Below are positions 1 to 64,000 of a stretch of 64,000 bases of DNA, one piece after another (the first letter of the stretch is position 1; every line of letters starts with the position of its first letter). Below the pieces are notes generated by a model. The model was not told the DNA's origin and made no database searches. It saw only the letters and a program-made list of their open reading frames with translations. The position numbers and the translations under genes were made by a program. The DNA comes from a virus. The stretch spans positions 21,000 through 84,999 of the IMG/VR virus record IMGVR_UViG_3300042503_002394; one strand, written 5' to 3'.

Positions 1-702
1 AATCCAATCTGGATAATGCAATAATGCATTCCCACCACTTGAGTTTGTTTGGTTATTTGGATCTCCTTTAGCATAAGGATTAATGTCAACCTTTGCTCTA
101 ACTTGAGAGATCATGATACACATATGCCCAAATTTTGACATTCCAAGACTAACTCTTTTAAGAAAATCTGAACTCATTAATGCGCCAGCGGCAACCTTTG
201 CGGCTTCACTTGTGGATTTTTCTAATTCCGCTTTTGGAAGTAAGCCATCCATGCTATCTACAACAATACAAAACTTTTCTTTATCTGGATTATTCCTAAG
301 CAAACCTCTTAAAAAATCAAAAACAGTATCGTACACATTGCACTCAAACACCAAACATGTGCCGATAACCCATTCTTCAGCATTAAAAACAAAATTAAGA
401 CCAGATCTTTCACGGACATCTTTTGAAAGTCTGCCTTCTGCTTTAATGTAAAGACCTTTTGAATCACCAACACTTTTTAACATATTAAGCATGACATGAA
501 GAGCTTCATTTGTTTTGCCGCCTTCGTTTGCTCCAATAAATCTATGCATTCCACTTCCAAACCCCCCTCCAAGATAAGAGTCTAAAATCATACTACCACT
601 TGAGACTAAATAGTCTTCTGCGGTATTTTCTAAATTATAATGAAATTCCTTGTTGCTTTTAAGGAATTCTTTCGTGTAGTCTATTGTGTTTATTTTACTC
701 AT
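1..702 (-). CDS. RecA/UvsX-like recombinase, 3' end beyond window
   Basis: This reads as an open frame of 234 codons from ATG at 702 to the window edge, so the gene is partial. The translation has a RecA-like core: a P-loop GANEGGKT around residue 57, a Walker B-like strand FCIVVDSMDG, and the segment MCIMISQVRAK followed by an NPYAKGDPNNQTNSSGGNAL region resembling the DNA-binding loop 2 of RecA/UvsX. It likely forms filaments on single-stranded DNA during recombination-dependent replication or repair. Its ATG overlaps the stop of the upstream gene (ATGAGTAA), so the two are probably co-translated. The C-terminal part cannot be judged here. Confidence 0.8.
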   Translation of the reverse strand, partial: MSKINTIDYTKEFLKSNKEFHYNLENTAEDYLVSSGSMILDSYLGGGFGSGMHRFIGANEGGKTNEALHVMLNMLKSVGDSKGLYIKAEGRLSKDVRERSGLNFVFNAEEWVIGTCLVFECNVYDTVFDFLRGLLRNNPDKEKFCIVVDSMDGLLPKAELEKSTSEAAKVAAGALMSSDFLKRVSLGMSKFGHMCIMISQVRAKVDINPYAKGDPNNQTNSSGGNALLHYPDWI

Positions 703-1075
703 TATCTAAAAATTGTCTTATTGTTCTTTTTTTATTTTGTATAACATCATCTCCAACTTTCTCACCCAAGTCTATTGCACTTTCAATTTTTTTAGGCTTA
801 TATTTAAATTCCTTATATTTTAAATCAAGAAATTTAACGCCATCTTTAGTAAGAAACCATTTTATACTTGCCTCCATTTTAAATAATGGTTTAACCTTTG
901 AAAGGAAATCAACATCATTGTCAAATCTTTCAAAGATTTGAGTGGCAATTTTCATATCTAAAGCAATATTGCTGGATTTTTTATTATCCAGCAATCTTTT
1001 AACAAATTCCTTTCTCTCCTTAAAAAAGGGTTTAGGAGCTTTTTTGGGCTTAGCTGTTTTTTTACTTTGCGCCAT
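695..1075 (-). CDS. Hypothetical basic protein upstream of the RecA-like gene
   Basis: This 126-residue protein is not recognised. The start at 1075 (MAQSKKTAK) is preferred over a longer upstream extension because it overlaps the end of the gmd gene by only 14 bp. The N-terminus is rich in lysine, alanine and proline. The rest is mixed helix and strand, with alternating basic and hydrophobic residues and no cysteines. It overlaps the RecA-like start by 8 bp, so a role in recombination or replication is possible, but that is only an inference from position. Confidence 0.6.
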   Translation of the reverse strand: MAQSKKTAKPKKAPKPFFKERKEFVKRLLDNKKSSNIALDMKIATQIFERFDNDVDFLSKVKPLFKMEASIKWFLTKDGVKFLDLKYKEFKYKPKKIESAIDLGEKVGDDVIQNKKRTIRQFLDNE

Positions 1076-2138
1076 TAAACTCTTTATAATAGAGATTAAT
1101 GTCATTGTCAACCATTTTTCTAACCAATTTATCAAAAGACGTTTTGGGCATCCATTTTAATTCTTTCCGAGCTTTCGTGGAATCCCCTAAAAGCAAATCA
1201 ACTTCTGCGGGGCGATAAAATTTTTGATCAATTTGAACTAATTTTAATTCTGGAACACCTGCAAAATCATTTAAGTAATTTGGCAGTAAATATAAAGTAT
1301 CTAAGTTTTCGCCAACCCAAATACCATCAATGCCAGCAGCCTTAAAAGCTAACTCCACAAATTCTTTTATTGTGTGAGTTTCATTAGAGGATAGCACATA
1401 TTCTTTAGGTTCGTCTTGATTTAACATTAACCATACACCCTCTACGAAATCAGGACAGTAACTCCAGTCTCTAGCGGAATTAATATTACCCAAGCAAATT
1501 GGATCAAATGAAGTTTTATTTTCAATTGCTTTTTTGATTCTAGCAACGCCTTTTGTAATTTTACGAGTTACAAACTCTTCGCCTCTTCGTTCTGATTCAT
1601 AATTAAAACACCAACACTGAAGAGCAAAAAGATTGTAGCTTTCTCTATAAACTTTGATAATTTGTCTTGCAGCAATCTTAGATGCTCCGTATGGACTTCG
1701 TGCGCGAGCGGGATGCTCTTCATTTTGCGGTATAGTCACAACATCTCCGAACTCTTCGGAAGACCCAAAATTAACATAACGAGTAGATGGAGAATGTTTG
1801 CGTATGGCTTCCAGCTGTCTCAAAACACCCAAGCAATTATACTCAAAATGTTGCTCTGGACAATCCCAACTTGTTCCCACGAAACTATTAGCAGCGCAAT
1901 TAATAAAGTAATCTGGTTTATATTTTTCTACAATATTATTTATGGAGTGACTGTCTCCGAGATCCATTAGTTCGAAGATAATTTTTTTATTATCTTTGAT
2001 CTTTTTGATGTTTTCTTCATTAGGAACGCTGAGTCTCCTAGTAACACCTATAACGGTAATTCCTTGCGACAAAAGGAATTCCGCAAAAAAAGAACCCATT
2101 TGTCCCGTAACGCCTGTGACTATTGCTGTTTTATTCAT
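1062..2138 (-). CDS. gmd: GDP-mannose 4,6-dehydratase (NAD-dependent epimerase family)
   Basis: The 358-residue product is a full-length short-chain dehydrogenase/epimerase of the GMD type. It has a Rossmann motif TGVTGQMGS at residues 8-16, an SSEEFG catalytic segment at 126-131 and the YxxxK pair Y150/K154. GMD converts GDP-mannose to GDP-4-keto-6-deoxymannose, the precursor of fucose- and rhamnose-type sugars. It closes the glycan operon and overlaps the preceding HNH gene by 8 bp. The usual TGQDGS motif reads TGQMGS here, whereas a decayed fragment upstream (2732-2798) keeps the canonical D, so this copy may have been acquired separately. Confidence 0.88.
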   Translation of the reverse strand: MNKTAIVTGVTGQMGSFFAEFLLSQGITVIGVTRRLSVPNEENIKKIKDNKKIIFELMDLGDSHSINNIVEKYKPDYFINCAANSFVGTSWDCPEQHFEYNCLGVLRQLEAIRKHSPSTRYVNFGSSEEFGDVVTIPQNEEHPARARSPYGASKIAARQIIKVYRESYNLFALQCWCFNYESERRGEEFVTRKITKGVARIKKAIENKTSFDPICLGNINSARDWSYCPDFVEGVWLMLNQDEPKEYVLSSNETHTIKEFVELAFKAAGIDGIWVGENLDTLYLLPNYLNDFAGVPELKLVQIDQKFYRPAEVDLLLGDSTKARKELKWMPKTSFDKLVRKMVDNDINLYYKEFNGAK

Positions 2139-2679
2139 ATTGAAAATTGTATATTTGTTTAATTAAGTTTAAAAATTCGATATTGTCCATTGACTGTTTT
2201 GCGTAATTGACATCAACATGCAGCCATTGAACATTATCAATAGTATAAGATTTTTTAGGATTGATTCTATCTAAAGATGCAGTTGATTTGTAATCTATAC
2301 GGCTATTTGGAAATCTGAGATCAAGCCCAGAAATAGCGCATTTTCTATTTTGCTTTAAAAATAAATTCCAAATGTCTTCAATATTTAAGTTAAAATCTAA
2401 GTTTCTTTTTTTAGCTCCAAGTTTTATTCTATTGAAATGAGTTTGACTAATTTCTCCGAACCCCTTCCATCTAGGACTTTTTGTATTAAAAGCATGTTTC
2501 AGGCATCCACAGCTTTTATAATGCTCGCCAATTAAATTCCATAATTCCACATGAGTAGTGCTGCCACAATGAATGCATTCACATTTAGCAAAAATTCTTT
2601 TTTCTTTTCTCTCCGATCTGCATAGTAATTTCAAGCCACCGAAAACTTTATCAACATTTAATTCTATTGTTTTGCTCAT
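2131..2679 (-). CDS. HNH homing-type endonuclease
   Basis: The 182-residue product has an N-terminal Cys cluster (CECIHCG, then CGC about residue 58) typical of zinc-binding free-standing phage HNH enzymes. It ends with an HNH-like core (CAISGLDL, ASLDRINPK, DNVQWLHVDVN). It would cut DNA at a recognition site and promote its own spread. It lies between a truncated gmd-like 5' fragment and an intact gmd, which suggests it entered this locus as a mobile gene. A GTG-TAATTA motif lies 6 bp upstream of its ATG. Confidence 0.82.
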   Translation of the reverse strand: MSKTIELNVDKVFGGLKLLCRSERKEKRIFAKCECIHCGSTTHVELWNLIGEHYKSCGCLKHAFNTKSPRWKGFGEISQTHFNRIKLGAKKRNLDFNLNIEDIWNLFLKQNRKCAISGLDLRFPNSRIDYKSTASLDRINPKKSYTIDNVQWLHVDVNYAKQSMDNIEFLNLIKQIYNFQYE

Positions 2680-2695
2680 TCTATTTAATTACACA
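2680..2695 (-). promoter_or_regulatory. Late-type GTG-TAATTA promoter motif before HNH gene
   Basis: On the minus strand TGTG-TAATTA is followed by 6 bp and then the HNH ATG. There is no -35 match. It belongs to the motif class seen before the tape measure, protease and portal genes. Confidence 0.4.
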
Positions 2696-2731
2696 TAGAT
2701 CATGTTGTTTAATAAAATTTTTTATATGTTT

Positions 2732-2798
2732 TTAATAAAAATTAATCATAAAGCTACCATCTTGACCTGTTACACCAGTGATTATTATTTTTTTTCAT
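2732..2798 (-). pseudogene. Frameshifted and truncated 5' remnant of a gmd-like gene
   Basis: An ATG at 2798 overlaps the stop of the upstream gene (ATGA) and is followed by a run of eight A. If one A is removed, the next codons read IIITGVTGQDGSF, the canonical start of GDP-mannose dehydratase, until a stop at 2732. As written, the frame shifts at the A-run and the sequence is truncated after about 20 codons. Its DNA differs substantially from the intact gmd at 2138, so it is not a recent copy of it. It is most simply what remains of an older gmd displaced by the HNH/gmd segment. Confidence 0.65.
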
Positions 2799-4156
2799 AA
2801 TTTATTTTTTAAAAAATAATTTAAATCTTCTGGAGTTCCAATTCCCCACATTCCCTCAATGTCGTATGTTTTAATTTTTTTGCCATCGCAAATTGCTTCA
2901 TTAAATACTGGACATACATAAAACTCATTATTAAATCTAATATTTTTAGAAATCATTTGTTCTGCATACTTGACGTAATCACGACCTCGCTTCCAATAAT
3001 AAATACCAGCTGTGGCAATATCGCTAATTGGATTTTTTTCTGCTACTTCTGTAACATAGCCATCATCATTAATTTTTGCAAAAGACCATTTGGGATGTGT
3101 TGATTTAAAAGTTACCATTCCAGCATCAACATCTTGCTCTTGCATTTTATACATGAATTCACTAGTATTCCATTCTACATATTGATCAGAATTGGCTATA
3201 ATCAGTGGATTGTCATTATTAATTAAATCTTTTGCCAAAAGGGTTGTGCAACACGCTCCCTCTGTCAAAGCATCAACATCAACAATGTGGCAGTTTTTAG
3301 ATACTAGTGAAAGAAGTGATTTCAAATTATATTTTTCACGATGCTCATGTCGGGCAATAAAAATATGATTTGCATCAAAATTTAAATTATTAACCACAAC
3401 CTGAATCATTGGAGACCCATTAATATCAATAAGAGGTTTCGGAAACGTGTATCCAGCTTTTTCGAAACGACTACCAGCACCAGCCATTGGTATTAATACA
3501 TTTAAATTTTTATCTTGCCACGTAGTATTCATTTTATTTGGGTTATTATATAGGAAGTTTTGAATTTTTTCAAGCGTTAAATCTTTAGGGTTTTTTACTC
3601 TCATGGCTGAAGCTCCAGATCTCTGGGCGGCTAATAAACCATATGGAGAATCCTCAACAATTAAAGTATCTTCTGGACATAAACCAAATTCAGACATTGC
3701 CTTCCAATATATCTCAGGATGTGGTTTTGGATTTTTAACATCTTCATTTGATAGTATTAAATCCATATAATTAATTATGCCTATTTTAGATAACATAGAA
3801 ACTACAGATTTTTTAATTGAATTTGAACAACAACCAACTTTATAATTGTTATTTTTTAAAAATTTAAATAAATTAATTAAATTTTGATCTAATTTTAGTT
3901 TATATATTTCATTCAAAGTAAAATTTTGTTTATCGTTCCATATTGATTCGTAATGTTTTTTATCCAAATTTTTTATGTTTGTCAGAATTTGTAGCTTTTC
4001 ATAAGTCTTTAATCCATCAAAAATAGATAGATGTTCCGATTCTGAAATCACATATTTCTCTCCAATTTTTAAAAGAGCTTTGTTTAAAGATTCAAAATGT
4101 ATTTTTTTTGCATCAACTAATACTCCGTCAAGGTCAAATAAAATTAATTTTTTCAT
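2795..4156 (-). CDS. Fused HAD phosphatase / sugar nucleotidyltransferase
   Basis: The 453-residue product has two domains. Residues 1 to about 205 form a HAD hydrolase with DxDG motif I (LFDLDGVLVDA), motif II around CCSNS and the motif III/IV region (KPHPEIY, IVEDSPYG), resembling beta-phosphoglucomutase-type phosphatases. From about residue 215 there is a nucleotidyltransferase fold with LIPMAGAGSRF and FPKPLIDI, as in enzymes that activate sugar-1-phosphates with NTP. The pair would phosphorylate or dephosphorylate and then activate a sugar for the glycosyltransferases encoded nearby. The substrate is not evident from sequence. Confidence 0.82.
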   Translation of the reverse strand: MKKLILFDLDGVLVDAKKIHFESLNKALLKIGEKYVISESEHLSIFDGLKTYEKLQILTNIKNLDKKHYESIWNDKQNFTLNEIYKLKLDQNLINLFKFLKNNNYKVGCCSNSIKKSVVSMLSKIGIINYMDLILSNEDVKNPKPHPEIYWKAMSEFGLCPEDTLIVEDSPYGLLAAQRSGASAMRVKNPKDLTLEKIQNFLYNNPNKMNTTWQDKNLNVLIPMAGAGSRFEKAGYTFPKPLIDINGSPMIQVVVNNLNFDANHIFIARHEHREKYNLKSLLSLVSKNCHIVDVDALTEGACCTTLLAKDLINNDNPLIIANSDQYVEWNTSEFMYKMQEQDVDAGMVTFKSTHPKWSFAKINDDGYVTEVAEKNPISDIATAGIYYWKRGRDYVKYAEQMISKNIRFNNEFYVCPVFNEAICDGKKIKTYDIEGMWGIGTPEDLNYFLKNKL

Positions 4157-4173
4157 TTTATTTTATAATAAAT

Positions 4174-4938
4174 TTAAACGTCTCTTGATAATGAACCAAA
4201 ATAATTGATTAATTGAAATTCAAATTTTTCTAATATGCTATTTCTATGAATTATTATTTCTGGATGAACTAAAATAGACCCCCAAGCTGTTTGCTCATTA
4301 AAACTTTGAAATGTTTCACTTATATTTTTTAAATTAAAAAATGTTTTGCAGTATTTATCATATATATGTGAATTTGAAAATCCAAATATGTCACTTATAT
4401 CACAATCATCTTGTCCCGCTGCATAAAAATAATCTTCTATATTTTCGTAATTAAATTTTGAATATTCATTTTTATCAAAAAGAAAATCTGGTCTAATTCT
4501 AAATACTATATCATATGTAAAATTATTAGCAATTTCAGTATTTTTTTTAAGATTGCAACATTCATTTAATAAAAATAAAGCTCTCATATTGTGAGGTATA
4601 TTCTTATGAGAATATTTATCTCCAAAAAAATCATAATTCGCATCAGCTTTAAATGGATTATTTATTAAATAATTTTCAATTTGATTATAAGAAAAAATAC
4701 TTAAGGCTAGTGGATTATAAGTATTCTTTATTAAATCTAAATTAATTTTTTTATTTTTTATTTCTGATCTAGAATGAGCAGAACAGCAATATTTATAATT
4801 ATCAATTTCATCCCATGTAGAGATAAATATATCTACATTACCAATTTTTTCTAAATGTTTTTTAAATTCTAAAAAATTTTCATGAATTTCATCAAATTTT
4901 CTTAAGTGACCAGATATGCAAAAAGCAATTTTTTTCAT
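4174..4938 (-). CDS. Putative glycosyltransferase-like protein
   Basis: The 254-residue product starts MKKIAFCISGHLR. The ATG at 4938 is preferred to an in-frame GTG at 4959 inside the previous gene. The CISGHLR start, the IFISTWDE strand and the later RIRPDF segment resemble phage and bacterial proteins annotated as glycosyltransferase-like within polysaccharide clusters. It is embedded among methyltransferases and glycosyltransferases, which supports a role in glycan synthesis. Donor and acceptor are unknown. Confidence 0.55.
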   Translation of the reverse strand: MKKIAFCISGHLRKFDEIHENFLEFKKHLEKIGNVDIFISTWDEIDNYKYCCSAHSRSEIKNKKINLDLIKNTYNPLALSIFSYNQIENYLINNPFKADANYDFFGDKYSHKNIPHNMRALFLLNECCNLKKNTEIANNFTYDIVFRIRPDFLFDKNEYSKFNYENIEDYFYAAGQDDCDISDIFGFSNSHIYDKYCKTFFNLKNISETFQSFNEQTAWGSILVHPEIIIHRNSILEKFEFQLINYFGSLSRDV

Positions 4939-4949
4939 AATTATTTTTA

Positions 4950-5711
4950 TTAAATCCACCAGTTTAAAACATAGTCTTCTCTTCCTTCATAGTTTGGAAA
5001 ATCTAATTTTTCAATTGGATATTGATTTTTATCTAAATTAGTTAAGGTGTAATCTTTTCTTAAAAAAGTGATCTCTAAAGAATCTGGAAAATCTACATAT
5101 CTCGGAGAATGATTATTTGCATGAATATGAATAATATTATAATATTGGCAAATATTTTTAAAGAATTCTTGTTTTATATGTTTATCTTTTTTTATGGATG
5201 AAATTGGTTCTTCTATGGTCCATTTTTCAGGAATCTCTTCAATAAGTCCATGAATTTCAATTGAAATTTGATCAAAGTGCTTGCTTATAAAATCAATATC
5301 ATTATTAATGACTTCATATTCATAACCTTCAATATCCATTTTTAAAATCATGTTTTTTTCATTTTCATGATTATTTTCTTTGATGTGATTTTTGATTAAA
5401 CTTTTAAATAAAAATTCTGACTTAAAAATAAAATTTGGATGATTTACTGGTGGATTATTTATTGATCCATCATACATATAAACATTTTTATTTTGATCAG
5501 CGCAATCTAAATCAAAACGCAATCCTTGTGGATCAGATCCAATACCATACGAATAAACTATATTTGACTTATCAAATAATTCTTGTAAAAAAACATAACT
5601 TCCATCTTTTGATCCACCGTATCTTTTTTTAGTAAAATCACTTAGATATGGATATATTATTTTTTTTAAAAAATTATATTTATTTGGTTCTCTTGAATCA
5701 AAGAATATCAT
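4950..5711 (-). CDS. FkbM-type methyltransferase
   Basis: The 253-residue product contains YGGSKDGSYV near the N-terminus and the SAM-methyltransferase signature ILKMDIEGYEYEVI near residue 124, followed by ISIEIHGL. These are typical of FkbM-family enzymes that O-methylate sugars. It overlaps both neighbours by a few bases, as expected for a compact operon. It may methylate the glycan built by the surrounding enzymes. Confidence 0.72.
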   Translation of the reverse strand: MIFFDSREPNKYNFLKKIIYPYLSDFTKKRYGGSKDGSYVFLQELFDKSNIVYSYGIGSDPQGLRFDLDCADQNKNVYMYDGSINNPPVNHPNFIFKSEFLFKSLIKNHIKENNHENEKNMILKMDIEGYEYEVINNDIDFISKHFDQISIEIHGLIEEIPEKWTIEEPISSIKKDKHIKQEFFKNICQYYNIIHIHANNHSPRYVDFPDSLEITFLRKDYTLTNLDKNQYPIEKLDFPNYEGREDYVLNWWI

Positions 5712-6462
5712 GAATTTTTGGAATTTCCGTGCATGTCATTTTATAGAATTCTTGATTAAATTCAAGTTGATTTTCTTTTTCATTCCATTTGTAAGAACAA
5801 ATGCCATTATATCTTTTAAGTTGATAGTTAACTTTTGCTTTAAGAAATTCTGAATCTCCACACCAAGAATAATGTATTGGATTACATATTTCTTTTGGTA
5901 TTTCTAAAATTGGAAGTTGTTTATAGTCTATTAATTGATTATTAATATTATATGCTATATCATTTTCATAATAAAAATGGCTTATTGTTTTTTTACCATT
6001 AGCATTAACAGCAAATATTCTAGGAGGATTGAATCCTTCTATATATGTTTTTTCTGAAAAAACAAAATTTTTAAAATTTATTTTATATGTGCAGTAATTT
6101 TGATTATTTTTAATAAACTCAATTACATTATTAATTTCTTCTTCAGAATATATTTCATCTTGATCAAGTAACCATATATAATCTATGTCATGAGTTAATA
6201 AATGATTTAAAGGAGAATTTCTTGAAAATGAATCATTAGATTGTTTTCCCAAACAAATATAATCAATAAAATCTCTATGCTCTGTCAATAATTGTATTGG
6301 AGTTTCTGTGTCATCAACATCCCAACCACATTCAGCATAATCTTGATATTTATAACTTGATACTGCTGTACATGAAATTTCTTTAATATTTTTCCAAGCA
6401 GATAATACTTTATCAGTATATTGTGGGAAACCATAGAAGTTGCAAAGAAGACCTATTTTCAT
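5698..6462 (-). CDS. Family-2-like glycosyltransferase
   Basis: The 254-residue product begins MKIGLLCNFYGFPQYTDKVL and contains IDYIWLLDQDEIYSEEEI around residue 110, where the aspartates resemble the DxD metal/nucleotide-sugar site of GT-A glycosyltransferases. The CNPIHYSWCGD segment resembles the C-terminal part of other phage glycosyltransferases. The ATG overlaps the upstream stop at 6459-6462. The sugar specificity is unknown. Confidence 0.6.
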   Translation of the reverse strand: MKIGLLCNFYGFPQYTDKVLSAWKNIKEISCTAVSSYKYQDYAECGWDVDDTETPIQLLTEHRDFIDYICLGKQSNDSFSRNSPLNHLLTHDIDYIWLLDQDEIYSEEEINNVIEFIKNNQNYCTYKINFKNFVFSEKTYIEGFNPPRIFAVNANGKKTISHFYYENDIAYNINNQLIDYKQLPILEIPKEICNPIHYSWCGDSEFLKAKVNYQLKRYNGICSYKWNEKENQLEFNQEFYKMTCTEIPKIHDIL

Positions 6463-7115
6463 TTTTTAATATAAGCTACATATAATCCATTCCACCAAGT
6501 ATCAGGATTTCCTGATCCCCAACCACGAACATTATTTAAATTTTCTGTAAATAAATTTTTTTCAAAAAGAATTTTATAATTTAATTTTTTAAAAGCGTTT
6601 TGCGTTGCCTCTCTAATATTTGGGCAATTCCAATCATCAATTATTGTTAAAAATTCATCTGCAAATATATCATTGTAATAAGTATAAGCTCTTTCATGAG
6701 ATTCATAAGAATGATCACCATCATAAAAATAAAAATTTATTTTTTGTTTAATTTGATTTTTTAAATCTATAGACCAACAATCTTGATCGTATAAATCAAA
6801 TTTTTTATTATTTAAAAAATTTGATATATTTATATTAAAATCTTTTCTAAAGTCTCCTTCTATCCAGTTATCTATAACACACGCATATTTGTAATTTATT
6901 CCATATAAAGCATTACAAAAAGAAAGACCTCTTTGAGTTCCAATTTCTAAATAAGAAAGGTCTTCATTAAAAATTTTTGATAAATTATGATGCAAGCATC
7001 TACCTTTTGACCCAGAAGCGCCTTCTTTCTTAAAAATTTCTATAGGTAGTTGAGAGACATTGTTATCTGCATCGTGTATTGCAACTTTAATTTTATTTAT
7101 TATATTTATTTGCAT
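6459..7115 (-). CDS. Class I SAM-dependent methyltransferase
   Basis: The 218-residue product has LSYLEIGTQRGLSF (SAM-binding glycine-rich loop) near residue 55, an acidic strand end CVIDNW, and INFYFYDGDHSYES followed by FLTIIDDWN. This is the pattern of the Methyltransf_24 family often found in glycan clusters. It overlaps the gene on each side by a few bases. It likely methylates a sugar or an attached group. Confidence 0.7.
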   Translation of the reverse strand: MQINIINKIKVAIHDADNNVSQLPIEIFKKEGASGSKGRCLHHNLSKIFNEDLSYLEIGTQRGLSFCNALYGINYKYACVIDNWIEGDFRKDFNINISNFLNNKKFDLYDQDCWSIDLKNQIKQKINFYFYDGDHSYESHERAYTYYNDIFADEFLTIIDDWNCPNIREATQNAFKKLNYKILFEKNLFTENLNNVRGWGSGNPDTWWNGLYVAYIKK

Positions 7116-7906
7116 ATTTTATTCCAAAGTTGAAGATTATGTGGAGATACAGACTTTGATGTATAATCTTGTATATTCAAAGAATGAGTATTTGAGTCTC
7201 CTCCTGTTGCCTTTTCCCAAAAGTTTTTCCAAAATTCATTCCTCTTAACTCTTTCATTAAGATCCACATATCCTAAATGATATGTAAATGGTAAACCACT
7301 TTTAAAGTAATTTAATCCATCTAAATTATCTTTAATTTTATTAAGTGGAAAAGTCGGCAAAAGATTTCCATCTTTATCTATCAATTCATCGGTACTTGTT
7401 TTATTGTAATCAGGCAAGCCGTTTTCTTTTAGTCCAAAATTTACTGGACCTCTATTAGCTCCTCTCTTATGAATATACCATTTTTGACCAATATCAATAT
7501 AATTATAGTAATCAGTATGGAGATTAATTACAGGAACAAAAAATGAAAAATAATCATTTTGATTTAACAAGTTTGCACATAATTGTTTTAGTATATCTAT
7601 ATTGCCTCCAATTCTTTCATCTAAATTTTGTTGAAAAAGAATATCTCCAGTGCATCTTTGCAATGCTGAATTTTCTAATTTTCCATAAAAAAATGGGTCT
7701 GAATAATCGAAGTTTGTTTCTTCAATTAAAAGATTATATTGTTTTGATTCGGCGTAATTTTTGATTTTTAAAAATGTTTCATCATTACTCTTATTTACAG
7801 AAATCGAAACTTCATCTGCATAGTAAAACCAATTATCTAATGCATCTTCAAAATTAAATCCTTTGCCAATAATGTTGAATGCTGTTGAATATACGCTAAT
7901 TTTCAT
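7106..7906 (-). CDS. Putative glycosyltransferase (GT-A-like)
   Basis: The 266-residue product begins MKISVYSTAFNIIGKGFNF and continues with ADEVSISVNKSNDET and ILFQQNLDERIGG, a layout seen in family-2-like glycosyltransferases in which an LDE or DxD-like acidic site follows the nucleotide-binding half. It overlaps its upstream neighbour at ATGA. The function is inferred from these features and the operon context. Confidence 0.55.
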   Translation of the reverse strand: MKISVYSTAFNIIGKGFNFEDALDNWFYYADEVSISVNKSNDETFLKIKNYAESKQYNLLIEETNFDYSDPFFYGKLENSALQRCTGDILFQQNLDERIGGNIDILKQLCANLLNQNDYFSFFVPVINLHTDYYNYIDIGQKWYIHKRGANRGPVNFGLKENGLPDYNKTSTDELIDKDGNLLPTFPLNKIKDNLDGLNYFKSGLPFTYHLGYVDLNERVKRNEFWKNFWEKATGGDSNTHSLNIQDYTSKSVSPHNLQLWNKICK

Positions 7907-9366
7907 ATTTTTATAATTAAAGAAAAGTCATGTTTGTCTATTTGATCTCTTGCGCCAAGAAATTCATATCTATACCAGTCGTTGAGTATTTTTTCGCTAT
8001 TAATACATTCTTTTAATGTATTTGTTAATCCTATTTCATTAATGCATTTTATTACTGATTTAATATTAAGTGGATCATATCCTAAAGAATGAATTTCATT
8101 AAAAAATTTATATCTAATTTCATATCTTTGATTTATAAAATCAGCATCATGTTCAAAATGCAAAACTAAATGATTGCTTTGTGGAAACAAATAATATTTC
8201 ATAAATGCATTAACCCAATGTAGAGATTCTCTTAATTTAGGACGTAAATTTTCAAAATATGAATCTTTCCAAAATTCTGTTTGAGTTAATTCAATAGGTT
8301 TTTGAGAACCTTTAATTCCTTCATGTGGATTTCCAACAAATTCACTATGTTCATTAAGCCTAAACATAAATCTTTTGCCCCATAAATAAACTCCATCAAT
8401 ATGATTATTATTTAATATTTTAGTTAGGTTTCTTAATGAAGATGTAAATTCTGAAGATAATTTTTCTAGAGTATCTATAACAACAAACCAATCTCCTACT
8501 CTCATTGGACCTTGAAATAAACAATGATTCCTGCTAAAATGTAATCTATTGCACCATTTTGTATATATTATTTCTCCATCTCCCTTTACTGATTCTAGAT
8601 ATTCAGAACCTTCATCTTTGGGGTAATGAAACGTCCAAATTAATCCATCAAAATCATTTTTAATTGGGTCAATTAATTCTTTTAATTGATCTGAATTTCC
8701 TTCAGATGTTAATCCAGTTAGCCAAAGTTTTTCTTTTTTTAATTCTATTAAAGAGTTGTCTTTATTTATAACATCTTCTAAGCTAAATGGTCTATATGCA
8801 GTTTTTTCATCAGCTTTTCCATAGTTCAGTATATGTTCATCCCAATTATTAAATATAATATTATTTTTTTCAAAATATTCGTAAACATTTAAACTGAAGT
8901 TTTTAGTTTCCTGATCTAGTATTCGATTCTCATGCCATTCTCCCCAGAATTCATTAATCATTGATACGACATCATCTTCTATTAATTTATTTAATATTGC
9001 ATATTCTGCTCCCTCGATATCTAATTTTAAAATTATATAATCAGAAGGATTAAAATTTGATTTAATCCAAGAAGAAAGATCTATTGTTTTAACTTTAATA
9101 GATTTTTTTTGATCATGATATTCTAATAATGAAGATCCATCTGTTGTATCTGGTGATAAATTAAATGTTTTTTCTCCATTTTCTATCCATACAGCACAAT
9201 TATGAATACTTACCGTATTATCATTTTCATGTATTTTCGTTATTTCTTTTGCAAAATATGGAATTGGTTCAAAAGATATTACTTCGATATCTTCTCCAAA
9301 TTGTTTTTTTGCTCTTAAAATTGATTCGCCACAATGAGCGCCACAGTCTATAAATATTTTTTTCAT
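7903..9366 (-). CDS. FkbM methyltransferase fused to a second domain
   Basis: The 487-residue product has an N-terminal FkbM methyltransferase (IDCGAHCGES at residues 5-14, ISFEPIPYF, ILKLDIEGAEYAIL, NEFWGEWHE). From about residue 210 a second domain begins with KLWLTGLTSEGN and includes DWFVVIDTLEKLS, consistent with a glycosyltransferase-like fold. That second domain is also represented by a stand-alone truncated fragment just upstream (9367-9478), so domain shuffling at this locus is likely. The fusion should couple two glycan-modifying steps. Confidence 0.68.
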   Translation of the reverse strand: MKKIFIDCGAHCGESILRAKKQFGEDIEVISFEPIPYFAKEITKIHENDNTVSIHNCAVWIENGEKTFNLSPDTTDGSSLLEYHDQKKSIKVKTIDLSSWIKSNFNPSDYIILKLDIEGAEYAILNKLIEDDVVSMINEFWGEWHENRILDQETKNFSLNVYEYFEKNNIIFNNWDEHILNYGKADEKTAYRPFSLEDVINKDNSLIELKKEKLWLTGLTSEGNSDQLKELIDPIKNDFDGLIWTFHYPKDEGSEYLESVKGDGEIIYTKWCNRLHFSRNHCLFQGPMRVGDWFVVIDTLEKLSSEFTSSLRNLTKILNNNHIDGVYLWGKRFMFRLNEHSEFVGNPHEGIKGSQKPIELTQTEFWKDSYFENLRPKLRESLHWVNAFMKYYLFPQSNHLVLHFEHDADFINQRYEIRYKFFNEIHSLGYDPLNIKSVIKCINEIGLTNTLKECINSEKILNDWYRYEFLGARDQIDKHDFSLIIKI

Positions 9367-9478
9367 CTTTTAATCTTTTTATAAAAACGCCCCACGCTGA
9401 AGTTCTAAATAATTCAAAATTTAAATTTTCTAAATTTCCACTAGATGTTAATCCAGTAAGCCATAGTTTGTTTTGCAT
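9367..9478 (-). pseudogene. Truncated duplicate of the LWLTGLTS domain
   Basis: From ATG at 9478 the frame reads MQNKLWLTGLTSSGNLENL, matching the start of the second domain of the neighbouring fusion protein (KLWLTGLTSEGNSDQL). The similarity ends after about 17 residues. The frame then continues with unrelated residues and runs into the next gene in another frame. I read it as a leftover of a paralogous gene after recombination or deletion. Whether the short ORF is translated is unknown. Confidence 0.55.
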
Positions 9479-9532
9479 TTGGACTATTTTATTAAATAAA
9501 ATAAATGTTTTCTATTTTTTATTTAAAAAATT

Positions 9533-10300
9533 TTATTGCCAATAAGTAAAGCTATGTTTTTTTTCTTTTTCTGGTATTTCTCCATCAATCCAACCATTAT
9601 TTAGTACAAGCTCCCATTCTTCATCATTAAAATATGGAAAATCAAATTTTTCAGTTGGTTTTTTTATCATCCACAACTCTTTTGTATCTGTTCTGTGTTT
9701 CCACATACTTCCATCAGGATTGCTCCTATGACTCCATTTCCCGTTATTTAAAAATATTGGTATTGTAGAATTAAAATAAACACTTTGGTAAGTTAATTTA
9801 TTTTCAATGATATAATTTTGTATACATTCTTCGGTCCATTTAATTTTATGCCATGGCCCTGGACCTCCAATTGATTTTGGTATTGAATTATAAAATTCAA
9901 CAGAAATAAATTGCGCTCTTTCAGAATATTTACCATGACATTGATCTCCCGCTAAATCAACATAAGAAAATCCTTTCTCTTCTATTAAATCAATAAAAAT
10001 TTCAATATGTTCATTATTTAGTTCTGCGGCTAAAATATGATCTGACTGAATATAAAAAGCATATTTACTTTGACATTGAGCAAATAATTGAATTGTTCCT
10101 GCTCCACATCCAACATTTACATCATTTAAAATTAACTTATTAATTAGCCCTTGTTCTTTTAATTTAATTGCGTAATCATGACGACCACCATTTGAAAGAA
10201 AAGTTACACAATGTGGAAAATTGCTATATTGTTTTATGCTATTTAAAAGAAGAGTAGATTCTTCTTCTCTTTCATAGTCTAATATTAAATACTCTATCAT
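9533..10300 (-). CDS. Family-2-like glycosyltransferase
   Basis: The 255-residue product starts MIEYLILDYEREEESTLLL and contains LNDVNVGCGAG and YAFYIQSDHILA, matching the GT-A order of a nucleotide-binding strand, an N-x-G-x-G-like loop and an acidic site (QSDH). A 54 bp AT-rich gap separates its stop from the truncated fragment at 9367-9478 downstream. It probably transfers a sugar in the same pathway as its neighbours. Confidence 0.62.
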   Translation of the reverse strand: MIEYLILDYEREEESTLLLNSIKQYSNFPHCVTFLSNGGRHDYAIKLKEQGLINKLILNDVNVGCGAGTIQLFAQCQSKYAFYIQSDHILAAELNNEHIEIFIDLIEEKGFSYVDLAGDQCHGKYSERAQFISVEFYNSIPKSIGGPGPWHKIKWTEECIQNYIIENKLTYQSVYFNSTIPIFLNNGKWSHRSNPDGSMWKHRTDTKELWMIKKPTEKFDFPYFNDEEWELVLNNGWIDGEIPEKEKKHSFTYWQ

Positions 10301-10303
10301 AAA

Positions 10304-10879
10304 TTATGATCTAATAGCAATTATATTGTATCCCTCCTCAGAGAAGGAAAACCCAAATCTAGCTAAATACATCAATAATGCATTCAATCTGTTCCCTGAT
10401 CTTACAATTCCATCAGAATGGATGAATTCAAATGTAACTTCTTTAAGAGAGGGGAATTGATCGAAATTAACGCTAAATAAATTTAAAACATCTAAGCCCT
10501 CTGTATCTATAAAAAGATTAGTTGTATCTGAATGATTGATAAGTAATTTCGATAAGCTTATTGTCGGTGATTCTATGGAAACTAAATTATTATGATGCGC
10601 GTGTGCGGAAACAAATTCCGAATTTATACATGTCCAAGCGGAAGTTTCATCTTCTGCTGGAAGATAAAGATTTATTTTTGTTTTTCCAATGTCAATTGGC
10701 AAAACCGCATAATTAAAAAATTCTACGTTTTCAATATTTTTATATGTACTTCGTGCTAATTCTAAACTTTTTTGATTGGCATCAATCAAAATAATTTTTT
10801 TAATTAAATTTTTATTGTTTTCAATAAATTTAAAAACTTCGTCGTTTCCGTGATGGCATCCTATTTGTAATATATTCAT
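10304..10879 (-). CDS. FkbM-like methyltransferase
   Basis: The 191-residue product begins MNILQIGCHHGNDEV, a short SAM-binding loop, followed by IILIDANQKSLELA (acidic residue at the strand end) and NLFIDTEGLDVLNL, the FkbM-type DTEG motif. It is the first gene of the glycan operon in transcription order. A terminator-like hairpin lies directly against its ATG, so transcription from Hsp20 probably ends there and this operon needs its own initiation or read-through. Confidence 0.68.
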   Translation of the reverse strand: MNILQIGCHHGNDEVFKFIENNKNLIKKIILIDANQKSLELARSTYKNIENVEFFNYAVLPIDIGKTKINLYLPAEDETSAWTCINSEFVSAHAHHNNLVSIESPTISLSKLLINHSDTTNLFIDTEGLDVLNLFSVNFDQFPSLKEVTFEFIHSDGIVRSGNRLNALLMYLARFGFSFSEEGYNIIAIRS

Positions 10880-10911
10880 AAAAAAATCTCTAAGTTAGAA
10901 GCCTAGAGATT
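10880..10911 (-). terminator. Rho-independent terminator after Hsp20
   Basis: On the minus strand AATCTCTA and TAGAGATT form an 8 bp stem with an 11-base loop, followed directly by a run of T. It sits between the Hsp20 stop and the next start codon. Confidence 0.75.
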
Positions 10912-10930
10912 CAAATTTATTGAATAAGGA

Positions 10931-11362
10931 CTACTTAACTTTTATAGTTATATCTCTTTTTTGTTCTTTTTCAAGAGGTATTTTAATAGAAAGTAAACCA
11001 TTTTTATATGATGCGTCAATTGCATCTTTATCAACATTATCATGCAAAGTAAATTGCTTTTTAATGCTACGGCGAGATATTTTTTGATGATAAACCTCAC
11101 CCTTGTTGGTTTTTTCTTTTGCTAATGCTTCAACTTTTAATGTTTGTCCAGAAACAAATACTTTGATATCTTCTTGTTCTAGCCCAACTAGGGCGAATTC
11201 AAGAATAATATTTCCATCTTTATCCTTATAGATATCATAAGGATCAGAGGTCCAAATATCATTTTCATGATTTGTTTCAAGATAATTAAACATTTTCTTG
11301 AAAATATCCCCTTCAAAAATAAAGGGGGACGATAGGTTATTGTATTTTAATGTCATAGTCAT
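10931..11362 (-). CDS. Small heat shock protein, Hsp20/alpha-crystallin family
   Basis: The 143-residue product has the alpha-crystallin domain order: EFALVGLEQEDIKV near residue 56, then LKVEALAKE, ISRRSIKKQF and YKNGLLSIKIP. It is an ATP-independent chaperone that would hold unfolding proteins. Hsp20 genes are known in large T4-like phages, where they may aid capsid assembly. Two in-frame ATGs, MTMTLKY, leave the exact start open by two codons. It is flanked downstream by a clear terminator. Confidence 0.88.
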   Translation of the reverse strand: MTMTLKYNNLSSPFIFEGDIFKKMFNYLETNHENDIWTSDPYDIYKDKDGNIILEFALVGLEQEDIKVFVSGQTLKVEALAKEKTNKGEVYHQKISRRSIKKQFTLHDNVDKDAIDASYKNGLLSIKIPLEKEQKRDITIKVK

Positions 11363-11422
11363 ACTACTTTTTAGTTAGTTTGTTTTTTTAATGCACCCAT
11401 TTAGGTATGCAGTAAAAATTTT

Positions 11423-11581
11423 TTATAAAAAGAGTTCTTTTTCAGTTTCTTGATCAAAGAATTCTTTTTTAATTCTACCAATTATAAAATTCAAAGTTTC
11501 ATCTTCTATTTTTTCTCCTTGGTTTTCGTCAAAAAAAACATTAGATTCTTTTACTTCAGAGTCTGTAGGTAGAAAAATCAT
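11423..11581 (-). CDS. Small acidic hypothetical protein
   Basis: This 52-residue ORF runs from ATG at 11581 to TAA at 11423 in the gap between Hsp20 and NrdA. It is rich in Glu and Asp and has no cysteine or membrane segment. TATACA lies 6 bp before the ATG, the same -10-to-start spacing as the leaderless genes elsewhere in the window. The function is unknown. Confidence 0.5.
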   Translation of the reverse strand: MIFLPTDSEVKESNVFFDENQGEKIEDETLNFIIGRIKKEFFDQETEKELFL

Positions 11582-11619
11582 TGCTTATGTATATACAAGC
11601 AAAAATTAATTTTGGGAAA

Positions 11620-13284
11620 TTAAGATTCACATGTTGAACATGATAAGATTGATCTACTAAGCTCTTGAGCTGGATTGCTTGAGCGTTGATAATATAATCC
11701 TTTAATTCCTTGCTCCCAAGCAAAGATCATTAATTCATTAACCTCTTTAGGTTTTGTGTTTGGCGGAATCATTAAATTAAGAGATTGTCCTTGATCAATA
11801 TACTTTTGTCTTTGTGCGGCCTGTATTACAATTTCTTTTTGTGAGATTTCTCCAAAAGTTTTAAAAATATTTTTTTCTTCTGTAGTAAGAAAATCTAAAT
11901 GTTGAACAGATCCACCATGGGTAAGAATATCTTTCCATGTATCTTGATCATTTTTACCCTTTTCTTTAAGAAGCTTCTCAAGATATGGATTACGATATGT
12001 AAACTTACCTTTAGCAAGATCTTTAACAAAGTAATTACTATTTAGTGGTTCAATAGATGGTGATACTTGACCAAGAATAAATGAACTGCTGGTAGTAGGT
12101 GCTACTGCAAGAGTGGTTGAATTACGACGACTATATCCCTTTAACATAAATGGCTCTCCAAAGATATCTGCAAGTTCAGATGTAGCTTTATCAGATCTTT
12201 CTCTAATAGTTTTCCAAATTTGACTATTAAGTAATTTAGCATCAATTGATTCAAATGAAATCAATTTTGATTGAAGTAGTGAATGCCACCCAAGAACACC
12301 AACGCCAAGAGCGCGTTGATTAATAGCAAATTTACGAGGCGCTCGCATAAATTTATCTGTATTTAATCCAGATCCAGTTTTAAGAATAAATTCAGACATT
12401 ACTGCATCAAGGAAGTAAACAAGAGTTTCGACCGCATCTGTTTCAGCAATCTCATCCCATTTTTCAAGATTAAGTGATGAAAGATTACAAACAAATGATT
12501 CATCTTCTGAATTGGAAAGCATAATTTCATTGCAAAGATTTGAATTATTAATTTTTAATCCTTGATCTTTATACATTTGTGGAGCTTGGTTGTTAGCGTT
12601 ATCAGAGAAAAAGATATAAGGATATCCAGACTCAAAACGCTTTTTAATAACAAGACCCCATATTTTACGAGCCTCTTTATCTCCATTGATCATTTTATTC
12701 ATCCATTCATCAGAAACACAAACCCCGATTGACATCTCTTGAATTTCATGACCTTCACCACGAATTTTAAGAAACTCTTCAATATCTGGATGATCAATTG
12801 GAAGATATGCGGCAAAAGAACCTCTACGAACATTTCCTTGAGAAACAACATTCATTAACTTATCATAAAGCTCCATGAAGTGAACTGAACCAGTAGACTT
12901 GCCACCAGATGAAATCTCTGCGCCTCTGCCACGTAATGCTCCAAAATATGCACTTGTTCCACCTCCGCATTTAGTCATTTGACCCACTTCCGCTATCTTT
13001 TCAAGAATAGAAGACATTTCATCAGCGATAAAACTGCCAAAACAAGAAATTGGCAAACCTCTTTCACGGCCAAAGTTACTCCAGATTGGACTTGATAAAG
13101 AGTAAAAACCTTTGGCCATATAATCATAGAACTTATCTGAAAATCCATGCATGTCACCCAATAAATATTGTGCTTTATCAGCTACATCTTTAATTCTCTG
13201 CTCTGGGGTTTCACCTTCAAGTAGATAACCTCTTTCAAGAAACTTTCTTGAATCTTTATTTAACCAATATATTTCGCTCTTCAT
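11620..13284 (-). CDS. nrdA: Class I ribonucleotide reductase, large subunit, short form
   Basis: The 554-residue product reduces ribonucleotides to deoxyribonucleotides with NrdB. Visible active-site parts are the first redox Cys (C81 in LPISCFGS), the N-x-C-x-E loop (N249, C251, E253), the partner Cys C266 in SFVCNLSSLN, the tyrosine pair in KGLYYQRSS, and the C-terminal CSTC thiol pair (C549, C552). The protein starts directly in the catalytic barrel region, so the N-terminal ATP-cone that switches activity off with dATP is missing. It overlaps none of its neighbours and follows NrdB by 3 bp. Confidence 0.95.
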   Translation of the reverse strand: MKSEIYWLNKDSRKFLERGYLLEGETPEQRIKDVADKAQYLLGDMHGFSDKFYDYMAKGFYSLSSPIWSNFGRERGLPISCFGSFIADEMSSILEKIAEVGQMTKCGGGTSAYFGALRGRGAEISSGGKSTGSVHFMELYDKLMNVVSQGNVRRGSFAAYLPIDHPDIEEFLKIRGEGHEIQEMSIGVCVSDEWMNKMINGDKEARKIWGLVIKKRFESGYPYIFFSDNANNQAPQMYKDQGLKINNSNLCNEIMLSNSEDESFVCNLSSLNLEKWDEIAETDAVETLVYFLDAVMSEFILKTGSGLNTDKFMRAPRKFAINQRALGVGVLGWHSLLQSKLISFESIDAKLLNSQIWKTIRERSDKATSELADIFGEPFMLKGYSRRNSTTLAVAPTTSSSFILGQVSPSIEPLNSNYFVKDLAKGKFTYRNPYLEKLLKEKGKNDQDTWKDILTHGGSVQHLDFLTTEEKNIFKTFGEISQKEIVIQAAQRQKYIDQGQSLNLMIPPNTKPKEVNELMIFAWEQGIKGLYYQRSSNPAQELSRSILSCSTCES

Positions 13285-13287
13285 AAA

Positions 13288-14259
13288 TTAAAACAAATCG
13301 TCTTCACTGAATGATTGATTCTTCTTGCTGTATTCCACTGGTCTTGAGTGAAAGAAATCAGTCATGTTGTTGCCTAAAAGTTCTTCATCAAACCATGTTG
13401 TAGATGATATAAGATTTTGATCAATTTTAAATACTTTTGGAAAATTAATTTGAGATAAAGATTCATTAATTCTATTTTTAATAAATTCTTTTAAGATATC
13501 TGCGGATAATCCGTCTTGATTAATTTCGTTAATCATCCAATCAACAATTTTTGATTCTGATTTAAAAGCTTCTTCAGCTTCGTGTAGAATCCTTTCCTGG
13601 AGTTCTTCATCAAAAAGCTCTGGATGTTCGTCACGGATAGTATTAATAATTTTAATACCAACTAAAGCATGAATATTCTCTTCGTTGCGAGTATATTTTA
13701 CCTGTTGATCTGTGTCCTTCAGAACATTTTTAAATCTCGCAAACCAGTTAATAACGTAGAACTGTGAAAACAAAGAAACATTTTCAACAAATAACGTAAA
13801 TAGAATCAAAGCATAAAGATATTGTTTCTTAGAGTCTTTATAAAATTTATGGGTATACTTTTTTAGGTATTTTACTCTTCCTTGAATCCATTCAAGTTTA
13901 AGGTTTTCATCAAAAACGTCTTCTAAATCAAGGATGCTAATAAGTCTTTCGTATGCGTTATTATGAATAACTTCGATATTAGCCATTACATAACCAAGAT
14001 CTTGAAGAGATGGGTGTGGCAGATTTTCGCCAAGCTTAGCCCAAAATGTTTTTACCGCTACTTCAATTTGACCAATTGCCGATAAAGTACGAATAATTGT
14101 TTCTCTTTCTTGATCTGTTAGTTCTGTTTTAAACTGTTGCATGTCAGCCTTAAATGAAAACTCTTTATCTGTCCAAAAACCATTATGCATAGCCTCGATA
14201 AATTGTTCTGTCCAAGGATATTTGTTTGGTTTGCGAGAAATTTGCTCTTCGAATATCAT
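13288..14259 (-). CDS. nrdB: Class I ribonucleotide reductase, small subunit
   Basis: The 323-residue product is the diiron radical subunit. The metal ligands are visible as E66, E96-x-x-H99, E159 and E194-x-x-H197, and the radical tyrosine is Y103, seven residues after E96. The C-terminus SEDDLF is the acidic tail expected to dock into NrdA. It is the first gene of the nrdBA pair. A GTG-TAAAAT motif ends 5 bp before the ATG. Confidence 0.95.
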   Translation of the reverse strand: MIFEEQISRKPNKYPWTEQFIEAMHNGFWTDKEFSFKADMQQFKTELTDQERETIIRTLSAIGQIEVAVKTFWAKLGENLPHPSLQDLGYVMANIEVIHNNAYERLISILDLEDVFDENLKLEWIQGRVKYLKKYTHKFYKDSKKQYLYALILFTLFVENVSLFSQFYVINWFARFKNVLKDTDQQVKYTRNEENIHALVGIKIINTIRDEHPELFDEELQERILHEAEEAFKSESKIVDWMINEINQDGLSADILKEFIKNRINESLSQINFPKVFKIDQNLISSTTWFDEELLGNNMTDFFHSRPVEYSKKNQSFSEDDLF

Positions 14260-14274
14260 AGTTAATTTTACACA
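14260..14274 (-). promoter_or_regulatory. Late-type GTG-TAAAAT motif before nrdB
   Basis: On the minus strand TGTG-TAAAAT is followed by 5 bp and the nrdB ATG, with no -35 match. Confidence 0.4.
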
Positions 14275-14484
14275 GTCTATGGGATCATGAATATTTTAGC
14301 AAGCAAATTTTTCTTAAATAATTTTTTTCCCATATTATTACGAACGTAGTGAGTAATAATATTACGTAACCTTTACTCTTTATTCTTTATTCTTTACTTA
14401 ACCTTTACTCTTTTACGAAACCTCAAAAAGCGAACCCTTTACATTATAGGGTTATTTAAAAATCTGTCAAGATAAAAAAAACTA

Positions 14485-14519
14485 TTGACAAAAAAAATAT
14501 TTTTGTTAAACTAGTTGAT
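14485..14519 (+). promoter_or_regulatory. Sigma70-like leaderless promoter of dut
   Basis: TTGACA (14485-14490), 16 bp, TAAACT (14507-14512), 7 bp, then ATG at 14520. Upstream, CTGTCAAGA with an A-tract at 14465-14480 matches the module found before many genes of the 56-64 kb array. Transcription would begin at or next to the start codon. Confidence 0.65.
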
Positions 14520-15026
14520 ATGTTAGATACTGTGAATGTTTCAAATTTTTACTCTATAATCTCGCCTCAGAATAAAGGAGATTCTGGTTATGATATAATT
14601 GCGAGTTCAGAACCCTCAATTCAAGGAATTGAATTAGATGGTGATGGAAATTATCTTTCGATTGACTTTATTGAATACGAAACAAATTTAATTATTCAGC
14701 CTCAAGAGGGATATCATACATATATCTTTCCAAGGTCTTCGATTTCAAAATATAATCTTGTTTTAGCCAATTCCATTGGTTTAATAGACAACGGCTATCG
14801 TGGGACACTTAAACTTAGATTTAAATATATTGCTCAACCAATTGATTATAAAATTTACGAAAATAATAAGTTATGCATTAACATAAATAAGAACAAAATT
14901 TACAAAATGAAAGATAAAATAGCGCAATTAGTTTTTGGTGAGAGTATTATACCTATTCTTAAAGAGGTAAATGAATTCCATGATACTGAAAGAAATATTT
15001 TAGGTTTTGGAAGCACTGGCGTATGA
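14520..15026 (+). CDS. dut: dUTPase-like protein
   Basis: The 168-residue product shows the trimeric dUTPase motifs in order: GDSGYDI (residues 20-26), FPRSSISKYNLVLANS followed by IDNGYRG, the segment DKIAQLVF, and the C-terminal ERNILGFGSTGV arm. It hydrolyses dUTP to dUMP and pyrophosphate, keeping uracil out of phage DNA and feeding dTMP synthesis. It begins the plus-strand nucleotide operon and overlaps the next gene at its stop. Confidence 0.92.
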   Translation: MLDTVNVSNFYSIISPQNKGDSGYDIIASSEPSIQGIELDGDGNYLSIDFIEYETNLIIQPQEGYHTYIFPRSSISKYNLVLANSIGLIDNGYRGTLKLRFKYIAQPIDYKIYENNKLCININKNKIYKMKDKIAQLVFGESIIPILKEVNEFHDTERNILGFGSTGV

Positions 15027-15637
15027 AAGTTATAGCTATATCAGGAATCGCTCGGTCTGGCAAAGATACAATTGCAGATAAACTTTCAGAAGTCATCTCT
15101 GAAATGAACCCTGGCTTAAAAATTTCTAGAGAAAGTTTCGCTTCAATTTTAAAGCAAGAGATGTCTACGTTTATTTACGAAAAATTTAATAAAGACATTT
15201 TTAGCCTAGAAGGACAAGACAAAGAGAATTTAAGACCACTTTTAGTTGCATACGGTTCAGCAAAAAGAAATCTTAGCAATGGTAGATATTTTATAGAAGC
15301 ATTGCAAAAAAAGATTAGTATAGAAAACAATGATTTATGCATCATTTCAGACTTGAGATACGCTGATAAAGATTTTGACGAGCTTCATTGGCTTAAAAAT
15401 GAAATGGGCGGTAAATTAATCCATATCAAAAGGTATAGCGTTATAGATAATCAAAAAAAACAAAAAAAGTTTCTTTTGCCGCCAAATGAAGATGAAAAAA
15501 GAAATGATCCAGTTTTAAATAAAAACTCTGATTTCAATATTATTTGGCCATCTGCTAAAAATGATATCGAGTTAAACGAAATGGCTAGAAATTTTTGTGA
15601 AGATTTTTACTATAAAAATATATCATATCTTATCTAA
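15023..15637 (+). CDS. Deoxynucleoside monophosphate kinase-like protein
   Basis: The 204-residue product has a P-loop GIARSGKDT at residues 8-16 and CIISDLRYADKDF near residue 113, matching the T4 gene 1-type dNMP kinase layout. It would phosphorylate dNMPs to dNDPs and so complements NrdAB and dUTPase. It is translationally linked to its neighbours, overlapping dut by 4 bp and ending on the base that starts the next gene. Confidence 0.78.
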   Translation: MKVIAISGIARSGKDTIADKLSEVISEMNPGLKISRESFASILKQEMSTFIYEKFNKDIFSLEGQDKENLRPLLVAYGSAKRNLSNGRYFIEALQKKISIENNDLCIISDLRYADKDFDELHWLKNEMGGKLIHIKRYSVIDNQKKQKKFLLPPNEDEKRNDPVLNKNSDFNIIWPSAKNDIELNEMARNFCEDFYYKNISYLI

Positions 15638-16227
15638 TGCAACCATCTGATCCATTATTAGCCAATTTAGTAAAAGAGTCCAATGATGAGGGCGCTTTAA
15701 AAGAACTTATTTCTCGTCATTCTGGAATATACCTTGATATGATTAAAAAATTTGGATCTAGATCTTTGAGTAGTAATCAAATAAGTGATATGGTAGAAGA
15801 TAAAAACTATCAAATTTATAAAGCCGCGCTTGAATATGATGAAAGCAAGAGCAAGTTTTCAACCTACCTGGCGCTAAAAACTAAATATCTTTGCTTGACA
15901 AATAAAACAAACAATAAGAAAAATTCTAATATTGTTAATTTTGATGAAATTGAATTTACTCAAGAATACAAGGGTTTCGACCCAAGTGAAGAATCTTCTA
16001 GAAATGAATCATTTTTAAAAATTTATAATTTAATAAATAACCATTACGATGAAAGAATAAAGATTATATTTAGAGAAAGATATTTTTCAAACATAAATGG
16101 ATCTTTAAAACCATGGAAGCAAATAGCGTCAAAAGTTGGACTGTCAATCCAAGGATGCATCAACATACACAATAAAACAATAAAAGAATTTCAAGAAAAA
16201 ATAACAAATGAACAACTTAATTTTTGA
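15637..16227 (+). CDS. Sigma-70-like RNA polymerase factor
   Basis: The 196-residue product has a region 2-like N-terminal half (KELISRHSGIYLDMIKKFG, then YDESKSKFSTYLALKTKYLC, compare the PEYDPSKGKFSTYLY-type pattern of sigma region 2) and a region 4-like C-terminal helix-turn-helix (KPWKQIASKVGLSIQGC). It could direct host RNA polymerase to phage promoters. It sits in the nucleotide operon, so it is probably made before or with replication. Similarity is at pattern level, so another DNA-binding role is possible. Confidence 0.65.
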   Translation: MQPSDPLLANLVKESNDEGALKELISRHSGIYLDMIKKFGSRSLSSNQISDMVEDKNYQIYKAALEYDESKSKFSTYLALKTKYLCLTNKTNNKKNSNIVNFDEIEFTQEYKGFDPSEESSRNESFLKIYNLINNHYDERIKIIFRERYFSNINGSLKPWKQIASKVGLSIQGCINIHNKTIKEFQEKITNEQLNF

Positions 16228-17296
16228 CGGACCAATTAACCAACTCAGTCTTGGTAATGTATCTTATAATTTTCTAAAAGAAATATGGAAAAGAAATGTA
16301 AAAACAAGTATTTTTCCAGTTGGCAACTCGGCTAATTTTGATTCTTTTGATAGAGCTAATCAAGATTTTTTAGAATGGATTAAATTTAATTCTTTTAATA
16401 GGCTAAAAACCTTTAATCATGAAACTCCAGTTTTGAAAAATTGGCATATAAATGGATCTGAATCAAGATTTTCTAAAAGACAATATTTGTATACATTTTA
16501 CGAAGTAGACTCTCCAACAGAAGATGAGATTAATATAGTTTCAAATCAAGAACACGTATTTTTTTCATCATCAGAATCTTGCGATATTTTTAAATCTAAG
16601 GGATGTAATAACGTATCTTATGTACCGCTTGGTTTTGATGAAGATTTTTTTGAAACAAATAAAAGCTATCTTGATAATGGTGTGATTCATTTTGGACTAA
16701 TTGGAAAACTTGAACACAGAAAGAATACGCAAAGAATAATTCAACTTTGGTTAAAGAAGTATGGAGATAATCCAAGATATCAATTAACATGTTTAATCAA
16801 TAATCCGTTTTTTAAACCAGAAGATTTTGCTCAAATTATAAATCAAACCGTTTCTAATAGAAAATGGAAAAATATTAATTTTCTTCCATTTCTTAAAACA
16901 AATTCTGAAGTTAATGAGTTAATGAATGCTATAGACATTGATTTATCTGGTATATCCAATGGCGAAGGATGGAACTTGCCAGCATTTAACGCCACAGCAT
17001 TAGGCAAATGGTCTGTTGTCTCAAATTGCTCTTCTCATAAAGATTGGGCTACAAGAGAAAATTCTATTTTAATTGAAGCTAATAACAAACAACCTTGTTA
17101 TGATAACTTCTTTTTTAGACAAGGAGCGCCATTTAATCAAGGTAATTATTATCTTATAAAAGACGAATCAATTATCGATGGATTTGAAAGAGCTGAAAAA
17201 CTTGCAAAAACAGTAAATGAAGAAGGAAAAAAACTTAAAAATATATTTACTTATTCAAAATCTATAGATAAAATTTTTGAAACTATAAAACAATAA
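16208..17296 (+). CDS. GT4-type glycosyltransferase
   Basis: The 362-residue product has a GT-B layout. The C-terminal half contains HFGLIGKLEHRKN (near residue 160) and ISNGEGWNLPAFNATALGK (near residue 250), which match the E-x7-E donor-binding region of GT4 enzymes. It overlaps the sigma-like gene by 20 bp. It stands apart from the main glycan operon but probably serves the same pathway. Confidence 0.7.
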   Translation: MNNLIFDGPINQLSLGNVSYNFLKEIWKRNVKTSIFPVGNSANFDSFDRANQDFLEWIKFNSFNRLKTFNHETPVLKNWHINGSESRFSKRQYLYTFYEVDSPTEDEINIVSNQEHVFFSSSESCDIFKSKGCNNVSYVPLGFDEDFFETNKSYLDNGVIHFGLIGKLEHRKNTQRIIQLWLKKYGDNPRYQLTCLINNPFFKPEDFAQIINQTVSNRKWKNINFLPFLKTNSEVNELMNAIDIDLSGISNGEGWNLPAFNATALGKWSVVSNCSSHKDWATRENSILIEANNKQPCYDNFFFRQGAPFNQGNYYLIKDESIIDGFERAEKLAKTVNEEGKKLKNIFTYSKSIDKIFETIKQ

Positions 17297-17676
17297 TGCC
17301 TACTTATATTTACAAACATCCAAATGATGAAATTTACAAAGAAATCGTTCAGACTATGAATGAAGCTCATGTTTATTTCGAAGATGATGTTGAATGGAAA
17401 AGAGTCTTTACTATACCTCAGGCTTCAATTGACTCTCATGTGGACCCATTTTCATCAAAAGAGTTCGTCGAAAAAACTGGTAAAATGAAAGGCACATATG
17501 GAGATCTAATCGACTACTCTTCAGAAATGTCAAATAAAAGAGAGGAAAAATGTGGCACAGAAGATCCGATAAAAAGAAAATTTTTCAATGAATACAAAAA
17601 GAAAAATAAAGTAAAACACGTACAAGATAAACCAAAAATTATTGAAAATAATAATTTTCGAATAGATTTACCTTGA
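17296..17676 (+). CDS. FmdB-like protein lacking the zinc cysteines
   Basis: The 126-residue product starts MPTYIYKHPNDEIYKEIVQT and continues with EWKRVFTIPQASID, which follows the FmdB-family pattern MPTYEY, then a RV(F/I)-type strand. The CxxC pairs that bind zinc in that family are absent: the only cysteine lies in the C-terminal half. The remainder is charged and lysine-rich. FmdB-like proteins recur in phages, with no settled function that I can state. Confidence 0.55.
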   Translation: MPTYIYKHPNDEIYKEIVQTMNEAHVYFEDDVEWKRVFTIPQASIDSHVDPFSSKEFVEKTGKMKGTYGDLIDYSSEMSNKREEKCGTEDPIKRKFFNEYKKKNKVKHVQDKPKIIENNNFRIDLP

Positions 17677-17688
17677 TACATATTTTAT

Positions 17689-18234
17689 TTATACGTATGG
17701 ACCTTTATAATTAACTGGAAGTGGAGTTTTCTTATAATAACCCTTAGGAAAACTTGGTGAATTTCCTTCCCTAAATTGAAGAAATTGATTTAAATTTTTA
17801 AACGCACTTGGGTCTTTTCGGTAAAAGGATACTATTGAACACCATATCCTCCAAAAAAATGCACAGAATTCCAATGAACTCCTATTTTTAATGGAAGGTC
17901 ACTTATTTCGCTTTTATTTGAAAAGCCTAAATATTCTTTTTTAATGTCAAGTTGTTCGTATGCTAAATTATCTGTAATAAGATTATTATTCGGATAAATA
18001 AATGACAAGTCTGAAAAATTTGAAGTTGGTTCGACACTAGAATTAATGACTACAAATCCCGTCCCTTATGTTAAGATTACGTTGATTAATCTCCATTTTA
18101 CTTGGAATATACCTTCTTTCTAGTTTAAATCTGTTGCCGCTAATTTCATATGGATAATAATCAACCCAATCAAAAATATTATTATCTGATATATTATACC
18201 CCCCGTTTGCTTTCTGAATCTATTGGCATAGAAA
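17689..18234 (-). pseudogene. Frame-broken C-terminal region of the tail fibre
   Basis: Downstream of the annotated fibre stop, protein-like sequence continues to TAA at 17689 in successive frames. It becomes one coherent reading if four single-base changes are made in short homopolymers: A-run 18245-18249, C-run 18199-18204, CCC at 18058-18060, and AA at 17838-17839. The restored segments include NFYANRFRK, DWVDYYPYEISGNRF, VINSSVEPTSNFSD, LAYEQLDIKKEYLGF and YRKDPSAFKNL. This is either a decayed or phase-variable receptor-binding end, or a local cluster of sequencing indels. Confidence 0.7.
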
Positions 18235-20454
18235 TTATCTACATAAAAATACTTTTGTCTGCAAGTTTCCAGATTGATCATAAAAAGAAAATGATTGTTC
18301 AGAATAAGAAACCCCCGTTGGAACAATAAGAAATTGACCACTTACATTTACTGTTGGAATTTTATCAAAATTCTTTTGTCCGCTAATTGTCTGATTGCCA
18401 CTTGTCATTACAAAACTAGCATTGCCACCAATATCAGGAATTGTATAAACTCTACTACCACTAATTAATGGTGCTGAAATATTAATTGCGCTTCCAAATT
18501 GACCTGTTCTAAAAGATAATTGATTTGTAGTTGATTGAAATACGCCTGTTGCTTGAAATATAGTTGGACTTAAAAAATTCTTAATCCCACTAATTGACTG
18601 ACCTCCTTGAGTCATTACAAATGATGCGTCAATATTAACATCAGGAATCGTGTAAGTTTTACTTCCAATAATTGATGGAGCTGAAATATTAATCAAACTC
18701 CCAGCATTACCAGTTCTAAAGGTTAATTGATTTTGCGTTCTTTGAAATACAGCTCCACTTAAAAAAGTTTTACTTCCACTTATATTTTGACTTCCAGAAG
18801 TATAAATTACATCGCCAATTATTAAACTTCTTTCGAAAGTTCCAGTATTTGTCACAAGACCATTGTTCCATGAAATTATTGATTGATTATTTAATTTAAA
18901 CAAACCGCTTTTACCATTACCAAACCCAGTTATATTTCCACTTAAAGCTGCTTCAAAATTTCCTTCAGTAGTAATTAAACCGTCTTGCCATTCAATTACT
19001 TGTGAATAACCAAATGAATCTGGTACAGATAAACTGCCATTTGCACCAAATTCTGGGAAACTTGTAATTTGATTATCTCCGCCTAATGTAGAACTCAATA
19101 CGCCATTATCCCATGAAATTATATCATCAATGCTATCAGAACCGCCAAGATCAATTTGTCTTTTTTGCAAAGACCCTATATTACTATTACTAAATCCATC
19201 CCACGCACCATTATTACCAATAAATTTAACCCACCTGCCATTATTGTATAAAAATAAATTATTATCTAAAAATTCAATTTGACCTTTTTCGCCATCATCT
19301 TCGCTATTGACTGGAGAATCATTCGTTCCATTAATAGCGTCTCCATTTTTAATAAAAAGTTTATCTAAAAAAATAGTTTGATTTGCAAAACTTTTTTGTC
19401 CATTTATAATCTGATCTTCTGTTAATGTGACTATATTTGTAAAATCAACAACGCCAGGACCGCCTACTTCTCCCCAAAAATTAACTGGCCCATAAAAATC
19501 TGTAACTGAATCTTCTTGTAAAAAAAGAGAGCCTCCATTTATCGACAAGGCTCCTCCAGTCATATTTAACGCAAGTCCGCTATTAATATTAATACCTTGA
19601 TTATCAAAAATAATACGATTATTGCCAATATTAAGACTAGCGGAATTAAGATTACCCAGTGTATTAACTACGCCAGAGAAATTAGTGATAGAATTAGAAT
19701 TCGTAGAAAATTGTCTTCCATTTTTAATTATTAAATTTGAATTTAAATCTAAATTTCCCGCCATATTTAAATTTCCAGAAAAAATGCCAGAAGCACCTGT
19801 CTGTATAAATAAATTATTATCATTTTTTATTGTTAAACTTGAATTTAAGTCTAAATCACCAAAAAAACCAACGTTGCCAGAAAAAATACCAGAAGAATTT
19901 TGATCTAAATATAGTCCCGCATTATCATTTATTAATAAATCATCGTTTACTACAACATTTCCTGCAATATCTATTCCATTTTCAAAATTTATATACAATT
20001 TATTTGAAGTGTCCGCGATGATCGTATCATTTGTTATATCTGAAATTATTACAGAGCCACTTATATTTTCATTTATAATAGAGTTTTTACCAGCTAACAC
20101 TGTACAAAATCTAGAACCTTTTTCAAAAATAGATCCATCACAGTTTAAATCTAAATTTTGAAAACCAGAAACGTTAGAGTTTATAGAATTAATGATTGCA
20201 TTGCCAGTGCCAATGATTCTATTATTTTGACCGCCCAAAATAACATTTCTAACATCTCCAAATATATTAGAGGAGTCTGTTGTATAAACTTTAGAGCCAT
20301 TTAAAGTTAAACCACCAGTAATACTAAAATTTCCAGCTAAACTCCTATTTAAGTTTCCATGAACATAATTTGTACCTTGTTGGAAGAAAATATCTCCACT
20401 AGGACTTGAAAAAGTATGAATTTCAATTTGTTCTGGTTGAATTTTGTTGTACAT
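18235..20454 (-). CDS. Tail fibre / receptor-binding structural protein
   Basis: The 739-residue product is rich in Gly, Asn, Ser and Thr and is built of repeated beta-type units: LDLNSSLTIKN and LDLNSNLIIKN near the N-terminal third, and two long C-terminal repeats each containing TYTIPD or VYTIPD, NASFVMT or DASFVMT, and ISG-KNF. This is typical of trimeric phage fibres that contact the host surface. The ORF stop at 18235 probably results from a frame break, because coherent sequence continues to 17689. The expected full length is about 920 residues. Confidence 0.75.
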   Translation of the reverse strand: MYNKIQPEQIEIHTFSSPSGDIFFQQGTNYVHGNLNRSLAGNFSITGGLTLNGSKVYTTDSSNIFGDVRNVILGGQNNRIIGTGNAIINSINSNVSGFQNLDLNCDGSIFEKGSRFCTVLAGKNSIINENISGSVIISDITNDTIIADTSNKLYINFENGIDIAGNVVVNDDLLINDNAGLYLDQNSSGIFSGNVGFFGDLDLNSSLTIKNDNNLFIQTGASGIFSGNLNMAGNLDLNSNLIIKNGRQFSTNSNSITNFSGVVNTLGNLNSASLNIGNNRIIFDNQGININSGLALNMTGGALSINGGSLFLQEDSVTDFYGPVNFWGEVGGPGVVDFTNIVTLTEDQIINGQKSFANQTIFLDKLFIKNGDAINGTNDSPVNSEDDGEKGQIEFLDNNLFLYNNGRWVKFIGNNGAWDGFSNSNIGSLQKRQIDLGGSDSIDDIISWDNGVLSSTLGGDNQITSFPEFGANGSLSVPDSFGYSQVIEWQDGLITTEGNFEAALSGNITGFGNGKSGLFKLNNQSIISWNNGLVTNTGTFERSLIIGDVIYTSGSQNISGSKTFLSGAVFQRTQNQLTFRTGNAGSLINISAPSIIGSKTYTIPDVNIDASFVMTQGGQSISGIKNFLSPTIFQATGVFQSTTNQLSFRTGQFGSAINISAPLISGSRVYTIPDIGGNASFVMTSGNQTISGQKNFDKIPTVNVSGQFLIVPTGVSYSEQSFSFYDQSGNLQTKVFLCR

Positions 20455-20487
20455 TCTTTACTATAAGTTATCAATAAAAATTACACC
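20455..20487 (-). promoter_or_regulatory. GGTG-TAATTT motif upstream of the fibre gene
   Basis: On the minus strand the motif GGTG-TAATTT lies 23 bp before the fibre ATG, farther than in other members of this class. It is in the short divergent region shared with the SSB-like gene. Confidence 0.3.
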
Positions 20488-20494
20488 ATTTCAA

Positions 20495-21079
20495 ATGAAA
20501 TATACTTTATATAAACCTAATTCAAAAAATACTGGTTCAGCTTTTAGTTTCGAGATTGGAACTTCAAAGAATGGAGAGACCGCACTTTATGTATCAATGA
20601 TCCAACAACATAGTTGGAACGATGTAACAAAAAATGGATCTTTTAAAGAAAATTCTAAAAATCCAGAAAAATCAGCCTCAATTAAAATTTCCGTAACAGA
20701 AGCTGGAGAATTTCTTTCTTCTTTTAAAACCAGAATACCTTACACGGCTTTTCATAAAACAAAAGAGGATAGCACAATAATTAAATTAAATCCATGGGAC
20801 AAAGTTAGAAAAATCAAAGAAATGGATGGAGAAAAATCTTATAATTCGCCAGCATTTGGTTTTTCTGTTTCTAGAAATTCAAATCAAAATTTTAAACTTC
20901 CGCTTGAAGCTGGAGAGGTTGAAGTATTAGCGCAGCTTTTAATTGAATACATCAAAACATCTTTTACCTTTTCAAGAAAGCAGGAAAATAATAATCAAAA
21001 CACATATCAACAAAAGAAACAATACCCATCAAAGCCAAAATCCGAACAAGTTGAATTAGAAGACGATGCCCCATTCTAA
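20495..21079 (+). CDS. Putative single-stranded DNA-binding protein
   Basis: The start at 20495 (MKYTLYKPN) is chosen because the upstream extension overlaps the divergent fibre gene. The 194-residue product has a beta-rich N-terminal half, a helical segment EVEVLAQLLIEYIK near residue 140, a Gln/Asn/Lys-rich linker and an acidic C-terminus ELEDDAPF. That tail resembles the DDIPF-type tip by which bacterial SSBs recruit partners. I infer ssDNA binding from this tail and overall layout. The fold itself is not a recognisable OB signature. Confidence 0.55.
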   Translation: MKYTLYKPNSKNTGSAFSFEIGTSKNGETALYVSMIQQHSWNDVTKNGSFKENSKNPEKSASIKISVTEAGEFLSSFKTRIPYTAFHKTKEDSTIIKLNPWDKVRKIKEMDGEKSYNSPAFGFSVSRNSNQNFKLPLEAGEVEVLAQLLIEYIKTSFTFSRKQENNNQNTYQQKKQYPSKPKSEQVELEDDAPF

Positions 21080-22799
21080 AATTAAAATTCTTTTTCATTC
21101 TAATTATAGTAGAATGGTAACTGGATTTGGCAAAAATATGCGAAATCTATTACTTGCACTACATAATGATCCAGATATAGAGGTTATTGAAGCTGCTAAT
21201 GGTGTTCCATATGGAGCTGATCTTAAAACTCCATGGAAGTGCTACGGAACAGCTCCTTCTGATCCTAATTTAATGAATGAGATAGGAAATGATGGAATGA
21301 AACAAAGAATGGCTTCATATGGTTATTATTGTATTGATAAAATTATTGAAGAATGTAAGCCAGACATATATTTGGGTATTGAAGATATTTGGGCATTCAA
21401 AGATTTTGAGAAAAAACCATGGTGGAATACTTTGCGCACAATAATTTGGACTACACTTGATAGTGTTCCAATTTTACCAGACGCATTTCATATTGCGCCT
21501 AAATGTGATGAATTTATTGTATGGGCATCTTTTGCAGAACAGGAAATGAAAAAAAATGGTTTTCAAAATGTCAAAACTATTCATGGAGCTATTGATTATT
21601 CAGATTTTAAACCTCTTGCAGAAAGAGATCAAATTAGGTCAAAGTTCAATATAAACGAAGATTTTGTAATTGGCTTTGTTTTTAAAAATCAATTAAGAAA
21701 ATCTGTTCCAAATCTTTTAGATGGATTTAGACTATTTAAAGAAAAGAATCCAAAGTTAAAAACCAAATTACTTCTTCATACAGATTGGTCTGAAGTTAAT
21801 CATGGATGGGATATTCCAAGATATATTAAAGAAAAAAACATAAATGAAGATGATGTTTTAGCTTCTTACATATGTCATCAATGTGGAGAATTCTTTTTAC
21901 ACAAATACATTGGAGAAAAGAAAGATTGCCCTTCTTGTGGAGCTAAGGAAAGAGTTCATACAAAAAACAGTGGACTTGGGGTTTCCGAAGATCAATTGAA
22001 TCAAATATATTCTTGCATGGACGTTTATTGTCATCCATTTACAAGTGGTGGTCAAGAGCTTCCAATTCAAGAAGCAAAAGCTGCTGGATTAATTACATTG
22101 GTTACAGAGTATTCGTGCGGAACAGATTCTTGTTATCCTCATCAAGGTGGACTACCCTTAAAGTGGAATGAATACAGAGAACCCCATACTCAATTTATTA
22201 AAGCAACAACCTGTCCACAAGACATTTGCGAAAAACTTGATAAAGTACTCAAAATGAGTTTTGATGAAAAACAATCTTTAATTCAAAATGGTAAAAAAAC
22301 AGTTAATGAAAAATTTTCTGTACAAAAAATCAAAAATGATTTAAAGCAAATTTTTGTTGATTTAAAAAATAAAAACAAAGAAATCATTGTTAATGAAGAA
22401 GTCCAAAAACAACAAACAATTTCATTTGAAAGTCTTTTAGATAAAAATCAAGAAGATAGAATTTTAATTGTTATGCCAGAATCTGCTGGAGATGTATTCA
22501 TGTTAACCTCATTGTTGCCATCCATAAAAGAAGCTTACCCAGAAAAAGACCTTTACTTTGCTACTAAAAAAGAGTTTTTCCCTATTTTAGATTTAAATGA
22601 ATTTATATACAAAATCATAGAATACAATCCATTTATGGAAAATCTCGTAATGATGGAAGGAAGATCTGATCATCAAGGATATTTTCAAATATGTTTTCTG
22701 CCACATATTGGTACTCAAAGACAATTAGACTATCTGCATCAGGGAAATAAAGATAAAATTATGTTTGAAATTCATTCAGAAAATTACAATAAATACTAA
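21066..22799 (+). CDS. GT4-like glycosyltransferase with zinc-ribbon insert and GT9 N-terminal half
   Basis: The 577-residue product has a glycosyltransferase core (FHSNYSRMVTGFGKN at the start; SGGQELPIQEAKAAG near residue 330). Inside it is a zinc-ribbon-like insert with CHQC and CPSC pairs near residues 271-299. From about residue 465 a new domain begins, RILIVMPESAGDVFMLTSLL, matching the N-terminal half of GT9 heptosyltransferases. Its C-terminal half is on the next ORF. The start overlaps the SSB-like gene by 14 bp. Confidence 0.7.
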   Translation: MPHSKIKILFHSNYSRMVTGFGKNMRNLLLALHNDPDIEVIEAANGVPYGADLKTPWKCYGTAPSDPNLMNEIGNDGMKQRMASYGYYCIDKIIEECKPDIYLGIEDIWAFKDFEKKPWWNTLRTIIWTTLDSVPILPDAFHIAPKCDEFIVWASFAEQEMKKNGFQNVKTIHGAIDYSDFKPLAERDQIRSKFNINEDFVIGFVFKNQLRKSVPNLLDGFRLFKEKNPKLKTKLLLHTDWSEVNHGWDIPRYIKEKNINEDDVLASYICHQCGEFFLHKYIGEKKDCPSCGAKERVHTKNSGLGVSEDQLNQIYSCMDVYCHPFTSGGQELPIQEAKAAGLITLVTEYSCGTDSCYPHQGGLPLKWNEYREPHTQFIKATTCPQDICEKLDKVLKMSFDEKQSLIQNGKKTVNEKFSVQKIKNDLKQIFVDLKNKNKEIIVNEEVQKQQTISFESLLDKNQEDRILIVMPESAGDVFMLTSLLPSIKEAYPEKDLYFATKKEFFPILDLNEFIYKIIEYNPFMENLVMMEGRSDHQGYFQICFLPHIGTQRQLDYLHQGNKDKIMFEIHSENYNKY

Positions 22800-22800
22800 G

Positions 22801-23934
22801 ATGCATTTAATAGAAAGATATTCATTATCAACTGGATTAAAAATTAATAATCCATCAATTTCAGAACAATTTTTTCCAATCTCTGCTGATAAATTTGTAT
22901 GTTTTCATACATCAGCAAAAGATAATTTACGAGATTATGATTATTGGAATGAAGTTAAATTTATTTTAGATCCTATTTTAAATAAATATGGATACAAAAC
23001 AATTCAAATTGGGCTTGAAAAAGATCCAACAATAAATTGCGACATAGATTTAAGAGGTAAAACCTCTATTCGTCAAATGGCATATATTGTAAAAAAATGT
23101 AATTTATTTCTTGGGGTAGATTCATTCCCAGCTCATTTAGCAGGATTCTTCAAAAGAAAAATGGTTTCAATTTACTCTAATTCTTTTATGGAGTGTGTTA
23201 AGCCTTATTGGGGAGAAAGAGGAGATCAGATTTTAATAGAAACGCATAGAGCTGATAAAGAAAAACCTTCTTTCTCTTTTAATGAAAATCCAAAAACAGT
23301 TAATAGAATAAAACCAGAAGAAATAGCAAGTGCTGGATTAAAACTACTTAATATTCCAAATGAAAAAATCAATTATAAAACAATAAATATTGGAGCAAGA
23401 TATAAAGATGAATGTTTAGAAATTATTCCATCACAAAAATGCGAAGTAATATGTGATTCTATTAACGTAAGAATGGATCTTTTTCATAATGAGGAAAATT
23501 TATTCAATATTCTTAAAACAAATAATGCTGAAGTCACTTTAAGCAAACCAATTCATGATGATCTATTATTGTCAAAAAGAATTAAAAATATAAACTATGT
23601 CGCAGAAGAGTTCGATGTGGAATTTGTCAAAAGAATTAAAAAATCTGGAGTTAATCATATATTGCTTTGCACATCGAAAGAAAAACTTTCTGAACAAAGA
23701 TTTAAGTTATTTGATTTTACGGTTAATTTATTTGAATTAAGCGAATTGATTAAAATCAATAGAGAAAAATTGCCAAACTTTGATTTACAAAAAACAAAAA
23801 TTAAATCAAACAAAAAAATACTTTGCGGCAACAAAGTATATGACACTTACTATGATTTTAATGATCGCAAAAATGAAGATGATTTTTTTCTTGACTTAGA
23901 TTGGTATTATCTATATGATGACCAACATGAGTAA
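22801..23934 (+). CDS. GT9 (heptosyltransferase-like) C-terminal half plus extension
   Basis: The start ATG at 22801 lies 1 bp after the previous stop. The 378-residue product begins MHLIERYSLSTGLKI and contains LRGKTSIRQMAYIVKK and NLFLGVDSFPAHLAGF, the nucleotide-sugar-binding half of GT9 enzymes. The matching N-terminal half ends the previous ORF. The enzyme therefore appears split by a stop/start at the domain junction and may work as two chains. The last ~180 residues are not recognised. The stop overlaps the next gene as ATGAGTAA. Confidence 0.65.
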   Translation: MHLIERYSLSTGLKINNPSISEQFFPISADKFVCFHTSAKDNLRDYDYWNEVKFILDPILNKYGYKTIQIGLEKDPTINCDIDLRGKTSIRQMAYIVKKCNLFLGVDSFPAHLAGFFKRKMVSIYSNSFMECVKPYWGERGDQILIETHRADKEKPSFSFNENPKTVNRIKPEEIASAGLKLLNIPNEKINYKTINIGARYKDECLEIIPSQKCEVICDSINVRMDLFHNEENLFNILKTNNAEVTLSKPIHDDLLLSKRIKNINYVAEEFDVEFVKRIKKSGVNHILLCTSKEKLSEQRFKLFDFTVNLFELSELIKINREKLPNFDLQKTKIKSNKKILCGNKVYDTYYDFNDRKNEDDFFLDLDWYYLYDDQHE

Positions 23935-24694
23935 ACAAGAAACTTCAATTCCTCCATTCGAAAAATATGTTCGTAATGAGCATGGACTTATTAAATCCGT
24001 AGAATATATTTATTCTGAAGATGGATCTATTGATTGGCGAGCAATGATTAAACCAGAATTCCTTTATCCAAATAAGGGATGGTTTGACATTAGAAATCAA
24101 AGTGTTCCAAATTCAATGGATGGCTTGAATGATAAACAATTGCTTATTATGTTGGGTGGCATCAAGGAATTAGCTAAATTGCGCGGGTTTACTGATGTGG
24201 CATATCAAGTTTCCCACATTAAAGAAGATTATGTTGTGGCTAAGTGTCAGATTACGTGGATTGGAAACTATGAGACAAATGATAGATCTGTTCTTTTTGA
24301 AGATGTGGCTAATGCCACAGCGAATAATACGGATGATTTTTGTATTAAATTTTTAGAAACTATTGCTTGCAATAGAGCGTTTGTCCGTTGTGTGCGTAAC
24401 TTTTTGAATATTCATATTGTTGGTGCAGACGAAATTGATCGCTCTAAAAATAATTTATATTCATCGGAATCTCCAGAAAATGTAGATGACCTTACAGTGC
24501 TAAAGCCAAGTGGTCTTTTAGAAAAAATTGTTTCTGAAAAAGGCATGAAATCGTTTGATGATTTTGTTGTTTGGCTTAGGGATCAATGGACATCTAATTT
24601 ATATAGAAATGAAGATGTAAAAAATTGGGTTCAATATAAAGACATCCCAGCGAAAGAATGTAGAAAATTAATTGTTTTGTTAAAAAAGCATTAA
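23927..24694 (+). CDS. Conserved phage protein, possible ssDNA-annealing/recombination protein
   Basis: The start at 23927 (MSKQETSIPPF) is preferred because it gives the ATGAGTAA overlap used elsewhere in this genome. The 255-residue product has CQITWIGNYETNDR, then LFEDVANATANN and FLETIACNRAFVRCVRNFL near residues 115-155. The order of a beta hairpin followed by an alanine/asparagine turn and an arginine-rich helix is reminiscent of Rad52-like annealing proteins. No decisive catalytic motif is visible. It converges with the tail gene, sharing 4 bp. Confidence 0.35.
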   Translation: MSKQETSIPPFEKYVRNEHGLIKSVEYIYSEDGSIDWRAMIKPEFLYPNKGWFDIRNQSVPNSMDGLNDKQLLIMLGGIKELAKLRGFTDVAYQVSHIKEDYVVAKCQITWIGNYETNDRSVLFEDVANATANNTDDFCIKFLETIACNRAFVRCVRNFLNIHIVGADEIDRSKNNLYSSESPENVDDLTVLKPSGLLEKIVSEKGMKSFDDFVVWLRDQWTSNLYRNEDVKNWVQYKDIPAKECRKLIVLLKKH

Positions 24695-26976
24695 TTAATT
24701 TTTAAGAAATTTTTAGTTCCAGCGCTAAATATCTTACTAACAGCTTGTGTATTTGTAATAGAAATATTTGAATTAGTTAAGAAATTAGATTGATCTGGAG
24801 GTAAGAAAGCTTTGTTGCTTTTACTTATTGTTGTGCTAACACCATCACTAGATACACTTAAAGAAACAGAATCAATGTCAATAGTTATATTATTTGGTAT
24901 TTCAAAATCATAATAAGTAACAGAAGATGATTTTATAGCGCTAGGATTCGCTCCATTTAAACTCTTAAAATTTGCTGCAAGAGTTTTTGATTCTGAGTAA
25001 GATGCATTATAGGATTTTAATTCACTTTTGTTAAAGTCATTTGGTTTTTGAGATTTTATTTGAGAATAAACTTGTTGATAGTCTATTTCTTCTTCTTCTT
25101 CTTCGTCATCACCACTACCATCTTCTTCGTCACCTGGAGGCAAGATATCTATCTTTGCTAATGTTATATGATTTTTTAAATTTTTTAATGCTTTTGAATA
25201 TAATCTTTTTGAACTCTTTAAATTTTTTGTCAAACCAGTTTTTACTGATTCGTCTTGCACACCAATAAATGGATTATTACTATATGTAAAATAATCAACT
25301 TTTTGTGAAAGATCACCAAAATTATCGATAGAATCTTCTGGCACTAATTGTTTTTTTGCTATAGCTATAAAATAATTCGCTCCTTTCCTCATACCAGCAT
25401 AACCAGCCAATGTTGCTACTGTAGGAATAGTAAAACCCTTGCTTTGTAAAAGAGTAACGATATCTGCAAAAAAACCTATTTGACTTATTTTTGTATTACC
25501 TTTATATGGTCCATCAACTGTAACACCATCTGAAGAAATTAATGTTTGATTTTTTGCAAATTTATCGCTATAACCCCTAGAGATAAAAACAGTTCCAAAA
25601 GTGTCATAATATCCTTTCAATAAGGTATAAAGTGGCGTTTCGCTTGCTTTAGCCATAACTTTATCATCCGTATCTAATAAAGGAAAAAAAGAAGCGCTAT
25701 CTCCCAATAAACTTCTTGTTTTAGAGGTTTTATATGCATTGGTATCTGTTCCAACAATATTGCTTACTTTTTTTGATGTTTTATTTTTGGGTTTTTGCGG
25801 ATAATAAGTGCCGCCATCAAAAGCTTCATAAAAACAAGAAGAGCAATAAATTAACTTATCAAAACTTGCTGGAGAATTTGCATGTGGAGAGCAAAAAAAT
25901 GAATAAAAACTTTCAATAAGAGCTGACGATAAGTCTGATTGTAAACCTGAAAAAAGTTTATCGAAATCTACTCTATTTAGTTGTTTTTTTATTAATTGCG
26001 CACCACTAGTATAATTTATAGTAGTAGAATTAGAGTAAGAAGACGGTGTAGAAGAAGTGGAGCCATTAAATGATGCAACGATTCTAGGGGTTCTGCCTCC
26101 TTCTGTAAAAGATGCTGATAAAATTTTTGGATTTGTATCGGTTGTTGGATTAGAAATTTGTATTGAATTAGCCTCAGCAGAAGAAATAAATTTTATTGAT
26201 TTATTATCAACATACCAATAGTATCCAAAAAATGAAGCGATAGATGATAAGCATGATCTTATTGTCCCAGATGTATCAAATAATATTGAATTACTACTAG
26301 GCGCTCCAGTTATAGTTAATCCAAGAGATCTTAAGGCTGCAAAAAAATCTGAAACTAAATAACCATATTTAAGTGATGCTTTATTTGCATCTAATACTTC
26401 GCCTGATACTTTGACAGCTGCATTAGCATAAGAAAGATCGCTAACAATACTTTTTTTATTATAAGCTAAATATATCTTCTTTGATTCTTCCATCACGCTA
26501 TATATAGAATAACTTTTTCCAAGAATGATGATTCTATCAGATGACAAAACTTTATTTCCAACTCCAGTAACATTAACAGCTGGTTGTTTTCGTTTTATTT
26601 TATAAACTCCTGGAAATTCTGAATGCGCATATACTGCTCCATCATAAGATAAATCACTTGTTCCTACTGGAGCAGTAGTACCTCTACATAAGACAACCCA
26701 AGAATCTAAAAATTTTGAAAGTGAATCTATATATTTATAACTTTTTTTAATTCCAAAAGAATCTTTTGTAGTAGTTGTTTCGTCTAAAACAAAATCTTTT
26801 AATAATTTATCTACCTCAGATTTTGTAAAAGATGACCTTTCTCCAACTTTTCCAATTACAGAACCAAGCGAAGCAGACCCACAAGTAGAGGAGGCGTTTG
26901 AAGTTGTTACTGTGGCGCTATGAGATCCACCACTAGAAGAAAAATTCACCTCAACATTAGTAATAACTTCACTCAT
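24691..26976 (-). CDS. Large tail-tip / baseplate hub-like protein
   Basis: The 761-residue product is rich in Ser, Thr and Lys. It contains a segment LRSLGLTITGAPSSNSILFD, then LSSIASFFGYYWYVDNKSIKFI, resembling the hub domain of phage tail proteins in which a short element of the tail tip assembles around the tube. An acidic stretch (DDEEEEEE) lies near residue 630. Two cysteine pairs (CSSC and a nearby C) occur mid-protein. It is the last gene of the tail module in transcription order, consistent with a tip component. Confidence 0.5.
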   Translation of the reverse strand: MSEVITNVEVNFSSSGGSHSATVTTSNASSTCGSASLGSVIGKVGERSSFTKSEVDKLLKDFVLDETTTTKDSFGIKKSYKYIDSLSKFLDSWVVLCRGTTAPVGTSDLSYDGAVYAHSEFPGVYKIKRKQPAVNVTGVGNKVLSSDRIIILGKSYSIYSVMEESKKIYLAYNKKSIVSDLSYANAAVKVSGEVLDANKASLKYGYLVSDFFAALRSLGLTITGAPSSNSILFDTSGTIRSCLSSIASFFGYYWYVDNKSIKFISSAEANSIQISNPTTDTNPKILSASFTEGGRTPRIVASFNGSTSSTPSSYSNSTTINYTSGAQLIKKQLNRVDFDKLFSGLQSDLSSALIESFYSFFCSPHANSPASFDKLIYCSSCFYEAFDGGTYYPQKPKNKTSKKVSNIVGTDTNAYKTSKTRSLLGDSASFFPLLDTDDKVMAKASETPLYTLLKGYYDTFGTVFISRGYSDKFAKNQTLISSDGVTVDGPYKGNTKISQIGFFADIVTLLQSKGFTIPTVATLAGYAGMRKGANYFIAIAKKQLVPEDSIDNFGDLSQKVDYFTYSNNPFIGVQDESVKTGLTKNLKSSKRLYSKALKNLKNHITLAKIDILPPGDEEDGSGDDEEEEEEIDYQQVYSQIKSQKPNDFNKSELKSYNASYSESKTLAANFKSLNGANPSAIKSSSVTYYDFEIPNNITIDIDSVSLSVSSDGVSTTISKSNKAFLPPDQSNFLTNSNISITNTQAVSKIFSAGTKNFLKIN

Positions 26977-27743
26977 AATAATATAGACTCTAAAGAATAA
27001 ATTTCTGTAAATATTTTTGGTTCCAATCCAGTCACTATAAGAATTACACCTGTATTTAACTCAATCCATACATTTTTTTCTTGCTCCATACCGTTAACAT
27101 ACAAATTTGTTTCATTTTCAATAAATCTCACACCATATAAATCTTGCTCACTTTTAACAAATTGTGTTGTTTTTGGTTTTTGTGGAATTCCAAAAATTTT
27201 TCCAGTAATTGCCATTAAATAACTAAACCCAGTATTATTTATTATTAAATAAGAACTAGTTCCAGTATATAACTTTTGTCCATTTAAAAAATAATTTATT
27301 TTACTCAAATCACCCGTAAATGTTGGCATTTTTTGTCTTAAATCATTCATTAAAGAATTTTGAATCGCAGAACTTGAAGTGCCTGTACCAACACATGCTT
27401 CTTGAGTTGGTCTTAAATCAAATATTAATTTTAATTCATTAATATTACTTAAAAAACCATTATCATCAAAATAAATTGTGGAAATTGATTCGCCTGTTTT
27501 AAAATAAAAATCCCCATCTGTTTTATAAATTTTTTCAAATATTGTCTCATTAATAGTTGGAGTTCTTTCAACAACTGTTTGAGAATTAAGTGAAGCGATA
27601 AAATCATGCGTACCAGTTCTATTTACTAATGGTATATTAAAGTTATTTGAATAATAATCTGCAAGTTGATTATTATCTCTATTTATTGAAATTGATTCAT
27701 AACTCAATTCACTTCCAGTTGTTATTTCATAATTATAAATCAT
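26973..27743 (-). CDS. Hypothetical tail protein
   Basis: The 256-residue product is mainly beta-type and rich in Asn, Thr and Ile, with GTGTSSSAIQN near the middle. It overlaps its neighbours by 4 bp on both sides, placing it firmly in the tail-tip operon. No family signature is recognisable. Confidence 0.6.
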   Translation of the reverse strand: MIYNYEITTGSELSYESISINRDNNQLADYYSNNFNIPLVNRTGTHDFIASLNSQTVVERTPTINETIFEKIYKTDGDFYFKTGESISTIYFDDNGFLSNINELKLIFDLRPTQEACVGTGTSSSAIQNSLMNDLRQKMPTFTGDLSKINYFLNGQKLYTGTSSYLIINNTGFSYLMAITGKIFGIPQKPKTTQFVKSEQDLYGVRFIENETNLYVNGMEQEKNVWIELNTGVILIVTGLEPKIFTEIYSLESILL

Positions 27744-29116
27744 AATCTTTTTTCCAAAAAGTATATGTAGTCTTTCTTGAAAAATTCAATAGACTTTGAA
27801 TCTAATTGAATACCAGATGAGGCTGCACCAGTCTCAAATACCTTTCCAGTTAATGGTGTTTGTACATAACCACTTATTTCACTTGTATTCCCAGTTAATG
27901 CTGTTGTTCCATAAATTGGAACTGTAATGCTATCAAATTTCATTCCAGTCACCTGCGTATAAACTTCGACTTGAATTATACCTCCTTGAAGACCTAATGT
28001 ATCAAACGCATTGTTTCCAGTTGGATCATATTTGCCAAAATTTGGTGGATGCAAATAACCAACTTCTTCTTTGTATGGTAAACCTTGAGCAGAATAACCA
28101 GTAAAATATCTTCCACCTTCAGCTACAGATCTTACTCCGCTAAGAGTTGTTGCGCCCGTTATATAAGGTGTTCCTGTTTGAATTTGTTGATATCCTATGA
28201 TTCCAGTTAAATATCCAGTTACTCCTGTTTTATATATAATTGATGTATTGTATCCAGTTATAGTATTAGACTCGGTTACAATGCCACTACTATAATAATA
28301 ATCTGAAACAAAACCAGAAGATAGATTATATAAAAATTCTTTAGCTAATCTTCCAGAAAAAACGCACATTTCGCCTAAATATCCATCAAATTTTGGTTGC
28401 AAAGGATACTGTAAATTATAATAAGTTGGAGATGTACCCAGATATAATAAATCAGAATTTTTTATATAATTTGCATCAACAATAAAATTCTCAGATTGAA
28501 TATCTTGGTTTAGTAAATCAAATCTAAAAATTTCAATTTCATTTTCAGAAATAGATAATCCAGCAATATTTTCTTTACTTAATTCAATTGAATTTGCCAC
28601 AAAAATATAATCACCGTCTTTACCAAGTGATTGGAAAAATAATTTACCTCTTGAATTTATTCCAAAATTAAAGCCATTTGAATACCTATATTTTGTATTA
28701 TTTATCGTATCCTCAAAAACTCTTAAAGATCCAAATAATATAGAATCTTTGTAAGATTTATTAGAAAAATTAAATAACATAGAACAATCATTAAGATTAA
28801 AATCTGGTTGACCAGAAATAACTAATGGAAATGATGATAAATCTCCAGATCCATTATTTTTTAAAAATCCAGATTGACCAGTTATATAATAGTTAATAGA
28901 ATTTATTGTATTGATACCAGTATTTTTTAATCCGTAAATTTCAGCGTGATTTTTGTTTGAATTAAATGACGGAAATGTATTTTTTAAATATGGAATATAA
29001 TAAGTGCCACTTTGATATATTGAAACAGAACCTGTATCAAAATCATAATAAATCTTTAATCTTTCATTAGATAAGATGTTTGTATTTAAAATATATGATA
29101 AAGCTTGTTTACTCAT
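27740..29116 (-). CDS. Tail protein with LamG/concanavalin-like domain
   Basis: The 458-residue product has an N-terminal beta-sandwich pattern ending with FDGYLGEMCVFSGRL near residue 245, which is the hallmark ending of LamG-type laminin/concanavalin domains in phage structural proteins. The C-terminal third is rich in Gly, Thr and Tyr turns (TGYNTSIIYKTGVTGYLTG). It may bind glycans at the tail tip. It starts immediately after the upstream stop (TAAATG). Confidence 0.6.
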   Translation of the reverse strand: MSKQALSYILNTNILSNERLKIYYDFDTGSVSIYQSGTYYIPYLKNTFPSFNSNKNHAEIYGLKNTGINTINSINYYITGQSGFLKNNGSGDLSSFPLVISGQPDFNLNDCSMLFNFSNKSYKDSILFGSLRVFEDTINNTKYRYSNGFNFGINSRGKLFFQSLGKDGDYIFVANSIELSKENIAGLSISENEIEIFRFDLLNQDIQSENFIVDANYIKNSDLLYLGTSPTYYNLQYPLQPKFDGYLGEMCVFSGRLAKEFLYNLSSGFVSDYYYSSGIVTESNTITGYNTSIIYKTGVTGYLTGIIGYQQIQTGTPYITGATTLSGVRSVAEGGRYFTGYSAQGLPYKEEVGYLHPPNFGKYDPTGNNAFDTLGLQGGIIQVEVYTQVTGMKFDSITVPIYGTTALTGNTSEISGYVQTPLTGKVFETGAASSGIQLDSKSIEFFKKDYIYFLEKRL

Positions 29117-30676
29117 TTAGTAATTTGATGTTATTGTGTAAGATATTTCGCTTTGTCCAACGGTTGATGTTTCATTTATTATTTTGCAATTTTTATTTAA
29201 ATATTCTTTTGCTATATTTTTTAAATTAGGCAAAGAACTTTCTAAATTATTTGCTGTTGCAGTTACACTTAATTCGCCAAGCATTCTATTTGCTACAAGT
29301 TGATTTACTAATCCATTCATTCCATTTTTAAACATTGTGACTGCAACTGGTCTTGTATCAGATATCGATACTTCGCAATCATTTAATTGTCCGTTTGATG
29401 GGTCTATATTATTATTATAACTATACGAATAAGAAATTTTAGTTTCAAATGGGTTTTTATTAATATTTTCCGCGATAGCCTTATTATTTAAATAACTACT
29501 CGATTCATATTGATTATTAGATAATGATATGAATGATGAAAAATGCTCTAATGCAAGTTGATATGGATTAATAGTGGAAATTCTTTGTTGTAATTTTGCA
29601 AATCTTGCGCTAGATTCTAAACTTCCACCAGTATATATATCATTTGGGCCATTATATTTTAATTCTCCATTAACGGAAACAGTAATTAAATTAGAGTCCT
29701 TGGTCGCACTAATTGAAACGGTATAATTGTTTAGCACATCTTCATTTCTTGTGTCAGTCGCATTAGTGAATTCAAATGAAAAAGAAATTGTATTTGATGC
29801 TTGATTATGGGTATAATTATAAGAACTTGCACCCCTTGAAATGGCATCGTAAATATTATTTTCAAAATTTGATTTTGATTTAATTAATGCGTTTAAAGCG
29901 AATTCTTTAGCTTTGTTTGAGTCAAATAAATTTTCCGAAACCTGTTCTCCATTAACACTTCCAATAATATCTCCATTTACAGAAATTTTAACAGAATCAC
30001 CTTTAGAATATGAAATCTGTACTTTAGGGCTAATAATAGCGTTATTAGAGATAGGATTTTTGCTTACATCAAGTTTCCAATTTCGCGTTAAAGAATAAAA
30101 TCCTCTAAAACGATCATATTGTTCTATTTCTGATCTTAAAAAAGCATTTTGTCCAGAATGAAAAAAACTATAATCTTTAAAAGAATCAAGAGAAGAAGAA
30201 ACAAAATTAATTGCTTGCTCTATTGCAGGTGTACTATCCACCTTTAATCCTACGGCGGAAATAGTGTTTGTTACATTAACAATTCTACCATCTTGTTCAG
30301 AATATGACCAAGTATTTACTGGGTCTTTAATTCCATAATAATTAGAAAAGCTTGTATATTCGTAAGCCTCTAATTCAATTGAGTAAGGTAAAATTCTACT
30401 TAAATTTGACTCTTGAAAAGAAATGGAGACTGGTTTTACAAAATTAAAACTTTCAGAATCAATTGTTAAATTTTGATATTCAGATAAAAACCCACTAATT
30501 AATTTTTGTTTTGTTGTATGAATTTTTAATAAATTTTCGCCAGTTATTTTTCCGATTAAAGTAATTTTTTTAGAAAGATGATCCAAAGAACCTTCCATAT
30601 AAATAGGGCTATCATCTATCGCCACAAATGGAGATGGTTCTGGTAATGTATAAGATCCATAAGATACTGTGCTCAT
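29117..30676 (-). CDS. Tail structural protein, paralogue of the next gene upstream
   Basis: The 519-residue product is Ser/Asn-rich and beta-type. Its organisation (a region on SLDHLSKKITLIGKI, then SFQESNLSRILPYSIELEAYE, then alternating SVSISATKDSN- and SYSYSYNNN-type strands) parallels the 493-residue product of 30673-32154. The two are probably diverged duplicates forming part of the tail tip. No enzyme motif is visible. Confidence 0.55.
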   Translation of the reverse strand: MSTVSYGSYTLPEPSPFVAIDDSPIYMEGSLDHLSKKITLIGKITGENLLKIHTTKQKLISGFLSEYQNLTIDSESFNFVKPVSISFQESNLSRILPYSIELEAYEYTSFSNYYGIKDPVNTWSYSEQDGRIVNVTNTISAVGLKVDSTPAIEQAINFVSSSLDSFKDYSFFHSGQNAFLRSEIEQYDRFRGFYSLTRNWKLDVSKNPISNNAIISPKVQISYSKGDSVKISVNGDIIGSVNGEQVSENLFDSNKAKEFALNALIKSKSNFENNIYDAISRGASSYNYTHNQASNTISFSFEFTNATDTRNEDVLNNYTVSISATKDSNLITVSVNGELKYNGPNDIYTGGSLESSARFAKLQQRISTINPYQLALEHFSSFISLSNNQYESSSYLNNKAIAENINKNPFETKISYSYSYNNNIDPSNGQLNDCEVSISDTRPVAVTMFKNGMNGLVNQLVANRMLGELSVTATANNLESSLPNLKNIAKEYLNKNCKIINETSTVGQSEISYTITSNY

Positions 30677-32154
30677 GATGTTACATAATTAATTGTGCGA
30701 GTTGTTGTTCCATTTGCTGAATCTATTGAAATCTGATCGGACTCAATATATCCATTTATAATTGGAGCATTATTTAATAAATATGTTTCTCCAAATCTAA
30801 GCCCTTTAGATTTAAAAGGAACCACAACCATTGACAAACTCCCTCTTCCATTGCCCTTGTTATTAGATGTAGCAATTTTTTGATTTAAATCAGCAAGATC
30901 AATAACTTTTTCAAATACATCTGTTGGATCAGTTGTTGATTTTGTTGTTTTGAATTTTAAAATGCCATTATTAGTATTATAAGAATTATCTGTAGAAAAA
31001 ATAACGTTATCGTTGATTTTACCTTCATGCTTTATAAATGATGTAGATCTTGATTTTTCATATATAGATCCAACAGATGAAAATAAAGAATTTATTTTGC
31101 TGCTATATGTAGATTGAGTTGAAGAATAAATATTTTTTACATTTTGAAATCTAGTTTCAAGATTTTTTCCTTCAGAAATGTAATTTATATTTATTTGATA
31201 TTCATAATACGCCCCGCTTTTTTGTTTAGATACTTCATATGAAATAACACTTTCTTGATTTTTATTTGGATTATTTGTAAATGACATTTTTAATGTAATA
31301 ACACCACTGTCTTTACTAATACCTTTTTCTATCAATATTGGACGACCATATGTTGAGTTTTCTGTTGAAACTATTTCATCTATTTTTAATTTTGCGGCAC
31401 TTAAAGCATTTTCCTCAATTGGCTCTTTCAAGGCTTTTATTTGTATGTCGTAAGATTTGTTTTTAAAACCATTATCATCAACACTTGTTGTAAAAGAAGA
31501 AGTGAAAGAAATATTATTCACTATATTCGTAGATGATTGAAAATTTTCTGTAAAAGAAACAGATAAATCTATAAGATTAAAGTTTTCCGTTTTATTTGTT
31601 TTCCAACTTGTTGTATCGGCATTTCCATATTGCGGTCTATTATTAAAATAAAAGTTATTTAAAAATATTTTTGCATTATCTAAAAACTGACTTCCAGCAT
31701 CTTGCTTATATTTTATAGAAACACTTCTATCAAAAGAATAACTATCGTCTGAATATGATGAATTTAAATTTTCTTGAAAAGATTCTATCCATTGTGGGCT
31801 TGCAAGACTTTGAGCAAAACTGTTGTTTGAATATGAATTTAATCTTTTAGACTCTTGTATTGCTATTGTCGCAGTTGTTGAACCAGCAAGAGATGTTTCT
31901 TTGAAGGACAAGGATGTTAGTCTTCCATTAAGAAATTCATCTCCTCCAATTCTAGCGACAATATTTTTTCTAGCATATGCGGCCTTCAAAGCTTGTTGCC
32001 CAACAAGTAAAACATTATTTTCTTCAAATTCAACGTCAGAAATATCAACCGTATAACTTGCTAAAACTTCATACCCAAATAAATTAACAGAATCAAAATA
32101 GTTATAATTTATTTGAATTGAAGAATTTGTAACTTTATTTATTAGTAAACTCAT
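30673..32154 (-). CDS. Tail structural protein, paralogue of 29117-30676
   Basis: The 493-residue product includes RLTSLSFKETSLAGSTTATI followed by KRLNSYSNNSF and a YSDDSYSFDRSVSIKYK segment, which parallels the SFQES...YEYTSFSN...TWSYSEQDGR order of the downstream paralogue. It follows the tape measure gene by 5 bp, a position typical of distal tail proteins. It overlaps the next gene by 4 bp. Confidence 0.55.
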   Translation of the reverse strand: MSLLINKVTNSSIQINYNYFDSVNLFGYEVLASYTVDISDVEFEENNVLLVGQQALKAAYARKNIVARIGGDEFLNGRLTSLSFKETSLAGSTTATIAIQESKRLNSYSNNSFAQSLASPQWIESFQENLNSSYSDDSYSFDRSVSIKYKQDAGSQFLDNAKIFLNNFYFNNRPQYGNADTTSWKTNKTENFNLIDLSVSFTENFQSSTNIVNNISFTSSFTTSVDDNGFKNKSYDIQIKALKEPIEENALSAAKLKIDEIVSTENSTYGRPILIEKGISKDSGVITLKMSFTNNPNKNQESVISYEVSKQKSGAYYEYQININYISEGKNLETRFQNVKNIYSSTQSTYSSKINSLFSSVGSIYEKSRSTSFIKHEGKINDNVIFSTDNSYNTNNGILKFKTTKSTTDPTDVFEKVIDLADLNQKIATSNNKGNGRGSLSMVVVPFKSKGLRFGETYLLNNAPIINGYIESDQISIDSANGTTTRTINYVTS

Positions 32155-32159
32155 GATGC

Positions 32160-35100
32160 TTAATTTACTTGACTTAATCTTCTTTCAATATCTAAAAGTC
32201 TTTGATTAATCGTAGTTGATAATCTGTTTAAATTGCTTGTAAATTCTTGGAATCCCTTTACGTTATCACTTGCATTGAATATCGATTCTGATAAAGCTTC
32301 CATAGCTTTAGGTATTCCAGTTGGTTCAAAATCTTGTGAAAACTTAGCAATCCTTTCGTTAAGATTTTTTAATTCTAGGGAAGTCCTATTCCTTTCATCT
32401 TCCAATTTTTTAACATCATCTTTATTTTCATCTGGTTTGCCAGCAGCAACACCAGTTAAAGCAGCTTGAATAGTTTTTCTTGACTGATCAAATCTTGAAC
32501 CTTGCATTTTTTCATCTATGAGTTTTTGTAATGCAGGAACATTTTTAACATCAAGTTTTGCCGCTTGTATAGCTTTTTGTATATTTAACGGTAATTGATT
32601 TGAACCTAATGATTTTAATAACGCATCTTCAATTGCTTTATAATTTATTTGTGATGCAGCAGTACCAGCGGTTAAATTTTGAGTTTCCTTTAAACCAAGC
32701 CCAGAAGATTCGGCTAATTTTCTAGCAGCCTCTTCGCCAAAAATTTCCCTAAATTTAACAAACTGCTCAGAAACTCTATCTATAATTTTAGCAGCCTCCT
32801 CTGGATTTGTTGCTGAAATTTTTGCCGCTTCTGAAAACGCTTTAGAAATTGCAAGAGGATCAATTTTTGGACCTTGTGTTATTGATGATAATTTTTCTGT
32901 GATTCCAGAAATAGATGATGTTATTTTTGATTGTATTTCTTTATTAGTGGTGATTAATTTGTTTTCTAAGTCTGTTCTTTGATTAATCATTCCTTTCATT
33001 GTCTCAGCAACATTATTTCTAAATGTTTGCGCAGATGAAATTACATTATCTTTAAATTTTTGAGCAGCTTCGCCTTCAAGATTAATATATTTTGACAGTT
33101 CTTGAGTTACTCCTTGAGAGCCTTTTTCCATATAGGCTTTAAATACATCAGCAGAAACTGTACCAGAAATTTCAGCACCCGTTTTACCTGACAATTGCGA
33201 TTGTTTAACCTGGTTCATCATACTAGCAAAATCAGAACTAGCGAAATTTGCCCTAAAATCTACAGCAGATTTAGTGCTTTGAGTTACGCTTTGTTGCGTT
33301 TCAGTTGCTGATGTTACAGCACCTGAATATTTAGATCCTTCTTTCGCTGTAAATCCTCCCGCTATTCCCTCAAGAAATGATTGTTGTTCTAATTTAGTAG
33401 ATACAAGATCTAATGTTTTAGAAAACTTCGCTGCAGACTCCTGTATTTTTTTTGCAAAATCTTCTGTAAAATTAATGTGATCCAAACTATTTTTCGCTCT
33501 TTTTATAGCCTCTATATATTTAAAAGATGCTTCGTTTTTATCTTCTTCTGTAGAAGTTTGCTCTTCGTAAATTTTTTTCAAATTAGATTCTGCGTCCTGT
33601 AATGGTTTTATAGACATACTTCTATCTTTTAACGCTTTGATTAAATCTTGTTGAGCGGATGCAGCGTCTTTGTTGGTTTCAGAACCAAATGCTTCTTGTC
33701 GGCCCTTCCTTACAGCGGTTAATCCCTTAAGTTTTTTATTAACTTCTTCTTGTATTTTAACACCCTCCTCTTGTTTGTTTTTTACATCTTTATAAGCGTC
33801 TACTACAGACATTATCACTCCAGCAGCAGCACCTACTGCTACACCATATGGACCAAAAACAGATCCAATTGAAGCAAATTGAGCGGCTGAAGAAGTTATT
33901 GTTTTAGCAGTGCTAGTCATAGCCGAGTCTAATTCTTCTGTTGGGCCGATTAAAGATGGAACAGAGGAAAGAGCCATAGATAACGCAATAGAGGCTCCAC
34001 TGAATTTTTCAAGTGAAAATTTAACTTTTCCATCTATGTCGTCAGGTGCTTTAGCTGCATAATTAGGGATAAAACCACGAGCTGCTCCATATAATTTTGG
34101 ATTAGCCCCTTCTTTTCTTGCGCGACTAATTCCTTGAATACCACCAGCTGGTTCATCACGACGATTAGCAACCATTAATCCCATTGGATTCATGGAGTTC
34201 TTTAATGATGAATTTTGGTCTACATAAATTTGCGAAGCTGGAATGCCAGCAGACATTTCGCGGCCAATAGCCTCTTTAAGTGGATCTGCAAAATTAGGAA
34301 TGTATCCAGTCGCTTTATTTTTTTTAGAAATTGATTTGCTAATTGCATCATTAATTTTTGCAGAATATTCTTTCTTAACTTTAGCCGCCATGCTTTCTTT
34401 GTTTGTTTCTGCCGAATATTTGAAATCTGCTAATCCACTAGATACAATTGAATCTTCTCCAAATAGTTTTTTAATAGAATTTATTTGTTTGTCAGTAGCT
34501 CCAGCGGTTCTTACATCAAAATTACCGCCAGAAGCTGGATTTAATGCTTTGTATTGCAAGGTAGAGCTGATTGCAGCTTCAAATAAAGATCCAGAAGCAG
34601 ATCTAATAGCACCTTTAAATCCTTCACCACCCATAACTTCTTTAACGGAATCTGGTTCTGCTGGTTTTAAATCTAACGCTTTTGCTAATACTTGTGATTG
34701 ATTTAAAATGAATTTTCTTGCTAGTTCCTCTATTTCTGTTTCTCCAAAGTTTTTTTCAAAATTTTGCCTAAGTTCATCTGTACCTCCTGCTTTAAAAGCG
34801 TCGAAAACATATTTTAATTTAACGCCAGAATCTTTTAAGTTTTGTGTATAAGTAATGTCTTTTGAATTATCATTAGGCGTTAACATGGTTGGCATTTTAG
34901 TTCCAATTACAGAAGCTACATCAATAACTTTTTTTTGCTTGTCACCAACTTCTAAAGCGTTTTTAAGCTTAGACGCTGGAACTGCATATTGTTGCCCATT
35001 ATATGTAATTACTTGAGATGTTCTTAATTGAGTTTTAGTTGGATCTAATCCACTATTTGGATCTGCCGCTAACTGTCTTAAAATTGCCTGATCTTGCAAT

Positions 35101-37391
35101 AATGGAAGTGTACGATTTTGAAAATTTGGTATAAAGCCTTTGGCCGCATTAATTAAATTAAAATTACGAGATTTTGATTTAACATAACCCATAAAATCAA
35201 ACTGATTTAATGGCGCATAAGTTGTTCCTTTTAATTGTTTTTTACTTCTTAAATCCCCTTCTTCTGCGACCGTTCTTCCAGCTCTTCTAGATAAGATATC
35301 AAGATTTTTTGTATAAAGATAAGACACTTTACCGTCAGAACCATTTACTGCTGAAATTATAGCTTCTAAATTTTTAGATATACCACCTCCTTTTGCACGA
35401 GCAGCTCCAGAAAGAATATCAATTTCGGTGGCATTAGACACATCATCAGCATTAGAAAGAAATTTTCCTGTTCTACCAGCTAATGTCGATTTGCCCGATC
35501 CCGCTGGACCAATAATAAGATTCTTTTTAACTTGAGAAGCAAGAACTGCTTTTAAGGTAGCCCCTTTGTCTGGAGCAATCCTATCGGAATCATATATATA
35601 TTTTGCAAAGTTTGGTATATAACCTTTATTATACATTGGTATAACAGCAGAATCTCCATTTTTTCCGAATTTTGGTATTTCGATTTCTTCATTATTCATG
35701 ATGAACTTTTGTCCACCAATTTTGCCTTTGCTCATTTTAGCCTTAACATTCGGACTTGCTCCTAACATTCGCGCCTGAGCCTCCTCAACCATAAATCCAG
35801 CAGCAAAAGTTTTTTTGCCTTTGCCAGTAAAGCCCTTATCTGGACTGTATCCAACAACACCTCTTTGAGCTGCTGCCGTAGCAATACTTCTTAATAACTG
35901 TTCTTGTTGTCTTAATAAATCATTTTCTGCTTTAATTGCATTAATAACAGCCTGTTCTTTTTGCGCTTGCGTTGCTGTTGAACTAGCTATAATTGCTCTT
36001 AATTGCTGATCTCTTGACAAAAGACCAACAATTCCACTTTCAATATTTTTAATTTTTTCTGATTCAGAACCGATTTGTAATACAGTTTTAAAACCTTCTT
36101 TTGCAAATTTTGCAACAAGAGAAAATATTTTTAAAAATCCTGTTGTTATAAGAACCAAACCTGGACCAGAAAGAAAGTTTCCAATAGCGTCAAATATTCC
36201 TTGAATAAATTTATTACCCTTTTCTGGATCAAATGCTGTTTCTAAAAAGGATGTAAACTCATTAGCCAAGCTTAAAAGATTTTTTATAATTGGCCCGAAC
36301 GTTATTGTCCCAATTTTTTCTGATAAATTTGTTAAACCAACAACTAACGCATTCATTTGAGAGCTGATCATTTCATTTAATGCGGCATTTTTTGTAAACG
36401 CTTCATCCATCGCTGATGCAGATTTGCTTGCCGCTTGAGAAAAAATAGATGTATCCGAACCCAAATCCTTGAGTGCGGCACTAACAATGTTTATTTGATA
36501 AACGCCACCAGCCAATTCTTTAATTTTATTAGCTACAGTTGGATCGCTTATATTTTCAAGTGATTGAGATAATGCTTGAAGTTTTTGAACGCCACTTTGA
36601 GAAGAATTAATCTCGACACCAAGTTCCCGCAAATCTTCTACAACAGAACCTCTGCCTAATCTAGTAAATATAGATTTTAATGCGTTACCAATAACTGCTC
36701 CACCACGAGATGTTGTTTGTTCAACAGCAGTAACTATACCTAAAAGTTCATCGAAACTAACTCCAGCATCTTCTGCGGTAGAACCAGCTCTACTAAATGC
36801 CTCAGCCAAATCTTGAGCTGAAACAGCAAACGCTGTATCAACAGCAACAAGTTTGTTGGTTATTTGTTCTGCGGTTAATCCAGCGCTACTAAATCCATTA
36901 ATTGCGGCGGTAAGAGCTTTTACTGATTTAACTGAATCAAGACCAGAAATTCTCGTTAAAACCAATGCAGACTCAAGTCTTTTTGCAGTTTCCTCTGCAT
37001 TTAAACCCTGTCTTGCTAATTCTGATGCGGCATCTGCAACAACATTAAAAGATTGTCCAGTAGTTTTTGCAACATCAAAAATTGTATTTCTAAAATCGTT
37101 AAGCTGGGAACCTGTAGATCCAATTATTGTACTTATTTCCGTTAATCTTTTTTCAACATTTATCGTATTAGCAATAAGCCCTTTGAACGCTTGAGAAACT
37201 CCATTTAATATAGAGGTAGTAGCTCCGAAAGCAAATACACGAGCAGTTGAAGCGTCAAGTGATTTTTGAAACTCTGAAGCTTGACCCGTAATCCTTCCTA
37301 AAGCTTGTTGAACCTGTTTTGACGCAGCATTAATGCTTTGGGGATTCAGGGTTAAATTACCTGTAATATTAATACCTGATGTGTTGGCCAT
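32160..37391 (-). CDS. Tail tape measure protein with embedded P-loop and nuclease-like segments
   Basis: The 1743-residue product sets tail length. Residues 1 to about 330 match the TP901-type tape measure domain (KTTGQSFNVVADAASELARQ, GSTAEDAGVSFDELLGIV, GGAVIGNALKSIFTRLG). Four GFIPNF-type motifs occur near residues 590, 749, 1028 and 1105. Between the first two is a P-loop GPAGSGKST at 627-635. Between the second and third is E938, D959 and D989-F-K991, in the order of a PD-(D/E)XK nuclease. The C-terminal part is alpha-helical. At about 1.5 angstrom per residue the upper tail length is about 260 nm. Confidence 0.9.
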   Translation of the reverse strand: MANTSGINITGNLTLNPQSINAASKQVQQALGRITGQASEFQKSLDASTARVFAFGATTSILNGVSQAFKGLIANTINVEKRLTEISTIIGSTGSQLNDFRNTIFDVAKTTGQSFNVVADAASELARQGLNAEETAKRLESALVLTRISGLDSVKSVKALTAAINGFSSAGLTAEQITNKLVAVDTAFAVSAQDLAEAFSRAGSTAEDAGVSFDELLGIVTAVEQTTSRGGAVIGNALKSIFTRLGRGSVVEDLRELGVEINSSQSGVQKLQALSQSLENISDPTVANKIKELAGGVYQINIVSAALKDLGSDTSIFSQAASKSASAMDEAFTKNAALNEMISSQMNALVVGLTNLSEKIGTITFGPIIKNLLSLANEFTSFLETAFDPEKGNKFIQGIFDAIGNFLSGPGLVLITTGFLKIFSLVAKFAKEGFKTVLQIGSESEKIKNIESGIVGLLSRDQQLRAIIASSTATQAQKEQAVINAIKAENDLLRQQEQLLRSIATAAAQRGVVGYSPDKGFTGKGKKTFAAGFMVEEAQARMLGASPNVKAKMSKGKIGGQKFIMNNEEIEIPKFGKNGDSAVIPMYNKGYIPNFAKYIYDSDRIAPDKGATLKAVLASQVKKNLIIGPAGSGKSTLAGRTGKFLSNADDVSNATEIDILSGAARAKGGGISKNLEAIISAVNGSDGKVSYLYTKNLDILSRRAGRTVAEEGDLRSKKQLKGTTYAPLNQFDFMGYVKSKSRNFNLINAAKGFIPNFQNRTLPLLQDQAILRQLAADPNSGLDPTKTQLRTSQVITYNGQQYAVPASKLKNALEVGDKQKKVIDVASVIGTKMPTMLTPNDNSKDITYTQNLKDSGVKLKYVFDAFKAGGTDELRQNFEKNFGETEIEELARKFILNQSQVLAKALDLKPAEPDSVKEVMGGEGFKGAIRSASGSLFEAAISSTLQYKALNPASGGNFDVRTAGATDKQINSIKKLFGEDSIVSSGLADFKYSAETNKESMAAKVKKEYSAKINDAISKSISKKNKATGYIPNFADPLKEAIGREMSAGIPASQIYVDQNSSLKNSMNPMGLMVANRRDEPAGGIQGISRARKEGANPKLYGAARGFIPNYAAKAPDDIDGKVKFSLEKFSGASIALSMALSSVPSLIGPTEELDSAMTSTAKTITSSAAQFASIGSVFGPYGVAVGAAAGVIMSVVDAYKDVKNKQEEGVKIQEEVNKKLKGLTAVRKGRQEAFGSETNKDAASAQQDLIKALKDRSMSIKPLQDAESNLKKIYEEQTSTEEDKNEASFKYIEAIKRAKNSLDHINFTEDFAKKIQESAAKFSKTLDLVSTKLEQQSFLEGIAGGFTAKEGSKYSGAVTSATETQQSVTQSTKSAVDFRANFASSDFASMMNQVKQSQLSGKTGAEISGTVSADVFKAYMEKGSQGVTQELSKYINLEGEAAQKFKDNVISSAQTFRNNVAETMKGMINQRTDLENKLITTNKEIQSKITSSISGITEKLSSITQGPKIDPLAISKAFSEAAKISATNPEEAAKIIDRVSEQFVKFREIFGEEAARKLAESSGLGLKETQNLTAGTAASQINYKAIEDALLKSLGSNQLPLNIQKAIQAAKLDVKNVPALQKLIDEKMQGSRFDQSRKTIQAALTGVAAGKPDENKDDVKKLEDERNRTSLELKNLNERIAKFSQDFEPTGIPKAMEALSESIFNASDNVKGFQEFTSNLNRLSTTINQRLLDIERRLSQVN

Positions 37392-37407
37392 TTTTATTAA
37401 TTACACA
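37392..37407 (-). promoter_or_regulatory. Late-type GTG-TAATTA promoter motif of the tape measure gene
   Basis: On the minus strand TGTG-TAATTA is followed by 6 bp and the ATG of the tape measure gene. No -35 element is seen. Confidence 0.5.
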
Positions 37408-37409
37408 CA

Positions 37410-38291
37410 TCAAGTCAAAAAGTCTTCTGCCTTTAAAGAACCTCCCCTAGCAGCGCTTTTAATTTTTAAATCCTCAACACCATGACTTACATTAGATTTT
37501 TTTGCATCTTCTTTTTCCACATAATCTAATATTTTTATTGGATCTTCTAATATTGAATCAGGGATTGAATAATTTTTAAATTTATTCAATAAAGAGTTGG
37601 CGTAAATTAATATATTTTTTTGATAAATTGTTAAATCAAAACCAGATTTATTAAATATAACATGAGGTTGCCTATAGTGCAAACTCATTAATTCAAAGAA
37701 GGACGGATTATAGGCGCTATAAACAATTATTTCTTTAGAATTTAAATCAGACATTTTATTAAATAATTCAGAATGATAAATAATTGATTCTTCTTCACTA
37801 ACTGGTTCTGTAAAAGATTTATCTTTGAAAAAACAATTTGCTATTAAATTTTTAAATTTTTTATTTTGAGCAAAATTTTCGGCACTAAATTTTACCAAAA
37901 GATCTTTTTCATTCTTTAATTTTTCTAAATCTTTAGATTTACTTTCGACATTTTGTTTTAAAGAAAGCTTTTGTATCGGATCATTCATCTTTTTTTCGGC
38001 TTCAACAAGCTTGGCCATCATCCATTTTAACGATTTAATCTCTTCTTCTTTATCTATTGTCCAATAACCATTTTTGATCGCAGAATCAATAATTTCTTTT
38101 TCTGTTTTAATGCCAGCTTTTTTTGCTGATCTTAAATAAAAGTCATAAGTTTCTTCTATTAATAGAATTTCACTTAAGGCAAAATGTTTAAAATAAAATT
38201 CGTGGTTTTCAGTATGTATTATACTAAAACCACGAACAATATCAATTAAAGCGGAGTGTGCTTTAGAATTTAACTCATCTTTATTTTTCAT
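37410..38291 (-). CDS. Candidate tail assembly chaperone, distal part
   Basis: The start at 38291 (MKNKDELN) is chosen for the smallest overlap with the upstream gene; in-frame starts also exist at 38318 and 38321. The 293-residue product is mostly helical with long charged stretches (KLSLKQNVESKSKDLEKLK). It lies directly before the tape measure gene, overlaps the upstream ORF and is in its +1 frame. This is the arrangement of tail assembly chaperone pairs made by programmed frameshift. The sequence itself gives no family signature. Confidence 0.5.
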   Translation of the reverse strand: MKNKDELNSKAHSALIDIVRGFSIIHTENHEFYFKHFALSEILLIEETYDFYLRSAKKAGIKTEKEIIDSAIKNGYWTIDKEEEIKSLKWMMAKLVEAEKKMNDPIQKLSLKQNVESKSKDLEKLKNEKDLLVKFSAENFAQNKKFKNLIANCFFKDKSFTEPVSEEESIIYHSELFNKMSDLNSKEIIVYSAYNPSFFELMSLHYRQPHVIFNKSGFDLTIYQKNILIYANSLLNKFKNYSIPDSILEDPIKILDYVEKEDAKKSNVSHGVEDLKIKSAARGGSLKAEDFLT

Positions 38292-39174
38292 TTGAGTTAT
38301 CTTTTTCGATAACTTCATCAACTTGCTCTTCAGAATCTTGTTTGTTTATTTCGGAATCAGCTTCTATTTTTGCATTGTCTTCAATGAGATTTTCTGAAGA
38401 ATCACCAAACATTTCATTTATCGCTTTTTCAATATCCTCTTGTTTTTCTGCAATCTTATTGTACCATATACTTGCCGTTCTTACTAAAGTATTAAATGAT
38501 TGATCGAATATATTTTTTATTTTCAATAAAGATTGATCATCTATGTCTTCTATAGACTCACACAACTCAAGATAAAATCTTCTTTTTTGATCAAAACTAT
38601 CTCCTTGAAAAATTGGAAATAATTGTTTTTTAGAATCAACTTCTTCTTCGTAATAAGACAAATTAAAGACGAGCCATTCAATAAGCTTTTGCTCTGCCTT
38701 CGCATCTGCTGTTTGTGAAAACTGAGATCTCATTGATTGTTCGTGTTCAAAAATATCATTTTTTGTACTAACAAAAATTCCTTTTGCTTCTTGTAATTTT
38801 TCTTTTTGCTCTTCTGTTAAATCCGTTGATTCTCCAAAAAATTCAATTGTTCTAGAAGCCTCCATATTATCAATAATGGATTTTTGTAATTTTTCTATTG
38901 AAATTTTTGAAGAAAAACCTCCAATATCGCCCATTTTTTTATTTAACATAGCTTTAGTTAAAAAGCCAGAATTGATATATTCATTGAATTTTTGACCATA
39001 AAAAAACTCAGCCTCTTCTATTGTTGCCATTGAAGGTTTCACGAAAACAACTCGATTTGGAGTACACTCAATTACTTTTTTTGTTGATTCTACGCTACCA
39101 TCTTTAGTTTTTTTTATATATGGTATTGTTTTTTCTACTTTTCTTTCTATCTTAAAGCTGTAAATTTCTTTCAT
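38281..39174 (-). CDS. Candidate tail assembly chaperone, proximal part
   Basis: The 297-residue product starts MKEIYSFKIERKVEKTIPYI. Its N-terminal third is beta-type and resembles a small tail-associated domain. The rest is strongly helical and ends in an acidic, Glu/Asp-rich tail. It ends within the next ORF, which is in the +1 frame, and the pair precedes the tape measure gene. A helper role in tail assembly is inferred from position. Confidence 0.5.
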   Translation of the reverse strand: MKEIYSFKIERKVEKTIPYIKKTKDGSVESTKKVIECTPNRVVFVKPSMATIEEAEFFYGQKFNEYINSGFLTKAMLNKKMGDIGGFSSKISIEKLQKSIIDNMEASRTIEFFGESTDLTEEQKEKLQEAKGIFVSTKNDIFEHEQSMRSQFSQTADAKAEQKLIEWLVFNLSYYEEEVDSKKQLFPIFQGDSFDQKRRFYLELCESIEDIDDQSLLKIKNIFDQSFNTLVRTASIWYNKIAEKQEDIEKAINEMFGDSSENLIEDNAKIEADSEINKQDSEEQVDEVIEKDNSNEK

Positions 39175-39636
39175 TTATGAATTAGTTTTTAATACTATAT
39201 TATCTAAACTTATTAAATAATTTCCATTAAAATCATATAAGTAATAAAGATTTGAGTTTCTTAAGTCCTCAATTAAAACAGATGCTTGAGAGTCGTTTAT
39301 TTTATTAAATTCAATTGCATTGATTGGATAAAAAGCATTATATGGTATATTGTTTGAAACAAGGGTATTGTCATAATAATAACTTATCCTACCCTGATCT
39401 TCAAAAAAATACATTTTTATTGAAAATTGTTTTCCGCTATAATATCCTCCAAATAAATTATTATTTTTATCAAATAAATATCCACTATAGCCAGAAAAAC
39501 TAACAGATGGTAAAAATAAATTATCACCAGATCTATAACCTAAAGAAAATGAAAAACCTGATTCTGGTGAATTTATTGTAAGCCCTGCATCTATCGCAAA
39601 ACTTTCAAAAGTGCTTATATCTTTATAAACTTTCAT
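39175..39636 (-). CDS. Hypothetical structural protein
   Basis: The 153-residue product is beta-type and rich in Tyr, Gly and Asn (GYSGYLFDKNNNLFGGYYSG). It has the look of a small beta-sandwich virion protein. It lies between the second tail-tube-type gene and the chaperone-like pair, 9 bp after the upstream stop. The function is unknown. Confidence 0.6.
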   Translation of the reverse strand: MKVYKDISTFESFAIDAGLTINSPESGFSFSLGYRSGDNLFLPSVSFSGYSGYLFDKNNNLFGGYYSGKQFSIKMYFFEDQGRISYYYDNTLVSNNIPYNAFYPINAIEFNKINDSQASVLIEDLRNSNLYYLYDFNGNYLISLDNIVLKTNS

Positions 39637-39644
39637 AATATTTA

Positions 39645-40538
39645 TTATGTACTTGGCATTAATATCCTTGATATAGAATTTTTATTTAAACTAAATTCAT
39701 AATTAAAATCAATTGTTGCATTATCATCTAATTGTGAATTTTCGGATATGGAAGTAAGAGAACAACCGCTTACAATATATCTTAATATTGGATTACTTAA
39801 ATTTTGATTTAAATTTATTGTAAAGCTTCCTTTATTTAATATTATACTGGACAAATCTATTCCAGTGATTTGATTTTTCATAACAGAAAAATTTAATGTT
39901 CCATTTATTGGAAGCTCTGGATATCTAAATTGTGAAGAAGCGTTGCCAAGGATAGTTATTGCTTTTCTTTTTATTGGAACTTTTAATTCAAAAGATTGTA
40001 TATTAAAATTATTGCTAGAAATAGACTCTCCAAAATTACCTGAAACCATAATTCTATGAGGTCTAAACGCACAAGCAATATCATTATTTAAATTATTTCT
40101 AGTTAATCGTCCACCTGTATTATAACTTATATCGTTAGCTTCATATTCAACAGAACCAACAACAAAATTATCCAAAGAACCATTTATAGAATAAGATGTT
40201 AAATATGCACCGCTAACAATATTTTCTCCAGCAAAATTTCTGAAACTTAAATTAAAAGTTTCTGTTGATAGTAAACCAGATGTTTGAAATTGATAAAACG
40301 GATCGCAAACGAATCTATTTGCATTAATTGGTGAATTATTATCAATTAAAATAAAATCTAAACTTACATTAATTTTTTGATTTGGATTTAAAATTCTGTT
40401 AGTTACGCTATATGAACCTAAATCTTGAATTTCAGCAAAATCTTTTGTCTCATTAATTGAAAAAGATTGAACTCCAGTTAATCTTTGATTTTTTATAAAA
40501 ACTTCAGATTCACTTGAATGAATTCTATCTACGCGCAT
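39645..40538 (-). CDS. Tail tube-like protein, second copy
   Basis: The 297-residue product shares an organisation with the 403-residue protein encoded upstream: an N-terminal strand INETKDFAEIQDLGSYSVTN, and a C-terminal segment IQSFELKVPIKRKAITILGN that parallels IQSASIEVPLTRTPIERLGN of the neighbour. It is likely a minor tail tube or tube-terminating protein. It has its own GTG-TAATAT motif and follows a terminator hairpin, so it can be expressed separately from the major tube gene. Confidence 0.55.
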   Translation of the reverse strand: MRVDRIHSSESEVFIKNQRLTGVQSFSINETKDFAEIQDLGSYSVTNRILNPNQKINVSLDFILIDNNSPINANRFVCDPFYQFQTSGLLSTETFNLSFRNFAGENIVSGAYLTSYSINGSLDNFVVGSVEYEANDISYNTGGRLTRNNLNNDIACAFRPHRIMVSGNFGESISSNNFNIQSFELKVPIKRKAITILGNASSQFRYPELPINGTLNFSVMKNQITGIDLSSIILNKGSFTINLNQNLSNPILRYIVSGCSLTSISENSQLDDNATIDFNYEFSLNKNSISRILMPST

Positions 40539-40553
40539 ATAAGATATTACACA
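40539..40553 (-). promoter_or_regulatory. Late-type GTG-TAATAT promoter motif
   Basis: On the minus strand TGTG-TAATAT is followed by 5 bp and the ATG at 40538. It lies just downstream of the terminator hairpin, as expected for a new transcription unit. Confidence 0.45.
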
Positions 40554-40563
40554 TTATTGCAAA

Positions 40564-40603
40564 TAATAAAACCTTACCAGGCCAATCTAGTAAGGTTTTA
40601 TTA
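40564..40603 (-). terminator. Strong hairpin terminator after the tail tube gene
   Basis: A 14 bp perfect stem (40564-40577 with 40590-40603) with a 12-base loop is flanked by T-rich sequence on the minus strand. The stem is AT-rich at its base and symmetrical, so it could also act in the other direction. Confidence 0.75.
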
Positions 40604-40626
40604 AATTTTACATTAATTATGAGTCA

Positions 40627-41838
40627 TCAAGCTCCACTTATAAACAAAGGTCTATCAGCATCACTTCCAATAACATTAATTCCACTATAAGCTCCGCTCA
40701 TGAAAAGACCTTCTGTTCTAGAAAGCGCTCCAGCAATTTGAGCGGAAAATACCAAATCAACAGTTTCCGAGTCGTCTAATCCAATCGAAAAGTTTTGAGA
40801 ATCCAAAACAGCATTTTGTAAAATCCATCTCATTGCAGTATTTGCATTGTTGCAACGATCTTTAACATCAATTGTTATATTAGTCGAACCCCCAAACGCA
40901 CAACCTGTAAGAATTCCAGCGATATCTCCTTGAGCGTAATCTGTAACTAATCCATTGATTGAACAAGTTACATTAATTGGAAATTCAAGAGGCTTAGCAA
41001 ATGGTAATTCATTGCCCAATCTTTCAATTGGAGTTCTTGTAAGAGGCACTTCAATACTTGCGCTTTGAATATGCATACCACTTAATATAACACCACCAAG
41101 ATTAGTTACAGTGTTATTGCTAAATAAAACTGAAACGTCTCCAGGTTTTAAAACGTCTGATGCGTACGCATCTCCAGTACTTGGCGCAAGAAGAACGGCT
41201 CTGCCAGTATCTGCTATAGTAGCCAAAGATCTGTTTAAAGAAGGGTTTAAGATTCCAGAACTTCTTCCAGTAGTAAAGGCTACGTTAGAGCACTCGAATT
41301 CTACATCAGCTCTTGGTATTTCGCCAACTGCAAAATTAGCCGTATAGCTTGAAAGGGATGCGTTGCCAAAAGAAATAACGTCATGCAAACCTCTATTTCC
41401 ACTAAAGGTAACGGCATCAAATGCATCAACTCCATCTTGAGTTGTTAATACATAAAGATTTCTTTCTCTTTTTATAATATCTTCTGTTAATTGCCCAGAA
41501 ATAAATTGAGATGTTGGGACAGATGCTCCAGTCATTCCACGAATATTAAGTCCAAGATTATATTCATTTTCACCATTATTCAAATAATATCCTATGGAAC
41601 AAGTAGCGCCTATTTCTGACATTCGAACAGCACCGACTCTGTTTAATTGTCCAAATTCACGTATATCCATTCTAGATCCAGCTAAGTCAATATCAAAAGA
41701 AAAGGTATCGACTTTTGATAATTGAGTTGGGGCAAGTCCAGACATGGGTACAGAAGCACCTCCATATGTTGTTGCTAATAGACCTGTTGGTGAAACATAA
41801 ACGGCTTTGGTTTGTGATATTATTCTTGTGCGTGGCAT
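40627..41838 (-). CDS. Probable major tail tube protein
   Basis: The 403-residue product is Gly/Ser/Thr-rich and beta-type. It is flanked by its own motif upstream and a strong terminator downstream, as expected for a highly expressed structural gene. Its C-terminal IEVPLTRTPIERLGNELPFA region parallels the following gene product. No sheath-like protein is present nearby, so the tail is probably non-contractile. The assignment rests on position, composition and expression signals. Confidence 0.6.
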   Translation of the reverse strand: MPRTRIISQTKAVYVSPTGLLATTYGGASVPMSGLAPTQLSKVDTFSFDIDLAGSRMDIREFGQLNRVGAVRMSEIGATCSIGYYLNNGENEYNLGLNIRGMTGASVPTSQFISGQLTEDIIKRERNLYVLTTQDGVDAFDAVTFSGNRGLHDVISFGNASLSSYTANFAVGEIPRADVEFECSNVAFTTGRSSGILNPSLNRSLATIADTGRAVLLAPSTGDAYASDVLKPGDVSVLFSNNTVTNLGGVILSGMHIQSASIEVPLTRTPIERLGNELPFAKPLEFPINVTCSINGLVTDYAQGDIAGILTGCAFGGSTNITIDVKDRCNNANTAMRWILQNAVLDSQNFSIGLDDSETVDLVFSAQIAGALSRTEGLFMSGAYSGINVIGSDADRPLFISGA

Positions 41839-41865
41839 AATATTTTATTTTTTACTAATTACACA
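41839..41865 (-). promoter_or_regulatory. Late-type GTG-TAATTA motif before the tail tube gene
   Basis: On the minus strand TGTG-TAATTA lies 17 bp before the ATG, farther than the usual 5-6 bp, giving a short A-rich leader. Confidence 0.4.
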
Positions 41866-41868
41866 AAT

Positions 41869-42747
41869 TTAAATTCTTGGGAATCTATAAGTTGATAAAT
41901 CAAAATCTAAAAATCCAATTAAAAAGTTTTTATTTAAATTTTTTCTAACACTTTCTGAAATCACCTTCGATGCTGTTACATTAGTAATTAGTGATTTATT
42001 TTGCGAAATATTTGGTTGAATATTTTTTAAATTTATATATTGATATGGGAATGTTTTCGTTGAGAAGAAGGCTCCATATGGGAATTGTTCATATGGTATG
42101 TGAACAACCATACTTCTAACAGTATCTCTGAAAGCTGATAAGATAGCATCTAGCGTATAATTATCGCTAGTCAAAACTGTAACTCTAATCCTTGTTTGCG
42201 TATCTTCTTGCCCACCAAAACTAAATTCTTTATTTTCTGCAGATGCAAGAGAAATAAAACATGCTGGTAAAAAATAAGTTTTTTCGTCTAATTTTTCCGT
42301 TTTATTATAAAAATATGGTTTATTTTGACCCAATTCTAAAAAATCTCCATGTAATATAAGCTCCTCTTCATCTTCATTAGTAATATATGTATTTACTTCT
42401 TTTACAGTTGAATTAGACGTAATGGTTAAATTTTTTCCAGAAGCTTCAGGAAGAATTACTCTTCCATTTTCATAATCTATATAAATATTAGATAAATTAG
42501 TATCTCCAGTAACAAAATTAGAATTAATAAAAATACCTGAGTTAGGATTTTCAATAGAATGTTCCGCAACCAATTGTCTAAATTGACCTTGATATCCGAT
42601 ATATCCACTTGGAATATCATGAAAATCTATATACTTATAAGTATTATTTAAATTGGAATTATAAGCCTTGACTTTAGGACCAACTAAATGGTTTTCGAAC
42701 CATAAATAAAAACTTGATAAAATATTATGATCAAATTGTGTTATCAT
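41869..42747 (-). CDS. Head-tail region structural protein
   Basis: The 292-residue product has a mixed beta pattern with NYTLDAILSAFRDTVRSMVV near residue 205, a helix-plus-strand element seen in tail terminator or completion proteins. It is located between the neck genes and the tail tube gene, which supports a role as tail completion or terminator. It overlaps the upstream gene by 4 bp. Confidence 0.5.
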   Translation of the reverse strand: MITQFDHNILSSFYLWFENHLVGPKVKAYNSNLNNTYKYIDFHDIPSGYIGYQGQFRQLVAEHSIENPNSGIFINSNFVTGDTNLSNIYIDYENGRVILPEASGKNLTITSNSTVKEVNTYITNEDEEELILHGDFLELGQNKPYFYNKTEKLDEKTYFLPACFISLASAENKEFSFGGQEDTQTRIRVTVLTSDNYTLDAILSAFRDTVRSMVVHIPYEQFPYGAFFSTKTFPYQYINLKNIQPNISQNKSLITNVTASKVISESVRKNLNKNFLIGFLDFDLSTYRFPRI

Positions 42748-43370
42748 TTAATTTCACTAATTTTATTTTTAAAATCACTCAATATTTTAGATAAATATGG
42801 AGTATTTCTAAGCTTTACACTAGAAGTTCTTTTTTTAACTTGTATACCTGTTCCAGAGTTCGATTCATCAAATCCAACACTTGAATATAAATACCTACCT
42901 AATCCACTTATTCCCTTTTCTATTCCATCAACCCAGCTTCTGCCCGATAGCCATGGTATTGGTGATGCTGCGTAAATTTGTTCTTTTGTTGGCGCTTTTA
43001 TTGTAATTATAAATTTTCCATCACTGCCAGATTTCTTTACAGTTGTTGTTGTTGTTTTATTTATAATAGTGGAAATTATTTGTATTGGAGAATCTCCTGA
43101 AGAAAAACCAATAAATGAAAATAAATTTCCATAACCACCAAGAAGTCCACTTGAATTTGCGGAATTGGGTCCAGAACTTATTTCTTTTGTAACTGGATGT
43201 GATTCAAAGTCTTGAATCATTTTTTTATGAGCCTCTTGAACTTTTGGCTCTACATATTGTTGAATTAATGAACTCAATTCGTTTCCATTTTTTTCAACGA
43301 CTTCTCTCAATAATTGTTTTGCATTTATCTTAACAGCAAATTTTGACGAACTAATGAAATTAGTTTTCAC
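42744..43370 (-). CDS. Neck / head-tail joining protein, GTG start
   Basis: The 208-residue frame opens with GTG at 43370 inside the end of the upstream gene. No ATG occurs for the next 50 codons, so GTG is the likely start. The product has a helical N-terminal half and a Gly/Ser-rich middle, with the Thr-rich INKTTTTTVKK. Its placement is that of HK97 gp10-like joining proteins. Function is inferred from gene order only. Confidence 0.5.
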   Translation of the reverse strand: MKTNFISSSKFAVKINAKQLLREVVEKNGNELSSLIQQYVEPKVQEAHKKMIQDFESHPVTKEISSGPNSANSSGLLGGYGNLFSFIGFSSGDSPIQIISTIINKTTTTTVKKSGSDGKFIITIKAPTKEQIYAASPIPWLSGRSWVDGIEKGISGLGRYLYSSVGFDESNSGTGIQVKKRTSSVKLRNTPYLSKILSDFKNKISEIK

Positions 43371-43806
43371 GTTTTAAATATAATGTATAAAAATTTTGTG
43401 AAATTTGATCTTCAATTTTAAAATCAGAATCCAACACATATAGATTGTCGTCTATTTCAATTTTGGAGCAAATTTTTATCTTTTCGACAGCTTCTAGTTT
43501 AACTTTTATTCTAACTCTTCCCTCAGAAGCAATTAAATTTGTTTGAGCATTGAAATCTGAAATTGATTGATTTTGTGATGATGGATAATAAATTCTCGCC
43601 TTATATTGGTATTTTGTTAATACTTTATTCAACTGGCTATTAGATTGATTTTTTACTCTACCATATAAAGCGTTGTAATTTAAATTTATTGGCATAGATT
43701 GCACCTCTTCAACATAAACATAAATATCTCTAGCAAAGGTATCATGCATGTTATTTAATGCTTGATCAAAAGCGTTTTTTTGAGAAGGTGTTATGAATGA
43801 CGGCAT
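43360..43806 (-). CDS. Neck / head closure-like protein
   Basis: The 148-residue product has an N-terminal helix (SQKNAFDQALNNMHDTFARD) and a C-terminal strand series ending DSDFKIEDQISQNFYTLYLK, a pattern of head-closure or stopper proteins. It shares one base with the upstream stop. The role is inferred from gene order. Confidence 0.5.
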   Translation of the reverse strand: MPSFITPSQKNAFDQALNNMHDTFARDIYVYVEEVQSMPINLNYNALYGRVKNQSNSQLNKVLTKYQYKARIYYPSSQNQSISDFNAQTNLIASEGRVRIKVKLEAVEKIKICSKIEIDDNLYVLDSDFKIEDQISQNFYTLYLKREN

Positions 43807-44330
43807 TATAATGATCTCCTATAAGAATTGTCTCTATAGTAATCGAATCCATTAATTGGAACAGTACCGTCTATTCCAGCAACTTGGCCAGGTGAAGATT
43901 GATTCATATTGTATTGATAAAGAAGGTCTGATAGTTTTTTTTCTGCTTGTTTTACAAACGAAGAGAACTCGCTAGAAATACTCGCCTTGCTTTGTCTTTG
44001 GATTGTCGTGTCTCCTTCTTTAATCATTATCCAATCTCCAGCCGAGTCTGAAGATGTTGGATATACCAATGATCTTAAAACTTCTCTACTAGCCTTTTCG
44101 TAATAATGGATTTCATATAATGTAGAAAAAATATGAGATTCTTCTTTCGTCAGATTTCTTGGTTGAAAGCTTCCACTTTCATCTAAATAAAAATCTTGAT
44201 GAAGATACGTGTTTAATTCGCCAATATGAGCGTCAAGCCAACCAGAAATATATGAAATTGGGAAACGACTTGCGTCTTCTTTAAATTCATATTTAATTAT
44301 ACTATAAGCTAAATTACCAAGATCGTTCAT
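43806..44330 (-). CDS. Head-tail adaptor-like protein
   Basis: The 174-residue product is largely helical (NLAYSIIKYEFKED at the start; LTKEESHIFSTLYEIHYYEK mid-protein), similar in layout to the adaptor proteins that dock under the portal. It is the second of the neck genes after the capsid gene. The start ATG overlaps the upstream stop (TAATG). Confidence 0.5.
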   Translation of the reverse strand: MNDLGNLAYSIIKYEFKEDASRFPISYISGWLDAHIGELNTYLHQDFYLDESGSFQPRNLTKEESHIFSTLYEIHYYEKASREVLRSLVYPTSSDSAGDWIMIKEGDTTIQRQSKASISSEFSSFVKQAEKKLSDLLYQYNMNQSSPGQVAGIDGTVPINGFDYYRDNSYRRSL

Positions 44331-44764
44331 TAAATACCCTCTTTAAAGAGTCTTACAACAGATTCGTAATTTGGGGAACTTGGATCTATGACTGGTCGAG
44401 CAGCAACAGAAGATCCTATGTTGTGTTGTCTGATATAAATTTCCAAAGATCTTTTTAAATTTTTCTTTAATTCTATGTTGTTTCTTGCTGGTGGTATTCC
44501 AACTCTTATAGCTAAATTTTGAAGATCAGTTAATGTCATTGAATCTATTCTTTCAGCAAAAATTTCCTGATTTAATGTGCCGTAAGGATTAACGTCCTTA
44601 ACACCAAGCAATTCCTCTAAATCACGCAAATGTTGAATGTCCTGTTCTTTTCTACTCTTACCGTCAACAATGTCAAATTCTTCAAGATGAGTGGTGTCAA
44701 AATGTTTTTTTGGATCTTCGTTTTTAAATTGTGAGATTTTTTTATCGTATTCTTGTGGATTCAT
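44330..44764 (-). CDS. Hypothetical virion-region protein with a SAP-like segment
   Basis: The start at 44764 (MNPQEYDKK) lies downstream of the capsid terminator and is preferred to an extension through the terminator. The 144-residue product has MTLTDLQNLAIRVGIPPARN near residue 88, a helix-turn-helix reminiscent of SAP-type motifs. It is charged and helical. A TATAAT sequence abuts the ATG, so it may be transcribed from there. Confidence 0.5.
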   Translation of the reverse strand: MNPQEYDKKISQFKNEDPKKHFDTTHLEEFDIVDGKSRKEQDIQHLRDLEELLGVKDVNPYGTLNQEIFAERIDSMTLTDLQNLAIRVGIPPARNNIELKKNLKRSLEIYIRQHNIGSSVAARPVIDPSSPNYESVVRLFKEGI

Positions 44765-44795
44765 ATTATATAATAATATTTTTTTTAAAAAAATC

Positions 44796-44832
44796 AAAAA
44801 AAAAGAGCCACCCAATTAAGGGTGACTCTTTT
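44796..44832 (-). terminator. Rho-independent terminator after the capsid gene
   Basis: On the minus strand AAAAGAGTCACCC and GGGTGGCTCTTTT pair around a 6-base loop and are followed by a long T-tract. It ends the protease-decoration-capsid unit and is the clearest terminator in the window. Confidence 0.9.
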
Positions 44833-44845
44833 AATTTTTTTTACA

Positions 44846-45973
44846 TTAAACGTAAAGTCCGACAAGAGCGCGGTCATCAAGAACAACACGACCCTCTTCA
44901 AGACGGCCATAATAGCCAATCTTATTTTGACGAAGAGAGAATTGGTCGTCAACTGCAACCGTAAGTTCATTCGCACTACCTTCTTCAAGAAGAACTGGGC
45001 GAATAAGAGCGTCACGCGAACGATCAACGCCAATGAGAATTTCATCATCAGTTTGCGACCAATTAGCAAGGGTAACGCTATTAGATGCACGAACTGCATC
45101 AAAAATCCTATTGAAGCGTTGGTTGATACCCATTTCAAGCACTTCAATGATATTGATACCATAGAAGCTTGGAAGGCCAGCTGCACTGTAGAGTTGCTCA
45201 CGAAGAGTATCTGTAGCAGGAATAGATGTTGTGCCAGAAGTTGCTTGACGGGTATTTACTGGATTGTAAGCCATCGCACGAAGTTCTTGAACCATTTCTG
45301 GAGAAACAAGAAGATCTGTAACGCCAATCTTTGAACCTCCAACTGGAGTGCCAGCTGAGAAGGAAGCATTGATGCGCTTACTAAGAGTAATCAACCTATT
45401 GAAATCATTAAGTGTGAATTGATTAGCGGTAGTTGCTTCAATGATATGATTTCCTTTTGTCATACTGCCACCAGGGGCTGATTTCGTATTCCCGTTAACA
45501 AGCGCTGTCGCAAGAACATTAAACGCTGTTTTTTCTTGCTTAAGAAGAATTTCTTGAGCCATGCGAGTAAATGTCTTGCTAACAACATCAAGTCTGCTCT
45601 TACGGGCGTATTTACGATCAAATGCGTAAGCAGTATCGAGCGTATAAGTGCTGAACTTGAGTTCGTTGTGTGCAGGGAAGACTTGACTATATGGAAGTCC
45701 ACCAGCAACTTGCTGAGAATAAACCTGAATGTAATCTTCGTCTGTGATATCGTGAAATAGATCAAGAGGAAGAGAAGGATTATCGTCAGATTGGTAGGTG
45801 AATGTTGAGAATAAACTACCAACGGATTGAGCGTTGTTAATTACCTCACTAAGCACTGGACCAATAAGAGTTGCAACCGCAGCTTGAGCTTCGTAAGCCT
45901 CTTCACGATTATTGCTTGCCATAGCCTTAACTAATGCAAGTTGTTCGTCTGTTCTTTTAATTGTAATTTTCAT
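44846..45973 (-). CDS. Major capsid protein, HK97-type
   Basis: The 375-residue product follows the decoration and protease genes and precedes a strong terminator. It contains ATLIGPVLSEVINNAQSVGS near the start, ITDLLVSP-type and LVSPEMVQELRAMAYNP strands around residue 226, and a C-terminal RNKIGYYGRLEEG-like segment, consistent with an HK97-fold capsid subunit. Codon choice is more G+C-rich than in neighbouring genes, as often seen for highly expressed genes. Assignment to capsid rather than another virion protein also relies on gene order. Confidence 0.82.
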   Translation of the reverse strand: MKITIKRTDEQLALVKAMASNNREEAYEAQAAVATLIGPVLSEVINNAQSVGSLFSTFTYQSDDNPSLPLDLFHDITDEDYIQVYSQQVAGGLPYSQVFPAHNELKFSTYTLDTAYAFDRKYARKSRLDVVSKTFTRMAQEILLKQEKTAFNVLATALVNGNTKSAPGGSMTKGNHIIEATTANQFTLNDFNRLITLSKRINASFSAGTPVGGSKIGVTDLLVSPEMVQELRAMAYNPVNTRQATSGTTSIPATDTLREQLYSAAGLPSFYGINIIEVLEMGINQRFNRIFDAVRASNSVTLANWSQTDDEILIGVDRSRDALIRPVLLEEGSANELTVAVDDQFSLRQNKIGYYGRLEEGRVVLDDRALVGLYV

Positions 45974-45992
45974 TTTCGTGATTTATTAAGAG

Positions 45993-46634
45993 TTAGAGAT
46001 CAATTTTAACCATTGCGTAATAACCTGTAAACGCATCGACATCTTGCGCTGACTCGCGTGTTCCAGTTGCTAAAACAACTCCGACTTTATAGTTCGTATA
46101 AGCTTGCTTATCTGCAGTTTTGATACCTGTAAAAGCTCCGTCAACACTTGGAACAATCCAATCACCAACTGCTGGACGGTGTGCGCCACCAAGACCTGCA
46201 TTGGTAAATGCGGTTTGAGTGAACGTAAGAACTCCTTTAGTAAGGACTGGAACTGCCTCGCCAGAAAGTACGCACTGAAGCTCTTCTCTCTTCTGAGGAT
46301 AGTAAAGAAGATTTTGACCGTTTTCGTCAACTGCACGTACATCTCTAAGCATAATGCCAAGAGGAGCACCGCTAAAAAAGTCTCCTGTTGATACAACTTT
46401 GGATACTTTATAAGGAACCTCTGGATAAAGAGATGTTGAGTGAGCTAATGCATTTAAATACCCATAAGCATCGCCACGGGTAACATAGTTAACTGGATCT
46501 TGATCAAGGTTAGCGTTGCTGACTTTAACGAGTGATCCAGCCGCACCAGTTACTTCGTTTAATGAGTAGAAATTAACTACATCATTTTCGTTGTACTGGC
46601 GGAATGGTAATATTCTAGATAATGTATTTGCCAT
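45993..46634 (-). CDS. Capsid decoration / head-stabilising protein
   Basis: The 213-residue product is beta-rich and has no charged-helix regions. It lies directly between the protease-scaffold and capsid genes, the usual site of gpD-like decoration proteins. It contains FSGAPLGIMLRDVRAVDENG and GGAHRPAVGDWIVPS. Its codon use resembles that of the capsid gene, suggesting abundant expression. Confidence 0.6.
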   Translation of the reverse strand: MANTLSRILPFRQYNENDVVNFYSLNEVTGAAGSLVKVSNANLDQDPVNYVTRGDAYGYLNALAHSTSLYPEVPYKVSKVVSTGDFFSGAPLGIMLRDVRAVDENGQNLLYYPQKREELQCVLSGEAVPVLTKGVLTFTQTAFTNAGLGGAHRPAVGDWIVPSVDGAFTGIKTADKQAYTNYKVGVVLATGTRESAQDVDAFTGYYAMVKIDL

Positions 46635-46665
46635 AATATTTTGTTTTTAGATTATATTTTATATT

Positions 46666-48243
46666 TTATATTTTAACTTCGACAGAAAAACTGTCTTTCA
46701 ACTTTTGAATAAGTGAAACTTTTGTAGAAATCTCCCCATTGTTATTAGGAATATTTGCTTCAGATTCTTCTACTTCCAAATCTTCTTCTTGCTCTTCTTC
46801 AACAATCTTTTCTTCAACTTTTGAAGCGCTTGAAGTTTCGAGTCTTTTTGTAACTTCTTGTTCAATGCGATTTCTTACCTCTTCTTCCAAAGAGGAAATT
46901 GTTGATTTAAGTTTGTGAGCGAAAAGAACAGAAAGTTTTTCTTTATATTGTTCGAATGAATCTTCTGAGTCTTCAAGTTGTTTTACCTCAGCAACAACAA
47001 ATTGCATTTCTTTTTCTGAAAAGCTATATTGATCCTCCAAGAAGTTCATGCGAGAATTAAATAAATCAGCTGCAGCTTTAATTGCATTTTCTGCTCTTAT
47101 CTCGTCCAATTCTTTTTTAGCGTCCTCAAAAGAAGCTTTTAATTGAAGGAGATCGTTTTCAATTTGTTGTTTTGATTCGCGCTCTTGCTGAACTTGAGAT
47201 TTCCATGAATCTGCTTGTTCTGCTAATGCATCCCTCATAATCAAACTAATTGATTTGGCTTGAGACTCTTCAGAACTGATTGAAGCAATGCTTTGCTCTA
47301 ACTTTTCTAAGAATTGGTCGAATTGTTTGTCGTTCATATTTAAAATGTTTTTAAATTTTTTAATCTTTACAATGTTTTTATTAATTAGGGAATTTTTTTG
47401 TTTATTTTCTTTTGAAGAATTATTTAGTAATTCAATATTTGATACACTTTCTTGATTATCGTCGCCATCTTCTTCTTCACGCTCATCTTCTTCTTCATCT
47501 TCCTGTAGTAGATATACGCCAGAAACATTTGCTGCTGGATTTGTTGTTAATGCTGCCCCAAGTGGATAAACTTCTCCGACAATTAATCGATTTACCATTT
47601 GTCCATCTTTATCTAAACCCTTGCCGCCAAAACCTTTTAAATGTTTTTTCATTTCCTGAGCTTCTGATTCATTTTCAATAATTTTTGAATCTTGCAATCT
47701 ATCTGATGCTCCGTAAGCTATTTTATAATCTTTAAAAGCTAATTCCCAACTTGTTGAAATTGATTGATATTCTTTGTTTTCTTTGTCTGAAGCTTGAATA
47801 ATTGCATTAGCTAATTCTGGATAAATATTTTTATAAATTAAACCTGCAGCAGTTATATAATAGGGGTCTTTTCTTCCAGAAAAAGATTGAACGTCATTGT
47901 CTTTAAAGTCTAGTTCTTTATCCGAAAAAGATGCATTTAATATGTGTCCAACAATTTTATTTTTTTTATGCTCAATATTTATTGGTTTATTAGCGAAGCG
48001 TTTAACTGCGTTTATTGCTGTTTCGGAATCTATACCATCTCCATTAGCATTAAATTTATTAACAACCGCCAGATTAAAAACAACAGGCAATACGTCAATG
48101 TTGCTTTTAGCATCAAAAGATTCTGGCATCAAAGATTTTGCTTTTTCTATTACGGAACCTTTTGATATACCAAATTTTCCAAATTCATTCTCAGAAATGA
48201 CTTTTATTGTTCCTTCAAATTTTGTAAGTAATTCTTCTGACAT
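46666..48243 (-). CDS. Prohead protease fused to scaffolding protein
   Basis: The 525-residue product has an N-terminal protease-like half (LPVVFNLAVVNKFNANGDGI near residue 50, and NIEHKKNKIVGHI near residue 94, where His resembles the herpesvirus-type serine protease). An acidic linker (EEDEEEDERE-like) near residue 255 follows. The C-terminal 220 residues form a strong coiled coil (LEKLEQSIASISSEESQAKS), typical of scaffold. An internal ATG at 47337 (M303) would yield the scaffold alone. Confidence 0.75.
   Translation of the reverse strand: MSEELLTKFEGTIKVISENEFGKFGISKGSVIEKAKSLMPESFDAKSNIDVLPVVFNLAVVNKFNANGDGIDSETAINAVKRFANKPINIEHKKNKIVGHILNASFSDKELDFKDNDVQSFSGRKDPYYITAAGLIYKNIYPELANAIIQASDKENKEYQSISTSWELAFKDYKIAYGASDRLQDSKIIENESEAQEMKKHLKGFGGKGLDKDGQMVNRLIVGEVYPLGAALTTNPAANVSGVYLLQEDEEEDEREEEDGDDNQESVSNIELLNNSSKENKQKNSLINKNIVKIKKFKNILNMNDKQFDQFLEKLEQSIASISSEESQAKSISLIMRDALAEQADSWKSQVQQERESKQQIENDLLQLKASFEDAKKELDEIRAENAIKAAADLFNSRMNFLEDQYSFSEKEMQFVVAEVKQLEDSEDSFEQYKEKLSVLFAHKLKSTISSLEEEVRNRIEQEVTKRLETSSASKVEEKIVEEEQEEDLEVEESEANIPNNNGEISTKVSLIQKLKDSFSVEVKI
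47337..47339 (-). promoter_or_regulatory. Candidate internal start for free scaffold
   Basis: ATG at 47339-47337 (M303 of the protease-scaffold) lies in an A/T-rich context just after the linker and begins MNDKQFDQFLEKLEQS, the first heptads of the coiled coil. Nested scaffold starts are known in lambda-like phages. Use here is an inference. Confidence 0.35.
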
Positions 48244-48258
48244 AATTTTGATTACACT
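48244..48258 (-). promoter_or_regulatory. Late-type GTG-TAATCA motif of the protease gene
   Basis: On the minus strand AGTG-TAATCA is followed by 5 bp and the protease-scaffold ATG. No -35 element. Confidence 0.45.
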
Positions 48259-50273
48259 ATAATTTTATTTGAGTGATATAAAATTGCGGCAGATAAGTCG
48301 TCTAACTGATGCTTTGATGCAATATCTAATATTTCTGTTGAAATTCCAAGATCTTGAATTGAATCAAAATCATCAAGTATTGCTGCTAAAGTTAATTCCC
48401 ATTGATCTTTTTCTTTTGAAACAATAATCGATTCACAAACGCTAGAAACTAAATCTTTTTTATTATTCTCTAAATCCTCAACTCCATATTTTTCTGCAAA
48501 TTCTGCGAATGCCTTAAATTCAAATTCATTTATTAATTTTGTTGCTTCAATAATGTTTTTTCTAGAAAAAGCGTTTTTAGCCTTACTCGTGCCAATTGGT
48601 CTTCCTCCAGAAGGAGCAGATGTAGTAGCTGTTTTGTTATTAGGCTTAACTGGAGTTTTTTGAATAGTTTCTTTGTTGTTTGTTTTTTGTGGCACAGTAT
48701 CTAACTCAGCTTCTTGTTTGAGATTAATGCTGTTAACTAATGGCATATAATAACCATCTTCTCTATTCTTTAAGAATTTTTCTTGAGCAGATATAAGATC
48801 ATTTTCATTAGGGAAAGAACCGCTGTTAATTGTTTTTATTCCTTGTTCTGGAGTAAGAACACCAAGTTCCATCATTCTTGTTACAAGTTTTTGTAAATCA
48901 GAGTTATCTAATGTATCTGTTTTAACAAATTTTACCATAGGCCAATTCCTCATACCCATAGCCTTACAAAGTCGCTTGACTTCTGGTTGTAAAAACTCTT
49001 TAATGAATAAGTCTCTGGCCTCATCTAATCTTTGCATGAAAATTTTAAGTTTTAATTGGGTATCTGCATATTTAGATTCGCCAATTAAAATATTTTGAAG
49101 TCCTTCTTCTATATCTTTATTCAAAACTTCATATTTTTCTTTGCCTATAACTTTTCTTAAATCTGGAATGATAAAATCAGCTTTTGTTGTATAGTCAGAA
49201 ACAAGAACTCTGCCAACACTTTGATTTTTAAAAATTTGTTGCATTGCTGCAAGATTTCTATGATTAATGCCACCTTTATCTGGTTCAGCTCCCATTGTAA
49301 CTAACAAAACAACATTCTCAATTGAACGGGCTATTGCTTGATCAATTTTCTTTAATTCCATTTTTTTATTAATATCATCTAAAACTGGAAAACCCATTGG
49401 TATAGAAAGTGGTTCGTAATCTTGTTTTTTAGAAAAAATAACATGAAGAAAATCAGAATCTAATTTAATATACAAACGTTCAGATGTTGTTGCCACACCA
49501 GTTTTAATTCTTACTTGAACATCCTCTGGAAGAGAGTTAAACATTTCTTTTTCATGCTCTGTTTTTGGCTCTCTTAATCTTGATATTTCATATGGTGTTA
49601 ATACTTTGAAATATTGATATTGACTAAAAGATATACTACCCTTAACAGCTATATCAGAAGGGTTAAGCATTAAATAACGAATAGGCACTGGAGTTTTTGT
49701 TGTAGTAGCTCCATAAGATTCAAGTATTTTTTGAGCGTTATCTGTTTTAATCTTTCCGTCTAATCTATACATGAAAACATTTCCTGAGCGATAATATTCT
49801 CTAAAATATTGAGCCTTAAGGTCATGCATTCTAATTCTTTTAAACCATGCCTCGATAAAGCTTTTTGCTTTTTCTGAACCACCTTCTAAATAAATGTCCG
49901 AATCTGCAAATTCTGACATTAAATCTATTGTTGATTTAAATGATGGAATATTAAAATAAGCTCTTTGACAAAGTTGAATTGCATCTCTAGCATCTACAGA
50001 ATCGCTAGAATAGTCGTATGGCAACAGACCATCATCTATGTTTTTAAATCTTTTCGTTGTATAGCTTGATGTTATAGCGTTTTGTCTAACATCGGTTCTA
50101 CTTCCAAATGATAATTTATTAACATTTTGAACTGATTCGTATAAACTTTCACCCACTAAATCTGGCGCAAAACTATCTAAAGGTGTGCTGAAATTTTCAA
50201 TTGAGCTTTCGTTTTTTTCAAATTTTTTCCAATAATCAGATCTTTTTTTATAACTTCTTCTTTCTTTGCTCAT
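48252..50273 (-). CDS. Portal protein
   Basis: The 673-residue product fits the portal position between large terminase and protease. It has an N-terminal region with RDAIQLCQRAYFNIPSFKS near residue 105, the crown-associated helix-rich middle (KKMELKKIDQAIARSIENVV) and a C-terminal Thr/Ser/Pro linker followed by a helical domain. The portal forms the dodecameric ring through which DNA enters and leaves the capsid. It has its own GTG-TAACAA motif. Confidence 0.85.
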   Translation of the reverse strand: MSKERRSYKKRSDYWKKFEKNESSIENFSTPLDSFAPDLVGESLYESVQNVNKLSFGSRTDVRQNAITSSYTTKRFKNIDDGLLPYDYSSDSVDARDAIQLCQRAYFNIPSFKSTIDLMSEFADSDIYLEGGSEKAKSFIEAWFKRIRMHDLKAQYFREYYRSGNVFMYRLDGKIKTDNAQKILESYGATTTKTPVPIRYLMLNPSDIAVKGSISFSQYQYFKVLTPYEISRLREPKTEHEKEMFNSLPEDVQVRIKTGVATTSERLYIKLDSDFLHVIFSKKQDYEPLSIPMGFPVLDDINKKMELKKIDQAIARSIENVVLLVTMGAEPDKGGINHRNLAAMQQIFKNQSVGRVLVSDYTTKADFIIPDLRKVIGKEKYEVLNKDIEEGLQNILIGESKYADTQLKLKIFMQRLDEARDLFIKEFLQPEVKRLCKAMGMRNWPMVKFVKTDTLDNSDLQKLVTRMMELGVLTPEQGIKTINSGSFPNENDLISAQEKFLKNREDGYYMPLVNSINLKQEAELDTVPQKTNNKETIQKTPVKPNNKTATTSAPSGGRPIGTSKAKNAFSRKNIIEATKLINEFEFKAFAEFAEKYGVEDLENNKKDLVSSVCESIIVSKEKDQWELTLAAILDDFDSIQDLGISTEILDIASKHQLDDLSAAILYHSNKIIV

Positions 50274-50289
50274 ATGTAATTGTTACACT
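50274..50289 (-). promoter_or_regulatory. Late-type GTG-TAACAA motif of the portal gene
   Basis: On the minus strand AGTG-TAACAA is followed by 6 bp and the portal ATG. No -35 element. Confidence 0.45.
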
Positions 50290-50315
50290 TAACTTTAAAA
50301 AGTTACTTTCAACTT

Positions 50316-52211
50316 TCAAATTGAAAATGGAATAAAAGTATTAAATTCTTTTTTTTCTTCTTTTACGTTGCCAGAGTCGAATAATATTTTTGAAAACCAA
50401 TTTCCAAGAACTAAAGCTGAATAAGAGTCTTTTCTAGCTCTATTTGGACCTTTTTGGCGTTTTAAATTTTGTGGAAGTTGAAATGATTGAGTTCCTTGTG
50501 GATTCGAAACGACCTCAATGTTGGCGCATTCAGATTTTGTTAATTCTATCATTGTTTTTTGATGATCAATAAAATCAATCATTGCCGCCGCTTGTGAAGT
50601 TTTTGACAATTTTAAATCCCACTTTAAATTTTCTACAGGAATTGTTTTTTTTCTTTGTTCGTCAAAATGTTCGTCAATAGCTCTAGATGCAAACAAGATT
50701 CTTTTATGATCAATTGATGCCTGAAGCATTTCATTTGCAGATCTAATCCAAGAAGCAGATGGTTTTCTTAAAATACAATATCTTCTTTCTTTTTGGTTAT
50801 ATTGATTTTTAAACATTAATAATTCTTCATGATATAATTCTGGTTTATCAAAATCAACTTCAATTGTATTAATTTTTAATGCAGCTTTTTTGAATAATTC
50901 ACTTTCATTGCATGAATTTATAAATTGAACTCCTCCATTATAGTCTCCGCATATTCCTACAATATTAAAGTGATTGATCAAATAAAAGAAATAAAACATA
51001 TGTTCTTTTAAATCAACTCCAGCAATAGCATAACTATGAACAAGACATACTTTTTGATCTTCTCTATTTACTTTAAATACTTGTATGGCAAAATGGTCTG
51101 CGCTGCTATTTCCAGCCCAGTTGGGGTCAAATGAAATGATATATTCATCACTAGGATTACCAATAACTTCAACTGCTGGAAAATCTCCATCAGGAATTGT
51201 GCAAGCAGCCATTTTAGATAGTCTAAAATAACCATCACTTTCATCAACAAATTGCGCTCCGAATTCTCTTTTAAATTGCATTTCACTCATTGTTGCTTTT
51301 GCTTGTTTAAGCAAATTTTGATCATACAGCCTTTGTGGAGCGCAATCATAACTTAATTGCATTATTAAACGATAGGCATTATCACTTAATTCATCTTCAT
51401 CTTCATTTTCTTGACTAAGATCTTCTCCAAAAATTAATGATTCGTACTTTTTGTAAAGTTTATACATATATTCAAATTTAAAGGACGGAGATGATAAGAT
51501 TATCAATTTATTATTGGGCCACACATATCTTTCATCTTCTTGCATCTCGCCTTTATCGATTATTCTCGATTCTAATTTATGAAGCTCCTCTCTTTCAATG
51601 GGGTTTTCAATAACCCCTAAGAATGGAAGAATAACTTCCGTAAAGATTTTTTCTGGTATAGTTAAGAACTCATCAAGAACTATTCGATTAAATCGAAAAC
51701 CACGTAAGCGTTCTCCATTAGCTAATGGCAAAGCAATTGCCCTGCTATTGCCAATAGATAGTGTCCACATATCTGTGCCTTTTGTAATTTTAACACCACA
51801 ATCTTTTGCTAATTTTGCTTCTGGCTTAGATAATATATCTTCCATTTTTTGGAAAATTTGTTTAGACTGTCTAAAACTTCCCGCAATAACACCGATATTA
51901 GCTCTTGGATTTAATAAACATTCAAGCAATACATAAATTGCAGTAGAATACGTTTTAGACATACCCCGTGAAAACACAAACATTGAATAATCGGAAACCA
52001 TCATTCCTTTAATTGCCATTGTTTGGAACGGAAATAATTTAACTCCTAAAAATAATTCTGCAGTATAAGCAATATTATTTCTTAGAAAACGATATAATTC
52101 GTATTTCGCTTCTTCTTCAGATAGATTTCTATCTATTAATTTTAGATGCTCGTTTAATTGATTAGCCGAATAATCAAGTCGAAATCTTTGTTTTCCTTTT
52201 TGCCATGCCAT
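50316..52211 (-). CDS. terL: Terminase large subunit
   Basis: The 631-residue product is the DNA-packaging motor. The ATPase half has a Walker A-like SRGMSKT (residues 81-87) and Walker B IVLDEF with D180/E181. The nuclease half has the three acidic elements of TerL RNase H-like domains: SFDPNWAG near residue 365, GICGDYNGG near 425, and RKDSYSALVLGNW near 603. Upstream are an ERCC4-type nuclease and a possible small subunit. The start overlaps the previous gene by 38 bp. Confidence 0.92.
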   Translation of the reverse strand: MAWQKGKQRFRLDYSANQLNEHLKLIDRNLSEEEAKYELYRFLRNNIAYTAELFLGVKLFPFQTMAIKGMMVSDYSMFVFSRGMSKTYSTAIYVLLECLLNPRANIGVIAGSFRQSKQIFQKMEDILSKPEAKLAKDCGVKITKGTDMWTLSIGNSRAIALPLANGERLRGFRFNRIVLDEFLTIPEKIFTEVILPFLGVIENPIEREELHKLESRIIDKGEMQEDERYVWPNNKLIILSSPSFKFEYMYKLYKKYESLIFGEDLSQENEDEDELSDNAYRLIMQLSYDCAPQRLYDQNLLKQAKATMSEMQFKREFGAQFVDESDGYFRLSKMAACTIPDGDFPAVEVIGNPSDEYIISFDPNWAGNSSADHFAIQVFKVNREDQKVCLVHSYAIAGVDLKEHMFYFFYLINHFNIVGICGDYNGGVQFINSCNESELFKKAALKINTIEVDFDKPELYHEELLMFKNQYNQKERRYCILRKPSASWIRSANEMLQASIDHKRILFASRAIDEHFDEQRKKTIPVENLKWDLKLSKTSQAAAMIDFIDHQKTMIELTKSECANIEVVSNPQGTQSFQLPQNLKRQKGPNRARKDSYSALVLGNWFSKILFDSGNVKEEKKEFNTFIPFSI

Positions 52212-53124
52212 GAATTTTATTATCTATGTAATATTGAAGATCAACGTTCCATAATTGATCTCCATAATATAATATTTTAGGTATTATTTTTGTAGCCCCT
52301 GATCTAGACGAGGCAAAAATAATTTGTAAATTTTTAGGATAATCTATAATAAGATTTCTTAAATTGTGCCAGACAAAGCCCAAATTGGACTTAAAATTTG
52401 ATGTCTCGTTATCTTGTTCAATCTTATCAATGCTAGATTCAACCACAACGAACATATAACAGTTAAACTTAACGCACCTATCCATTTCACGCCTAAATCT
52501 ATCAATATCTTTACCAAATGTCTGTCTAAAATCATCTTGTGCTTTTCTGTCTATAAATGTTTTTGTATAAAAATCTCCTCCAGCAGTATAGTCTCCAAAA
52601 TCTAGTTTCTGTTGAAGAGAGTTCTTATATATGATAGGATTTTTTTCTCTAGTGTCTATAAATATTTTTAATTCGTCGCAATTTTGATTCCAAAAATTTT
52701 CTGGTATTTTTTTATTGAACCATTGATCTATTGAAAGTTTTTTTAAAAAAAATGAGTATGAACCAAATATTTTTTTATAATTATTTATATCAGCCATTTC
52801 TGAAAGTTGATAATATAAATTTGGCGGAGATATAGATATATTTTTTTCTTCAAATCTTTGCTTTGCTTTTTCTATTACATAAGGTTCTGTGGTAAAAGAG
52901 TCGTTACAGTCTAACCAACTTAGATAATTATCAAATGAATTAAAGTCTTCACGAAAATATTGATCGTAGCTTTTAAAAGCTAATAAATTTTTTGTAAATA
53001 AATCATGTTTTTTATAATGCTTTACATAATAATCGCCAATTCTTAAAGAATGAGCTTTAAGATGATGATGAAAACTTTTGCGGCTTTGAAATTCTTCGCC
53101 ACATTCTTTGCATTTATAATCCAT
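52174..53124 (-). CDS. C2H2 zinc finger protein with ERCC4/XPF-like nuclease domain
   Basis: The 316-residue product has an N-terminal zinc finger (C5, C8, H21, H25). The C-terminal half matches the ERCC4 nuclease pattern: IDTREK at 155-160, GDYTAGG at 176-182, and DRKAQDDF at 191-198, where the usual ERK reads DRK. Such enzymes cut branched or flap DNA. Its position between the packaging genes suggests resolving DNA branches before or during packaging. The activity is inferred. Confidence 0.75.
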   Translation of the reverse strand: MDYKCKECGEEFQSRKSFHHHLKAHSLRIGDYYVKHYKKHDLFTKNLLAFKSYDQYFREDFNSFDNYLSWLDCNDSFTTEPYVIEKAKQRFEEKNISISPPNLYYQLSEMADINNYKKIFGSYSFFLKKLSIDQWFNKKIPENFWNQNCDELKIFIDTREKNPIIYKNSLQQKLDFGDYTAGGDFYTKTFIDRKAQDDFRQTFGKDIDRFRREMDRCVKFNCYMFVVVESSIDKIEQDNETSNFKSNLGFVWHNLRNLIIDYPKNLQIIFASSRSGATKIIPKILYYGDQLWNVDLQYYIDNKIHGMAKRKTKIST

Positions 53125-54185
53125 TATAATAATTCTCGTTTGGAAATGCCAAGAATTCTAGCTTTAAATTCATCCATGGATTCCAATCTGTCAGCTTCTT
53201 GTTCAATTAATTTGTTTTGAAGTTCGGCCATCATGATCATTCTATCTCTTTCTTCTTTATCTTGGAATGCTTCAACTAAAGCAAAAATATTACCACTTTG
53301 CTCTCCCTTCTCTTTAAGTCTAGCTTGACGACTACCATTAAGATCTTTGGTTAAAGATTCAATTCGTTTTTCACATTGATTGAGTTCTTCGCTAGTTGCC
53401 TTAATAATCTCAGTTAAACGCATAGTGATATCTCTATCATTATCAGCGTCATTAAGTAAACCATTTAGTCTATCCATTCTTTGTTGAATGTGCTTCTGGC
53501 GTACATAATTAGCGCAAACAGTAATATAAAGGTTTTGTTCGTCTACTGTAAGATCTGGCTTATCCCAGACTACACGCACATATTCACTTTCAAATAACTC
53601 TCTATCTGATATGGTTGAATATTGATTAATTATATTTATAAATCTTGGGCTTCTTAAATAAATTAAAAGCTTTTCACAAAGCCTTTTCTGTTTGGTTGAC
53701 ATTGTTATTTCGTCTAAATTAACGCCAGCCCAATCATTGATTTTTTTTATAACTCTGGATATAGACTTTGGCGGTGTCCAACGATCAGAGGTAATTTGAT
53801 CCTCTTCATTTATTATTTCGGGCCTATTTCTTTTAAGAAATTCTGTTACCACCCTGTGCTTTATACTTAAGGATTGTATGCTCCTATCTTTAAAAGCTAA
53901 TCTGCTCGCTTCAAGTGCATTAATACCATTTTCAATATTATCACTCATTAAGAACTCTTTTTGTTCTTTTGTTAATTCTATTTCATCAACTTTTTCAACT
54001 AATGATGTTTTATAATTGAGATTTTGTTTACTTAAAAACGATCTAACTAGTCTTCCCTCGATACTCCTTCCATCAATGTTGGGGTTATTAAATACTTTTT
54101 TTGTTAATTCTCTCAAATCAGGAGTCTTTGCGAAGCCTTCTAATATAAGTTTCTTTTGATCTTCTGTAAGCTCTTGTTCGTTCAT
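53124..54185 (-). CDS. Possible terminase small subunit
   Basis: The 353-residue product contains two similar N-terminal helix-turn-helix-type repeats (LTEDQKKLILEGFAKTPDLR and LTKEQKEFLMSD, each followed by a conserved basic turn ending in RSFLSKQ or TEFLKRN). The C-terminal half is a long coiled coil. DNA-binding repeats, oligomerising coil and location just upstream of TerL fit a small terminase. The ATG overlaps the stop of the upstream gene. Confidence 0.5.
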   Translation of the reverse strand: MNEQELTEDQKKLILEGFAKTPDLRELTKKVFNNPNIDGRSIEGRLVRSFLSKQNLNYKTSLVEKVDEIELTKEQKEFLMSDNIENGINALEASRLAFKDRSIQSLSIKHRVVTEFLKRNRPEIINEEDQITSDRWTPPKSISRVIKKINDWAGVNLDEITMSTKQKRLCEKLLIYLRSPRFINIINQYSTISDRELFESEYVRVVWDKPDLTVDEQNLYITVCANYVRQKHIQQRMDRLNGLLNDADNDRDITMRLTEIIKATSEELNQCEKRIESLTKDLNGSRQARLKEKGEQSGNIFALVEAFQDKEERDRMIMMAELQNKLIEQEADRLESMDEFKARILGISKRELL

Positions 54186-54862
54186 AAAATATCATTATTT
54201 TTTAATACATTAATGGCAATCTCATAAAATTTCTTCTTTAAATTATTTATTTGCTTGTATCTTATTGTTTTTCTTTTCGATGAATCTGCTTTAAATTTAA
54301 AAAAAACTGCAATTTGCTCTTCAGAGTAATTTTCTATATAAAGCATCTTGTAAACAATTTTATGCTTTTCATTTAATTCATTCATAACCAAAGAATGAAG
54401 TTTATTCTGAGCTGCGTCATAATTAAAATTATCTTCGATATAAGTTTCGCCAAGAAACAATCCATCTTCCATTGGTAATGGCAGTTTTAAGTTGTACGCT
54501 TTTTCTTTTTTCTTTTGCCATTTAGAATAAGAGTCGCATTCAGAATTTTGTTTTCCATTTTTAGTAAATGAGCATGAATCACCTCCCAAATAAAACGGAC
54601 ACTTTAAACATGGTTTTGCAAAATTAGAATAATTATTCCTAATCATATTTTTCATTTGATTAGATATAATCATTGCCGCCCATGGTTTAAATGGGCGATC
54701 TTGATCCCACAAGTGCCATTTTTTAAAAATATGTAATCTTATCATTTGACAGACATCATCATAGTCTAACCATGAGATGGCATCCAATTGCCATTTAGCG
54801 CGATATTTCTTAAGAAGCTCTTCTAGTTCTTCGTTTTTTTCCTCATAAGTAAAATTATTCAT
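54182..54862 (-). CDS. Late sigma-like factor with zinc-type insert
   Basis: The 226-residue product has a region 2-like N-terminal half (WLDYDDVCQMIRLHIFKKW, then PFKPWAAMIISNQMKNMIRN), the pattern of T4 gp55-like late sigma factors. A cysteine-rich insert follows (CLKCPFYLGGDSC and a later C). The C-terminal half has a region 4-like helix-turn-helix (LNEKHKIVYKMLYIENYSEE). It may read the GTG-TAATTA motif found before late genes. Confidence 0.65.
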   Translation of the reverse strand: MNNFTYEEKNEELEELLKKYRAKWQLDAISWLDYDDVCQMIRLHIFKKWHLWDQDRPFKPWAAMIISNQMKNMIRNNYSNFAKPCLKCPFYLGGDSCSFTKNGKQNSECDSYSKWQKKKEKAYNLKLPLPMEDGLFLGETYIEDNFNYDAAQNKLHSLVMNELNEKHKIVYKMLYIENYSEEQIAVFFKFKADSSKRKTIRYKQINNLKKKFYEIAINVLKNNDIL

Positions 54863-55238
54863 CAGATATTTCAGTAACTTTAGATGTAGAACATTCCTTG
54901 CGGATTTGAGCTAAAAGCTCATCGCCTTCTGGTCCAAGAAAACCATCTCTTTTAAAGCCATCTCTTGGAGCTGGGTTTGACCAAAGATCATCTAATGTAA
55001 GATTTTTATTAAATCCTTCATAAGAAATTGATTTTTTTAGTTTGGAAATATCTATATCATCTAAGTTAAATTCTTCATCAAAATCATCTTCTTGATTATG
55101 AGATCTGATTACTTTTTTCTCGGCAGAATTTACTTTAGTTGTTGTATTAAAGGGGTTACCACAACCAGCGCAAAATTTGGGCCTTGAAACTTCAAATACG
55201 TTTTTAAAACCACACTGAATACAAAATTCTTTGTTCAT
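54855..55238 (-). CDS. Zinc-ribbon acidic protein
   Basis: The 127-residue product begins MNKEFCIQCGF and continues with FCAGCGNPF, two CxxC pairs 16 residues apart that form a zinc ribbon. The remainder is acidic and predicted disordered (EDDFDEEFNLDDIDIS). It is directly upstream of the late sigma-like gene and overlaps it by 8 bp. This suggests a transcription-linked role, perhaps as a sigma or polymerase accessory. Confidence 0.6.
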   Translation of the reverse strand: MNKEFCIQCGFKNVFEVSRPKFCAGCGNPFNTTTKVNSAEKKVIRSHNQEDDFDEEFNLDDIDISKLKKSISYEGFNKNLTLDDLWSNPAPRDGFKRDGFLGPEGDELLAQIRKECSTSKVTEISDE

Positions 55239-55252
55239 ACACTTATTTTACA

Positions 55253-55933
55253 TTAAAAATTCTTTTTTTCTATTTTTTCTATAATATAAGTTATAATTGG
55301 ATCACGAATTATATCAGTTTTATCAAATGCTAAATTATAAATGCCCATTGACTGACTTTCTTCGTCGTTAAATATTTCTGAGAATTTTTCAAAACCAGTA
55401 GAACGTATATCGCTCTGCATTATATCTCCGCATAAAAATATCTTACTGTTTCTGCCGATACGAGTTATAATTGTTGTTAATTCTTTAACAGACATATTCT
55501 GAGCTTCATCAACAATCACAATTTTCTCGCGCCAAGATTGGCCGCGAATAAAATTTATTGGTTCGGCGCTAAGAACTTGTTTTTGTTTTAAGTATATTTT
55601 TTCTGGCTCATTTAAAAGCTCATCTATTTTATCTTCCAAGGGAGCCATATATGGCCCGAATTTATCATTCATAGAACCCTTTAAGAAACCAAGACTTCTA
55701 TCCGCACTTTCAATAACACTTCTTAAATATAAAATACTTAAAAGAGAATCGGCGCTATAAAGTTGAAGAGCAGTATAAACAGATAAAAATGTTTTTGCAG
55801 TTCCAGCTGGTCCACTTAAGAATACTATCCTAGTATTCGGTGAACTCATTATTTTGTAGAAATTATCTTGCTTTGGAGTTAATTCTATATGTGACAACAA
55901 TAGACCATTAGAGTAGCCGCTTTTTTTTGACAT
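55253..55933 (-). CDS. phoH: PhoH-like ATPase
   Basis: The 226-residue product has LTPKQDNFYKIM, P-loop GPAGTAKT at residues 41-48, and Walker B IVIVDEAQNM near residue 138, the hallmark of the PhoH family common in phages. It hydrolyses ATP and is thought to act on RNA or nucleic acid metabolism, though its role in phages is not settled. It is the first gene of the late minus-strand module. A GGTG-TAAATT motif lies 10 bp upstream. Confidence 0.9.
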   Translation of the reverse strand: MSKKSGYSNGLLLSHIELTPKQDNFYKIMSSPNTRIVFLSGPAGTAKTFLSVYTALQLYSADSLLSILYLRSVIESADRSLGFLKGSMNDKFGPYMAPLEDKIDELLNEPEKIYLKQKQVLSAEPINFIRGQSWREKIVIVDEAQNMSVKELTTIITRIGRNSKIFLCGDIMQSDIRSTGFEKFSEIFNDEESQSMGIYNLAFDKTDIIRDPIITYIIEKIEKKNF

Positions 55934-55957
55934 TCAATAACATAATTTACACCAAAA
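55927..55957 (+). promoter_or_regulatory. Weak sigma70-like promoter before 55958
   Basis: TTGACA (55927-55932), 15 bp, TACACC (55948-55953), 4 bp, then ATG at 55958. It overlaps the late-type motif of phoH on the other strand (GGTG-TAAATT at 55953-55944), so the two may compete. Confidence 0.35.
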
Positions 55958-56203
55958 ATGAATTTACCAATAAGATTTAATAACTACGAAGACTGTTTAA
56001 TGGGAATAGCACAGTCTCATAATGATGCAGTTTATATTTATGATAAGGAAAAAATATTAACTAAAATAATGAAAACCTCAAATTGCTCTTATAAAGAAGC
56101 GTTGGGTTTTTTTGATAATCATGTAAACAAAGACTTTGGTAAAAGAGGTCCAGTTTATTTTTCAAGAATAGATCAAATGATTGAAGTAGATGGAAATGAA
56201 TAG
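55958..56203 (+). CDS. Small conserved-type phage hypothetical protein
   Basis: The 81-residue product begins MNLPIRFNNYEDCLMGIAQS and contains FGKRGPVYFSRIDQMIEVDG. It has one cysteine pair far apart and no membrane segment. It lies opposite to the late module and before the small-gene array. AT-rich codon use matches the late region rather than the array. Unknown function. Confidence 0.6.
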   Translation: MNLPIRFNNYEDCLMGIAQSHNDAVYIYDKEKILTKIMKTSNCSYKEALGFFDNHVNKDFGKRGPVYFSRIDQMIEVDGNE

Positions 56204-56402
56204 GTTTAAATAAAGGGGTGGGGTTTGGTTTGAATTTGATAAATGTATGGTGTTCACCCCCTCCCCCTACTTTTTCGAAAAATCAATTTTTGCAAAATTT
56301 CAGAAAAACCCACCCCCTTGTCAAGAAAAAGATGTGAAAAAAAATAGTGAAAAAAAATCTTTTTTTTGTTGCGTTTGCGGGGGAATCTGGTAATGTTCTT
56401 AC
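56204..56402. other. Junction region between AT-rich late module and GC-richer array
   Basis: No gene is supported in these 199 bp. The composition changes here: G-runs and C-runs appear (GGGGTGGGGTTT near 56213, CCCCCTCCCCCTAC near 56256) with an approximate inverted repeat between 56211-56224 and 56308-56322. The right end carries a GTCAAGAAAAA/A-tract module and the first array promoter. Confidence 0.6.
56369..56402 (+). promoter_or_regulatory. Leaderless array promoter 1
   Basis: TTGCGT (56369-56374), 16 bp, TAATGT (56391-56396), 6 bp, ATG at 56403. Preceded by a GTCAAGAAAAA-A/T module at 56321-56368. Confidence 0.65.
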
Positions 56403-56573
56403 ATGTCAAACGAACTCCAACTCCTCCGCATCGGTGATGTAATCGAATCCAAGCAAGGCAAATTCAAGGTTGCCGACATTGTAGAAGAACAATGGTATGA
56501 GCCTTGGGTTGTGCTGGTAAAGTGGAACGGAAACGCTTGGGAAGATACGAGAATCCAATTCAAAGACCTCTGA
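56403..56573 (+). CDS. Small hypothetical array protein, beta-type
   Basis: The 56-residue product begins MSNELQLLRIGDVIE and has a strand-rich pattern with WYEPWVVLVKWNG, resembling a small SH3-like barrel. It is the first of the array genes. The N-terminal codons ATG TCA AAC GAA CTC are shared with the next gene. Function unknown. Confidence 0.6.
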   Translation: MSNELQLLRIGDVIESKQGKFKVADIVEEQWYEPWVVLVKWNGNAWEDTRIQFKDL

Positions 56574-56592
56574 AAATAAAAAATCTTTTTCC

Positions 56593-56626
56593 TTGCTCTA
56601 ACCTCAAAATCTGCTAACTTTCTCTC
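56593..56626 (+). promoter_or_regulatory. Leaderless array promoter 2
   Basis: TTGCTC (56593-56598), 16 bp, TAACTT (56615-56620), 6 bp, ATG at 56627. Confidence 0.65.
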
Positions 56627-56785
56627 ATGTCAAACGAACTCGCCAACCTCTACAGCGCCGAAACTCTTGCCGCTCTTGCCGAACTCGAAGCAGTCGCGCA
56701 ACGCTTTGAGCAACTGGCAATCCGCACGGGTGAAAACGCCCAAGCATTCATCGAAGAATGCCGCGAAATAAAATGGGAAAAGTGA
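56627..56785 (+). CDS. Small hypothetical array protein, helical
   Basis: The 52-residue product begins MSNELANLYSAETLAALAEL and is predicted wholly helical, Ala/Glu-rich. It shares its first five codons with the preceding gene but not the rest, which suggests that the promoter-plus-start segment was duplicated as a unit. Function unknown. Confidence 0.6.
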   Translation: MSNELANLYSAETLAALAELEAVAQRFEQLAIRTGENAQAFIEECREIKWEK

Positions 56786-56794
56786 AAATTTTTC

Positions 56795-56828
56795 TTGCGT
56801 TCCCTCTCTCATCTGCTAACTTTCTCAC
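56795..56828 (+). promoter_or_regulatory. Leaderless array promoter 3
   Basis: TTGCGT (56795-56800), 16 bp, TAACTT (56817-56822), 6 bp, ATG at 56829. Confidence 0.68.
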
Positions 56829-57137
56829 ATGTCCAACACAACTACCATGACCACCCCAACAATCGAATCCTTCACCGCTCGCGTTCCAGTCGGAAGCCTT
56901 ACCACCTACGGCATCTTCCTTGGTTTCGAGGATCAAAAAGCAATCTTCAAAGGCCGCATGAAAACAGGCTCCAAAGATGTTCTTGAGGTTGCCTTGAATG
57001 CCAAGCTAATCGGTGGCGACTTCACCTTGGACAAGGTGCAAGTGACAACCCTCGAACAAGTTGCACAACGCAACAAAGCAAACGCCGAAAGCATGAGCGC
57101 ATTCTATGAAGCTCGCCCCGACCTTCTCAATGACTAA
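56829..57137 (+). CDS. Hypothetical array protein
   Basis: The 102-residue product begins MSNTTTMTTPTIESF and has a beta-type middle (GIFLGFEDQKAIFKGRM) and a helical C-terminus. The Thr-rich start, ATG TCC AAC ACA ACT, is shared in form with several other array genes. It ends in GAC TAA CCC, a junction that recurs in the array. Function unknown. Confidence 0.65.
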   Translation: MSNTTTMTTPTIESFTARVPVGSLTTYGIFLGFEDQKAIFKGRMKTGSKDVLEVALNAKLIGGDFTLDKVQVTTLEQVAQRNKANAESMSAFYEARPDLLND

Positions 57138-57155
57138 CCCACACACACACACACC

Positions 57156-57335
57156 ATGAAACACACCATCACAATCCTTGGCTCTGCCATCATCACCATG
57201 TCGCCTGTCTTTAGCCTTTGTGCCTTCTGTATCTACGGAGGACGAAGCGAAGTGTTCGACGCTGTATGTTTCTTAACCTTTGGCGCAACTATGTATGCGC
57301 TCGCACACCTTCAATCATACATCAAACATAACTAA
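57156..57335 (+). CDS. Small membrane protein
   Basis: The 59-residue product (MKHTITILGSAIITMSPVFS at the N-terminus) has two hydrophobic segments around residues 6-26 and 36-52, so it is likely an inner-membrane hairpin protein. It is preceded by an (AC)n tract, CCACACACACACACACC, instead of the regular promoter, and follows the previous stop by 18 bp. It may be co-transcribed with it. Confidence 0.5.
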   Translation: MKHTITILGSAIITMSPVFSLCAFCIYGGRSEVFDAVCFLTFGATMYALAHLQSYIKHN

Positions 57336-57338
57336 CAC

Positions 57339-57563
57339 ATGAGCGCACGAAACAAAGCACGAAAGATGATCAACGCACAAGTCTACGCAATCACAGGCTT
57401 GTCACTCGATGATCTACCCGACACCGCTCTTCTATGTGACCACATGGATACATTGGAAGAGATGATAGAAGAAGCGGACAGCATGACCCCCATGAGTGAG
57501 CTTCTCGACTACGCACAAGAAGCCGCAATGGAATTTCTAGAAGAAGAAGGAATGTCGGCATGA
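57339..57563 (+). CDS. Acidic hypothetical protein
   Basis: The 74-residue product begins MSARNKARKMINAQVYAITG and is acidic and helical in its C-terminal half (EEMIEEADSMTPMSELLD, then AAMEFLEEEG). It is separated from the previous stop by only 3 bp and its stop overlaps the next start (ATGA), so it belongs to a small operon. Function unknown. Confidence 0.6.
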   Translation: MSARNKARKMINAQVYAITGLSLDDLPDTALLCDHMDTLEEMIEEADSMTPMSELLDYAQEAAMEFLEEEGMSA

Positions 57564-57670
57564 GTGAAGAACTGCATGACATAGTTGCAAGCGCCGTGTG
57601 CTTTACTACTACGCTTGTAGTAGTATGGCACATTGTGCATAGCATAACTACATTGCCACTGCCTCTGTAA
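57560..57670 (+). CDS. Very small membrane protein
   Basis: The 36-residue ORF begins MSEELHDIVASAVCFTTTLV and has one hydrophobic segment (residues ~8-28). It is coupled to the previous gene by ATGA overlap. Its stop TAA is the first bases of the following hairpin element. Small size makes it uncertain. Confidence 0.45.
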   Translation: MSEELHDIVASAVCFTTTLVVVWHIVHSITTLPLPL

Positions 57671-57744
57671 CTCGTTGAGAATGAGTGAGTTACGGGCGGG
57701 GGCGGGGCCGCGCCCCGTAACTGCTTGAAAATGAATAAGTTACG
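57668..57744. repeat. GC-rich composite hairpin element R1, inverted core
   Basis: Hairpin A (TAACTC ... GAGTTA) is followed by a 33 bp core at 57689-57721 with GTTACGGG and CCCGTAAC arms, then another TAACTGCTTG...AAGTTA hairpin. The core is the exact reverse complement of the R5 core at 61041-61073. It ends a gene cluster and may act as a bidirectional terminator. Confidence 0.7.
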
Positions 57745-57835
57745 AATGCGCGAATCATCATGCTTTGCTCAATCCGTCAAGAAAAAACACAGAAAAAATG
57801 CAGAAAAAAAAGATGAAAAAAAATGAAAAAAGATG

Positions 57836-57870
57836 TTGCGTTTAGTCGGCCCCAAGGTTATACTTTGCGC
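57836..57870 (+). promoter_or_regulatory. Leaderless array promoter 4
   Basis: TTGCGT (57836-57841), 17 bp, TATACT (57859-57864), 6 bp, ATG at 57871. The A-rich stretch 57778-57833 begins with GTCAAGAAAAA. Confidence 0.7.
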
Positions 57871-58098
57871 ATGACCAACACCACTACCACCGCCGCCTTG
57901 TTCCGCGCCACTAAAAACTTTACTGTTGCTTACTGGCACAGCAAGCACACCACCAAAATCACCAAGGGCGAAACGATCATGCCAAACGAAAATTTCCGCA
58001 TCTTGAATGGCTTCTTCTTCTGGGTTGAGCGCGTGAGCAATGAGCAAACCACGCAAATGACAAAACCCTTGCCAGTCGAATTGATCGAAGAAATCTGA
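57871..58098 (+). CDS. Hypothetical array protein
   Basis: The start at 57871 is set by the promoter; an in-frame upstream ATG at 57823 lies inside the A-tract. The 75-residue product begins MTNTTTTAALFRATKNF and is beta-type with NFRILNGFFFWVERV. It has a Thr-rich start like other array products. Function unknown. Confidence 0.6.
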   Translation: MTNTTTTAALFRATKNFTVAYWHSKHTTKITKGETIMPNENFRILNGFFFWVERVSNEQTTQMTKPLPVELIEEI

Positions 58099-58107
58099 AA
58101 ATTTTTC

Positions 58108-58141
58108 TTGCCATTCTCTCAAAATAAACTAACTTTCTCTC
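58108..58141 (+). promoter_or_regulatory. Leaderless array promoter 5
   Basis: TTGCCA (58108-58113), 16 bp, TAACTT (58130-58135), 6 bp, ATG at 58142. Confidence 0.65.
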
Positions 58142-58276
58142 ATGTCCATTGACCAACTCACCCACACCGATTCAGTCGAACTGCTCGCCGCATTTCACGA
58201 AGCCGCAACGCAAGCCATGTATGAGTGGCAAGCCGAACAAGCCGCCGAATACTTTTCTTCACTTCTTGAAAAATAA
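58142..58276 (+). CDS. Small hypothetical helical protein
   Basis: The 44-residue ORF begins MSIDQLTHTDSVELLAAF and is predicted entirely helical, rich in Ala and Glu. It has its own array promoter and follows the array's typical 6 bp spacing, which supports its being real. Function unknown. Confidence 0.55.
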   Translation: MSIDQLTHTDSVELLAAFHEAATQAMYEWQAEQAAEYFSSLLEK

Positions 58277-58279
58277 AAG

Positions 58280-58341
58280 TTGACGCAATTCGAAAAATCC
58301 GCCATACTTCTCCCGCAACAATAAACAAAACAAAACACACC
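58280..58341 (+). promoter_or_regulatory. Array promoter 6 with a short leader
   Basis: TTGACG (58280-58285), 17 bp, CATACT (58303-58308), then about 27 nt of A/C-rich leader before ATG at 58342. This is the one clear exception to the leaderless spacing. Confidence 0.5.
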
Positions 58342-58596
58342 ATGAACATAAACTACCAAGCATCCGCACTTGAAATCGCAAACGCACTCGTCGGCAAAAC
58401 CGTTCGCTACTTTGCGAATGATTCCAAAATCAAAAATGATGGCGTTCGCGTCTTCAAAGTCGAGGCAGTCAATCATGTTTCGATTGGCAAAAAATCAGGT
58501 CGTCGTTATGTCACTATCCTTGCCAAGGATGTTGACGATGGCGGCGAAAGCAAGCATCGCAACCTTCACCTCGCGGGAATTGATCTCGTCGTGTGA
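58342..58596 (+). CDS. Hypothetical beta-rich array protein
   Basis: The 84-residue product begins MNINYQASALEIANALVGKT and has a strand-rich middle (GVRVFKVEAVNHVSIGKK, RYVTILAKDV), consistent with a small beta barrel. It does not carry the MSN-type start and has a short leader, unlike its neighbours. Function unknown. Confidence 0.6.
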   Translation: MNINYQASALEIANALVGKTVRYFANDSKIKNDGVRVFKVEAVNHVSIGKKSGRRYVTILAKDVDDGGESKHRNLHLAGIDLVV

Positions 58597-58660
58597 GTGG
58601 TGAAGCGTGCTGGGCATCACACTAAAAGGCCCACCTTGTCAACCTTAAAAAATAAAAAAA

Positions 58661-58825
58661 ATGAAATCTGCCGTTCTTTGTCTTTTCTTTTCTTCTTTAC
58701 ACATTGCGATTTTTTCGATTGTGCGAGCGTATGACATCATACCACACGATCTAAACTTTATTGTTTTTTGGCTTTGCCTCGCGTTGACTTGGGCAGGGTG
58801 CTTCAAAAGCGCATTGCAAGAATAA
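58661..58825 (+). CDS. Small membrane protein
   Basis: The 54-residue product begins MKSAVLCLFFSSLHIAIFSI and has two hydrophobic segments (about residues 4-22 and 32-47), so it probably spans the membrane twice. It lacks a clear array promoter; TTGTCA lies 25 bp upstream but spacing does not fit. It may be co-transcribed from the gene before. Function unknown. Confidence 0.45.
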   Translation: MKSAVLCLFFSSLHIAIFSIVRAYDIIPHDLNFIVFWLCLALTWAGCFKSALQE

Positions 58826-58888
58826 TTTTTCGGGCATGGGTGAAAGGTCGCGCCTCTGTGGTAGGGGGCGCGACTACACCCAAAAGTC

Positions 58889-58943
58889 ATAACCGCTTGA
58901 AAATGAGCGAGTTACGGGGCGCGGCCCCGCCGCCGCCCGTAAG
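58889..58943. repeat. Composite hairpin element R2
   Basis: TAACCGCTTG...GCGAGTTA is followed by a 33 bp core at 58911-58943 (GTTACGGGG ... CCCGTAAG). It starts the first of three ~150 bp units that include an A/T module and a promoter. Confidence 0.7.
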
Positions 58944-59037
58944 TGTCAAGAAAAAAATGCGGTTTTGTGAAACTTTTTTTTCTGCAAAAAATGATTTTTT
59001 TTGTTGCGGAATCGGGGGCTTGTGATACCTTTCTTAC
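58943..59037 (+). promoter_or_regulatory. A/T-tract module and leaderless array promoter 7
   Basis: GTGTCAAGAAAAAAATGCGG (58943-58962) is followed by T/A tracts to 59003, then TTGCGG (59004-59009), 16 bp, TACCTT (59026-59031), 6 bp, ATG at 59038. Nearly identical modules occur at 59851 and 60452. Confidence 0.7.
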
Positions 59038-59193
59038 ATGTCTACCACATCACTCATCATCGCCATCGACAACCTCCGCAAGCAACTTGAACTTTGCGAA
59101 GACTTCTCCGATTGGGAAGGTTGCGAAAGAATCGAAGAAGAAATTTCTTCTCTTGAAGCAATACTGGAAGAAAAGAATTTGACAGAAGCATGA
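59038..59193 (+). CDS. Small coiled-coil array protein
   Basis: The 51-residue product begins MSTTSLIIAIDNLRKQLELC and is a strongly predicted helix with heptad-like spacing (EDFSDWEGCERIEEEISSLE). The last codons overlap the next start by ATGA. Function unknown. Confidence 0.6.
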   Translation: MSTTSLIIAIDNLRKQLELCEDFSDWEGCERIEEEISSLEAILEEKNLTEA

Positions 59194-59312
59194 AAACCAT
59201 CACCATCACCATCCAACCCGCAAAGCCTCGCATCCGCTTTGCCCCTGCAACGATTCGCTTTGTAGACAAAAAGAAAAAACAAAAAAAAGAATCTTGCAGA
59301 AATAAAAATTGA
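59190..59312 (+). CDS. Very small basic protein
   Basis: The 40-residue ORF begins MKTITITIQPAKPRIRFAPA and ends in a lysine-rich tail. It is coupled to the previous gene by ATGA overlap, and its own stop TGA lies inside the -35 of the next promoter. Existence is uncertain but supported by the tight coupling. Confidence 0.45.
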   Translation: MKTITITIQPAKPRIRFAPATIRFVDKKKKQKKESCRNKN

Positions 59313-59346
59313 CAACCCGCCCCAAAAACTTTATCTTTCTCCCGCC
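59309..59346 (+). promoter_or_regulatory. Leaderless array promoter 8
   Basis: TTGACA (59309-59314), 17 bp, TATCTT (59332-59337), 9 bp, ATG at 59347. Confidence 0.65.
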
Positions 59347-59520
59347 ATGAAAAACGCAATACTCGAAAGCCTCTTCCTTCTTTCCTGCTCCATCCTTTGC
59401 GGCTCTGGACTTTTCCTCATTGAATGCCCCGCTTGGTTGCAAAATAGTTTCCTTGTGATGATGGTTGTCCCAAGTCTCTGGTTCATTCCTAAAAGAATTT
59501 TCATCGAAATGAAAAAATAA
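59347..59520 (+). CDS. Small membrane protein
   Basis: The 57-residue product begins MKNAILESLFLLSCSILCGS and has two hydrophobic segments around residues 5-26 and 33-50. It is likely a membrane protein of the array. Function unknown. Confidence 0.5.
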   Translation: MKNAILESLFLLSCSILCGSGLFLIECPAWLQNSFLVMMVVPSLWFIPKRIFIEMKK

Positions 59521-59521
59521 G

Positions 59522-59559
59522 TTGATAATCTCGAAAAAAAATCTTACTCTTTCCCCGCC
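59522..59559 (+). promoter_or_regulatory. Leaderless array promoter 9
   Basis: TTGATA (59522-59527), 17 bp, TACTCT (59545-59550), 9 bp, ATG at 59560. Confidence 0.6.
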
Positions 59560-59784
59560 ATGACCACCATCCAAAGAACATCACACAGCAACACCTACAA
59601 AACCTCACTCTTTGACTTGAGCATCCCAAAGAGAAAAAGCAAAAGACCTATGATCTGTTTCACGAATCACGAAATGGCTGTTGCCATGTTCATCGACAGA
59701 AGTGAAGCGGCAGATGTCCTGCAAAGAAAATTCAAAAATCTGCTTGACATGAACAGAAAAACAACCCGCTTCATGCGTAAATAA
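59560..59784 (+). CDS. Hypothetical basic array protein
   Basis: The 74-residue product begins MTTIQRTSHSNTYKTSLFDL and is basic throughout (PKRKSKRP, then NRKTTRFMRK). It might bind nucleic acid, but no motif is visible. It has its own promoter and ends before hairpin element R3. Confidence 0.55.
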   Translation: MTTIQRTSHSNTYKTSLFDLSIPKRKSKRPMICFTNHEMAVAMFIDRSEAADVLQRKFKNLLDMNRKTTRFMRK

Positions 59785-59797
59785 AAAGCGCACATCA

Positions 59798-59851
59798 TAA
59801 CTTGTTGAAAATCAACGAGTTACGGGGCGCGGCCCCGCCGCCAGCCGTAAC
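59798..59851. repeat. Composite hairpin element R3
   Basis: TAACTTGTTGAAAATCAACG-AGTTA hairpin and a 33 bp core at 59819-59851 (GTTACGGGG ... AGCCGTAAC). Second copy of the ~150 bp unit. Confidence 0.72.
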
Positions 59852-59945
59852 TGTCAAGAAAAAAATGCGGTTTTGTGAAAGTTTTTTTTCTGCAAAAAGT
59901 GAAAATTTTTCTTGCGATATCGCGGGGATGTGATAACTTTCTTGC
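59851..59945 (+). promoter_or_regulatory. A/T-tract module and leaderless array promoter 10
   Basis: CTGTCAAGAAAAAAATGCGG (59851-59870) and tracts to 59911, then TTGCGA (59912-59917), 16 bp, TAACTT (59934-59939), 6 bp, ATG at 59946. Confidence 0.72.
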
Positions 59946-60086
59946 ATGACTGACAGCAACACCACCCCCGACACAGAAAACCACAACGGAACTTTCGGCT
60001 TGAATGATCGCCCATCTTTCAGCGACAGCGAAGACTTTGGCTTGTTCGGTTGGTTGGGCGAAGAAGAAGAGCAGGAAGAAAAATAA
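59946..60086 (+). CDS. Small acidic array protein
   Basis: The 46-residue product begins MTDSNTTPDTENHNGTFGLN and ends GEEEEQEEK, so it is strongly acidic and probably disordered. It could mimic nucleic acid charge, but that is speculative. It has a regular array promoter. Confidence 0.5.
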   Translation: MTDSNTTPDTENHNGTFGLNDRPSFSDSEDFGLFGWLGEEEEQEEK

Positions 60087-60101
60087 GAAAAGGAACTCCG
60101 A

Positions 60102-60113
60102 TACAATAAGTGT
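60102..60113 (+). promoter_or_regulatory. Extended-type -10 without -35, array
   Basis: AAGGAACTCCGATACAATAA includes TACAAT (60102-60107), 6 bp, ATG at 60114. The same block recurs at 60330-60350 as AAGGAACTCTGATATAATAA, where TG precedes TATAAT as in extended -10 promoters. There is no -35 match. Confidence 0.5.
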
Positions 60114-60341
60114 ATGAGAAAATACAAGCCATGGAATCTATCAAATCGTTATGGTGTAAGTCATTACGAAGTTCCTGATGACTTTGTTAGAGACGATTAC
60201 CTGAAACGATACGATACAGTAGATGTTGTGCAGGTGAATACTGATGGAACTCGTACGTCTTATCCAATGAATCATCGCGTTCTTGCAGAATGTCTAGGAA
60301 GAGATCAGTTTGAAAGCGTAGGTTGTTGGAAGGAACTCTGA
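60114..60341 (+). CDS. Hypothetical array protein
   Basis: The 75-residue product begins MRKYKPWNLSNRYGVSHYEV and is mixed, with FVRDDYLKRYDTVDV. Its codon use is more A/T-rich than its neighbours, and it is preceded by a different promoter type. Both facts suggest a separate origin. Function unknown. Confidence 0.6.
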   Translation: MRKYKPWNLSNRYGVSHYEVPDDFVRDDYLKRYDTVDVVQVNTDGTRTSYPMNHRVLAECLGRDQFESVGCWKEL

Positions 60342-60391
60342 TATAATAAGAACATATGAAATACCTACCAACGATCAACCTATGGGCTTGA
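60342..60391 (+). pseudogene. Second copy of the promoter with a truncated 11-codon ORF
   Basis: The promoter block at 60330-60350 repeats that at 60092-60110: TATAAT (60342-60347), 8 bp, ATG at 60356. Only 11 codons follow (MKYLPTINLWA) before TGA at 60389-60391. It is probably a leftover of a deleted gene. Confidence 0.5.
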
Positions 60392-60398
60392 CACTCTC

Positions 60399-60452
60399 TA
60401 ACTCGTTGAAACCCAGCGAGTTACGGGGCGCGGCCCCGCCGCCAGCCGTAAC
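60399..60452. repeat. Composite hairpin element R4
   Basis: TAACTCGTTGAAACCCAGCG-AGTTA and a 33 bp core at 60420-60452 identical to that of R3. Third copy of the ~150 bp unit. Confidence 0.75.
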
Positions 60453-60546
60453 TGTCAAGAAAAAAATGCGGTTTTGTGAAAGTTTTTTTCTCATAAAAAA
60501 TGATTTTTTTTGTTGCGTTTCGAGCGAATTGTGATAACTTTCTTAC
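60452..60546 (+). promoter_or_regulatory. A/T-tract module and leaderless array promoter 11
   Basis: CTGTCAAGAAAAAAATGCGG (60452-60471) and T/A tracts, then TTGCGT (60513-60518), 16 bp, TAACTT (60535-60540), 6 bp, ATG at 60547. Confidence 0.75.
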
Positions 60547-60753
60547 ATGTCCAACACGACCACCACCACCCGCCCTCGCATCAACACTCTTGTTCGATTC
60601 ACCTACTGCGGAATGAATCTGACTGGAAGCGTCACCGACCGCGACACTCTCGACGGCGCGTTCATCATCATCTACCGCGACCCATACTGCGGCGACCGCT
60701 GCACGGTTGCATCGAGCCGAGTTGAAAATCTGAAAATTTTTCACGGAAAATAA
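60547..60753 (+). CDS. Hypothetical beta-type array protein
   Basis: The 68-residue product begins MSNTTTTTRPRINTLVRFTY and contains GMNLTGSVTDRDTLDGAFII, consistent with an SH3-like small barrel. The start ATG TCC AAC ACG ACC ACC ACC is CA/CC-rich. Two cysteines near DPYCGDRCT might bind a metal. Function unknown. Confidence 0.6.
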   Translation: MSNTTTTTRPRINTLVRFTYCGMNLTGSVTDRDTLDGAFIIIYRDPYCGDRCTVASSRVENLKIFHGK

Positions 60754-60763
60754 AAAGTTTTTC

Positions 60764-60797
60764 TTGCGTTTCTCTTAAAATCCATTAATCTACTCCC
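60764..60797 (+). promoter_or_regulatory. Leaderless array promoter 12
   Basis: TTGCGT (60764-60769), 16 bp, TAATCT (60786-60791), 6 bp, ATG at 60798. Confidence 0.65.
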
Positions 60798-61001
60798 ATG
60801 TCCAACACCTACCACGCCACCGAAGTTTCCCCCGAAGAATACACCGCCGCTCTTGCGGAAGCCGCCGAGCTTGCGCTCGCGGACTACCACGCGCACCTCG
60901 ATCAGCTTGAGGCCCAGCGCCAGCCCGACGATTCGGATTGGAACTACTACCCCGAAGACGACTACAACGAATACACGATGGGCTACGATGGCGGCTTCTG
61001 A
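60798..61001 (+). CDS. Acidic hypothetical array protein
   Basis: The 67-residue product begins MSNTYHATEVSPEEYTAALA. Its N-terminal half is an Ala/Glu helix, and its C-terminal part is rich in Asp, Tyr and Asn (NYYPEDDYNEYTMGYDGG). It has the MSN-type start and a regular promoter. Function unknown. Confidence 0.6.
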   Translation: MSNTYHATEVSPEEYTAALAEAAELALADYHAHLDQLEAQRQPDDSDWNYYPEDDYNEYTMGYDGGF

Positions 61002-61019
61002 GTCGCCCCATCGCCTTTC

Positions 61020-61096
61020 TAACTCATTGAAAACAAGCGAGTTACGGGGCGCGGCCCCGCCCCCGCCCGTAACTCATTCAAAACCAATGACTTACA
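61020..61096. repeat. Composite hairpin element R5
   Basis: TAACTCATTGAAAACAAGCG-AGTTA, a 33 bp core at 61041-61073 (GTTACGGGG ... CCCGTAAC), then a further hairpin TAACTCATTC...AATGACTTA. The core equals R1 in reverse orientation. Confidence 0.72.
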
Positions 61097-61110
61097 GCGG
61101 CCCATGTAGT

Positions 61111-61158
61111 CTATTTACTATTTTGCTATTTACTATTTTGCTATTTAACTATTTGCTA
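61111..61158. repeat. Short tandem repeat, 15 bp unit
   Basis: Two perfect copies of CTATTTACTATTTTG (61111-61125, 61126-61140) and a degenerate third copy to 61158. It sits between R5 and an A-tract module with GTCAAGAAGAAAA at 61169. It is AT-rich and lies in a 239 bp gap without a gene. Confidence 0.75.
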
Positions 61159-61206
61159 GTGTTGATTTGTCAAGAAGAAAATTGCAGTTTATTCTGAAAA
61201 TAAAAT

Positions 61207-61240
61207 TTGACACCTCGCGTCTTTGTGTTAAGTTTCCCCC
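61207..61240 (+). promoter_or_regulatory. Leaderless array promoter 13
   Basis: TTGACA (61207-61212), 16 bp, TAAGTT (61229-61234), 6 bp, ATG at 61241. Confidence 0.65.
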
Positions 61241-61381
61241 ATGCAAATCATCAACCACATCCTGTCACTATTCACACGCGACCGCAAATCAATTTACGGA
61301 TCGCGTATCTTTCAACAACAATCTTGGCTTGATAAGCAAGTGCAAGAATCGCAATGGAAGCGCAGATTTCTTGTTGACTAA
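61241..61381 (+). CDS. Small hypothetical basic protein
   Basis: The 46-residue product begins MQIINHILSLFTRDRKSIYG and ends RRFLVD. Its last codons GTT GAC TAA coincide with the -35 of the next promoter (TTGACT). Function unknown. Confidence 0.55.
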   Translation: MQIINHILSLFTRDRKSIYGSRIFQQQSWLDKQVQESQWKRRFLVD

Positions 61382-61407
61382 CCCCCAAAATAAATTAAAC
61401 TATCCCC
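61374..61407 (+). promoter_or_regulatory. Leaderless array promoter 14
   Basis: TTGACT (61374-61379, overlapping the previous stop), 16 bp, TAAACT (61396-61401), 6 bp, ATG at 61408. Confidence 0.65.
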
Positions 61408-61584
61408 ATGCAAACAAAAACATTTGTCATAGAAGACGAGCCGATTGTTTTTATCGTTGATGGAACACGAGGCATTGTGATAAACCCAATGGAAGAACGA
61501 GTTGAGATTGATACCCAAATCCCCGATGGAATTGAAAACCCATTTGATTATCTCTTGGAAGACTATGAAGATGGAGTTCTTTGA
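61408..61584 (+). CDS. Small acidic hypothetical protein
   Basis: The 58-residue product begins MQTKTFVIEDEPIVFIVDGT and is acidic at its C-terminus (DYLLEDYEDGVL). Its first part is beta-type. The start codons ATG CAA ACA are shared with the gene at 61627. Function unknown. Confidence 0.55.
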   Translation: MQTKTFVIEDEPIVFIVDGTRGIVINPMEERVEIDTQIPDGIENPFDYLLEDYEDGVL

Positions 61585-61592
61585 TTTTCTTG

Positions 61593-61626
61593 TTGACTAA
61601 CCCCAAAAATAATACACACTACTGCC
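61593..61626 (+). promoter_or_regulatory. Leaderless array promoter 15
   Basis: TTGACT (61593-61598), 16 bp, CACACT (61615-61620), 6 bp, ATG at 61627. The -10 is weak. Confidence 0.5.
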
Positions 61627-61878
61627 ATGCAAACAACCACACTTGAACAACTACACGAAGCACTCAGTGACGCTTATGCTGTCGATCTAAACGATACGCT
61701 TTACTTTATCGGACATGACGATGAAGGCCCATTCGTTGCCGACAATCATGGCGATGACTATGTTTCACTTGCCAAAGTCGATGGCGACATTGAGGTTTTG
61801 GAATATGGTTTTTTCTTTTATGTTAATACAAGACCTGTCACATTGAAGCCACTTGTTTTGCTTTCAAAAACCTATTGA
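61627..61878 (+). CDS. Acidic hypothetical array protein
   Basis: The 83-residue product begins MQTTTLEQLHEALSDAYAVD and is acidic and beta-type in the middle (LYFIGHDDEGPFVADNHGDD). It ends next to the following promoter, whose -35 overlaps the stop. Function unknown. Confidence 0.6.
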   Translation: MQTTTLEQLHEALSDAYAVDLNDTLYFIGHDDEGPFVADNHGDDYVSLAKVDGDIEVLEYGFFFYVNTRPVTLKPLVLLSKTY

Positions 61879-61909
61879 CTAACCCCAACTCCTAACCTAC
61901 ACTACTGCC
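61875..61909 (+). promoter_or_regulatory. Leaderless array promoter 16
   Basis: TTGACT (61875-61880), 17 bp, TACACT (61898-61903), 6 bp, ATG at 61910. Confidence 0.65.
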
Positions 61910-62392
61910 ATGCCTAACTGGAACGAAAATAGATTGTCGATCATGGATTGCTCTCCAGAATTGGAAAGCTATCTAAAAGAAAATGGTCTTTCATTCCACA
62001 AGATCAAACCCACACCACCCGAATTGCTTGAGGGCAATGGATGGTATAATTGGAGACTTGAAAACTGGGGAACTAAATGGGACTTGAGTGAACAAGAGCA
62101 ACGCGAAGTTGCTGATCAACTCATCTCTGAAGATTGCGACTTTCAAGCTCCATTCATGACTGCTTGGAGTCCACCACTTCAAGCCATTGCCGCTTTGTCT
62201 GAAATGTTTCCAAACGATCAATTCACGCTGGACTACTTTGAAAGCGGTTGCTGGTTTGCTGGGACTGCTATCATTTACGCAGGTCAAATTGACGACAACC
62301 AAGTTGATGATGCTGATGTTGCGGAGTTTGCAAAAGAAAACTTTAACTTTGTCGAATATGACGAGGATGAAGAAATTCCTGCTGATGTCTAA
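61910..62392 (+). CDS. DUF1281/YubB-like (Api92-type) ferredoxin-fold protein
   Basis: The 160-residue product begins MPNWNENRLSIMD, and the segment GWYNWRLENWGTKWDLSE near residue 44 is the signature of the DUF1281/YubB family found in phages and plasmids. Later GCWFAGTAIIYAGQIDDNQV and an acidic tail also fit. The biochemical role of the family is not established. It is the largest gene of the array and the one most clearly of phage/plasmid type. Confidence 0.75.
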   Translation: MPNWNENRLSIMDCSPELESYLKENGLSFHKIKPTPPELLEGNGWYNWRLENWGTKWDLSEQEQREVADQLISEDCDFQAPFMTAWSPPLQAIAALSEMFPNDQFTLDYFESGCWFAGTAIIYAGQIDDNQVDDADVAEFAKENFNFVEYDEDEEIPADV

Positions 62393-62401
62393 AAAAAATA
62401 G

Positions 62402-62438
62402 TTGACATAGGGGGCGAAAGCCCCCACACTCTCCCCGC
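62402..62438 (+). promoter_or_regulatory. Array promoter 17 with a hairpin in its spacer
   Basis: TTGACA (62402-62407), 17 bp spacer, CACACT (62425-62430), 8 bp, ATG at 62439. The spacer holds GGGGGC-GAAA-GCCCCC (62410-62425), a six-pair stem with a GNRA loop, which could fold in RNA from upstream transcripts. Confidence 0.5.
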
Positions 62439-62780
62439 ATGAAAATCACTCACCAAGAAGCCGAACAATACATCCGCTTGACATTGCGCCAGCATAACAT
62501 GACGCACATCCCTATTCGATGGACAAACACAAAAAGAAGATTGGGTTGCTATCGCGTAGTTGAAAAGAGAATTGAGCTTTCAAATCAAATCCTGCAGAGC
62601 TTCCATTTGTTTTCTGAAGTTTTCTTGCACGAACTCGCACACGCTCTTGACATAACCGAAAGAACAAAATTCTTTGGCACACACAAGAAAAATGGCCGCA
62701 ATGACTTTCATGGCGAGAATTGGAAAAAATGGTGCTTGACACTCCGTATTCCTGCTCGTAGATTCATCCCAACAAACTAA
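62439..62780 (+). CDS. SprT-like zinc metallopeptidase
   Basis: The 113-residue product has FLHELAHALDI near residue 65, the HExxH zinc-binding motif (HELAH), and FHGENWKKW near residue 91, where the third ligand His of SprT-type proteins is expected. It is a short SprT-like domain without a zinc ribbon. Related domains cleave DNA-protein crosslinks, so a role in removing host proteins from DNA is conceivable. Substrate is unknown. Confidence 0.75.
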   Translation: MKITHQEAEQYIRLTLRQHNMTHIPIRWTNTKRRLGCYRVVEKRIELSNQILQSFHLFSEVFLHELAHALDITERTKFFGTHKKNGRNDFHGENWKKWCLTLRIPARRFIPTN

Positions 62781-62793
62781 CCAACAAAACAAC

Positions 62794-62958
62794 ATGACCA
62801 CAATCGAAGAACTACTAAACACAATTGAACAGCTCAAAGACATTGCCCAACAAGCATTAGAGCTTGCAGAAGCGTATTCTGGCGGCGAAAGTGAAGTCGA
62901 GGAAGAACTCCGCGAGAATCTTAAAATCATTCTTGACAACCATCACGCCAACGACTAA
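62794..62958 (+). CDS. Small acidic helical protein
   Basis: The 54-residue product begins MTTIEELLNTIEQLKDIAQQ and is acidic and helical throughout. It does not have a clear promoter of its own and lies 13 bp after the SprT-like gene, so it may be co-transcribed. Its end contains the next promoter. Confidence 0.55.
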   Translation: MTTIEELLNTIEQLKDIAQQALELAEAYSGGESEVEEELRENLKIILDNHHAND

Positions 62959-62967
62959 CCTACAGCC
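62933..62967 (+). promoter_or_regulatory. Leaderless array promoter 18 inside the preceding gene
   Basis: TTGACA (62933-62938), 17 bp, TAACCT (62956-62961), 6 bp, ATG at 62968. The -35 lies within the previous coding sequence and the -10 overlaps its stop codon. Confidence 0.6.
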
Positions 62968-63096
62968 ATGGACGATCTAATAGAAAAAGCAATCAAACAA
63001 ATCGAAGAAGACTTGTCTTGGGGCGATAGAACTGCAATAGCCGCACTCTTATCTTTTGTTCCAGAAGAAAATCTTTTAGACTTTCTGGCGCAATAA
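62968..63096 (+). CDS. Small acidic hypothetical protein
   Basis: The 42-residue ORF begins MDDLIEKAIKQIEEDLSWGD and is helical and acidic. The embedded promoter with standard spacing supports it as a gene. Function unknown. Confidence 0.5.
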   Translation: MDDLIEKAIKQIEEDLSWGDRTAIAALLSFVPEENLLDFLAQ

Positions 63097-63102
63097 AATA
63101 TG

Positions 63103-63137
63103 TTGACAAGCAATCCCAAAACAACTAACCTCACGCC
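63103..63137 (+). promoter_or_regulatory. Leaderless array promoter 19
   Basis: TTGACA (63103-63108), 17 bp, TAACCT (63126-63131), 6 bp, ATG at 63138. Confidence 0.65.
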
Positions 63138-63449
63138 ATGCAAGACTACATCCACATAGACACCAACAATCCCATTCACGCCGAAGCATACCTAATCGCC
63201 GCAGGACATTTCCTTTCTAAATGGCCGCAAGATTGGAGTGCTGAAAGACTCTCTCTCGCTTTGCTCGCTGATGAATACAGCACATCAGAACAGCAGGAAG
63301 ATCAAAAGCAAATCGAAGTTTGGGATGCGGTTTCAAAGTTTGAACTTCACCCAATGGACGATGCCAGCCCTTTTGCTTTTGTAGAAGAACTAATCAATAA
63401 CCTCGCGGAAGACTTTGTGGGTTTTCACACCAAACATTCCAAACAATGA
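63138..63449 (+). CDS. Hypothetical array protein
   Basis: The 103-residue product begins MQDYIHIDTNNPIHAEAYLI and is mostly helical and acidic (LLADEYSTSEQQEDQKQIEV). It is coupled to the next ORF by ATGA overlap. Function unknown. Confidence 0.6.
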   Translation: MQDYIHIDTNNPIHAEAYLIAAGHFLSKWPQDWSAERLSLALLADEYSTSEQQEDQKQIEVWDAVSKFELHPMDDASPFAFVEELINNLAEDFVGFHTKHSKQ

Positions 63450-63604
63450 AACATCTTGTTTTTATCATTCATAATGGACACATTGCATATCGCATGGACA
63501 ATCGGAATGGCTCTCATCCTCTTTTTAATGAGCAGCCGCAAAAAGTAATTGACTACCTCATCAAACTCATTCAACCTCACACACATGAAATCATTGCATC
63601 TTGA
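63446..63604 (+). CDS. Small hypothetical protein, ATGA-coupled
   Basis: The 52-residue ORF begins MKHLVFIIHNGHIAYRMDNR. Its ATG overlaps the stop of the previous gene, and its end overlaps the next gene by 20 bp. An alternative 24-residue frame at 63474-63548 (MDTLHIAWTIGMALILFLMS...) could encode a single-span membrane peptide instead. ATGA coupling favours the former. Confidence 0.4.
   Translation: MKHLVFIIHNGHIAYRMDNRNGSHPLFNEQPQKVIDYLIKLIQPHTHEIIAS
63549..63584 (+). promoter_or_regulatory. Leaderless array promoter 20
   Basis: TTGACT (63549-63554), 17 bp, CAACCT (63572-63577), 7 bp, ATG at 63585. The -10 is weak. Confidence 0.5.
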
Positions 63605-63899
63605 AGGAGGCGGCATTGGCTACCTCGAAAGCGAACCACAAAAGACACTCACCCTTAAACTCCACACCGACTCTGGGCATGGATGGCTTGAAGTGCCAAA
63701 GCGGGAAGTCGAAGCCCTTGGCGTAAAGTTAAGCCGCTACAGCTACCAAGACAAATCAAACTTCTACCTTGAAGAAGATTGCGACTTGACAGCCTTTCTC
63801 CGAGCTTACAAAAACAAATTCGGTGGCTCTCCGACGATTGACTTTGTGCCACAGGTAGTTGGCGATCATCCAATCAGAAGTTTCGCAAGGGTGGGTTGA
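63585..63899 (+). CDS. Hypothetical array protein
   Basis: The start at 63585 is chosen from the promoter position; an in-frame upstream extension would begin inside the -35. The 104-residue product begins MKSLHLEGGGIGYLESEPQK and has a mixed pattern with SGHGWLEVPKREVEALGV. A hairpin and element R6 follow. Function unknown. Confidence 0.55.
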   Translation: MKSLHLEGGGIGYLESEPQKTLTLKLHTDSGHGWLEVPKREVEALGVKLSRYSYQDKSNFYLEEDCDLTAFLRAYKNKFGGSPTIDFVPQVVGDHPIRSFARVG

Positions 63900-63906
63900 C
63901 ATAACG

Positions 63907-63935
63907 GGAAGGGGTCGCAAAGTGCGATCCCTTCC
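63907..63935 (+). terminator. Stem-loop after the last array gene
   Basis: GGAAGGGGTCGCA pairs with TGCGATCCCTTCC (one G-T pair) around a 3-base loop. No T-tract follows. It may be an intrinsic or factor-assisted terminator and abuts element R6. Confidence 0.6.
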
Positions 63936-64000
63936 TAACTCGTTGGAAATAAGGCAGTTACGGGGCGCGGCCCCGCCGCCGCCCGTAACTCGTTGAAAAC
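63936..64000. repeat. Composite hairpin element R6, runs to window edge
   Basis: TAACTCGTTGGAAATAAGGC-AGTTA, core at 63957-63989 (GTTACGGGG ... CCCGTAAC), then TCGTTGAAAAC to the window end. The element is probably larger than seen. Confidence 0.7.

Follow-up and report, generated by a model that had tools for sequence, protein, structure and literature searches.

Early or host-takeover modules of the type found in SPO1 and other large phages gather tandem small genes of unknown function and many host-type promoters in one region, and their early genes have leaders with ribosome-binding sites. Leaderless genes are marked by a TANNNT hexamer located ~6–7 bp (first T ~12 bp) before the start codon (PMC3160421, PMC12340547). 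This holds for the TA-led genes (PMC3160421) and for the "-10 adjacent to ORF" genes of Deinococcus-Thermus (PMC12340547), where the hexamer is often TACACT, a Shine-Dalgarno (SD) sequence is absent and a -35 element at 17 bp has a strengthening effect; these are scattered host genes, most of them without -35. The lambda cI mRNA (PMC9031893) begins at its start codon or close to it, and leaderless phage mRNAs of this type represent single genes. Actinobacterial phages such as Microbacterium phage Pumpernickel and mycobacteriophage L5 (gp82, gp88 families) have gene families in common with the phage described here (DUF1281-like, GP88, L5 gp82) and show TANNNT at 6 bp before a minority of starts, yet they are mostly SD-led (25/37 in the tested stretch of Pumpernickel).

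The window, i.e. the whole stretch of 64,000 nucleotides analyzed here, contains an array of 28 genes, most encoding fewer than 110 aa, which is probably the module of small genes in an uncultured tailed phage, composed mostly of leaderless promoter-gene units. It resembles the SPO1-type modules in its tandem small genes and host-type promoters, and may be an early or host-takeover module, but would differ with respect to leaders. The hexamer, its distance to the start, the lack of SD and the -35 element are shared with the TA-led and Deinococcus-Thermus genes; however, the array consists of consecutive phage genes, nearly all promoters of which have a -35. As in lambda cI, mRNAs are predicted to begin at the start codon or close to it, but for about twenty genes in a row and conserved across a clade. 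The array proteins scanned mostly gave no family match. Leaderless genes themselves are already known. The open-access literature that we searched did not describe a phage module composed almost wholly of tandem leaderless promoter-gene cassettes, conserved in both freshwater and marine contigs and attained with several promoter families.

Promoter geometry and transcript units

We scanned the + strand between 56.2 and 64.0 kb strictly for TTG[AC]NN, N16–18 and TANNNT, taking the distance to the first ATG that opens an ORF of 35 aa or longer. Of 17 sites, 14 lie at exactly 6 bp from the ATG, two at 9 bp and one, unrelated, at 29 bp, while 200 dinucleotide shuffles yielded a mean of 0.03 and a maximum of 1 at 5–7 bp; this confirms the array of promoters with fixed geometry proposed in an earlier note. 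The AT-rich 56.2 kb of the window hold 28 strict-scan sites on both strands, none at 6 bp, and the structural half of the genome (30% GC) is without a 6-bp peak. When CACACT and CAACCT were also accepted as -10, 19 of the 28 small genes between 56.37 and 63.6 kb carry a promoter directly upstream (TTGnnn, 16 or 17 bp, TAnnnT-like; Table 1). Their -10-to-ATG distances, which the proposal required to be non-random, are indeed so: 6 bp in 15 cases, 9 bp in two, and 7 and 8 bp in one each. With TTGaca-like and TAtaaT-like hexamers 16–18 bp apart and a conserved footprint, these promoters are of the sigma70 type. Scanning with a generic consensus (TTGACA/TATAAT, 9 of 12) found 15 sites against 9.2 in shuffles, barely above, and hence the signal of the array resides in position, not in consensus strength.

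The earlier note had assigned a promoter to each small gene and regarded the genes as independent units rather than an operon. The former stands for 19 genes and the latter only in part. The remaining nine genes (57156, 57339, 57560, 58342, 58661, 59190, 60114, 62794 and 63446) lack a -35/-10 pair at their ATG, and some of them overlap the preceding stop by ATGA. Genes 57156, 57339 and 57560 are the operon tail of 56829, and the promoterless genes in general would ride behind a promoter-bearing neighbor as short operons. Terminator-like sites in the array are few, below the shuffle count, so that the genes are not strictly monocistronic in the sense of one promoter and one terminator each. Since most intergenic gaps (about 26–53 bp) fit a promoter alone and leave little room for terminators, read-through into nested transcripts is likely, and would probably occur inside blocks bounded by GC-rich palindromes. 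The array does not stop at 63.6 kb, as had been assumed, but extends ~3.3 kb past the window end in the near-identical contig L011, up to about 15.4 kb in L011 coordinates. An Rfam scan of L011 gave a tRNA gene in the array flank as its sole match.

Table 1. Features of the array and of the second motif class; distances are from the -10 or motif to the ATG, and L numbers denote related contigs.
Element	Gene	Span	Strand	Remark
TTGCGT-N16-TAATGT, 6 bp	56403–56573 (56 aa)	56369–56573	+	dN 0.000, dS 0.13 against L012
TTGCTC-N16-TAACTT, 6 bp	56627–56785 (52 aa)	56593–56785	+	
TTGCGT-N16-TAACTT, 6 bp	56829–57137 (102 aa)	56795–57137	+	dN 0.05, dS 0.36
no -35/-10 at ATG	57156, 57339, 57560	57156–57670	+	three genes; gaps 18, 3, -4 bp
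GC-rich palindrome		57688–57722	.	between gene blocks; more copies near 58910, 59818, 60419, 61040, 63956
TTGCGT-N17-TATACT, 6 bp	57871–58098 (75 aa)	57836–58098	+	
TTGCCA-N16-TAACTT, 6 bp	58142–58276 (44 aa)	58108–58276	+	
TTGACG-N17-CATACT	58342	58280–58308	+	possible promoter; leader ~30 nt
no leaderless promoter	58342–58596, 58661–58825	58342–58825	+	two genes
TTGCGG-N16-TACCTT, 6 bp	59038–59193 (51 aa)	59004–59193	+	
promoter absent	59190–59312 (40 aa)	59190–59312	+	ATGA overlap with preceding gene
TTGACA-N17-TATCTT, 9 bp	59347–59520 (57 aa)	59309–59520	+	
TTGATA-N17-TACTCT, 9 bp	59560–59784 (74 aa)	59522–59784	+	
TTGCGA-N16-TAACTT, 6 bp	59946–60086 (46 aa)	59912–60086	+	
-10-like TACAAT, 6 bp, without -35	60114–60341 (75 aa)	60102–60341	+	gene known only from same population (L011)
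TTGCGT-N16-TAACTT, 6 bp	60547–60753 (68 aa)	60513–60753	+	
TTGCGT-N16-TAATCT, 6 bp	60798–61001 (67 aa)	60764–61001	+	
TTGACA-N16-TAAGTT, 6 bp	61241–61381 (46 aa)	61207–61381	+	
TTGACT-N16-TAAACT, 6 bp	61408–61584	61374–61584	+	-35 within end of preceding gene; unit deleted in L012, L013, L019, L020
TTGACT-N16-CACACT, 6 bp	61627–61878 (83 aa)	61593–61878	+	
TTGACT-N17-TACACT, 6 bp	61910–62392 (160 aa)	61875–62392	+	DUF1281_C / Api92-like
TTGACA-N17-CACACT, 8 bp	62439–62780 (113 aa)	62402–62780	+	SprT-like
promoter absent	62794–62958 (54 aa)	62794–62958	+	13 bp past preceding stop
TTGACA-N17-TAACCT, 6 bp	62968–63096	62933–63096	+	promoter in end of gene 62794, whose stop TAA is first half of -10
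TTGACA-N17-TAACCT, 6 bp	63138–63449 (103 aa)	63103–63449	+	
promoter absent	63446–63604 (52 aa)	63446–63604	+	ATGA overlap
TTGACT-N17-CAACCT, 7 bp	63585–63899 (104 aa)	63549–63899	+	promoter within preceding gene
GTGTAA, 8 bp	ATG at 14259	14268–14273	-	second motif class
GTGTAA, 8–9 bp	starts 2694, 37406, 40552, 48257, 50288		-	further GTGTAA-led genes

Conservation and apparent exchange of promoter-gene units

Freshwater relatives share the array geometry, as do at least 26 contigs that are PhoH-linked and mostly marine. Four or more six-bp sites are present at each of 26 loci, always on the strand opposite PhoH. Among relatives L026–L101, 169 of 367 distinct promoters lie at 6 bp, as do 85 of 154 promoter clusters formed at 70% identity, so that the spacing which the earlier note had wanted sought in related phages is found there. 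Beside the 6-bp class, a spacing of 9 bp is common and one of 8 bp rare. Per-base identity across 30 orthologous pairs reaches 0.97–1.00 at positions -12, -11 and -7 and 1.00 at -34, with peaks at the T-A-T of the -10 and at the TTG of the -35, versus 0.50 at -60 to -46 and 0.53–0.57 in the mid-spacer. Furthermore, the array ORFs are real genes, most of them under purifying selection (dN/dS).

In orthologues of 57871, 59038 and 60798 the promoter sequence is replaced and the 6 bp are retained: the 57871 orthologues in L012 and L019 have a different promoter, and those of 59038 in L012, L014 and L020 have unrelated ones. Alignment breakpoints fall into promoter-ATG zones in 42 of 80 cases, where 21% is expected. 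Arrays thus appear to evolve by exchange of whole promoter-gene units. Such a cassette would comprise a ~40 bp promoter and an ORF, nothing more, and genes may be gained, lost and re-promotered via recombination between promoter sequences.

Leaderless reading and its alternatives

Like TA-led leaderless genes, the array genes have the first T of a TANNNT hexamer ~12 bp ahead of the start codon, lack SD and begin with AUG. Start codons at 6 bp are almost exclusively ATG (71 ATG versus 2 GTG; 159 ATG versus 1 TTG), and SD cores are rare, with one among the 28 array genes and two among the 46 AT-rich genes; four isolated phages with common gene families have 15–25 SD-led starts and 0–3 such promoters each. 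Low 5' structure and A/C-rich first codons were rejected as evidence for leaderless transcripts, as they are equally present in array genes without promoter (MFE -1.47 versus -1.79, p 0.66). In the mechanism we propose, about two thirds of the array genes would be transcribed from their own sigma70-type promoter, starting on the A of the start codon or within 3 nt, and the mRNAs would be translated without SD. From the DNA we infer 5' ends at the ATG, 70S-type initiation, early use of the host RNA polymerase and the protein functions. Altogether, the leaderless geometry of the earlier note is, indirectly, well supported by clade-wide spacing, promoter swaps, near-exclusive ATG and scarce SD, apart from a few genes that look leadered.

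These few, 58342 and, in L011, the DUF932 and L5-gp82-like genes, could be taken to mean that transcripts generally start farther upstream and that the TAnnnT by the ATG stands there by chance or serves as a signal for translation. We regard this as very improbable, given that a TTG at the correct 16–17 bp accompanies the hexamer and is co-conserved, DNA upstream of -45 is not conserved, many gaps barely fit a promoter, and work on Deinococcus demonstrated that the same motif functions as a -10 rather than as a ribosome site (PMC12340547). The spacing might also reflect descent only, one promoter-ATG junction having been duplicated many times without function. Indeed, the array contains repeats (157-nt cassettes, 82–86% identical, and promoter-region families of 60–70 nt), breakpoints cluster in promoters, and the promoter count overstates the independent evidence within one genome because copies are partly duplicates of each other. 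Yet this reading is improbable as well: four sequence classes have the geometry in common (TTGCG..TAACTT, TTGAC..TACACT/TAACCT, marine TTGCAT..TATACT/TATAGT, and the -35-less motifs of L017 and L021), promoters diverge in the spacer and the flanks while positions -34, -12, -11 and -7 and the 6-bp distance stay constant, and 6 bp still prevails after clustering at 70% identity. Unconstrained pure duplication is rejected by the swapped promoters and the conserved footprint.

Genome-wide layout and host

Structural genes bear another motif, GTGTAA, 8–9 bp before the ATG; hence the leaderless layout is not a specialty of early genes. We tentatively consider, with the balance somewhat against it, that a widespread clade of aquatic phages runs nearly its entire program on leaderless or near-leaderless mRNAs, with the sigma70-type 6-bp array beside phage-specific GTGTAA structural genes. 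The phage encodes two sigma-like proteins of its own, at 54182–54862 and 15637–16227, which might recognize GTGTAA. Gene exchange would then have its joints at the promoter-ATG junctions, and at least three phage groups (window phage, L017 type, L021 type) would have reached a 6-or-9-bp geometry with different motifs. The GC content shifts from 0.30 to 0.45 at the 56.2 kb junction, as if the array came from another organism through chimeric assembly. This is extremely improbable and was rejected, as the independent contigs L024 and L025 (78% identity in the structural half) have the same junction, arrays of GC 0.43–0.48 and the same promoters, and arrays opposite PhoH also occur on PhoH-linked marine contigs.

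There is slightly less than an even chance that many genes of the host itself are leaderless and SD-less and that the phage obeys its rules, in which case the host would be the unusual partner and the array a normal gene-dense early region. SD is almost absent in both genome halves, the structural genes too have their motif at 8–9 bp, Actinobacteria and Deinococcus-Thermus hosts have ~20–40% leaderless genes (PMC3160421), and Pumpernickel, with one gene family in common, shows TANNNT at 6 bp in 5/37 genes. However, in known leaderless-rich hosts many genes are still SD-led, as they are in the phage Pumpernickel. The only genome-collection match, to a phage contig within a Flavobacteriaceae MAG, had no counterpart in 300 relatives of that MAG. 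Flavobacteria have 5.5% leaderless mRNAs and a different -10, TAnnTTTG (PMC9723704), and the marine TATACT/TATAGT and freshwater TAACTTTC/TACACT lack the TTTG of Bacteroidota sigmaA in register (-8 to -5). A Flavobacteriaceae host is thus unsupported by both MAG relatives and promoter type. No isolate phage matches at the DNA level, all isolate relatives of the terminase are distant, and the clamp-loader-like, GP88, DUF932 and ribonucleotide reductase genes of L011 indicate no single host group.

The array of promoter-gene units is a natural test bed: its dozens of promoters, both homologous and swapped, could show how spacing is coupled to start-codon choice. In annotation, its geometry indicates where tiny phage genes truly start, and it may point to hosts that cope with messages lacking both SD and leader. 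Finally, the cassette layout suggests a compact route by which phages add and shed small genes.

Array genes and their promoter spacing

The array has 28 plus-strand small genes in the window, named here by their start coordinates; their orthologues in related loci (L012, L013, L014, L019 and L020) agree with them in length and start. Where divergence suffices, dN is well under dS for most of them, as for genes 61910 (0.02–0.08 versus 0.18–0.47) and 62439 (0.02–0.06 versus 0.27–0.42), the exception being 58142, whose protein is strongly diverged in L013 and L014. Alignment of the DNA upstream of the ATGs, as suggested in the earlier note, gave a clean footprint, with identities of 1.00 at −34, 0.97 at −12 and 1.00 at −11 and −7 against 0.53–0.57 in mid-spacer and 0.50 past −45.

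The earlier note had also claimed a promoter for each small gene, in most cases at a fixed distance from the end of the −10 hexamer to the ATG. The fixed distance is borne out: a strict scan (TTG[AC]NN, N16-18, TANNNT, then the first ATG in an ORF of 35 or more aa) of the array's plus strand returned 17 sites. Of these, 14 lie exactly 6 bp from the ATG, a further two lie at 9 bp and one is unrelated, versus 0.03 sites at 5–7 bp in shuffled sequence; in the AT-rich part of the window the scan found 28 sites, none at 6 bp. A promoter for every gene is not: in a wider count, which also admits CACACT and CAACCT as −10, promoters precede 19 of 28 genes (15 at 6 bp, two at 9, and a single gene each at 7 and 8), and no −35/−10 pair lies at the ATG of the other nine. 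Three of those nine overlap the preceding stop by 4 bp, and a fourth starts after a 3-bp gap. The array is laid out in six blocks with GC-rich palindromes between them; within blocks most genes have their own promoter, and most gaps measure 26–53 bp, about a promoter length. At 60090–60356 of the window, two copies of GGAACTC(C/T)GATA(C/T)AATAA lie just ahead of ATGs and are perhaps a third promoter type.

SD cores precede one of 28 array genes and two of 46 genes in the AT-rich half; stretches of four isolated phages sharing gene families have 15–25 starts with SD cores and 0–3 with such promoters. Start codons at 6 bp are almost exclusively ATG (71 versus 2 GTG; 159 versus 1 TTG), which matches the expectation for leaderless messages, that is, transcripts starting at or within 3 nt of the start codon. 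The first 40 nt of array genes are weakly structured and A/C-rich, features that favour leaderless translation (PMC9031893); we left them out as evidence because they are common to genes without promoters. By a published sequence criterion (PMC3160421) the promoter-bearing genes qualify as leaderless. Among parallels with experimental support, the nearest comes from Deinococcus-Thermus: in its '−10 adjacent to ORF' mode, TANNNT, often TACACT, lies ~6–7 bp upstream, and a −35 at 17 bp adds strength (PMC12340547).

On the reading we favour, the sigma70-type array promoters would start transcription at the start codon or 3 nt ahead of it, and the messages would be translated independently of SD. 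The array may be expressed early, by the host's polymerase, and may serve host takeover; its leaderless layout may be the phage's own strategy or follow a rule of its host.

Spacing across relatives and promoter types

Genes 57871 (window versus L012/L019), 59038 (window, L012, L014, L020) and 60798 (window versus L020) have unlike promoters at equal spacing; judged from these alignments, the −10-to-ATG spacing outlives the promoter sequence. L017 and L021, from phages of ~140–150 kb that have only some array genes in common with the window phage, carry other motifs in place of the −35, namely TAATAAGAAACTAAAC ahead of TATACT and TAAAAACCACAT ahead of TAAACT or TAGAAT. Even so, the −10 frequently keeps a distance of 6 or 9 bp to the ATG (in L021, 12 genes at 6 bp and 10 at 9 bp). 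In L021, a different phage of 150 kb, many genes of an array at 2515–19568 have motifs resembling TAAAAACCACATTAAACT at 6 or 9 bp ahead of the ATG, and in the lake phage L017 (7859–14400) TAATAAGAAACTAAACTATACT-type motifs without a −35 precede array-gene orthologues.

Scanning relatives for the same spacing, also proposed beforehand, gave 6 bp as the commonest distance. Among the PhoH-linked, mostly marine loci (L026–L101), 26 carry four or more such sites, in every case on the opposite strand to PhoH. The L026–L101 set yields 367 distinct promoters, with 169 at 6 bp, 41 at 5, 20 at 7, 18 at 9 and a single one at 8; clustering at 70% identity leaves 154, of which 85 lie at 6 bp. We regard these promoters as sigma70-like because their consensus is TTGCAT or TTGACT plus TATACT or TATAGT, and many have an extended TGn; this consensus rejects the Bacteroidota type, TAnnTTTG (PMC9723704). 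Two contigs with related terminases (L102 and L105) are binned in one Flavobacteriaceae MAG, probably as co-binned phage, a weak host hint. In all arrays hardly any −10 lies 8 bp from the ATG, whereas 9 bp is frequent; transcripts of the 9-bp class are predicted to begin 3 nt ahead of the ATG, usually on a purine.

Cassette turnover, palindromes and the GC junction

The array promoters are short repeats, and on gene loss one promoter ends up joined to the next gene. Four loci (L012, L013, L019 and L020) lack gene 61408, and in them a 51-bp alignment overlap spans exactly both promoters; 62968 is absent likewise from L012 and L013, as is 59347 from L012. Alignment breakpoints fall between −50 and +35 of the ATG of a promoter-bearing gene in 42 of 80 cases, or 29 of 58 distinct ones, versus 21% expected (p = 5e-10, an optimistic value because events are partly shared). 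Array genes would turn over by promoter-to-promoter recombination. The 62968 promoter lies inside the 3′ end of gene 62794, and the TAA stop of that gene supplies the first three bases of the −10 TAACCT.

The palindromes consist of GAGTTACGGG...CCCGTAACTC with flanking TAACTC..GAGTTA arms and are kept in diverged marine relatives (L035, L036, L039, L044, L046, L049), where T-runs follow. They are possible bidirectional terminators; read-through would yield nested transcripts within the blocks they bound.

The window covers bases 21000–84999 of an IMG/VR virus record 84,999 bases long and encodes a terminase, tape-measure protein, PhoH, dUTPase, deoxynucleoside monophosphate kinase, ribonucleotide reductase and two sigma-like proteins. 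Its terminase matches isolates only at <60%, and a DNA-level search of the 54–64 kb stretch against isolate phages gave no match. GC shifts abruptly from ~0.30 to ~0.45 at 56.2 kb, between structural and small-gene modules, coinciding with a switch from minus-strand to plus-strand genes. This junction is real, and the GC change is kept in relatives: it is spanned by L011 and L022, both from a single near-identical contig, and by L024 and L025, whose structural half is only ~78% identical and whose small-gene region adjoining PhoH is still 0.43–0.48 GC. In L011 the array runs ~3.3 kb beyond the window end, to ~15.4 kb of that locus, and there holds DUF932, GP88 and L5-gp82-like genes.

A second motif on structural genes

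GTGTAA, the top hexamer overall (p 7e-19), lies 7–9 bp ahead of the ATG in nine genes versus 0.04 expected, with no accompanying −35; in relatives its distance peaks at 8 bp and at 11–13 bp. At the sites tabulated below it stands 8–9 bp from the ATG.

Coordinates of palindromes, sigma-like proteins and GTGTAA sites
Feature	Location	Strand	Remark
Repeated tripartite GC-rich palindrome	window 57688, 58910, 59818, 60419, 61040, 63956		between gene blocks
Sigma70-like phage protein	window 54182-54862	-	candidate reader of GTGTAA motif
Sigma70-like phage protein	window 15637-16227	+	candidate reader of GTGTAA motif
GTGTAA sites (examples)	window 14273, 37406, 40552, 48257, 50288	-	structural and metabolic genes
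GTGTAA sites	related locus L009 1791, 6035, 6678	-	structural and metabolic genes

GTGTAA is probably a late promoter that works through a phage sigma factor and would leave very short leaders. If so, near-leaderless expression would be a genome-wide habit of this phage, not an early-gene device.
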